Below are positions 1-31,658 of a stretch of DNA of 31,658 bases, in pieces (the stretch's first letter is position 1; every line of letters starts with the position of its first letter). A model generated the notes under the pieces. That model was given only the letters and a program-made list of their open reading frames with translations. It had not been told where the DNA came from and did no database searches. Location of the stretch: IMG/VR virus record IMGVR_UViG_3300044988_000112, positions 1-31,658 of that record, one strand, 5' to 3'. The translations under genes were made by a program, and so were the position numbers. The DNA comes from a virus.

Positions 1-248
1 AAAGAAAATGAATTATCAGAATAAGTTATTTTATAAGATTCTCTATCAACTACAGAAGATAAACGAGGGGCATCAATACCTAATAAACTATTTTCAGAAA
101 TAAAAGTACCAAGACCATTAATAATAACATCCATTGGAGTGTTTGTATGGTATACACTGCCAAATCTAAAATCTAATTTTACTAAAAAGAAAGGCGAAAG
201 ACTATCTGTTTCTAAAACTTGTTGAATACGTTCACTGTAAGTTTTCAT
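1..248 (-). CDS. Tail-tip/baseplate-type protein, N-terminal part (cut by window edge)
   Basis: Only the first 82 codons are present; the gene runs off the left edge. It begins MKTYSERIQQVLETDSL and continues with a beta-rich sequence (FFLVKLDF, MDVIINGLGTFISENSLL, ESYKITYSDNSF). The ATG at 248-246 shares its A with the TAA of the upstream gene (TAATG), so the two are translationally coupled. Position, two genes after the tape measure protein, is where siphoviruses encode distal tail and tail-tip proteins. The start resembles DUF2163/DUF1833-type minor tail proteins, but too little is present to assign a family firmly. Role in tail-tip assembly is inferred from position. Confidence 0.75.
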   Translation of the reverse strand, partial: MKTYSERIQQVLETDSLSPFFLVKLDFRFGSVYHTNTPMDVIINGLGTFISENSLLGIDAPRLSSVVDRESYKITYSDNSFS

Positions 249-865
249 TATAAAGCCTCTATAAAGCTAACATTACCTTGACTCGCTAATACACCATCTA
301 TATAAGTAATACCTAATTGCGTATCCTCATTATATCTTGCTTGCATTGTTACTTTATCACCACTTATAATTGCTGTTGTAGCTGATATATTTGTTAATAA
401 AGGTGGTGAAATAGCTAAACCATTTCCTAACCCATTCCCATTTGAAGTAATTAAATAAACTTTTGAATTTCCTGTAAAATTGATAAACTGACCAGTAAGA
501 TCTACTCCACTTGATCCAGAAATATTAATTGTAGTTGAACCTGATAATGCTGAATTTGTTAAAGTTAAACTTAATGTTTGACTTATTTTTGTAGGAGAAT
601 ATACTTGCGGCATTCTTAAATAAAACACTTCTGTAAAACCTTTAGCTACACTATGAACTAAAAAACTTGAAGAGTTATTTGTTGGAACAATCTCTGCTGA
701 AATTTCCCATCGTTGTACTTTTTGTGAATTGGTTTTACGTTTTAAAGATAAAGTATCCGAAATATATGCTGGTTGATTACTTACAATAGAAAGAGGAGTA
801 GAGAATATATATTGTAATTCACTATCAAGCCCTGTGTTTGTTGCCGATTTTAATACACCATACAT
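248..865 (-). CDS. Minor tail protein (distal tail-type)
   Basis: 205 aa. The N-terminal half carries a pattern seen in phage tail proteins encoded just after the tape measure: a segment around ISDTLSLKRKTNSQKVQRWE followed by a beta-rich stretch (EISAEIVP, VFYLRMPQVY). The second half is a Ser/Thr/Gly-rich beta segment (residues about 95-175) and a short C-terminal strand region with YIDGVLASQG. I infer a tail-tip or distal-tail component contacting the tape measure or baseplate. The start ATG at 865 has an AAGGAA ribosome site; the stop overlaps the next ATG by one base. A 61-base gap separates it from the tape measure stop. Family assignment is moderate; the tail role is well supported by context. 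Confidence 0.7.
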   Translation of the reverse strand: MYGVLKSATNTGLDSELQYIFSTPLSIVSNQPAYISDTLSLKRKTNSQKVQRWEISAEIVPTNNSSSFLVHSVAKGFTEVFYLRMPQVYSPTKISQTLSLTLTNSALSGSTTINISGSSGVDLTGQFINFTGNSKVYLITSNGNGLGNGLAISPPLLTNISATTAIISGDKVTMQARYNEDTQLGITYIDGVLASQGNVSFIEAL

Positions 866-926
866 AATTTATTCCTTGTAAATGACCGCTAGTCTAATTT
901 AAGACATATACGCGGCACGTTATTGA
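866..926 (-). other. Short intergenic gap after tape measure gene
   Basis: 61 bases between the tape measure stop and the next tail gene, long for this packed cluster. On the minus strand it contains CGTGCCGCG (plus 911-919), whose GTGCCGC core recurs in the large non-coding region at 30621-30627. No T-rich hairpin terminator is visible. It could hold a promoter or processing site, but nothing decisive is seen. Confidence 0.35.
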
Positions 927-3900
927 TTATCGATACCCACTTTCACGATTAGTGCTATTAACACCATTTGTAATTTGTGGAATCATTTGTTGTATTTCAT
1001 TTCTTGTTTGGCGTGAAATATCACCAGTTACATTAATATTAAATACTTGTTTTTGTTGTCCTAGTTTTTGAGTATCTCTTGCTGTAGCTGCATTTGCAAC
1101 AGAAGCATAAGCTTGTGTATTTACAAAACCACCTTCAGCAAAACGAGGCATTTTATTATTATTAATCATTTCTAATAAAGCACGATTACCTCTTGTAGCT
1201 TTGGCATTAATTACAAATTCACCATTAGACAACATAGCTGGAATTGAATCAGAAGTACCTGTGCCTGCTCCATATACAGGGCCACCAGTTGCCATCATTG
1301 GACCAAATTGTAGGAAGTTTGAGAATGTTTCAAACCCACCGCCACTAAATAATCCACCAAGCCCGCCTAATAAACTTCCAAAAATACCGCCACCACCACC
1401 ACCTGAAAACAAAGATGTAAGTCCACTAAAAGCATTTTGGAATAAACCTCCAAGACCACTTAAGCCTTTCATAAAACCATCGCCAAGCCCTTGTAATCCG
1501 CTTAGTAAGCCCATTGTTTGTTGCTCAGTTGCAATAACAGTTGCATCACTAGCTGCATCAGTAGCAGTAACAACAGGGTTCTCACCTTCGTTTCCACCAA
1601 CACCACCAAGCAAAGGAGTATCAATAGATGCAGTATCTTTTGTAGTTGCAGAACCTGAGAATAATTCTCTCATCCATGTACCTACTTTGTTACCAATATC
1701 TATTTGACCACCAACAAATGTTTGAGCAAATGCTGTAAAGAAACTACCATCTTTCCCAAAAATACCTTCAGTAAAGCCTTTTACAAAATTATCCATAATA
1801 GATTTTGTTGTAAACATAGCTAAATCTTTAAAGAATTCTTTTGGTTTCTTAGTACCTTCTAAAACATCAATAATACCCGTTGTGATATTTGACATCATTT
1901 GTGTTACATAGTTTTGAGCTGCTGTTATTGCAAGACTACTAGGAATACTCTTAATATCACCTGTAATCTTGTCAATAGTTAATCTATGGAAATTTTCATA
2001 TTCAGAGATTATTTTAGCTCTAAGTTCTTCCGCTGCCATTTTCAATGTTGGATCATCAACATTATTTGATAAAGCATCTACTGCAGAACTGTAAGATGTC
2101 ATTAGCTCATCGAGACGGTCTGCAAATTCAGGAGTCATTGCTTTCAAACTTTTTGCAGTTAATTTTAGTTTTGAAAAGTCTTTTAATTTTTCATTAATAT
2201 CATCTACAGATTTTTGAGCATTATCTTTTGCAAAATAAACACTAGTCTTTAATGTTGTATTAACTTTAGGGTTAGTTTTAGCATCTAATGCAGTTTCTTT
2301 TTCTTGCATAGCTAAAGAAGTACTGATATTAGGTGTCTTCAAATAAGCAGCTTTAGCGTCAATATACTCTGTAATTGCATCTGCAATTCCTTTAGCTTCT
2401 TCTAGAGAAGTTATAGGACGATCTAAATATGGCTTACCAGCTTCTTGTAATTTATCTCCAATCATTTGTCCATAAACGGGAGCCGTTGCAAGGTTAACAG
2501 GTAATGTAGATAGTCTTTCTTTTAATGCAGGAACCTTTGCAGTTCTAATTGTATCGAGTGCATCTTGAAGTGTTTTATAAGCTTCTTCTGCTTTCTTCTT
2601 GATTAACGCACCTGCACTTGCTGGTATTTTTGCAGCCTCTAATCCACTAGTAATATTCTTAACTAAATCTTCTTGTTCAGCTGTAGATAGTTTTACAAAG
2701 TCTTCAACTAATATAGGAGTTTGTTTAAGAGAATTAAGTGCTGAATTTACTAATGCAACTTGTGCATCAATATCTACTGCTTCCGCAAACTTGTCTGCAA
2801 AATTAGGAGGAGTTGCTTTAAATACTGAAAGCCAACCATCAACTGTTTTCTCTGCAAAGCCAAGAGATAAAGCAAACGATTTTACTTCTGAAGTTGCTTT
2901 TTCAAACCAGCCCGTTGGTTTTGTATCAGCTGTAGCTTTTACAGTTTCACGACCTTTTCCACCTGTTTCAACATTAGCAATTGCAACTGCTAAAGCTCTT
3001 AAAGTGTTTTCAGTAGGCGCTAAAGTTGTATCAACCTCTTGACCAATTGATTTAGAAACTGCTTCATAGTATTTCTCTTGAGTAATATCGCCTTTACCTC
3101 TTTGATCTGAAGGTGGTCTCCATAAGTCAATAATTTCTTTAACTGTTACTTTTGGATCATTACCAGCAGCTTTACTCTTACCAGTCATATAAAGTTCTAT
3201 TTGTTTCATAGAAGCTTTAAGTGCATCTTCTTTCGTTTCAAATACTCTAAAATCACCTGTTTTTGCATCTTTTAAGTTTGTGATATTATTTGCTCGCATT
3301 TGAGCATTACTTGTTTCACTTGCATTTGCTGAAGATATAGGATTAAGTTTACTTAAAATATCAAGTGGTGTTTTCGAGAGTTGTGCATCAATTGCTCTAA
3401 AAGTTTTAAATTGATTTAAGAATTCAAAAGGTGTTTTAGAAAGTTCTTCATTTATTGCTCTAAAAGTTTTAAATTGATTTAAGAATTCAAGCGGTGTTTT
3501 TGAGAGTTGTGCATCAATTGCTCTAAAAGTTTTAAATTGATTTAAGAATTCAAAAGGTGTTTTAGAAAGTTCTTCATTTATTGCACCAAAGAAATCTTTT
3601 ACACGTTTTAAACTTTCAAGATTCTTTTGACGTTCTTCTGTTGTAACACTTTCTTGAATTTTCTTAGCTTGACCTGCTAAAAATGGATCGTATGAAACAT
3701 TAGGATTACCTGCTGAACCAAAGCCTGCTTTACGTTGTTCATCACTTAATTTAGCACGTTCAGCTTCTAAACGAATTTTCTCAGCTTTTGCAAGTTCGAA
3801 ATCTTTTGCAGATTTTGGGTTAGCATATGCTTTACTGTTTTCATTTAATGCTTTTGTATTTTCTGAAAGTTTAGCCTTTAATGCATCAACTTCTTTTGTA

Positions 3901-6900
3901 TCAATTAGATTAAATCCAACAGCTTTATTAATTCGAGGAGCCCAACTATCTAATAACGTTCTTAACTTATTAATAAAGTCGTCCAATACTTTACCCATTG
4001 CTGACCATATTTCTGGATTCTTCCAAAGAATATAACCAGCTGCAAAAGCACCAATAATTAGACCTGGAATTGTTGTGAACACAGAAGCAAAAGCAAGCGG
4101 AATACCCCTTACTAAAACAGCAGTAATACTGCCAAATAATGCAGAACCAATAACTTGTCCAACAAGAGCTACAGCCATTGTTGTACCGACTTTCATCCAT
4201 TCAGAAGAACCTGCCATTCCTTTAGCAATTTCTGTACCCATTTGAAAACCAGCAAGACCACCAAAGATACCACCAACTCCAGCTACATTTGCAACTGTTG
4301 ATCGTTTAAGTTCTTCTGTTCCTGTTGCTAATCTTTCTTTCATAGCATTAGATGCTTTTGTCATCATAGCTACTTTTTCTTGAGCAATTGCAGCTTTACT
4401 TTGAGCTATTGCAAGAGCATTTGTTGCTTGTGTTTCTCTTAAAACTGCTGAATTTAAAATATTAAAAGCAGCTGCTGTTCGATTTGTATTTGTAATTGCA
4501 TTGCGAGCAGCTTCTGTTTCTAATTTTCTTATTCTTAATTTCTCTTCGGCATCTTTAACATTAGCTAATGTAAGCTTTTCTGTTAACGCTGTACGAAGTT
4601 GCATTTGTTTTAAGTCAAAGCGATCTGCAATATTTCTACCGATATTAGTAGGCGCAACTACAGTCTTAGCAGCCATAGAAGCAATAGCAGAACGACCTGA
4701 TTTAAATAATAACATCATACCGCCAATGGCAATTAATGTTTCTTTTAAACTACTAGCAACCGCTAATAAGCCACCTTCTTTAAATACCCCGCCAAAACCT
4801 TTTGGTCCAAATACTTCACCAAAGAAGAAGGTAATTCCTTTACTTATAATATTGAATACACCATAGGTAAGTGCACCAGTAAACCTAGTAACTTCAGCTG
4901 GATCTACAATCTTTAAAGTTAATTTAGCAGAAGTTAAAGCTGTAATACCTGCAACTAAAACACCTAATTGTCCAAAGCCAAAAGTCTTTAATGCCAAGCC
5001 AACAGCTAAACCAGTAGCAGTAGCTAAAGCAGGAATTTGCAATTGAACAGGCAAAGCATTAACTACATCTGAGCCTATTGTTCTCTTCTTTCTTTCTCTT
5101 TGATAACCAGCCCCTACATAAGCAGTAGTAGAAGATTTACCAATTCCACCTGGAGCATTTAAATCTTTAAAAGTATAAGCTATTTTATCTTGAACACCTA
5201 GCAATTGTTTTAAAGTATGACCAAGTTGTGAATGATCAAAATAATTCTTTAAATCTTTATAAAATGTTCCTGTTTGGCCTGTTGTTGTTTTATATAATTC
5301 TTTACTATTTAAAGCAACAGCACCTGCTAAAGTTAATAACCCTGTTTTAAATGGATTACCAATTGCTTTCATTACAAGTAAAGTTAACAGCCCATAAACT
5401 GCAGTACTTATTGAAACAATACCCATTGACAACGGTTTAGTTAGTGTAGCAACTAATAACCCCATTGCAGGAATAAGACCTTTTATTCCAGTTAAACTAG
5501 AAACTAAAGAGGAGAACCCTAATGCGCCTACAGTACCCATTACAGGTAATGCTAAATCTTTTGCATTAAGTTCACTAGTATTTGCTTGTTTGCCTACACT
5601 AAAAGAACTTCCAAATATATCATTTGATTTACCTTTTAATGTATTAATAGCATTGTCCATGTACTTGACTAGCTTGCCAAAACCTGCAGATGCATTATCA
5701 AAATTAAATAATGTATCTTTGATATCTGTTAATTTCTTAAAAGCATTATCTACAAAATTAGTAAAATTTTCTACTACTTTTGTTGGTGTTCCTGTAAGTT
5801 TACCAATCCATTCAATAACACCATTTACTAAGTCAGGAATCCAGGAGTGACCAATTACTCGATCATATACCCAAAAGAATGCATGCTCTACTTTAGAAGC
5901 CCACATATTTACATATGCAAGTGATGCATTTAAATCAGGGAAAATATCCATTGCTTTTATTGGTGTTAAAGTAATACCTTTAACTGCGTCAATAGCTTTG
6001 CCAATAGCAACTTCAATAGCTTTAGGAACTGCAGTAAAAGCACTTATTACTGAATGTCTAAATACTAATAAACTAACTTTTAATATTAAAAACTTTTCAT
6101 CAAGAGATTCTGCAAATCTTGCTAATGAAATTGCTTGTTTGTTTAACCAATCAGCAATACCAATATCACCTGCAATATCAGAGAAAGCTCTCATTGTTAA
6201 GAAAGCAGCATTACCAATATTTGTAAATGCTTGAGCAAAAGTTATACCAGTTTTACTAAAAGCTTTATTTGCATCTTCAGTTCCTAGCACAAGAGCACCA
6301 AATACTTCTTTAGAAGTAAGTTTGCCTTCTGCACCAAGTAACTTAATTTGTTCACGAGAAACACCCATACCTTTAGCAATTACATCTAAAAGCATTGGAG
6401 CATTTTCTGCAATAGATCTTAATTCATCACCTTGTAAAACACCAGAGGATAATGCTTGACCTAATTGAATAATTGCAGCTTGTGATTGTTGTGCGCCAGC
6501 ACCAGAAGCAGTCATAATCTTTGAAACGTTTTGAGTAGCAATTGCTACTTGACGTTGTGTAGCGCCTAGTCTTTGAGAAGACATAGATAGCTTTTGATAT
6601 AGTTCTGCAACAGCTGCAATAGGTGTTCTAGTAGATACAGCAATATTCTTTACAGCCAATAGACTTGTTTGAAAGTCTTCATTTGATGCTGCTGCAACTC
6701 TTAATCGAGTATCTAAATTTGTAATTGAATCTGATAGTCTAATAATACCAGTAAATCCAGCAAAAGCAGCGCCTGCAATTGCTAATGATTTTACAAGACT
6801 ACTTAATGAGTTACTTAAAGAGTCAGCACTTTTCTGAGCATCTTTAGTATTCAAAGAAAGTTTAGTTTCTTTTAAATTGTTTGTTTGTGATTTTAATTTA

Positions 6901-7142
6901 GCAAGACTATTTTCAAGATCTTTAGAAACATTAGTTTTAACGTTTACTTTAATATCTTTTCCAGCTTGCCGTAGTTTTGTTAACTTTGTTCCAGCACTAT
7001 CAATATCTTTACTGTTAACTTTTAAATTAACAGGCTTGGAGCCAATTAGTGAGTCTCTTATACTCAAGGCCGTAGCTCTGAGTTTGTTTAAATCTGATTG
7101 TGCCTTCTTGGAGTTGGATCTTACCTCTAACTCAATGGCCAT
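927..7142 (-). CDS. Tape measure protein with embedded muramidase-like segment
   Basis: 2071 aa. This protein sets tail length during assembly and lies inside the tube until ejection. Residues about 1-120 are Lys/Ser-rich and helical (FELEVRS-like start, KKAQSDLNKLRAT). Residues about 125-285 match the phage tape measure N-terminal domain (RLSDSITNLDTRLRVAAAS, QGDELRSIAENAPMLL, GKLTSKEVFGAL). Hydrophobic stretches lie near residues 527-620, 697-737 and 990-1041. A 21-residue tandem repeat sits at about 1187-1270. Residues about 1286-1396 look like a phage cell-wall hydrolase segment (FRVFETKEDALKASMKQIELY, IIDLWRPPSDQ, VAIANVETGGKG). The C-terminus has the usual GGPVYGAG...DSIPAMLSNGEFVI motif. 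ATG at 7142 follows AAAGGAATATC. Tail length near 300 nm is inferred from the length rule. Confidence 0.95.
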   Translation of the reverse strand: MAIELEVRSNSKKAQSDLNKLRATALSIRDSLIGSKPVNLKVNSKDIDSAGTKLTKLRQAGKDIKVNVKTNVSKDLENSLAKLKSQTNNLKETKLSLNTKDAQKSADSLSNSLSSLVKSLAIAGAAFAGFTGIIRLSDSITNLDTRLRVAAASNEDFQTSLLAVKNIAVSTRTPIAAVAELYQKLSMSSQRLGATQRQVAIATQNVSKIMTASGAGAQQSQAAIIQLGQALSSGVLQGDELRSIAENAPMLLDVIAKGMGVSREQIKLLGAEGKLTSKEVFGALVLGTEDANKAFSKTGITFAQAFTNIGNAAFLTMRAFSDIAGDIGIADWLNKQAISLARFAESLDEKFLILKVSLLVFRHSVISAFTAVPKAIEVAIGKAIDAVKGITLTPIKAMDIFPDLNASLAYVNMWASKVEHAFFWVYDRVIGHSWIPDLVNGVIEWIGKLTGTPTKVVENFTNFVDNAFKKLTDIKDTLFNFDNASAGFGKLVKYMDNAINTLKGKSNDIFGSSFSVGKQANTSELNAKDLALPVMGTVGALGFSSLVSSLTGIKGLIPAMGLLVATLTKPLSMGIVSISTAVYGLLTLLVMKAIGNPFKTGLLTLAGAVALNSKELYKTTTGQTGTFYKDLKNYFDHSQLGHTLKQLLGVQDKIAYTFKDLNAPGGIGKSSTTAYVGAGYQRERKKRTIGSDVVNALPVQLQIPALATATGLAVGLALKTFGFGQLGVLVAGITALTSAKLTLKIVDPAEVTRFTGALTYGVFNIISKGITFFFGEVFGPKGFGGVFKEGGLLAVASSLKETLIAIGGMMLLFKSGRSAIASMAAKTVVAPTNIGRNIADRFDLKQMQLRTALTEKLTLANVKDAEEKLRIRKLETEAARNAITNTNRTAAAFNILNSAVLRETQATNALAIAQSKAAIAQEKVAMMTKASNAMKERLATGTEELKRSTVANVAGVGGIFGGLAGFQMGTEIAKGMAGSSEWMKVGTTMAVALVGQVIGSALFGSITAVLVRGIPLAFASVFTTIPGLIIGAFAAGYILWKNPEIWSAMGKVLDDFINKLRTLLDSWAPRINKAVGFNLIDTKEVDALKAKLSENTKALNENSKAYANPKSAKDFELAKAEKIRLEAERAKLSDEQRKAGFGSAGNPNVSYDPFLAGQAKKIQESVTTEERQKNLESLKRVKDFFGAINEELSKTPFEFLNQFKTFRAIDAQLSKTPLEFLNQFKTFRAINEELSKTPFEFLNQFKTFRAIDAQLSKTPLDILSKLNPISSANASETSNAQMRANNITNLKDAKTGDFRVFETKEDALKASMKQIELYMTGKSKAAGNDPKVTVKEIIDLWRPPSDQRGKGDITQEKYYEAVSKSIGQEVDTTLAPTENTLRALAVAIANVETGGKGRETVKATADTKPTGWFEKATSEVKSFALSLGFAEKTVDGWLSVFKATPPNFADKFAEAVDIDAQVALVNSALNSLKQTPILVEDFVKLSTAEQEDLVKNITSGLEAAKIPASAGALIKKKAEEAYKTLQDALDTIRTAKVPALKERLSTLPVNLATAPVYGQMIGDKLQEAGKPYLDRPITSLEEAKGIADAITEYIDAKAAYLKTPNISTSLAMQEKETALDAKTNPKVNTTLKTSVYFAKDNAQKSVDDINEKLKDFSKLKLTAKSLKAMTPEFADRLDELMTSYSSAVDALSNNVDDPTLKMAAEELRAKIISEYENFHRLTIDKITGDIKSIPSSLAITAAQNYVTQMMSNITTGIIDVLEGTKKPKEFFKDLAMFTTKSIMDNFVKGFTEGIFGKDGSFFTAFAQTFVGGQIDIGNKVGTWMRELFSGSATTKDTASIDTPLLGGVGGNEGENPVVTATDAASDATVIATEQQTMGLLSGLQGLGDGFMKGLSGLGGLFQNAFSGLTSLFSGGGGGGIFGSLLGGLGGLFSGGGFETFSNFLQFGPMMATGGPVYGAGTGTSDSIPAMLSNGEFVINAKATRGNRALLEMINNNKMPRFAEGGFVNTQAYASVANAATARDTQKLGQQKQVFNINVTGDISRQTRNEIQQMIPQITNGVNSTNRESGYR
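3333..3584 (-). repeat. 63-bp tandem repeat x4 inside tape measure gene
   Basis: Four head-to-tail units of 63 bp encode 21 residues each, alternating between AINEELSKTPFEFLNQF-type and AIDAQLSKTPLEFLNQF-type units, each followed by KTFR. Unit starts (GCA codons) fall at 3584, 3521, 3458 and 3395. Units 1 and 3 and units 2 and 4 are nearly identical at DNA level, so a 126-bp pair was probably duplicated recently. The last unit diverges after SKTPL. Confidence 0.92.
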
Positions 7143-7164
7143 GATATTCCTTTATATTGCTTAA

Positions 7165-7199
7165 TTAAAAACCCCAAATGGGGATACCATTCAGGGTAC
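7165..7199 (-). terminator. Hairpin terminator before tape measure gene
   Basis: On the minus strand, CCCC-ATTT-GGGG (plus 7172-7183) is followed directly by TTTTTAATTAA. A second small stem, TACC-CTGAAT-GGTA (plus 7184-7197), lies just upstream. It sits between the stop of the gp10-like gene and the ribosome site of the tape measure gene. The stem is short, so it may attenuate rather than stop transcription. Confidence 0.6.
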
Positions 7200-7201
7200 T
7201 G

Positions 7202-7519
7202 TTATTTAACAGTAACGATAGCCCCTAAAGGCTTTCCGTGTTGTAACGCAATTTGTTCTACAAAGTGAGAAGGAGCTTGTTTTGAGCTTCCATTATTAAG
7301 GTGTTCAATGTAAGGAACATCATTCTCAATGATGATTTTGTTCTTACCTTCCTTAGACGTCCAAGATTCTCTTGCAAGCCCTGTATCGACAGGTGTAGCC
7401 ATTACTAATTGTGTAACGATCATGTTAGCTTCTTTTTGTAGTTCTGTCTTACTTACTTTGTCTATTTCTGCTTTAAGCTTTTTAAGCTCATTATCTAATC
7501 CTTTTATCTCTATCTTCAT
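7202..7519 (-). CDS. HK97 gp10-like protein (tail completion/connector type)
   Basis: 105 aa. The pattern is typical of the HK97 gp10 family: a helical N-terminus (KGLDNELKKLKAEIDKVSK), then PVDTGLARESWTSK and YIEHLNNGSSKQAPSHFVEQ. Members act at the head-tail interface or in tail completion. Here it lies after the tail chaperones and just before the tape measure, rather than in the usual head-tail connector block. The ATG overlaps the previous stop (TAATG) with GGTGAG as ribosome site. A tandem hairpin follows the stop. Family call is from the VDTGxLRxSW and YxxxxNxGSxxxAPxxF patterns; exact role is inferred. Confidence 0.75.
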   Translation of the reverse strand: MKIEIKGLDNELKKLKAEIDKVSKTELQKEANMIVTQLVMATPVDTGLARESWTSKEGKNKIIIENDVPYIEHLNNGSSKQAPSHFVEQIALQHGKPLGAIVTVK

Positions 7520-7872
7520 TACTCACCTTTCATAAAGTCAAGCTTTTCGCCACCTTGAGCAGTTAGCATCTTTTGGAAAATAAATGATTTTGATAATGTC
7601 TTGACTTGTCTTTCGGAATCACTAGCACGCATCTCATTTTGATGCATAAGAGCAAGACTTTGAAATGCGTCTTCTGGTTTTATTTTTACACCAAAAGAAC
7701 GCATTGTCATAAAGGTTCTATTATCTTCACGCCAACCTATAGGTCTCTGTTTAAAGTAATCGATCCACCCTAGAAATTCTTCATAAGGCATTGTGTTCAA
7801 TAATTCATTTACAGTTATTCTCAAGTTAAAAGCGAGTTCGAAGATTTCTAGTTCCTCGGCATCTAGTTTCAC
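7519..7872 (-). CDS. Tail assembly chaperone, T-like (minor tail T family)
   Basis: 117 aa. It carries the signature of the lambda gpT-like/DUF4035 group: LNTMPYEEFLGWIDYFKQRP followed by REDNRTFMTMRS. In lambda the T part is made as a G-T fusion by a -1 frameshift. Here the reading frame is indeed -1 relative to the upstream gene, but it opens with its own GTG (7872-7870) overlapping the upstream TGA as GTGA. No good slippery heptamer is visible in the short shared window, so independent, coupled initiation is more likely. It probably helps polymerise the tail tube around the tape measure. Confidence 0.75.
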   Translation of the reverse strand: MKLDAEELEIFELAFNLRITVNELLNTMPYEEFLGWIDYFKQRPIGWREDNRTFMTMRSFGVKIKPEDAFQSLALMHQNEMRASDSERQVKTLSKSFIFQKMLTAQGGEKLDFMKGE

Positions 7873-8186
7873 TTTTGAGCAAGACCTGAATATTGCATGA
7901 TTTCATTTGATAAGTTTGTTAACTCATCCATAGGAAATTCATAGACTTCTTGTTCAGTAAGATCTTTTAATTCTTGTGCGCCTTCTTTAATAACAAACGT
8001 TAATAGTTTGATATTGTCAGCATCTTTTTCTGATTTACTAACTTCTTGAGCAAGTTCTTGAATTTGCATAACTTGAGCAACAGTTAGTTTTACAATCTTA
8101 ATATCTAAGCCCATGAACTTAACATTCTTTTCGACTTTTGTTCCTAAGAAACGATTTTTCTTAACTTCTACACTTGGAGTACTCAT
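7869..8186 (-). CDS. Tail assembly chaperone, G-like
   Basis: 105 aa. A short N-terminal arm (STPSVEVKKNRFLGTKV) precedes a beta segment (VKFMGLDIKIVKLTVAQVMQ) and a helical C-terminus rich in Glu and Leu (LKDLTEQEVYEFPMDELTNL). This architecture, its size and the position between tail tube and tape measure genes match gpG-type tail assembly chaperones. It overlaps the gene before it by ATGA and the T-like gene after it by GTGA, so the three are one translational unit. Family call rests mainly on synteny and fold-like pattern. Confidence 0.75.
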   Translation of the reverse strand: MSTPSVEVKKNRFLGTKVEKNVKFMGLDIKIVKLTVAQVMQIQELAQEVSKSEKDADNIKLLTFVIKEGAQELKDLTEQEVYEFPMDELTNLSNEIMQYSGLAQK

Positions 8187-8419
8187 TGGTTTTCCTTAAA
8201 TTTTTCTTGATTAAGTAATTGAAAATCATCTAGCTGTTTACGCATAGTATGTAACATAGCTAATGTATCAAATACTTCCTTTGATTTTTCTTGATCTCCA
8301 GCAAATTCTGCAATACGAGCAAATGTTTTTCGAATACTGATATCTACGCTTTTACGCATATGTTTAGCAGTTGTTCGTAATACATATCCTTGGCTGAATG
8401 GCTTGTCTTCATTATCCAT
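8183..8419 (-). CDS. Small tail-region protein, unknown
   Basis: 78 aa from the ATG at 8419-8417, beginning MDNEDKPFSQGYVL. A GTG at 8452 would add 11 residues, but the ATG has a purine-rich AGAGAA ribosome site just upstream and is preferred. The protein is basic and helical (KHMRKSVDISIRKTFARIAEFA, MLHTMRKQLDDFQLL). I do not recognise a family. It directly follows the tail tube gene and a hairpin, and its stop overlaps the ATG of the G-like chaperone (ATGA), so a tail assembly role is likely but unproven. Confidence 0.7.
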   Translation of the reverse strand: MDNEDKPFSQGYVLRTTAKHMRKSVDISIRKTFARIAEFAGDQEKSKEVFDTLAMLHTMRKQLDDFQLLNQEKFKENQ

Positions 8420-8469
8420 AATTGTTCTCTGGTAATTAAGGGGCAACACCACAAAAGGGCGAGCTGTGT

Positions 8470-8498
8470 TTATTTAAATAAAGGTTGCCAGCCTTTAT
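8470..8498 (-). terminator. Hairpin terminator after tail tube gene
   Basis: On the minus strand ATAAAGG (plus 8492-8498) pairs with CCTTTAT (plus 8478-8484) across a 7-base loop, followed by TTAAATA. It starts 18 bases past the tail tube stop. A stem-loop here fits the common need to separate the abundant tube protein from low-copy tail genes. The U tract is short, so partial read-through is expected. Confidence 0.6.
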
Positions 8499-8515
8499 CC
8501 CCTAAGTTTCAGCTA

Positions 8516-9106
8516 TTAGGCTGTGAAAGCACCAAAGAATGGTGATTGTACAGTAATAGTGATTGTAGCAGTGTTTGCATCAGTTAACTGTGGGCTAACT
8601 TGAAGAGCTTCGATTTTACCAACCCAGTAGTAAACACTGTTTTGAACAGTACCTAGACCAGCAGTAGTAGAAGCATATTTAGTTGCACCAGAACCAGTAG
8701 GTTCACTGTTCAACAATGCAAAACGGAAAGCATATTGGTTACCATCACCAACCATGTTACCAAGAACGTTAGCTGCGTCTTTAGACCATTCACTAGGAAC
8801 AAAATTCAAAGTAAGTTCCATTGAAGGAGCGTCAGATTGACCTTGGATTTGTTGACTAGATTTTTGACCATAAGTTGCAACGTTAACAATGTTTGGTGGT
8901 GTACCCATTGAAGGGAACTCACGAACGTTTTTAACGCGAACAAATGTATTAACACCCTTAGTACCGCCTGATGATTCGATTTCGGTAGCAAATAATGCTT
9001 CGAATTCGGATTCAGTATCAAGGGTAGTCATTGTAGGTGGTGTTGAAGGTACAGCAATGGCTAAATCTGAGAACAGACCTGCGCCAATAGAACTGATGTG
9101 TGCCAT
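8516..9106 (-). CDS. Major tail tube protein
   Basis: 196 aa, a usual size for siphovirus tube proteins. The sequence is beta-rich with alternating Thr/Ser, including GVNTFVRVKNVREFPSMGTPPNIVNV near residue 50, QIQGQSDAPSMELTLNFVP near residue 90, a central RFALLNSE strand and a C-terminal TATITITVQSPFFGAFTA strand. These are features of lambda gpV-like tube subunits that stack as hexamers. It lies directly after the tail terminator gene and before the chaperones, as in lambda-like clusters. ATG at 9106 follows GGAG. A hairpin follows the stop. Function is inferred from this pattern and synteny, with good confidence. Confidence 0.85.
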   Translation of the reverse strand: MAHISSIGAGLFSDLAIAVPSTPPTMTTLDTESEFEALFATEIESSGGTKGVNTFVRVKNVREFPSMGTPPNIVNVATYGQKSSQQIQGQSDAPSMELTLNFVPSEWSKDAANVLGNMVGDGNQYAFRFALLNSEPTGSGATKYASTTAGLGTVQNSVYYWVGKIEALQVSPQLTDANTATITITVQSPFFGAFTA

Positions 9107-9109
9107 GTA

Positions 9110-9511
9110 TTAAACTCCAAAATAATTAAAAGGTATTGTGTAGGATGCTCGATATAAAGCTGTATTAGCCGTATCGACACCTATAGGGTTTAAAGAGCTC
9201 TTACCAAATTGTGTAACACTACTTGATAATTTAATACTCTTTCCAACTAGATGCTTATCTAGTTTATCTGCAATGATATTAGCCAATGATGGGCCAAATC
9301 CTGCTTTGGTAAATATGTCAATCTTTAATATTCCAGATGAAGAAACTAGATTAATGCCTTCACCATTAGCAATAATAGAAACTCTCAGATAATCTTTACC
9401 AGACGTATCACCCACAAAGTTTTGAGGGTAAGTCGGTATATCTTCGTTTATCCATGCTGTAGATGCAAAAATTGAAAATATGTCACTTTGAAGACCTTGA
9501 TATTTACCCAT
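9110..9511 (-). CDS. Tail terminator (DUF4128-like, gpU-type)
   Basis: 133 aa. It has the alpha/beta pattern of tail terminator proteins: an N-terminal helix (LQSDIFSIFASTAW), a strand near YLRVSIIANGEG, then GILKIDIFTKAGFGPSLANIIADKL with helix, and a C-terminal strand pair (ALYRASYTIPFNYFGV). DUF4128 and gpU proteins cap the growing tail and join it to the head. It begins with TAATG overlap to the preceding connector gene and GGGAGG as ribosome site, and ends three bases before the tube ATG. Assignment is by pattern and gene order. Confidence 0.75.
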   Translation of the reverse strand: MGKYQGLQSDIFSIFASTAWINEDIPTYPQNFVGDTSGKDYLRVSIIANGEGINLVSSSGILKIDIFTKAGFGPSLANIIADKLDKHLVGKSIKLSSSVTQFGKSSLNPIGVDTANTALYRASYTIPFNYFGV

Positions 9512-9894
9512 TAGACCTCCCTTATCACATCTATAGTTATAGTGAATTCATTATCTTTGAATGGTGGTACGATAGTCCATTCAACAGCATCGATAAGAAC
9601 TGTGCTATAAGATGTTAAGGTAGTAATTGTAATATCTTCGGATTTCATTAGTAATGTTCTACGAATAACGTTTCTTAATCCTTCATTGGCATTGCCAGTG
9701 GATGATTCTTTATTCTTAGATACAGTAACTATAGCTTTCACTGTTGTACTTTGCTGTGTTCCTTCTACTACCTCACTAGTCGAAAAATCAAAGCTGTCCA
9801 TTTTCTTTTGAACAAGTGTTACAGTTTTTGCTAAATCTCCGATGTCTTTAAAAGCTTTATTAACTTGGCTTTTAACGAGTAATCGGTAGCTCAT
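9511..9894 (-). CDS. Head-tail connector/head closure-type protein
   Basis: 127 aa. An N-terminal helix (VNKAFKDIGDLAKTVTLVQKK) is followed by beta strands (VKAIVTVSKN, ITITTLTSYSTVLIDAVEWTI) and ends with NEFTITIDVIREV. Size and order, between the adaptor and tail terminator genes, match head-closure proteins such as SPP1 gp16-type. I cannot name a specific family from sequence. Its ATG directly abuts the adaptor stop, and its stop overlaps the terminator ATG. Function is inferred from synteny. Confidence 0.6.
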   Translation of the reverse strand: MSYRLLVKSQVNKAFKDIGDLAKTVTLVQKKMDSFDFSTSEVVEGTQQSTTVKAIVTVSKNKESSTGNANEGLRNVIRRTLLMKSEDITITTLTSYSTVLIDAVEWTIVPPFKDNEFTITIDVIREV

Positions 9895-10371
9895 TTAATT
9901 TGCTCTCCACCACATATTAGAACCACCATTATCCAATAAAGGATTAATGATTTTCTTAATTGCGTAAGGAAATGTACTAACTTGATTAATATTATCTAAA
10001 CTAATATCACCAACTTTAATACTTTTAACTGAGCCACCTGCTGAAGTTGCGTCTTCATTACTCATCAAATGTAATGCCAATTCATAATTTGCAGTACTTA
10101 CACGGCTAGGTGTGCTACTCCCAAAAGAAATAACACTCCCAACTTTAGGATCGAAATACGAACCAGAACGTGGAAAAGATAATGCTTGAGATTCACTTAT
10201 GGCTGTGCCTGACCATGACATATCATCTAATAGTCGAGTGGCAGTAATTAATGCTTGAGCTTTAGTAGTATCATCTGCTAAATCCCATACACTTGCATTA
10301 AGCCTATCCCCAAAATATGTATCAGCTTCTGCAACTGTTACATAGGAATTAGTTCCTTTGACAAGTGCCAT
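9895..10371 (-). CDS. Head-tail adaptor (DnaT-like/gp6-type)
   Basis: 158 aa. It starts MALVKGTNSYVTVAEADTYF, then helices ASVWDLADDTTKAQALITAT and LLDDMSW, and has QALSFPRSG. This is the pattern of the phage family often annotated as 'DnaT-like ssDNA binding' and used as the adaptor ring under the portal. It follows the major capsid gene with a strong AAAGGAGAA ribosome site and abuts the head-closure gene. The DnaT-like name reflects a fold annotation; an adaptor role is the better inference here. Confidence 0.8.
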   Translation of the reverse strand: MALVKGTNSYVTVAEADTYFGDRLNASVWDLADDTTKAQALITATRLLDDMSWSGTAISESQALSFPRSGSYFDPKVGSVISFGSSTPSRVSTANYELALHLMSNEDATSAGGSVKSIKVGDISLDNINQVSTFPYAIKKIINPLLDNGGSNMWWRAN

Positions 10372-10386
10372 AAGTGTTCTCCTTTA

Positions 10387-11574
10387 TTAAGAGTGGAATA
10401 CTGGCAAGATGCCTAGGCTTAAAGCACTACTTGCTTTACGAGTCCATGTACCAGTTGTAGATGCCAATGTGCCTGAAGCAACAGCTGACAAAGCTTTTGG
10501 TGTACCGCCTTCAATAGCGTAACCGTAAGCAGCGTTGCTTGGGAAAGCATCTTGTGAACCAGCCCAGTTGTAACCAGCTGGATGACCAACATAACCCCAA
10601 CGATACCAGATAGAAGTTGAACCACCACCGTTGTAAGCGTTACCATCACGGAACATTTCAACAGAATCAGGAACAGCTAAGTTTTCCATTGCTAGAGCAC
10701 CAGGCAATACAATGAAAGAAGTCTTAGTACCAACGATATCTACACCAGCACCAGTGTTGATTTTAGTTAAATCAGCAGAAGCAAAACCTTGGCTAGCACG
10801 GGTTTGAATCAAACGGAATTTACCACCGAAAATAGTGTTAAATGTTACATTACCTTCTACTACGCTAGTTTGATCAACTAAGTTAGCTGAACGCAATGAA
10901 GCCATAACTTCTGGTGAAGTTACTAAGTAAGCATAATCTGGCTCGTAGTCTTTGTAAGCCATACCAAATGCTTGTAAGAAACCTTCAGCACGTTGAGCGC
11001 CTTGATTACCTGCAGTAGCAGCAGTAACAACTTTAGAAGCGCCTAAATCAACATAGAAACCATAGCGTTTGCTTGTTGGATCGTTGTCGAATGTTTGACC
11101 ACCAAGGCCAGTAGCACCAGAAGCAGCTGCAGCACCGTTTAAAGCTTCAGAAAGAGCAACACCTTTTAAGATAGAAAGGATAGCATCGCTTTCATCTTGT
11201 GCGCGTGTTTCAGCAAAGTCACGACCAATTTTAGCTAAGCCATCTACTTGAGTAACAACTTGAGCCATATTAACTTTTTCAGCACCATGAGTACGAACAG
11301 TTTTAACATAGTTTAAGAAGTCAGAAGCAAAGTTTGTTTTAGCACCTGCAGAAGCAGTATCTAAAGAAGCAACGTTTACAGTTGCGCTCAATGGTTTGAA
11401 CCAACGAACTTGACCAACATAAGTTTCAGTAGAAGTATCGATATCAGGGTTTGAACCTACGATACCAGTGCCAGATAATTTTTTAGCGTTAGTGTAGGCT
11501 TCATCAGCATAAGCACTAATTGCAGATTGTAGTGCATAGTTAGATGCACCAGCGATGTCTGTACGAGCAGTCAT
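10387..11574 (-). CDS. Major capsid protein
   Basis: 395 aa. It lies directly after a coiled-coil scaffold gene and before the adaptor, the standard place of the major capsid gene. The sequence has a helical N-terminal region (YALQSAISAYADEAYTNAKK), a long spine-like helix (DGLAKIGRDFAETRAQDESD) at residues about 110-135, an Ala/Gly-rich loop, YLVTSPEVMASLRSANLVDQ, and a C-terminal domain containing YRWGYVGHPAGYNWAGSQDAFP. This is consistent with an HK97-fold coat protein. ATG at 11574 follows AAGGAA. GC content and codon choice are slightly richer than in neighbours, as often seen in highly expressed genes. No separate protease gene is visible nearby. Confidence 0.88.
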   Translation of the reverse strand: MTARTDIAGASNYALQSAISAYADEAYTNAKKLSGTGIVGSNPDIDTSTETYVGQVRWFKPLSATVNVASLDTASAGAKTNFASDFLNYVKTVRTHGAEKVNMAQVVTQVDGLAKIGRDFAETRAQDESDAILSILKGVALSEALNGAAAASGATGLGGQTFDNDPTSKRYGFYVDLGASKVVTAATAGNQGAQRAEGFLQAFGMAYKDYEPDYAYLVTSPEVMASLRSANLVDQTSVVEGNVTFNTIFGGKFRLIQTRASQGFASADLTKINTGAGVDIVGTKTSFIVLPGALAMENLAVPDSVEMFRDGNAYNGGGSTSIWYRWGYVGHPAGYNWAGSQDAFPSNAAYGYAIEGGTPKALSAVASGTLASTTGTWTRKASSALSLGILPVFHS

Positions 11575-11590
11575 TTATTTATTTCCTTGT

Positions 11591-12295
11591 TTATTTTTGG
11601 TTAGGTAATTTGCCTTCAGAAGCTAACTTAAGAACTTCTTCTTGAGTCATCTTGAAAACAGAAGTTTTCTGTTCACCACTAGGGTTTCCAGATTTATTTG
11701 AATCAGTGTTACCGCTACCACTATTAGTTTTAGATTTGAACAAGAATGAGTTATCATCACTTGTAGAGAATGTAAGAACAAAATCTTTAATTGATATGCC
11801 AGAGCGGTGAATCCATTCACCTTTATCGTTCTGCATCAATTGGTTTACTATCTCGCGATAGGCCATATCAGCAGCATTTTCATTTCTAAATGCGTATCCT
11901 TTTAGTACGTCACGTACCGTAACATCACGAGTCAACTCGGTATTACGTTTTTCAAGTGCTTCACGTTTAGCTTTCTCTTCAGCAAGTTGTAATTCATAAG
12001 CTTCCTTATGTTTACCTTCTTCTTGCAATCGTTTAAGATTTGCTTCTTTTTCTTTTTGTTCAAACTCAGCAACTTTTTTTAAGGCATCGTCTCTAGAACC
12101 GTAAGCCCCATCAAGTTTTGATTTCAATTCCTTCAGTTCAGCTTCTACCCGTTCTTGAACTAATTTTGCAATCATATCTTTGTCTTTTTCATCGTCAGGT
12201 TGTTTCTTATCTGCTTCGATGCCAGCATTATATGTCGCTAATTCGTCAGGAGTTAGTTCTGCAATTTCTTCAGGTGTTAATAGTTTTGTAGCCAT
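11591..12295 (-). CDS. Capsid scaffolding protein
   Basis: 234 aa from the ATG at 12295, beginning MATKLLTPEEIAELTPDELA; this start has a strong GAGGAAG ribosome site and is preferred over an in-frame codon seven residues upstream. The protein is highly charged and coiled-coil (residues about 45-125: QERVEAELKELKSKLD, KEANLKRLQEEGKHKEAYEL, EKRNTELTRDVTVRD). The tail is Ser/Asn/Gly-rich and ends with FKMTQEEVLKLASEGKLP, a capsid-binding-like helix. It acts inside the procapsid during assembly. Position just before the major capsid gene supports the call. Confidence 0.87.
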   Translation of the reverse strand: MATKLLTPEEIAELTPDELATYNAGIEADKKQPDDEKDKDMIAKLVQERVEAELKELKSKLDGAYGSRDDALKKVAEFEQKEKEANLKRLQEEGKHKEAYELQLAEEKAKREALEKRNTELTRDVTVRDVLKGYAFRNENAADMAYREIVNQLMQNDKGEWIHRSGISIKDFVLTFSTSDDNSFLFKSKTNSGSGNTDSNKSGNPSGEQKTSVFKMTQEEVLKLASEGKLPNQK

Positions 12296-12354
12296 TTTAT
12301 TTCTTCCTCTGAGCACAGCTCGTTGACCTAAAGTACAACTCTAGGATTTGATTT

Positions 12355-12393
12355 TAAAAAATAAGAGACACCATTAAATATAGGTAGTGTCTC
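12355..12393 (-). terminator. Intrinsic terminator after MuF-RNA polymerase gene
   Basis: On the minus strand GAGACAC (plus 12387-12393, read in reverse complement) pairs with GTGTCTC (plus 12365-12371) across an AT-rich loop, followed by TTATTTTTTAAAA. It lies 17 bases past the giant gene's stop and upstream of the scaffold gene. It would separate low-copy head genes from the abundant scaffold/capsid block. The 59 bases downstream to the scaffold ATG leave room for a promoter, though no convincing sigma-70 match is seen. Confidence 0.8.
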
Positions 12394-12410
12394 CGAGTTC
12401 CTATATAACT

Positions 12411-14590
12411 TTATCCAATTCCATACCATCCAAAATCTTGAAAGAAATCTTCAGGTATTTCTTTGAGAATATCTTCTCGCATTAATATATCTTTATCTGT
12501 TATTAACTTACCATTAATTCTAGATCTACCAACTACTGGTATTAATCCAATTTCAATAGCCTCATTTAGATATTGATCATATAATGATTTAGGTAAACCT
12601 CGTTTTCTCATTTCATCTAATGTCATTTTAATAACATTATTACGAAGTGCATTTGCGTAGATTTTCCTTAAGTCTCTTCTTGCCTTTAACATATCAGCTG
12701 CATTTGTAAAGAAAGCATCGTGAATAGTAGAGGTTTGAATATTATTTTGTTTACCCCAAATATGAAAGTTTTTAACTAATGTAGCATCATTGGAATGGTT
12801 ACCATTAACAGCAAAAGCCGTTCTTGCCTTTCCAGCATCTGCAATATCATTAATTGTATCTGATTTATTTAAGACTTCATCCCACCAAGTAGGGTCTGTC
12901 TTTTGATCAATCTGAACAATATTTGTTATCCACTTACCATTAGCATCTTTATAGGTTAAACGTTCTTCAAAACGTTGTGTAAAGTTTTGTTCAATGATTT
13001 TACCATCAAAATTAACCCATGGCACTGTTGTCCATTTTTTAGGTAAAACTTTTTCACGAATACCATAAAGAATATTAGCTAATGTACTATTTGGAGAGTA
13101 TCCAGGGATACGGTTAAGAACACTTAATGGAGCTTGTTTTCTAACACCAATTACTTCTTTAGCTAAAATAGTAGCTAATCCTTGAGAACTATTTGAAGGC
13201 TTTGCATTAATAAGAAAATCTTCTGCAAGTCTACCAAAGAATCGTGTAAACTCTTTTAAGATAGGGACTTGTGTTCTTAAATTTTCACTCATAATTTTAG
13301 CAATAGAAGCAAAATCATCTGGTGTTACAATACGATCATATGATTGAGATAATTTTTCAACTAAATCTCTAGTCTTAGGTTCAAGAAAGTATAATTGTTC
13401 AATTATATCATCCCCTGGAACTAGTCCTTTATTAAAGATATCTTTAACATCTTGCCGTAAAGCTTTTAATTCTAAATAGAGTTCTGGGTCGTATTGTTCA
13501 TACCTTGCCATCCTTGCACTAATTTCGCTAAGTACAGTTTCTCTATCTGCTGCTTTTACAACCAATGTTCCTTCTTCTTTATTTAAGGCTTTAGCTAATT
13601 TACCTTCAACGTTTATAATTCCTGTTCTATCACCTGCACCATAGAATGTAACCATGTTTTGTGCTTTAGCTGCTTTTCTTAAATCTTTTTCTGTAAGGCC
13701 AAGTTTTAAGTTTAATTCTCTAAAACGAGAATCATTAAAAGTAGCAGCTGCAATTTCATCGTATAGTCTTCTTTTCTGGTTTGTTGGAACTACATTTGAT
13801 AATTCCGCTAATTGTTTATTTCTTGTGGTTAAAGCAATAATTTGAGCTCCGCTTGAAGAGGCATCTTGTTCAAGAGCTAGTGAGATTCTATAAGCAGATA
13901 ATTTATCAAGGTTTTTCTTTGTAAAATTACCTTCTAAAAATTCATTAATTCTAGACATTTCCAGGGCAAAACGTAATACCTTGCCTTGTTCCTCGCCATC
14001 AACACGCTGTAAAAACTCGTTCTCGAGTACATTACGTATGTCTTGGGGCTTACCTCTGCGCATTGAGTCACCAATTTTTATTAAATCAGCTTTCCAAGTT
14101 TCAGCAATTTTCTGACGTCCACTGAAAGAAAGTGAATTATAACGACCTTCGAAAGTATCGCTTAATCCGCCTAAGAACCCACCTATCTGATCTTGAAGAT
14201 TATTATATTCTTCACGACTAAATAACTTAGATTCTGCTGTATTTAAAAATGGTCTAAAAGTCTCGCCAGATTGTGGGCCAATTAATCCACGTTCATAAAT
14301 ACGAGCTCTGTGGTCTAAGAATGGTGTATTACTAAAAGCAATATCCTTTTCTCTTAACCACTGCATTGCTTTAAGACGCTCATACGCATCTCCACGCTGT
14401 ACTATATATTCTCTATAATGATTTAAGCTATGGAAATACTGAGCCTTACCTTTATCATCTTCAAAATTAATTAATTTATTTGTAAAGTCATAAAAGTCTT
14501 TATCAATTTTATATTGAGTCTTAGCTGACCAATTTAAGGCTTCTGCCATTGTTTTGTCAACAAGTTCTACTGGAAAATCACTAAAACTAC
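12411..14590 (-). other. T7-type RNA polymerase catalytic region within the MuF fusion
   Basis: Sub-feature covering residues about 770-1494. Motif codons: DxRxR at 14301-14315; motif A aspartate at 13863-13865; motif B tyrosine at 13641-13643; motif C HD at 12717-12722. Compared with T7 RNA polymerase, motif A to the motif B lysine is shorter (66 versus 94 residues), while the motif B tyrosine to motif C aspartate is longer (308 versus 173). The specificity-loop region therefore carries an insertion. No catalytic residue is missing, so an active enzyme is expected. Confidence 0.9.
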
Positions 14591-16895
14591 TAGTAGAAGT
14601 AATAGGAATTCTAGTATCTGTATAGCCCAAAATACCCTTATCAATAAAATATGTTTTATAACCTTCTCTAATTATTAATCTATTCTTTTCTTCTGTGACA
14701 CTAACACGAAGACCTAAGTCTACTTTACGAGTTAGTTGTGCATATTCTTGAATACGAGGATCTACGATTCTTAAATTAACAGCAAATGTATCATAATATG
14801 GGCCAAAGTAATTATTACTTAAGCGACTCTTCATTCTACGTTTCTGAACACCAAAGGTTTCTATTTCATAAATTCCTTTGTCTTTTGCGTCATCTAGTAA
14901 CTTGACACCTAGTTTCCACCATTCATTACGTGAACCTCTATAGTTAGCCATATTATATAAATCTCTGCCTAATGAGACAGCAAGCTGGTCTCTATCAGGT
15001 GAATCTGCTAAAGAAAGTCTGTTAGCAAATCTTAAATAAAAAGCGTTAATATCATCTTTATGTATTCTACTCCTTAATTTAACGGGTATCTTTAATGCAA
15101 GAAATCCGCTTAATTCTTTAGCAATCTTAGGAGCAATCTTATCTTCCCATTTATTTTTACTTTCGATATTCTTAATAAATGTATCGTGTAAATCTTGTAG
15201 TTGTACTGGGCCTAATACTGGATCAATATAATTATCTAGTTTTAATTTCTTAAGGAGATCTGCATCTTTTCTTAATTGAGTCTCCATATAATCAGAAACA
15301 TTCATTACATCAAATTTCATCTGTGCTACTGCAACTGCTTTGAAATTAGACCAAGGTTGTAAATCTGTTCTTGCTCGACCAAAAGTAATTCTAAGGTTAT
15401 CTGCAATTACAGCTCTTTCATTTACACCCATAGAGTTTTCTAGTTTATCTACAAATTGTAAAATAAAGTCTTTATCTCTTTGAAGAAGTTTATCACTTTC
15501 TTTTATGAGTCTTAAATTATTTTCAAGAGTTGCTAACGATGGTTGATATAGTCTTGCATCTTCATATCTTCCAGTTATAGGATTGAATATCATATTATCT
15601 TCGTTTGGTGGAGTATTTAATACTCTATTCTTAGTTGCTTTCTTTGTATGCAACAAGGAACCACGATAATTAACCAATGATAGATTACCATCTAATTCAC
15701 CAGCTTGTAATAAGTAATATTCTCGTAAAGCTTTTTGTAATTCTTTATTATCTAGGAAATCATCAGGTCTTGCGGCTCCAAGCTTAATGGTATCCAAACG
15801 CTCTTTTGCGATTGCAAATCTGCGTGTATCCCCTTGAATGGCGTAACCCGAATCTGTAAGCTGTCGTAATTCTTTGATTCCGACTGAGTTCCCTGAAGGA
15901 TTAGTAAACTTATCAAGCGTAAGCTGTCCTGATCTGAATATCTCAAGTTTGTCATAGTCTCCAATATGTCGGAGTTGTACATCTGTTGGCTGTCTTCGTA
16001 ACCATTCATCATAAGACTCTTTCAATGGAGTTTGACCATCATAAAATTGTATTTGCTTTTGACTTAAATCAGCAAAGTTTCTTTTTCTTATTTGTGCTAC
16101 ATTCTCAAGTTTTGATAAATCCTCCCAAGACTTCACAACAGGTATTGTAGTAGAACGACACCTAAAGTGAGCAGGAGGAAGATGAGAAGTATCACTGATA
16201 GGATAAATAGATCCATCACGGTGAGCGCATATTGGAGTAGTTCTTGAATCCAATACTGAAACATATTGCCAACCTTGTAATACTTTCTCATTTGCCTTGT
16301 ATACTTCATGATCTGTTTGAGCTGTTACACTTGTAATTGCTGTTGTTACTAATGCATTAGATTGATTTCTAGTAATATTAAAAACATTACCTTTTCGAAT
16401 ATCTAGAGCTAATTGAGTTGAAGTTTTACCTTCTGATAGACCTTTTCTAATAACTTGTTCAATTCTTTTTCTTTCACCAACACTGACGCCAGCCCACCCT
16501 TGCAACAGAGTTTTATCGTTATATAAAGGGCGAGTTAAAACAATTTCCTCAGCAATTCGTCTTTGTGGTTTAGCTGTACGCCAAATCTTCCCTACACCTG
16601 CTTCTAGATTTTGATATGTGTAGGATATTTGATCGGAGACTAAATCTAATAGAGAACGACTGGAGATTGTGTTCACCTCCTTGAAAGTTTTAGTGATTTC
16701 GGTATCTAATAAATCAAAGAATTTATTTATACCTTTACCAGAGAGTTGAGCTTCTTGAATTAATTTATCTACTCTGATTGTGTGACCGTCAACGATAAGC
16801 TCTACTTTACCATTAACGCGTCTTTCGTAAAGTCTTATCATGGCGCTTCGATCTACACTCTTATCATATATCAGAGTATTTACATTATCAGCCAT
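12411..16895 (-). CDS. Giant MuF head protein fused to T7-type single-subunit RNA polymerase
   Basis: 1494 aa. Residues about 135-255 are a phage Mu F-like head-morphogenesis domain: VLDSRTTPICAHRDG with D216 and C223, then LPPAHFRCRS with C246. MuF proteins are internal minor head proteins that associate with the portal. The C-terminal half is a single-subunit RNA polymerase. D861/R863/R865 match T7 DWRGR (421-425); D1011ASSSG matches motif A D537; R1073, K1077 and Y1085 match motif B R627/K631/Y639; H1367 in NHSND matches H784; H1392-D1393 match motif C H811-D812. It ends with EDFFQDFGWYGIG, like the T7 aromatic foot. Residues about 270-770 are unassigned and may include the polymerase N-terminal domain. 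ATG at 16895 has AAGGAAA. Delivery of the polymerase from the virion is inferred. Confidence 0.93.
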   Translation of the reverse strand: MADNVNTLIYDKSVDRSAMIRLYERRVNGKVELIVDGHTIRVDKLIQEAQLSGKGINKFFDLLDTEITKTFKEVNTISSRSLLDLVSDQISYTYQNLEAGVGKIWRTAKPQRRIAEEIVLTRPLYNDKTLLQGWAGVSVGERKRIEQVIRKGLSEGKTSTQLALDIRKGNVFNITRNQSNALVTTAITSVTAQTDHEVYKANEKVLQGWQYVSVLDSRTTPICAHRDGSIYPISDTSHLPPAHFRCRSTTIPVVKSWEDLSKLENVAQIRKRNFADLSQKQIQFYDGQTPLKESYDEWLRRQPTDVQLRHIGDYDKLEIFRSGQLTLDKFTNPSGNSVGIKELRQLTDSGYAIQGDTRRFAIAKERLDTIKLGAARPDDFLDNKELQKALREYYLLQAGELDGNLSLVNYRGSLLHTKKATKNRVLNTPPNEDNMIFNPITGRYEDARLYQPSLATLENNLRLIKESDKLLQRDKDFILQFVDKLENSMGVNERAVIADNLRITFGRARTDLQPWSNFKAVAVAQMKFDVMNVSDYMETQLRKDADLLKKLKLDNYIDPVLGPVQLQDLHDTFIKNIESKNKWEDKIAPKIAKELSGFLALKIPVKLRSRIHKDDINAFYLRFANRLSLADSPDRDQLAVSLGRDLYNMANYRGSRNEWWKLGVKLLDDAKDKGIYEIETFGVQKRRMKSRLSNNYFGPYYDTFAVNLRIVDPRIQEYAQLTRKVDLGLRVSVTEEKNRLIIREGYKTYFIDKGILGYTDTRIPITSTSSFSDFPVELVDKTMAEALNWSAKTQYKIDKDFYDFTNKLINFEDDKGKAQYFHSLNHYREYIVQRGDAYERLKAMQWLREKDIAFSNTPFLDHRARIYERGLIGPQSGETFRPFLNTAESKLFSREEYNNLQDQIGGFLGGLSDTFEGRYNSLSFSGRQKIAETWKADLIKIGDSMRRGKPQDIRNVLENEFLQRVDGEEQGKVLRFALEMSRINEFLEGNFTKKNLDKLSAYRISLALEQDASSSGAQIIALTTRNKQLAELSNVVPTNQKRRLYDEIAAATFNDSRFRELNLKLGLTEKDLRKAAKAQNMVTFYGAGDRTGIINVEGKLAKALNKEEGTLVVKAADRETVLSEISARMARYEQYDPELYLELKALRQDVKDIFNKGLVPGDDIIEQLYFLEPKTRDLVEKLSQSYDRIVTPDDFASIAKIMSENLRTQVPILKEFTRFFGRLAEDFLINAKPSNSSQGLATILAKEVIGVRKQAPLSVLNRIPGYSPNSTLANILYGIREKVLPKKWTTVPWVNFDGKIIEQNFTQRFEERLTYKDANGKWITNIVQIDQKTDPTWWDEVLNKSDTINDIADAGKARTAFAVNGNHSNDATLVKNFHIWGKQNNIQTSTIHDAFFTNAADMLKARRDLRKIYANALRNNVIKMTLDEMRKRGLPKSLYDQYLNEAIEIGLIPVVGRSRINGKLITDKDILMREDILKEIPEDFFQDFGWYGIG

Positions 16896-16909
16896 TTGAT
16901 TTCCTTAAA

Positions 16910-17698
16910 TTAATTTCGTTTTCGTTTCTTACTAAACATTTGATTTAATGTAGCAAGTGAAATCGGTACATCTTCGAATTGACCATCTTCTACTTCGTTT
17001 AAAACATAAACACCGCGCCAATGATTATTAGATTGAATATTTAAATAATCTTCATCATGTTCATAACAAGAACCAGCAATAATAGCTGTCATTGTTTTTC
17101 CATCTGCTCTTTTTCCGTAAAATATATCTCGGCCTTGTTGATGCCCTGCAATACAAGACTGATGCAATTTAGCAATAAGTGCGCGAGCAGTGCTGATAGG
17201 CCTACCCATAGCACCGCTAATAAAGTAATGACAAAAAGCAACACCTTCAATATTAATAGGCTGCAAGAACGGAACAGTATTCCAACCATTTTCTTCATAC
17301 TTTAAGTCCTCAAGAGAAATTAAACCTTCTAATTTAGGGTCATTTTGTATTGCCCTGTTTATTCGATTTTCGTGATTTCCATAAAGCATAATTAATTTTG
17401 GATTCCACTGTTTACGCCTAATTGCTATTAATCTTAAACGTTCTTTTCTAATAGGATTTAATAATAATTGTTGAGCATCCAATACTGATTGAACGTCTTT
17501 TTTATATCTAAGACCTTCCATACTCTTAGAGCCAGGCTTATCGTGTGAACATAGAGATGGCATATCTGCAAAGTCACCTAAATGAATTATATAATCAGCT
17601 TTAATCTTAACAGCATATCTTCCAATATCAGATAAGAAATCGTAATTTTCATCAGGTTTTACTTGAGTATCAGGAATAACCAAGATACGTTTAATCAT
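16910..17698 (-). CDS. Calcineurin-like metallophosphoesterase
   Basis: 262 aa. Metal-binding motifs are in the family order: PDTQ (D10, Q12), HLGDFAD (D42), YGNHE (N108, H109), CHYF (H157) and AGHQQG (H186). The first motif is DxQ rather than the common DxH, and the last is GHQQ rather than GHxH, both tolerated in some phage members. The family hydrolyses phosphoester bonds using two metal ions. It is encoded between the portal and MuF-polymerase genes, 11 bases before the next ribosome site region, so it is part of the head operon. The substrate is unknown; DNA-end or nucleotide processing are only possibilities. Confidence 0.85.
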   Translation of the reverse strand: MIKRILVIPDTQVKPDENYDFLSDIGRYAVKIKADYIIHLGDFADMPSLCSHDKPGSKSMEGLRYKKDVQSVLDAQQLLLNPIRKERLRLIAIRRKQWNPKLIMLYGNHENRINRAIQNDPKLEGLISLEDLKYEENGWNTVPFLQPINIEGVAFCHYFISGAMGRPISTARALIAKLHQSCIAGHQQGRDIFYGKRADGKTMTAIIAGSCYEHDEDYLNIQSNNHWRGVYVLNEVEDGQFEDVPISLATLNQMFSKKRKRN

Positions 17699-17707
17699 TA
17701 TAACCCC

Positions 17708-19267
17708 TTATTGAGACATGTCTTTCAACTTATCTAAATAGTTTTCACCAGAAGAATTTCCAGTGACCATTTCATCCCCATTAATTTCTAACTTACCATC
17801 CTCATCATTATAATCAGGGGCAATCATATCATTTTGTTTTAATACCATTAACCAAACTGAACGAGGAATAAGACCATTTTGATACCATTCTGTAACTAAC
17901 CGTAACCAATCAGCACCTAGTGGAGTTGGGTTAAAGTCTGCTGACAAACTAAATTCAATATCAGAAGAAACTAATTGTAAGTCATATCGCCAATTAAGCA
18001 TAAATGCAATAATATCAGACATTGTATTACTAATTTTAGTATTCAATGTACCGAGTTGTGCTGTTTGAGAAGCATTACGAATTTCTAAAGCTACACCTGA
18101 TTGGGCTGATTCTGGGGATAACATACGAATACCCATTTTAGCCATATCTTCTACTGTAGCTGCAATTGCTTTTTCCATATCTTGTAAAGCACCCGTTGGT
18201 GTTTCAAGAACTTTAGCATCATCCCCTTGACGTAGTCGTATCCAAGTTCCAAGACCTGAAGATACAATTTTATCAAAGTCTTCATCACTCATATCTGAAA
18301 TAATAATCGGTGTGTAAGTAGAAGCGCCATATAACAAATGATTACGTCTACTAATTTTATTATATAAACTAATTTCACGATCAATTAATGGTGTAAGTAA
18401 AGGTTCTGTAATTTCAATAGAACCATTTAAAGGCCAAGCAGGAATAAAATTTAAACGCTCGCCATTGTACATAATGTCTGTTTTAGTTTCAACTAACTTA
18501 TATACAGGATGTGCTATATGACTAATTGTTCGTTTTTCAAGAGCATTTTCAGAAATATTTGTGGAGTCTTTACGATATTTACGGATTTGATACATTCCAT
18601 TTAATATTTCATGTACATAAACAATATCAACAAATTCTGGGTGGAATTCATTTTTAGTAGTATCTTCTTCGTAACTACGAATTACAAGCATAGATAACTG
18701 TTGAATACCCTTTTTATCAACAGAGGTTTTCCAATTAATTACAGAAGTTGCTGAAAGTAATAATGGATATGGTTTATATTCTTTATATTCTGCTGCACTT
18801 AATTCTTCAGGATTAGGTATTACAGGATAATCTACATAAACCCAAGCACGACTTGTTTGTACTTCTTCCCATAATGCACGATCTAAGAAAGAAGCTAATG
18901 GTGCATTATCTTGAGCAAAGGCATCCATAATCCATTGATGTGCTTCCGAAGGAACTTTCTCAGGTAATTTTAATGTTGGCTGTTTACGTAATAATCCGCC
19001 TACAAGAGTTTTAGCATATTGAGAAACCATTCCAGGAAACTCTGCTTCAGACTTATAGAAATCAAACTGACGTTGTGTCATTGATGGCGAAAATGGTAAC
19101 AATAAATTACTGAAGTAAACATTATCAATGGTTTGGTCATAGTTTTTAACATAACGTTCACCACTACAAACCGCTCTACTTCTTGCCCATAAAGGCATAA
19201 TATCATCAAATGCAGCAATTGGATCTGCAACTGTTTTGATTTGTTGGGCAGCGTTATTTACGGCCAT
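17708..19267 (-). CDS. Portal protein (DUF4055-like)
   Basis: 519 aa, a normal length for a portal subunit. The N-terminus (AFDDIMPLWARSRAVCSGE) and the segment around FYKSEAEFPGMVSQYAKTLVGGLLRK match the DUF4055 portal family. The central part contains a wing-like beta region and PLIDREISLYNKISRRNHLL, followed by the stem-type helix segment (GVALEIRNASQTAQLGTLNT, MSDIIAFMLNWRYDL). Twelve copies should form the DNA channel at one capsid vertex. The next genes encode a metallophosphoesterase and the MuF fusion, and MuF proteins bind portals. ATG at 19267 follows AAAGGT. Call made from family pattern and context. Confidence 0.88.
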   Translation of the reverse strand: MAVNNAAQQIKTVADPIAAFDDIMPLWARSRAVCSGERYVKNYDQTIDNVYFSNLLLPFSPSMTQRQFDFYKSEAEFPGMVSQYAKTLVGGLLRKQPTLKLPEKVPSEAHQWIMDAFAQDNAPLASFLDRALWEEVQTSRAWVYVDYPVIPNPEELSAAEYKEYKPYPLLLSATSVINWKTSVDKKGIQQLSMLVIRSYEEDTTKNEFHPEFVDIVYVHEILNGMYQIRKYRKDSTNISENALEKRTISHIAHPVYKLVETKTDIMYNGERLNFIPAWPLNGSIEITEPLLTPLIDREISLYNKISRRNHLLYGASTYTPIIISDMSDEDFDKIVSSGLGTWIRLRQGDDAKVLETPTGALQDMEKAIAATVEDMAKMGIRMLSPESAQSGVALEIRNASQTAQLGTLNTKISNTMSDIIAFMLNWRYDLQLVSSDIEFSLSADFNPTPLGADWLRLVTEWYQNGLIPRSVWLMVLKQNDMIAPDYNDEDGKLEINGDEMVTGNSSGENYLDKLKDMSQ

Positions 19268-19269
19268 GA

Positions 19270-19635
19270 TTAACCTTTCAATATAATATTAAATTCTTTC
19301 ACAGTACAAGTAATACGTCTGCCTGATACAGTATTTACTGCATCCACTAAGTCGCTATCGTTATGTGGAGTTAAATACCAGTTTGAAGGAGTATTTTCAG
19401 AAGGATGTTGGTTAGCAGGTACTAAATCATTTTGTGTTAAACGACTTAAAACTTCAGCGTGTTGTTTATTAACAGGTTCTTCTGCTTTATATACATCTTT
19501 TACAACTAATTCTTCTGTCATAACTGAAATTTCTTCTAGTACTTCAACTGATTCTTCAACTACTTCTTGTGTTGGTGTTTGAATAGTAGGTTTCATGTTA
19601 TTAGGCATGTTTAGTTTTGGTTGAATTTTATTCAT
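19270..19635 (-). CDS. Small acidic protein before portal, unknown
   Basis: 121 aa. The N-terminal half is low complexity and acidic (VVEESVEVLEEISVMTEELV), likely disordered; the C-terminal half (SNWYLTPHNDSDLVDAVNTV, SGRRITCTVKEFNII) looks folded. I do not recognise the family. Its ATG overlaps the 36-aa gene upstream by eight bases and its stop lies two bases before the portal ATG, so it is translationally tied to the portal. It may be a minor head protein, but that is only context. Confidence 0.65.
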   Translation of the reverse strand: MNKIQPKLNMPNNMKPTIQTPTQEVVEESVEVLEEISVMTEELVVKDVYKAEEPVNKQHAEVLSRLTQNDLVPANQHPSENTPSNWYLTPHNDSDLVDAVNTVSGRRITCTVKEFNIILKG

Positions 19636-19738
19636 TTAGTAACTCTCTTTTCTTAGGTTTAGATTTGCCAGCCTCGCTTAATGCGATAGCAATTGCTTGT
19701 TTAGGGTTAGTAACTATTTCGCCACTTTTACCAGCCAT
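19628..19738 (-). CDS. Short basic protein with QAIAIALSEAGKS motif
   Basis: 36 aa: MAGKSGEIVTNPKQAIAIAL, then SEAGKSKPKKRELLNE. The NPKQAIAIALSEAGK core occurs at the end of small phage and plasmid basic proteins (DUF6496-like), so this looks like a minimal member of that group. The ATG has an AAAGGT ribosome site that overlaps the end of the holin-like gene, starting two bases after its stop. Its own stop overlaps the next gene. Function is unknown; a nucleic-acid-binding or virion role has not been shown. Confidence 0.7.
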   Translation of the reverse strand: MAGKSGEIVTNPKQAIAIALSEAGKSKPKKRELLNE

Positions 19739-19739
19739 A

Positions 19740-20288
19740 TTAGTTTACCTTTGTATTCAATTGTCGAGCTGCAAACCACCAAAGTACACAAGTAGTAGTA
19801 ACAAAGATTAGCGCATCAACGAGTCGATAAAATGTTTCTTTAAGAAACAAAGGATCATTCATTACTGATACTGGTATATAAGACCAGATACAGAAAGTAA
19901 AGACAGATAACATAATAGCATAATAGAGAGTCAATGCTGGCCTTGTCATTCCTCTGACAAAATCTACAGCAATCATCCATTTACTTGTAGGAGCATTACT
20001 ATAAGTAGCTTTATCTGCATCATAGCTTTTTGCCATAGCATTATAAGAGCTAACTTCAATTTCTTTAGATGCATTTAATTCAGCTAATACATTAGCATTT
20101 TTAGCTTCTAAAGTAATTATAGCAATTTCTTTATCTGTCATTAATAATTCATGTTTATTCTTTTCAATTAATACTGAGAGTGCAGCATCTTCACGTTTCT
20201 TTTCTTGGTAAATCTCAAGGCCATGCTTAAACAAAGCCCCAAGCACTCCTAGAAAGCCACCTGAAGTGCCTAATAGTAATTCAAGCAT
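19740..20288 (-). CDS. Holin-like membrane protein (3-TM type)
   Basis: 182 aa. A short hydrophobic Gly-rich N-terminal segment (LELLLGTSGGFLGVLGALF) is followed by a charged helical/coiled-coil stretch (residues about 25-85, KKREDAALSVLIEKNKHELL) and two C-terminal membrane segments (LTLYYAIMLSVFTFCIW and LVDALIFVTTTCVLWWFAA). RGMTRPALTLYY resembles the Arg-Pro segment in the 3-TM holins of gene transfer agents and marine phages. I infer a role in lysis or inner-membrane permeabilisation. It overlaps the DUF5675-like gene by eight bases, which supports a lysis pair. No spanin was found. Confidence 0.65.
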   Translation of the reverse strand: MLELLLGTSGGFLGVLGALFKHGLEIYQEKKREDAALSVLIEKNKHELLMTDKEIAIITLEAKNANVLAELNASKEIEVSSYNAMAKSYDADKATYSNAPTSKWMIAVDFVRGMTRPALTLYYAIMLSVFTFCIWSYIPVSVMNDPLFLKETFYRLVDALIFVTTTCVLWWFAARQLNTKVN

Positions 20289-20700
20289 GTTCTCTTACCT
20301 CCAATAAAAATGTTTGCTTATCCATTTGTCGTTCAAAAGCTTTTACAGCTAATCGACTATTTAAGATAGCTTTTTGCCCATTTATAATTCCTCTTTTATA
20401 GCCAAGTAAAGGACAACCCTTGCTATGAGTTTGATATTCATCAGGATTACCTGCCAGATTTCCACTATGTATTCTTACACCTCCTCTATCTGGTACATTC
20501 ATAATTTCGTATGTATATACTCTTAATCGTGGGGATAAAGACCATCTTACAGGATAAGTTCCAACAGGTATTCTTGAAATATTATTTTTGTTTTCTTTCC
20601 AAGGTAATTCTAGTGTATTGTATATTTTATCAAAGATACGTAGAGTACCAAAACAACCTTGTTCGCTTTCTATTTCTCTTTGTAAAATAAATTTATTCAC
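20281..20700 (-). CDS. DUF5675-like protein, possible cell-wall enzyme
   Basis: 139 aa from GTG at 20700-20698, chosen because AAGGA lies eight bases upstream; a longer in-frame start at 20733 would add 11 hydrophobic residues without a good site. It matches the DUF5675 pattern: RIFDKIYNTLELPWKENKNN, RIPVGTYPVRWSLSPR, VRIHSGN and THSKGCPLLG. The H-x14-S-x-G-C spacing (RIHSGN to SKGC) resembles the active site of YkuD L,D-transpeptidases. DUF5675 genes are often next to phage holins. A peptidoglycan-active or lysis role is an inference; no classical endolysin is seen in the window. Confidence 0.75.
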   Translation of the reverse strand: MNKFILQREIESEQGCFGTLRIFDKIYNTLELPWKENKNNISRIPVGTYPVRWSLSPRLRVYTYEIMNVPDRGGVRIHSGNLAGNPDEYQTHSKGCPLLGYKRGIINGQKAILNSRLAVKAFERQMDKQTFLLEVREHA

Positions 20701-20830
20701 TAGTATTATCCTTTTTAAGAGTTGGAGAAACAACTTGGGGATCTTTTGTTTTGTTTGGAGCCCAAGCTGGTTTCCTTGCTGCTAATACTTTTGTATTGTT
20801 GAATCTAATATTAAAATTATTATTCCACAT
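20693..20830 (-). CDS. Small basic protein, unknown
   Basis: 45 aa beginning MWNNNFNIRFNNTKVLAARK, followed by PAWAPNKTKDPQ and ending DNTSE. It overlaps the end of the 57-aa gene upstream by 11 bases and the start of the DUF5675-like gene by eight bases (the GTG start contains the region of its TAA stop). The ribosome site is poor, so translation would depend on coupling. No membrane or signal segment is visible and it is not a spanin-like protein. Coding status is supported by tiling with its neighbours rather than by homology. Confidence 0.55.
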   Translation of the reverse strand: MWNNNFNIRFNNTKVLAARKPAWAPNKTKDPQVVSPTLKKDNTSE

Positions 20831-20993
20831 TTGAATCATTAGTATTGTTTTCACTCTCTTTTAGTTTAATTTGAGTAATTGTTTGCATCTTAACTTTATT
20901 AAATACTGGTTCAACTACCTCAAGAGGTAATTTAGCTAGTGCTGATAAAATTAAGTTTATTTCTGGTGCTTCTAAGTCTAATGTCAAAGCCAT
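20820..20993 (-). CDS. Small protein of 57 aa, unknown
   Basis: 57 aa beginning MALTLDLEAPEINLILSALA, then KLPLEVVEPVFNKVKMQT and a polar tail ending NDSNVE. The ATG at 20993 has a clear TTAGGAAATAAA ribosome site. Two amphipathic helices are likely. The pattern resembles small phage proteins with an 'EINLILNALAKLPYEQV' type helix pair, found near lysis or packaging genes, whose function is unknown. It begins the small-gene cluster before the lysis pair. Confidence 0.7.
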   Translation of the reverse strand: MALTLDLEAPEINLILSALAKLPLEVVEPVFNKVKMQTITQIKLKESENNTNDSNVE

Positions 20994-21027
20994 TTTATTT
21001 CCTAATTGATATTACACTATTTAAAAT

Positions 21028-21297
21028 TTAGTCTAGTTGTAGTTCTTCTATTGGTGCTGGCGGTTCTTCTGTTGGTATATCGGTACACTCAAATACATCA
21101 GTCCAAACACCATCAACTAGTTGGTATTCTACACTAATTACTATTTTATCTGGTGGAGGTTCACGCCTAATGAATGGAGCAAATCTATCTAATGGTACTA
21201 CGCCATTCCATTCTGGACACGCCTGTAATAAATTAGATTCTAAGTACGGGTGATTAACCGTTTGTCCATTAATAATTTCAATCCATAAATTTTCCAT
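21028..21297 (-). CDS. Small acidic tail-fibre-associated protein
   Basis: 89 aa beginning MENLWIEIINGQTVNHPYLE, with LLQACPEWNGVVPLDRFAPF, then a strand-rich part (KIVISVEYQLVDGVWTDVFE) and an acidic Pro/Glu tail. The INGQTVNHPxxExNLxxAxP pattern is common in short phage proteins encoded right after fibre genes. They may assist fibre assembly or be structural. ATG follows AGGAAACTTATAATT, overlapping the end of the Gly-rich gene. Function inferred from position only. Confidence 0.65.
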   Translation of the reverse strand: MENLWIEIINGQTVNHPYLESNLLQACPEWNGVVPLDRFAPFIRREPPPDKIVISVEYQLVDGVWTDVFECTDIPTEEPPAPIEELQLD

Positions 21298-21299
21298 AA

Positions 21300-22331
21300 T
21301 TATAAGTTTCCTGTATTAGTTGAAGGGAAAGCTCTAGTTGGGTAGCCTAAGCCAGGCCATATAATTCTAACCGCTCCGCCACCTCCGTTCCCAGACTTAC
21401 CTGCTTGCCCATCAGACCCACCACCGCCACCGCCATATGCCCCACCGTTTGCGCTAGAGACGCCGGTGTAGGGAGGAGGATTTCCAGCTGCGCCACCTGA
21501 CCCACCTGTGCCTGGAAAAGAGGAAGAGCCAGCACCGAGATTATTACCTACGCCACCTGCGCCGTTTGCTCCCTGTCCTAATATGCCTACCCCACCACCA
21601 CCGCCAGCATTTCCACTAGAACCAGCTGAACCACCGCCACCACCACCACCACCTGAACCTGCGGCTCCATTGACACCTGCGCCAGGGCCTCCACTGTTAC
21701 CCCCATTTCCGCTATACCCCGCAGCACCACCACCGCCTGTACAGTTAGAAGTACCAGCTCTACCTATACCAGCACCGCCCGTGCCACCACCAGCGCCAAC
21801 AAACGAACCGCCTACTGAATTGAGTGTAGTATTTGACCTACCGCCAGCTCCGCCAAAACCAGCAACAGTAGCATTGTTAATAAAATAACTCGCTCCTCCA
21901 GCGCCAGCTGCACTACCTCCTTTAACTCCGCCTGCTCCGACAACAACTGTGTAGCTTGTTCCTGGAACTACCGAAATATTGTTTTTCCAGCCTAGCCCGC
22001 CGCCACCACCACCACATGCCCCTGAGTTGTTGTTACCACCACCACCGCCTCCTCCAACACAGACAACACTGACAGCTGTAACCCCTGTTGGGCATGCCCA
22101 CGAAAAGGTACCTGCAGTGATATATTGTTGTTGGCCTGCAGGGATACCATTACTTTTACCCCAAAAATTAGTAGGCATTGTAATTGCGCCACTAGCTACA
22201 CCTGCAAGGGTTCTTACTGCGGTATCATTAAGGCTAATTTGCGTTGCTGTACCCAACCCAAGCTCAACCGCAATAGATTGACCTGCGGTTGTACCAGCAA
22301 GGCTAATTGCGCCTGATGAATTAAGTGCCAT
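21300..22331 (-). CDS. Glycine-rich fibre-tip/structural protein
   Basis: 343 aa. The N-terminal ~75 residues (MALNSSGAISLAGTTAGQSI, ISLNDTAVRTLAGVASGAI) are a module common in phage fibre proteins, ending NFWGKSNG. Then FSWACPTGVTAVSVVCVGGG starts a long Gly/Ala/Ser domain with poly-Gly runs to residue about 320, followed by AVRIIWPGLGYPTRAFP. Such Gly-rich domains can form polyglycine-II lattices in phage adhesins. I infer a receptor-binding or fibre-tip component. The ATG uses AGGAGCATAATC, inside the last codons of the large fibre gene. GC content is much higher than neighbours because of Gly codons. Confidence 0.8.
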   Translation of the reverse strand: MALNSSGAISLAGTTAGQSIAVELGLGTATQISLNDTAVRTLAGVASGAITMPTNFWGKSNGIPAGQQQYITAGTFSWACPTGVTAVSVVCVGGGGGGGNNNSGACGGGGGGLGWKNNISVVPGTSYTVVVGAGGVKGGSAAGAGGASYFINNATVAGFGGAGGRSNTTLNSVGGSFVGAGGGTGGAGIGRAGTSNCTGGGGAAGYSGNGGNSGGPGAGVNGAAGSGGGGGGGGSAGSSGNAGGGGGVGILGQGANGAGGVGNNLGAGSSSFPGTGGSGGAAGNPPPYTGVSSANGGAYGGGGGGSDGQAGKSGNGGGGAVRIIWPGLGYPTRAFPSTNTGNL

Positions 22332-22333
22332 GA

Positions 22334-25300
22334 TTATGCTCCTATATGTCTAGGTTGTGTAGCTTCAAGACGATCTACTTTCGCTTTTAGTTCTTTAACT
22401 AATTCTTTTAGTGCAACAAGTTCTTTGGCTAGTTCAACCGCTGAGGTTAAAGCAGCGTTACCGTATGCAACAGACAAGAACCCATCTTCACCTTCTAGTA
22501 CAACTTCTGGAAGTAGTTTTTGTAATGATTGAGCTGATACCCCTGCTTGGGTTATTTCTTCGTCTATACGGTCGTAAATACCAGACTTTACTTCAGCTAA
22601 TTTCTCTACAAAATTATCTGCTACTGGACGCCAATTCTTCTTTTTACGCTCATCTGAATATGCGGTGACGTTAGCGATAGCAGTGAAATTGCCTGAGCCA
22701 TCCCATTGAACTAACCAATTACTATCAGCCTTATTAAATATTCCACCAAATCCATCAGATGAACGGGCCATTATTGTATTGCAGTTTACTCCCGTGCTGT
22801 CTCTAAGGTTTATACCAGACCAGCCGCCCTTTATACCATTAATGGATACTGCTCCATATGTTGCAGCTGAACCAGGCCCTGAAATCGTTGTTCCACCGAG
22901 AGCTAAATTGCCTGCAAATCTTGCTGAACCATCAACGGAACTTATCTCGGCTACTATAGTGGGGGTTACTTGGTTTGCGGTACCTGATTCAAAAGTCCAT
23001 CCATACCCAGCAGAATTTTCAATAAAACTTCTTTGTCCCCAAGATGTAACAAGCGTACCTGTTGGAGCTGTAATATTTGCATACGGACCACATCCAGTAG
23101 CTGCTGCCGGAGACATATACTGGGTCCAAGCAGAATACGTATTGCTATACCAACCAATCCCCGTTGCTGCGCCTGAACTTCTGTTTACCAGTGTTTTTGG
23201 AGAAGTAAGAACACCACTAAATGAACCTGTGGTAGCCGCTACCGTTCCGCCTGATTGGTTTGTAGCTGTTGTAGCAGTTGCCGCGTTGCCTGTGCATGAA
23301 CCTGATGAGCCTGTCGTGTTTTGATTTAGAGTTGGAATGTCTGCTGCAACTAGGGCTCTAAATGTTGGTGTACCTGCTGCTCCATTTGGTGCTGCAAATA
23401 CTGTATTAGCTGTTTGAGAAGCTAATGTTGCAGTTAATGTACCAGTAGTTGTTACAGGAGATACAGTTACCGTAAATATAGAAGGTAATGATAATCCAAC
23501 AGATGTTGCTGTACCTGTACCATAAGTTGCAGTATCAAGTGTCCAAGTATTTGCAGCTGTCTTTTTCAAGAATCCGCTTGTACCTGCAAGAGCTCCAATT
23601 GCTGTTAAATCAGCATCAAGCCCTTGATAAGTAGTAGCGGCTGTAGCAGAAGTTAAATAGCTACTCAAAGCTGAACTTAAAACATAAGTGTTAGTATCTA
23701 ATGCCCATGTGTTTGCTGCGGTTTTGGTTAAGAAGCCTGTTGTTCCAGCTAAACCTGCAATACTTGTAAGATCACCAGCTAAAGGTTGATAAGTAGTTCC
23801 AGCAGCAGTTGTAGTCAAATATGTAGACGTATCTAATGACCATGTATTAGCTGCAGTTTTCTTTAATAACCCCGATGTTCCAGCAATAGCTGCAATAGCA
23901 TCTAAATCTGCATCCCATGCTTGAGTTGTTGTTCCAACACCAAGAGAAGTAAGATATGTATTAGTATCTAAAGTCCAACTATTAGCAGCAGTCTTTTTCA
24001 ATAAACCTGAAGTTCCAGCTAATCCTGCAATGCTTGTAAGATCAGCATCCAAAGGCTGGTAAGTTGTACCTGCAGTAGTTTGAGTTAAATAAGTAGAACT
24101 TGCACTTGCAGTGGTTAAATAGCTAGACAAGTCTGAAGATAATGCGTATGTATTAGTATCTAATGACCATGTATTTGCAGCCGTTTTCTTAAGTAATCCG
24201 ATTGTGCCTGCTAAACCAGCTATTGAAGTTAAATCTTCATCAAGAGGTTGATAGGTTGTACCTGCAGCAGTTTGAGTTAAATAAGTTGAACTTGCATTTG
24301 CAGTTGTAAGATAACTAGATAATGCACTATTTAAAGCATATGTATTAGTGTCTAATGACCATGTATTTGCAGCTGTTTTAATTAAGAACCCAGTTGTGCC
24401 AGCTAATTCAGCTATAGATGTCAAATCGCTATCTAATGGTTGATAAGTAGTTCCAGCGTTAGTTTGAGTTAAATATGTACTACTTGCGGTTGCAGTCGTA
24501 AGATATGATGATAATTCGCTATTTAAAGCGTATGTATTAGTATCAAGTGCCCAAGTATTTGCAGCAGTCTTTTTAAGCAATCCAGAAGTTCCTGAAAGAG
24601 CTGCGATTGCAGTTAGATCAGCATCTAAAGATTGATAAGTAGTTCCAGCATTTGTAATAGTCAAATAATCAGATAATGTACTGTTTAAAGCATATACATT
24701 AGTATCTAAAGACCAAGTATTAGTTGCTGTCTTTTTAAGTAAACCAGAAGTTCCACTTAAAGCTGCAATTGCGGCTAAGTCAGCATCGTAACCTTGAACG
24801 CTTGTACCAATATCTCCAGTATAAACACCATTAGTTACTGTATTTGCATTGCCAATTAAATTACCATAAAAGTTATTTGCTTGAAAGTCAGATAAAGTAA
24901 AGCTAACATCTGTTGTATCAATATAAACTCCAGGTTCAGGAATATACCCGTGAAATACTTTCCAATGACCATCTGTAGCATCTCTGAAAACACCTGCATG
25001 ACCATACGTACCATTATTATAATTACCAACGATACCTATATCTGGATTAGAAACAGGTGAGCCTTCGTTTAAATATATTAAATTATCTGAGATAGCAAGA
25101 TCTGTTGCATTTAAAGTAGTAAGTGTTCCAGCAACAGTAAAGTCACCATCAATTTGTAAATTACCGCCTACTTTAGCATTACCGCCTACAAATAACTTTT
25201 TAGCAATACCAACACCCCCTGCCATTTTAACAGGGGCATTTGTAGCACTTATGGCTTCAGTTGTATCCAAAAAGGCTACAGAATCACTGAATGATTTACC

Positions 25301-27334
25301 AGATAAAGTTTGTGTATCAGTAGTACCAACAACAGCACCAGAAGGGCCAGCAATATTTTTCCATAAACCTGAAGCACTGTCATACTGCAACATATCATTA
25401 TCAGCTTTAAGCGTAATAAGTACATCATGCATTTCATCAAGTTCATAACCATTTTGAGGCTTAACATAAATAATACCATTACCACTATTATTTCTTGCAA
25501 CAACACCAATAAATACTAAATGTTGAGGAGCAATAGCTTTTACGTTAGTAAATTGACCAGGAGTAGAACTTAACCATAGTATATCACCTTCTGCATAAGC
25601 AGAAAGATTAATATGATAAAGATAACCTTGAGTGACTACAATACCTGTTCCATTTGAAACAATATCTGATTTAACAATACCTAAAGTTTTAGATGAAGTT
25701 GCGTCACTAGTGTTATATGCTCTTTTAACAGAAACTTTATCACCCTGTGCACCAAAGATATAAACAACGGTGCCTTTTGTAATTGTTGTTGTTTCAGCAT
25801 TAAAGACAGTAATTTCTAATTCTTCATGTTGATGTGAAATTGTTGGAACTAAGACACCTATATCTGCTTCATTTAAAATTGTAGCATCATAAGCTTGTAC
25901 AGTTACCCCAATATCCGCATCTTTAAGAATAGTAGCATCAGCTGGTTCATATACACCACTATGGTTATGCGTTGTACTTGCAAAAGCGTCTGAGTTAACA
26001 GTTAAAACACCTGTAACTGGATCAATCGTTACATTTGAACCTTTCTTAATTGCACCAAGCACTGTTGCGCTTGCAATAGGTAAATTAGTCACAGCTCCAG
26101 GAACACCTTGTATACCTTGAATACCCTGATCTCCTTGGATACCTTGAATACCTTGTTCGCCTTGTGGCCCAATTAATGAAATACCAGAAGGCCATGAGCC
26201 TGTTACTTTAGGGCCAAAGATATATTCAGTAGAAGTATTGATATAAAAGTCACCATCAACCCCTTCTGTTGTAGGGTTAACTGAACCGCTTAACACTGCA
26301 TAACCTCTTACACCTTGTAAGCCAGTATCTCCTTTTGCGCCAGTGTCACCTTTAATACCTTGAATGCCTTGTAAGCCTTGTTCCCCTTGAGGACCAATAT
26401 TGCCTTGAATACCTTGAATACCTTGAGGGCCAACAAGATTAAAAGCTAAAGCCCATCCACCAAATACTTTTGGGCCAAATAAATCATGTGTTGTTAAGTT
26501 GATGTAAAAATCACCATCAGAACCAACAGGGCTAGTAGGCTCGCCATTACCTGAAAGTATAGAATATCCTCGAAGTCCTTGCGCACCAGTAATGCCTTGG
26601 ATACCTTGAATACCTTGTTCGCCTTGTGGCCCTATTAATGAAACACCAGTTCCCCAGCCCGTAATAGTTTTTGGACCAAATAAAGTATCTGTTGTAATAT
26701 TAATATAAAAGTCATCAATACGGCCTTCACTTGTTGGATCAGTATTTCCATGTAAAATAGAAACACCAACTTCGCCTTGAAGACCTTGAATGCCCTGAAC
26801 ACCTTGAGTTCCTTGAACACCTTGAATACCTTGAGCTCCAGCTGGGCCAGTTTCACCTATTAATCCTTGAATACCCTGAGAACCAGTATCACCTTTAATA
26901 CCTTGTATACCTTGAATACCCTGAAGACCTTGATCTCCCTTCGCACCGTCAGTTCCATTTGTGCCAGATAAGCCTTGAATACCTTGAATACCCTGAAGAC
27001 CTTGAATGCCCTGATTTCCTTGTGGGCCAGTTTCACCTTGAATACCTTGAGTACCAATTGTTTCAATATAATAATTTAAATCCCAACCACTTGATATTTT
27101 AGGGCCATAAAGATAACCAGTTTCTTTATCAAGATAAAAGTCGCCAATAACTCCTTGTGTTGTAGGAGGAGTATCCCCACTTAAAACTGTATTTCCTGTT
27201 GGCCCTTGAATGCCTTGAATACCTTGGGGCCCTTGTTGGCCTTCAGAGATAATTGCAGTAACAGGAGATTCATTAATTAGGTTAGTACTATTATCTTCAT
27301 TAACTAAAGTTACACAACAAGATTCAATAGCCAT
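22334..27334 (-). CDS. Collagen-like tail fibre with S74 chaperone domain
   Basis: 1666 aa. Residues about 33-412 are Gly-X-Y collagen-like blocks (GPQGIQGIQGPTG) interrupted by four short DFY-IN/GDFYINxxT...FGPK modules. Then come TTHNHSGVYEPADATI-like linkers and a beta domain (residues about 510-640, GYLYHINLSAYAEGDILWL). Residues about 845-1270 hold eight repeats of the type DADLTAIAALSGTSGLLKK. The C-terminus has YSDERKKKNW (S1560, D1561), marking a peptidase S74 intramolecular chaperone that trims itself after trimerisation, then a coiled coil ELVALKELVKELKAKVDRLE. It should form a trimeric fibre for host attachment. ATG overlaps the previous stop (TAATG). Confidence 0.93.
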   Translation of the reverse strand: MAIESCCVTLVNEDNSTNLINESPVTAIISEGQQGPQGIQGIQGPTGNTVLSGDTPPTTQGVIGDFYLDKETGYLYGPKISSGWDLNYYIETIGTQGIQGETGPQGNQGIQGLQGIQGIQGLSGTNGTDGAKGDQGLQGIQGIQGIKGDTGSQGIQGLIGETGPAGAQGIQGVQGTQGVQGIQGLQGEVGVSILHGNTDPTSEGRIDDFYINITTDTLFGPKTITGWGTGVSLIGPQGEQGIQGIQGITGAQGLRGYSILSGNGEPTSPVGSDGDFYINLTTHDLFGPKVFGGWALAFNLVGPQGIQGIQGNIGPQGEQGLQGIQGIKGDTGAKGDTGLQGVRGYAVLSGSVNPTTEGVDGDFYINTSTEYIFGPKVTGSWPSGISLIGPQGEQGIQGIQGDQGIQGIQGVPGAVTNLPIASATVLGAIKKGSNVTIDPVTGVLTVNSDAFASTTHNHSGVYEPADATILKDADIGVTVQAYDATILNEADIGVLVPTISHQHEELEITVFNAETTTITKGTVVYIFGAQGDKVSVKRAYNTSDATSSKTLGIVKSDIVSNGTGIVVTQGYLYHINLSAYAEGDILWLSSTPGQFTNVKAIAPQHLVFIGVVARNNSGNGIIYVKPQNGYELDEMHDVLITLKADNDMLQYDSASGLWKNIAGPSGAVVGTTDTQTLSGKSFSDSVAFLDTTEAISATNAPVKMAGGVGIAKKLFVGGNAKVGGNLQIDGDFTVAGTLTTLNATDLAISDNLIYLNEGSPVSNPDIGIVGNYNNGTYGHAGVFRDATDGHWKVFHGYIPEPGVYIDTTDVSFTLSDFQANNFYGNLIGNANTVTNGVYTGDIGTSVQGYDADLAAIAALSGTSGLLKKTATNTWSLDTNVYALNSTLSDYLTITNAGTTYQSLDADLTAIAALSGTSGLLKKTAANTWALDTNTYALNSELSSYLTTATASSTYLTQTNAGTTYQPLDSDLTSIAELAGTTGFLIKTAANTWSLDTNTYALNSALSSYLTTANASSTYLTQTAAGTTYQPLDEDLTSIAGLAGTIGLLKKTAANTWSLDTNTYALSSDLSSYLTTASASSTYLTQTTAGTTYQPLDADLTSIAGLAGTSGLLKKTAANSWTLDTNTYLTSLGVGTTTQAWDADLDAIAAIAGTSGLLKKTAANTWSLDTSTYLTTTAAGTTYQPLAGDLTSIAGLAGTTGFLTKTAANTWALDTNTYVLSSALSSYLTSATAATTYQGLDADLTAIGALAGTSGFLKKTAANTWTLDTATYGTGTATSVGLSLPSIFTVTVSPVTTTGTLTATLASQTANTVFAAPNGAAGTPTFRALVAADIPTLNQNTTGSSGSCTGNAATATTATNQSGGTVAATTGSFSGVLTSPKTLVNRSSGAATGIGWYSNTYSAWTQYMSPAAATGCGPYANITAPTGTLVTSWGQRSFIENSAGYGWTFESGTANQVTPTIVAEISSVDGSARFAGNLALGGTTISGPGSAATYGAVSINGIKGGWSGINLRDSTGVNCNTIMARSSDGFGGIFNKADSNWLVQWDGSGNFTAIANVTAYSDERKKKNWRPVADNFVEKLAEVKSGIYDRIDEEITQAGVSAQSLQKLLPEVVLEGEDGFLSVAYGNAALTSAVELAKELVALKELVKELKAKVDRLEATQPRHIGA
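23519..24797 (-). repeat. Eight-fold fibre repeat
   Basis: Eight diverged copies encode a unit like PLDADLTSIAGLAGTSG, LLKKTAANTW, SLDTNTYALNS, with variable linkers (SSYLTTASASSTYLTQ, in some copies absent). Spacing is about 120-190 bases. These repeats form the shaft of the fibre, and copy number may vary by recombination. Confidence 0.85.
26095..27235 (-). repeat. Collagen-like Gly-X-Y repeats in fibre
   Basis: Dense G-I-Q/G-P-Q triplets (GIQGIQG, GPQGEQG) are interrupted by four FY-containing modules with the pattern VLSG...PT...GDFYIN...FGPK. At the DNA level the array is made of ccttgaatacctt-like repeats and is a potential site of slippage or recombination. Confidence 0.88.
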
Positions 27335-27687
27335 TATCGTGTCACCTCTAGAGTATTTTTAACTGTACCTTCTACAATACGAGTTACTTCGGTTGAAAGG
27401 TTTATAAGTTCAATATCATATACAGCTTTTGTCCATGCATAAGCAGTTGTAGCTGTATGTGAAATAAATAAATCAATTGTTCCTAATGCACCACCAAGGA
27501 TAATACCGCCATTTTCCGTAGTCAGACTTGCTAATACAGTGGCATCTGATACAGAAGATCTAATCTGCATACGGGCTGTATATCCTGTGATATCAATAGC
27601 TTTCTTACGGCTATCAGTCCATTTAAAACGATGTTTGAAAGTAGAGCCTTGGTTTACTACTAAGTTTACTTTTGGAGTATCACTCAT
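27334..27687 (-). CDS. Beta-rich fibre-associated protein
   Basis: 117 aa from the ATG at 27687 (MSDTPKVNLVVNQGSTF), which has an excellent AAAGGA ribosome site; an in-frame start ten residues upstream is less likely. Strand-rich sequence: FKHRFKWTD, IDITGYTARMQIRSS, GTIDLFISHTATTAYAW, VYDIELINLST, then RIVEGTVKNTLEVTR. This pattern resembles N-terminal domains of phage baseplate/fibre proteins of the BppU-like kind. It directly precedes and overlaps the fibre gene by one base, which suggests a fibre-attachment or connector role. Confidence 0.7.
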   Translation of the reverse strand: MSDTPKVNLVVNQGSTFKHRFKWTDSRKKAIDITGYTARMQIRSSVSDATVLASLTTENGGIILGGALGTIDLFISHTATTAYAWTKAVYDIELINLSTEVTRIVEGTVKNTLEVTR

Positions 27688-27729
27688 TTGTTTTCCTTTA
27701 AGTAAAGACCTAGCCACAAAGCTTAAGTC

Positions 27730-28146
27730 TTAATCGTTGTTATTTTCGTCTTCCATATCATCCTCTACAATAGGCTCCCAATCGTCACAAGTACGGAGAG
27801 CAGAACAAGTAATATTAAATCTAGTGCAAACTGCAGAAGGCATACCATCAATGTCAGCCCATTTAGGTGTAACAGGTAAGCCAGAAGCTTTTAATTTTCC
27901 ACCAGCACCTTTTGAAATACATTGTATATTTTCTTCACTGTTATCATAATGTTCACAATTCATACACAATCGTGTACGTGCTTCGCCATCCATTACTTGC
28001 CACTTATCAGCCTTAGCTTTCCAAAATGGATTACTAGGTTCTCGTGGATCAGCTGGGCCTAAATTAGCCAAGTTAATACATACCATGTGATTAGCAATAT
28101 TAACATTTGGATATACCGTAGGCAAGGGACACAAATCTTTAGCCAT
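27730..28146 (-). CDS. Cys-rich protein, probable metal-binding
   Basis: 138 aa with eight Cys. A CMNC pair (RLCMNCEHYDN) and a C-terminal set (AVCTRFNITCSALRTCDDWEP) resemble small zinc- or iron-sulfur-type folds; similar C-xx-C-x-YD ... C-xxx-D/N-xx-C ... C-D-x-W-E sequences occur in other phage structural clusters. It follows the large terminase gene by nine bases and has an AAGGAAA ribosome site. The C-terminus is very acidic (VEDDMEDENNND). Function is unknown; metal binding is inferred from Cys spacing. Confidence 0.7.
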   Translation of the reverse strand: MAKDLCPLPTVYPNVNIANHMVCINLANLGPADPREPSNPFWKAKADKWQVMDGEARTRLCMNCEHYDNSEENIQCISKGAGGKLKASGLPVTPKWADIDGMPSAVCTRFNITCSALRTCDDWEPIVEDDMEDENNND

Positions 28147-28155
28147 AATATTTCC

Positions 28156-29493
28156 TTAAAAATTAAAACCTCGTGAGGTTCTTTTGTTACCAACATTAAT
28201 TGGGAATAAGTACGATACAGAATAACGAATATTATCAGAGAAGTGTTCTACACCTTGAGTTTTATCGATTGTTGCTATATCAGGATTCTTGTCAGTCCAT
28301 ATAGTGCGTTCTAAAGATGTAATAGTTCCTTCACAACGAGGATGTATAAAGAGATTTACTTCTCCAGCAGCTGTCTTTAACATACGATTAACACATTGAG
28401 CACTATCTACTAACGATGGAGCCTTATTAGGTGCTCTAGTAGTTATTCCATATTGCTCTAATATTGAAAAGTCTGTAACACCGACTGCAGCTGAAGTCTT
28501 TCTAGATCTTCCTGAAGGATCTGGGTAAGCATATACCCTATGACCTTTATCAATATATTTAGCTTTAATTGTTTTAGCTAATGTATCTGTGTCAGGATGC
28601 CCTTTAAACTCATCTATGTAATGTACTTGATTTCCTCTGACAGCAAAGACTGAAGAAGCTTGTATACCAACGTTAAAGTCAATACCAATATGAACATCTT
28701 CATTTTCTGTAAAGTCTGGGATATCTGTTCGAATATGTGTAACCCTATCAAAACAATAAAACACAGAATTACCTGATTCTTTAAAGCTTGCAAGGTATTC
28801 TCTACCAAACTCTAAAGGATCAATTGTGTGTCTAATTCTTTCTATCTCATCTGGATCTAGATATGGTGATTGTGTGTAGTCATAAGCATATGAATTCCAC
28901 CTATCATCTTTCTCTTTAAAGTTAACCATATCATAGAAGTAATCATAACCCTTAGGGGTACTAATGATTAATGCTCTACCAGCACTTGGAGCACCAAAAG
29001 CTTTAGCTCGTCTAGGTGACCATCGAGTAGCAATACAAGGTTGAATAACACCTTCCCATGCTGATTGTAATCCAATACCTTTAGTCCAATCACGGACTTC
29101 ATCACATACAACAAAATACGCACCCATACCACGCATACGCTCTACTGCTTCATAAGAAAGCAATCTTAGTTCTACGTCTTTAGGAAACCATAATCTACCT
29201 AAGTCACGACTATGTTTTGTTGTGTATTGATCAAGCCCTAATTCATACATTAGCAAAGGAAAATAAATATCCGTTACTTGAGTATAAGTAGGAGCAATAA
29301 TATAGACGTTCTTATTAGGAACACCTTTTGGTAATTGTAATAATTCAAATACTGCATTAGCTGCCGCAACAGCTGCAAAGTAACTTTTACCCCATCCACG
29401 AGAAGCTACTACTGCTGAAAATCTATTCTTTTTAGTCACAAATAAATCTTCAAATACTTCTGATTGTCCTGGATGTAAGTTGATTTCACTCAT
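28156..29493 (-). CDS. terL: Terminase large subunit
   Basis: 445 aa. This motor pumps DNA into the prohead and cuts it. N-terminal ATPase: Walker A-like ASRGWGKS (K36), Walker B VVCDE (D131, E132), coupling motif IISTPKG (residues 177-183). C-terminal RNase H-like nuclease: HIGIDFNVG (D272), YIDEF (D294), YPDPSG (D325) and EHFSDNIRY (D420). Length is typical. It lies downstream of the small terminase and a small gene, all in one operon, but unusually about 9 kb from the portal gene. ATG at 29493 has AAAGAAAAT. Motifs are intact, so this is a confident call. Confidence 0.95.
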   Translation of the reverse strand: MSEINLHPGQSEVFEDLFVTKKNRFSAVVASRGWGKSYFAAVAAANAVFELLQLPKGVPNKNVYIIAPTYTQVTDIYFPLLMYELGLDQYTTKHSRDLGRLWFPKDVELRLLSYEAVERMRGMGAYFVVCDEVRDWTKGIGLQSAWEGVIQPCIATRWSPRRAKAFGAPSAGRALIISTPKGYDYFYDMVNFKEKDDRWNSYAYDYTQSPYLDPDEIERIRHTIDPLEFGREYLASFKESGNSVFYCFDRVTHIRTDIPDFTENEDVHIGIDFNVGIQASSVFAVRGNQVHYIDEFKGHPDTDTLAKTIKAKYIDKGHRVYAYPDPSGRSRKTSAAVGVTDFSILEQYGITTRAPNKAPSLVDSAQCVNRMLKTAAGEVNLFIHPRCEGTITSLERTIWTDKNPDIATIDKTQGVEHFSDNIRYSVSYLFPINVGNKRTSRGFNF

Positions 29494-29502
29494 AATTTTC
29501 TT

Positions 29503-29817
29503 TTAATGTAATAGAATTGATGCATCATAAATAATACATGGATTTATTTCTCGTTCATTCATATCAACCATTTCAATTTGAAATCTTTTGCACGCATCTT
29601 TTAAGAATTCATAACCAACTTGCTTTTTATAATCCCCAACTAACCATACAACCGTATCTAAACGATTATAACCATTTAAAGCCCCAAATTTTTCTGGAGC
29701 TAATAAATCAAAAGACAAAAGGAATTTTTCTAAAAAGAACTCATTGGCAAGATCCATACATATCTCAAAATCTGCTCCGAAAATTAAGACATCTCTTTCT
29801 TCTAAGCGAAATGCCAT
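29503..29817 (-). CDS. Unknown protein between terminase genes
   Basis: 104 aa: FRLEERDVLIFGADFEICMD, FFLEKFLLSFDLLAPEKFGA, TVVWLVGDYKKQVGYEFLKD and PCIIYDASILLH. The alternating hydrophobic strands and helices suggest a small alpha/beta fold. I do not recognise a family. It has a GAGGATAAT ribosome site that overlaps the small terminase end, and the large terminase follows. It may be an accessory packaging factor, but only context supports that. Confidence 0.65.
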   Translation of the reverse strand: MAFRLEERDVLIFGADFEICMDLANEFFLEKFLLSFDLLAPEKFGALNGYNRLDTVVWLVGDYKKQVGYEFLKDACKRFQIEMVDMNEREINPCIIYDASILLH

Positions 29818-29819
29818 AA

Positions 29820-30290
29820 TTATCCTCTTGAGGAATTTGCTTCAATCGAGTCTTCGTCATATTCATTATCTGCCATATCTACAAATTCTGCATCTTCGTA
29901 GTTTGTAGTAGGAAGGTAAGTATCACCTTTCTTAGATAAATTAATAACGACTGGTTTAATAACTTTTTCTTGAGTATCTTCTGTTTCAGGAACACGAGAA
30001 TACCCATAACGCATTAAATCATTAATTAACTTTTGCTGAGTAGCAAGTAGTTGTGCATAAGCGACCATAGAGAACTTTTCTCTTAGTGTGCCATTACTGT
30101 AATGTTTAATTTTATATAATTCTTTGTCTATATCTTTAGACAGTTTTACCATTTGCTCCATAGGATCAAAACCTAATTGAGCTAAACGTCTAATGCCATC
30201 TTTACTATATGTATTCAGTTGACCTTTCATACGGCCACCCCGATATACTGGCATTTTCTTTTCTACTACAGATTTATCATTATCTGTCAT
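29820..30290 (-). CDS. terS: Terminase small subunit (probable)
   Basis: 156 aa. The N-terminal half is basic and helical (RGGRMKGQLNTYSKDGIRRL, FDPMEQMVKLSKDIDKELY), followed by a helical segment AYAQLLATQQKLINDLMRYG, and an acidic C-terminal tail (EDAEFVDMADNEYDEDSIEA) of the kind that docks on the large subunit. Small size, first position in the operon and location two genes before terL support the small terminase role of recognising the packaging site. Sequence similarity in this family is weak, so the call depends on synteny. ATG at 30290 follows AAAGGAAAG. Confidence 0.75.
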   Translation of the reverse strand: MTDNDKSVVEKKMPVYRGGRMKGQLNTYSKDGIRRLAQLGFDPMEQMVKLSKDIDKELYKIKHYSNGTLREKFSMVAYAQLLATQQKLINDLMRYGYSRVPETEDTQEKVIKPVVINLSKKGDTYLPTTNYEDAEFVDMADNEYDEDSIEANSSRG

Positions 30291-30536
30291 AATAAATTCT
30301 TTCCTTTACAAATAGTTTTATTAACCCTATAAAATCAATCAGTTAGACCTCCCAAAATACCTCTCCAAAAACCTAGAAAAAGACTATCTAGTTTCTTAAG
30401 TTTTTAGTATAGTTTTATAATTAAATATTATTAATATTAAATAATATATTAACTATTTACTACTATTAACTTATAATTAATAATTATATTAAATATTTAT
30501 TATATTATTATTATATTAATATTATTATAATATATT

Positions 30537-30552
30537 AACTATACATATAGTT
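30537..30552. promoter_or_regulatory. 16-bp perfect inverted repeat
   Basis: AACTATA-CA-TATAGTT, with 7-bp arms. It borders the A/T-only stretch and a GC-rich patch upstream of the terminase operon. Operator, polymerase-promoter hairpin or terminase-binding site are all possible; none is proven. Confidence 0.45.
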
Positions 30553-30594
30553 GTGTATACCCTTTAGGGATATTACAGGGGGGAACAGCAAAGG

Positions 30595-30605
30595 GTTAAT
30601 TTAAC
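30595..30605. promoter_or_regulatory. Repeated TTAATTTAAC dyad
   Basis: GTTAA-T-TTAAC is a perfect 11-bp dyad. The TTAATTTAAC core with a following GGG recurs at 30706-30715, 110 bases away. Two similar sites flanking the same stretch could be binding sites for one regulator; AT richness lowers significance. Confidence 0.35.
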
Positions 30606-30744
30606 GGGCTACAAAATGATGCGGCACATCGAAAGTTGAATTGTACTTTTTGAAAGTAAATTTTTAAAATTAAATTTTTGATTTGCATTTTTTAGATTCA
30701 TATCTTTAATTTAACAGGGTTACACAAAGCCATATAGTATATAT

Positions 30745-30836
30745 AAAAAAAAAAAAAAAAAAAAAAGAAACCCCTACAAATATTCTTAAGATAACCCATA
30801 GAGGGCTAAATTAAGAATATTTGTAGGGGTTTCTTT
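30745..30836 (-). terminator. Very strong intrinsic terminator with 22-T tract
   Basis: A 23-bp perfect inverted repeat (plus 30767-30789 and 30811-30833; 26 bp counting flanking A-T pairs) surrounds a 21-base loop that can form an inner CCC/GGG stem. Read on the minus strand it is followed by 22 consecutive T residues (plus 30745-30766). It begins right after the stop of the 90-aa gene, so it ends the small-gene transcript and insulates the terminase operon. The stem is much longer than typical terminators and could also be an RNase III target. Confidence 0.95.
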
Positions 30837-30839
30837 AGT

Positions 30840-31112
30840 TTATTTTTTAACTTTTGTTGAACGAGCTCTCTCCAATAATACCCAATGTTTATTCAGGTGA
30901 CTAATAGAGTCTCCGCTATCAAGAACATATTGCACATTCTTTTGACGGATTGTTTCTAATGTGTAATTGAACTCATCTTCACTCATTAAATAAATGGAAT
31001 GATGGCGTATCATATACAAAGCCATTTCTGCACTTATTCTGATTGCTCTTAGTTCATGACGCATTAAAGCTTGTTGGGTATATAATGGAATTATAGCACG
31101 AGTCTTTTTCAT
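30840..31112 (-). CDS. Small basic helical protein, unknown
   Basis: 90 aa from the ATG at 31112 (MKKTRAIIPLYTQQALMRHE), two bases after the stop of the 33-aa gene; an in-frame TTG four codons upstream is less likely. It is helical and basic (LRAIRISAEMALYMIRHH, YTLETIRQKNVQYVL) and ends RSTKVKK. I do not recognise a family. It is the last gene before the large terminator, in a cluster of tiny genes likely expressed separately from the structural genes. Confidence 0.65.
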   Translation of the reverse strand: MKKTRAIIPLYTQQALMRHELRAIRISAEMALYMIRHHSIYLMSEDEFNYTLETIRQKNVQYVLDSGDSISHLNKHWVLLERARSTKVKK

Positions 31113-31114
31113 TA

Positions 31115-31216
31115 TTAATCCCAATCGTTACGTTTAGCTAATACTGAAAGAATAATACCGATTATAGCTATAACTGGTAAAATAAAAAGATAAATTAAGT
31201 TTGAATCAAAGTCCAT
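31115..31216 (-). CDS. 33-aa single-pass membrane peptide
   Basis: MDFDSNLIYLFILPVIAIIG followed by IILSVLAKRNDWD. One membrane helix (residues about 8-26) has an acidic N-terminus and a basic KR stop at its C-terminal end, suggesting the C-terminus is cytoplasmic. The ATG has a strong GAGGAGCAACAAA ribosome site, the same layout as the next gene upstream (GAGGAGTAATAAA). Function is unknown; small membrane peptides in phages often affect host membrane processes or superinfection. Confidence 0.7.
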   Translation of the reverse strand: MDFDSNLIYLFILPVIAIIGIILSVLAKRNDWD

Positions 31217-31246
31217 TTTGTTGCTCCTCTTGGATTAATTTAAATA

Positions 31247-31303
31247 CTATAAAAGTACAAGACATGTTAATGCTGATAATATTAGAAAAAGTTCTAATGT
31301 CAT
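31247..31303 (-). CDS. Possible 18-aa hydrophobic peptide
   Basis: MTLELFLILSALTCLVLL, starting at an ATG that overlaps the TGA of the 86-aa gene as ATGA. It is almost entirely hydrophobic. No ribosome site other than coupling is present, so this may be translated at low level or not at all. The rest of 31217-31246 holds only the ribosome site of the next gene. Confidence 0.3.
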   Translation of the reverse strand: MTLELFLILSALTCLVLL

Positions 31304-31560
31304 TTTTCAGTTACTTCAAATTTATAATCTAATTCTCGTACTTCACTCTTTCCTGCAATATAAGAAAATGCGCCTGTAGTAAGCACAACAATAAGAGAAT
31401 CTCCTCTTTCTTTTATTTCTGATAACATTTTACTATTTTTAACAAACCCTACAGGTGTTACTTTTATAATAGTAGTTCCATTATAATCTACTGGAATTCC
31501 ATAAGGTATATCTTTTATACATATTGTATCACTGCGAGTATTACTTCTATTTATTTCCAT
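31300..31560 (-). CDS. Small beta-rich protein, unknown
   Basis: 86 aa: MEINRSNTRSDTICIKDIPY, GIPVDYNGTTIIKVTPVGFV, SLIVVLTTGAFSYIAGKSEV, ending DYKFEVTEK. The pattern 'IPxGxxxxYNGxxxIKV...VVLxTGxxxYI' is like small beta-barrel-type proteins often found in phage early regions, with unknown function. A strong GAGGAGTAATAAA ribosome site precedes the ATG at 31560. It lies in the small-gene cluster upstream of the big terminator. Confidence 0.7.
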   Translation of the reverse strand: MEINRSNTRSDTICIKDIPYGIPVDYNGTTIIKVTPVGFVKNSKMLSEIKERGDSLIVVLTTGAFSYIAGKSEVRELDYKFEVTEK

Positions 31561-31578
31561 TTTATTACTCCTCTTGGG

Positions 31579-31658
31579 TTAAAGATCTGCTGTAAAAACA
31601 CAACTGCCTTTTTCTTCTAAACATTCTAAAATCTTTTGTCCTAATTCTAAACGAGCAT
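31579..31658 (-). CDS. C-terminal end of an unknown protein (cut by window edge)
   Basis: The last 25 codons of a gene that continues past the right edge, encoding ARLELGQKILECLEEKGSCV and FTADL. The frame is chosen because it is the only one that ends just before the next ribosome site and has a sensible helical sequence. No function can be given. Confidence 0.55.
   Translation of the reverse strand, partial: ARLELGQKILECLEEKGSCVFTADL

Follow-up and report, generated by a model that had tools for sequence, protein, structure and literature searches.

The locus examined here raises the question why a phage head gene should run on, in one reading frame, into an RNA polymerase, and where and when such a polymerase would act. 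The window, that is the whole stretch of viral DNA that was analysed (31,658 nucleotides), is a 31.7-kb fragment that covers only the late half of its genome. Its minus strand carries a late-gene block that also includes connector and tail genes. Within this block the fusion gene forms a single frame of 1494 codons with no internal stop, positioned according to PHROGs matches between the portal gene on one side and the genes for the scaffold and the major head protein on the other (Table 1). The preliminary description of the sequence had proposed that this frame joins a MuF head domain to an RNA polymerase, and this is borne out with unchanged boundaries, both Pfam domains scoring above their curated cut-offs. 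The Phage_Mu_F domain (PF04233) is matched at residues 144-251 with an E-value of 7.7e-14 (52.8 bits against a cut-off of 29.6), and the RNA_pol domain (PF00940) in two stretches with an E-value of 1.5e-12 (47.5 bits against a cut-off of 22).

Table 1. Features of the fusion gene and of its surroundings in the window.
Feature	Position	Strand	Basis
MuF-RNAP fusion gene, 1494 aa	12411..16895	-	ORF list, Pfam, PHROGs
MuF/head-morphogenesis domain, residues 1-346	15858..16895	-	PF04233, phrog_241
Linker region, residues 347-563, mostly helical	15207..15857	-	structure models
T7-type single-subunit RNA polymerase, residues 564-1494	12411..15206	-	AlphaFold, VIA, Foldseek
DxRxR motif, D861-R865	14301..14315	-	D, R, R invariant; aligns with T7 D421-R425
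Motif A, LEQDASSSGAQII, catalytic D1011	13836..13874	-	alignment
Motif B, R1073-G1086 (K1077, M1081, Y1085)	13638..13679	-	alignment; R1073 not invariant
NHSND motif, H1367	12786..12800	-	alignment
Motif C, H1392 D1393	12717..12722	-	alignment
Terminator-like hairpin GAGACAC ... GTGTCTC TTATTTTTT, behind fusion gene	12356..12393	-	sequence
Terminase large subunit	28156..29493	-	phrog_2 E 4e-34
Portal protein, upstream of fusion	17708..19267	-	phrog_145 E 2.8e-57
Metallophosphoesterase, between portal and fusion	16910..17698	-	PF00149; phrog_221 E 1.6e-46
Head scaffolding protein, downstream of fusion	11591..12316	-	phrog_206 E 4.4e-12
Major head protein	10387..11574	-	phrog_247 E 8.1e-18
Tape measure protein, separate 2071-aa gene, long tail	927..7142	-	PF20155 E 9.5e-52

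The head-morphogenesis family phrog_241 extends over residues 1-346 (E 1.7e-62). The signature PP-x-H-x2-CRS occupies residues 240-248, and its P240, P241, H243, C246, R247 and S248 are invariant among 21 homologues. No family was assigned to residues 347-563, and a model of residues 1-570, of low confidence (pLDDT 74, pTM 0.49), found no significant match in the PDB.

For the C-terminal part, sequence comparison and structure prediction point to the same fold. RNA polymerase is also the PHROGs match here (E 1.3e-19), the five catalytic blocks align with those of T7, SP6, phiKMV and N4 RNAPII, and hhalign against T7 gave an E-value of 7e-6 over 497 columns. A phmmer search of the full protein against PDB sequences returned no match, and PH1932, the top profile match beside weak T7 blocks, was taken as chance. 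The AlphaFold model of residues 330-1494 (pLDDT 83.5, pTM 0.76) has T7 RNAP elongation complexes as its best Foldseek matches (E 6e-19), and superposition with VIA (Z 28.9, 3.4 A, 532 residues) pairs residues 568-1494 of the protein with residues 38-883 of T7 RNAP, which supports the T7 polymerase fold proposed earlier for the C-terminus. Because of this alignment the model places the start of the polymerase near residue 564 and gives it a T7-like N-terminal domain; the earlier start at residue 770 has to be given up. Weaker fold matches were mitochondrial RNAP (Z about 25) and then N4 mini-vRNAP (Z 18.7). A profile comparison with N4 mini-vRNAP found no match (hhalign probability 0.3%, E 0.19), and kinship with the N4 enzyme lies in the fold alone.

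The catalytic motifs were previously described as complete. In 21 full-length homologues, down to 31% identity, D861, R863, R865, D1011, K1077, Y1085, H1367, H1392 and D1393 are indeed invariant, but R1073 is not, being replaced by Q in the homologues L019/L129 and by A in the phage DSS3_VP1. The suggested likeness of the C-terminus to the T7 foot likewise holds in part: the terminal FGWYGIG is unlike FAFA in sequence, whereas the C-terminus of the model superposes on T7 residue 883.

The same domain fusion, which it had been suggested to seek in databases, was found repeatedly. A profile scan detected relatives encoded by 525 IMG/VR stretches, and among deposited phages the fusion is present in DSS3_VP1 and DSS3_PM1 (Naomviridae, 31% identical) and in EBPR siphovirus 1 (55%), where the annotation goes no further than "minor head protein-like" or "head protein". 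Both Pfam domains were present in each of 21 homologues tested, separate contigs (L001, L002) are near-identical across the joint, and in 84 intron-free relatives the part examined reads as one open frame. A near relative without the fusion, the kind of comparison that was made for P23-45, was not found. Compared with the relative L003, substitutions are mostly synonymous in both parts, with dN/dS of about 0.16 for MuF and about 0.13 for the polymerase, which points to purifying selection on both. A search for prophages in genome contigs yielded two contigs of one MAG only, and thus no sign of lysogeny.

The fused frame is preserved despite group I introns at conserved sites. In EBPR siphovirus 1 the gene (gp47-gp49) is split by an HNH-bearing group I intron, and in several relatives the polymerase part is interrupted around residues 697, 880, 1080, 1367 and 1393, at or near catalytic motifs, with group I introns at four to five polymerase positions in L020, L023, L025, L030, L033 and L045. 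Other insertions were seen as well. On a 104-kb contig the MuF-RNAP gene (L041:8240-16931) is interrupted in frame, at C246 of the MuF motif, by an intein-like insert that begins CYLEDTEVLT and ends WGSN before Cys; with at least five group I introns in addition, it is unusually fragmented for a phage gene. In L027/L036, L037 and L038 an in-frame insert of about 140-150 aa precedes motif A at residue ~991. The inserted domains share the site but seem unrelated; judged by eye, that of L038 resembles ParB, and those in L036 and L037 had no Pfam match.

Several other elements of the window were recorded. The terminator-like hairpin behind the fusion gene, absent from the hairpin scan listing owing to its 15-nt loop, occupies the site where many relatives carry the CCCGTTAAATTAACCC motif described below. 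Small hairpins with a [CT]TGT[AG] loop (GAGTTGTACTC and GGCTGTGCC types) lie at 12411-12310 on the minus strand, and nearly all relatives, DSS3_VP1 too, have them between the MuF-RNAP stop codon and the scaffold gene; a function in RNA processing or translation control is possible. Upstream of the terminase block there is a 53-nt inverted repeat (30745-30855, 83% complementary, 5-nt spacer) that adjoins a 22-nt A run, and an Rfam match to MIR5070 at 30765-30835 was dismissed as far below the gathering score. The minus strand also encodes, at 22334-27334, a tail-fibre-like protein of 1666 aa in which collagen repeats are combined with an S74 chaperone domain.

If the fused polymerase served the start of infection, the rest of the genome would be informative, and since the window is a late half this part is known from relatives only. 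A second, separate T7-like RNAP (RNAP2) is encoded by 31 fusion-bearing records of about 50 kb or more, comprising 17 near-complete relatives and 14 further contigs chosen independently, and DSS3_VP1 has such an enzyme as well (at 42436). RNAP2 is a single chain in most relatives, and its gene is split in several genomes. It was not seen in shorter fragments, the window included, nor in the partial EBPR record, which incomplete coverage would explain. In a phylogenetic tree the eight RNAP2s that were included cluster with T7-like enzymes. The MuF-RNAPs form a clade (99/100) apart from T7/SP6/phiKMV and from the RNAP2s (98/99), in a tree with uncertain rooting and long branches; because the two enzymes fall in separate clades, there is little to suggest that the pair arose by recent duplication. 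One of the genomes, G012 (L144-L147, 78,554 bp), is probably complete, since its ends are identical over 127 bp.

When the intergenic sequence of four genomes, of the roseophage DSS3_VP1 and of the EBPR phage was screened, unsupervised, for words that recur, the four genomes pointed to two families of promoter-like motifs and DSS3_VP1 to a single one. Another ten genomes were examined afterwards, so that 10 of 14 played no part in motif discovery. The early motif, with the consensus GCGG-N10-TATCTTATATGA, has 39 sites in the 14 genomes, all 39 on the coding strand, where shuffled sequences lead one to expect 2.6. It has 11 positions that are invariant by selection, and the columns of the GCG and the A-tract stand at 1.0-1.8 bits. 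In every one of the 14 genomes the nearest site lies 1.9-7.3 kb upstream of the catalytic block of RNAP2, and in the three genomes that were mapped the motif precedes a run of small genes ending in RNAP2. Twelve genomes together contain 50 sites of the second motif, CCCGTTAAATTAACCC; none was expected, every site is on the coding strand, and they fall in the middle and late regions. Roughly half of the relatives have one such site immediately after the stop codon of MuF-RNAP and before the scaffold gene. Both motifs avoid ORFs: 36 of 39 early sites and 47 of 50 CCCGTTAAATTAACCC sites fall outside them, compared with 19% of the sequence. Some CCCGTTAAATTAACCC sites are followed, inconsistently, by CCCT-GAA-AGGG. 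No excess of hairpins resembling N4 promoters was detected at the motif core.

The association was also tested in the reverse direction. Among 15 contigs of at least 50 kb that were picked by the early motif alone, 14 encode both polymerases and one encodes neither. All nine contigs picked by CCCGTTAAATTAACCC contain the early motif (22 matches against 2 in a reversed-pattern control), and eight have the MuF-RNAP; the remaining one is apparently a piece of the phage that G043 represents. This association of early motif and fusion lies within one phage lineage, and shared descent explains part of it. In DSS3_VP1 the stretch leading to RNAP2 opens with a diverged form of the early motif, GGCATCTATAATGA, at 35810 and 36257; also present are a shorter form, CATCTATAATGA, at 67794 and 13 T7-like AATAGGNTNCGTTAAAGAGGG sites. 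In the window itself a repeated-word search revealed neither motif, as expected for a late-region fragment, and a partial match, GTTAAATTAA, near 30.7 kb is within chance at 35% GC.

In view of the above, the following course of events can be considered. During assembly the MuF domain would bind the portal and thereby place a few copies of the fused polymerase inside the procapsid. In SPP1 it is the portal that directs the MuF protein gp7 into the procapsid, and the SPP1 gene order, with the MuF gene between portal and scaffold/major head genes, is that of the fusion gene (PMC6316719). On infection the fusion protein would pass out by way of portal and tail, either before the DNA or along with it, and would refold in the cell. 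There it could start transcription of the early region at a linear promoter, which would be GCGG-N10-TATCTTATATGA in most relatives and GGCATCTATAATGA in DSS3_VP1. As this region includes the RNAP2 gene, RNAP2 would be made, and it would read the second promoter class in the middle and late regions, CCCGTTAAATTAACCC or, in DSS3_VP1, AATAGGNTNCGTTAAAGAGGG.

Packaging, ejection, activity and the assignment of motifs to enzymes are the steps that we infer. Packaging and transcription on entry gain independent support from the second RNAP in every near-complete relative and from the co-occurrence of the early-region motif with the fusion. A cascade like those of N4 and P23-45 fits the place of the gene, an early motif that precedes RNAP2 and a second motif beyond it. 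That a polymerase domain of about 930 aa would have to pass a long tail counts against the model, and so does the poor structure prediction for the N-terminal part, which found no structural match. Taken as a whole, a MuF-docked polymerase that is ejected and starts early transcription nevertheless seems to us the probable explanation. It is somewhat less probable, though still favoured, that the early motif is read by the MuF-RNAP, an assignment derived from position and by elimination. We give about even chances to the wider proposal that a widespread long-tailed lineage has its own virion-polymerase solution, in which a deeply diverged T7-fold enzyme delivered by a portal-docked MuF protein uses a linear dsDNA promoter and hands over to RNAP2, with the host RNAP needed little or not at all.

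Host RNAP might instead read the early genes, with the polymerase still packaged and ejected. The MuF-RNAP would then pull DNA in or prime replication, and the early motif would be the site of a phage or host regulator. One sigma-70-like site in the early region of G014 scores 11/12, and the tie between motif and polymerase is itself deduced from sequence; both would suit this reading. Across that region, however, such sites were not in excess (10 found, 13 expected), sigma-70 sites are far more variable than the early motif, whose spacing is unlike -35/-10, and the motif co-occurs with the fusion. We therefore regard a host-driven early phase as unlikely. Still less likely is a late enzyme of the infected cell, made with the head genes, of which only a cleaved MuF part would matter for the virion. 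The location of the gene in the late operon would agree with this, but every homologue scanned keeps the fusion, also across introns, and RNAP2, with its presumed motif in the late regions, is already there for late genes. MuF proteins can be dispensable structural components, as is SPP1 gp7 (PMC6316719), and the polymerase fold could then be catalytically dead and act as an internal DNA-binding core protein; we consider this very improbable, the catalytic residues other than R1073 being invariant at 31% identity and dN/dS of the polymerase part being about 0.13. That two genes were joined by chance, or through the assembly error against which the preliminary description had cautioned, is refuted by the single frame in 84 intron-free relatives and independent contigs and by the fusion in DSS3_VP1, DSS3_PM1 and EBPR siphovirus 1.

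A virion-borne MuF-RNAP would be a third type of carrier for a virion RNAP, after the stand-alone protein of N4 and the tape measure of P23-45, and MuF proteins, known for toxin cargo, would take part in starting the expression of the phage's own genes. For a large and mostly uncultured group of phages two promoter sequences and a two-polymerase cascade are predicted. The isolated DSS3_VP1 and DSS3_PM1 offer a tractable model for the passage of a large enzyme through a long tail and, as DNA of DSS3_VP1 (Naomviridae) contains deoxyuridine (PMC12697855), for transcription of such a genome on entry. Should the enzyme prove active, it may provide laboratories with a new promoter-specific polymerase.

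Three known systems are comparable. In N4 the virion RNAP transcribes early genes, the RNAPII genes among them (PMC12633501). This enzyme (gp50, Schitoviridae) resembles the proposed one in being a single-subunit virion RNAP of related fold (Z 18.7) that is accompanied by a second, T7-like RNAP. It differs as a stand-alone protein of 3,500 residues in a podovirus with hairpin promoters, whereas the fusion has a MuF carrier in a long-tailed phage and no conserved hairpin at its putative promoter motif. A survey of MuF and N4-like RNAP proteins found N4-like virion RNAP modules only in N4-like phages, and the MuF-RNAP is not named in the available part of that survey (PMC5512222). In the Thermus siphovirus P23-45 a vRNAP fused to the tape measure transcribes pre-early genes, including that of a second RNAP (nvRNAP), and there are two motif classes (PMC10770324). 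The parallel of a siphovirus with an RNAP fused to a structural protein and two motif classes is close, but there the carrier is the tape measure and both RNAPs are of the two-barrel, cellular type, while the present fusion combines MuF with a T7-type enzyme. Within the literature searched, the earlier view that such a system was not described thus holds for the MuF carrier and the polymerase class, and not for structural-protein-fused virion RNAPs of siphoviruses as such. Toxins on MuF C-termini have been proposed to be delivered into the host (PMC6316719), and MuF-fused toxins and polyvalent proteins share with the fusion the MuF N-terminus, a C-terminal enzyme and proposed host delivery (PMC6316719, PMC5512222); here the cargo would be a polymerase that serves the genes of the phage itself. 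A single-subunit virion RNAP with MuF as its carrier appears to be undescribed in the literature searched, which did not include the original papers on DSS3_VP1 and EBPR siphovirus 1, where a passing mention is possible. The virion RNAP is known as a kind; what appears to be new is MuF as the carrier, together with the lineage of the polymerase and an early motif that is linear. The present analysis also adds the second, separate T7-like RNAP and the two strand-consistent motifs in fusion-bearing genomes.
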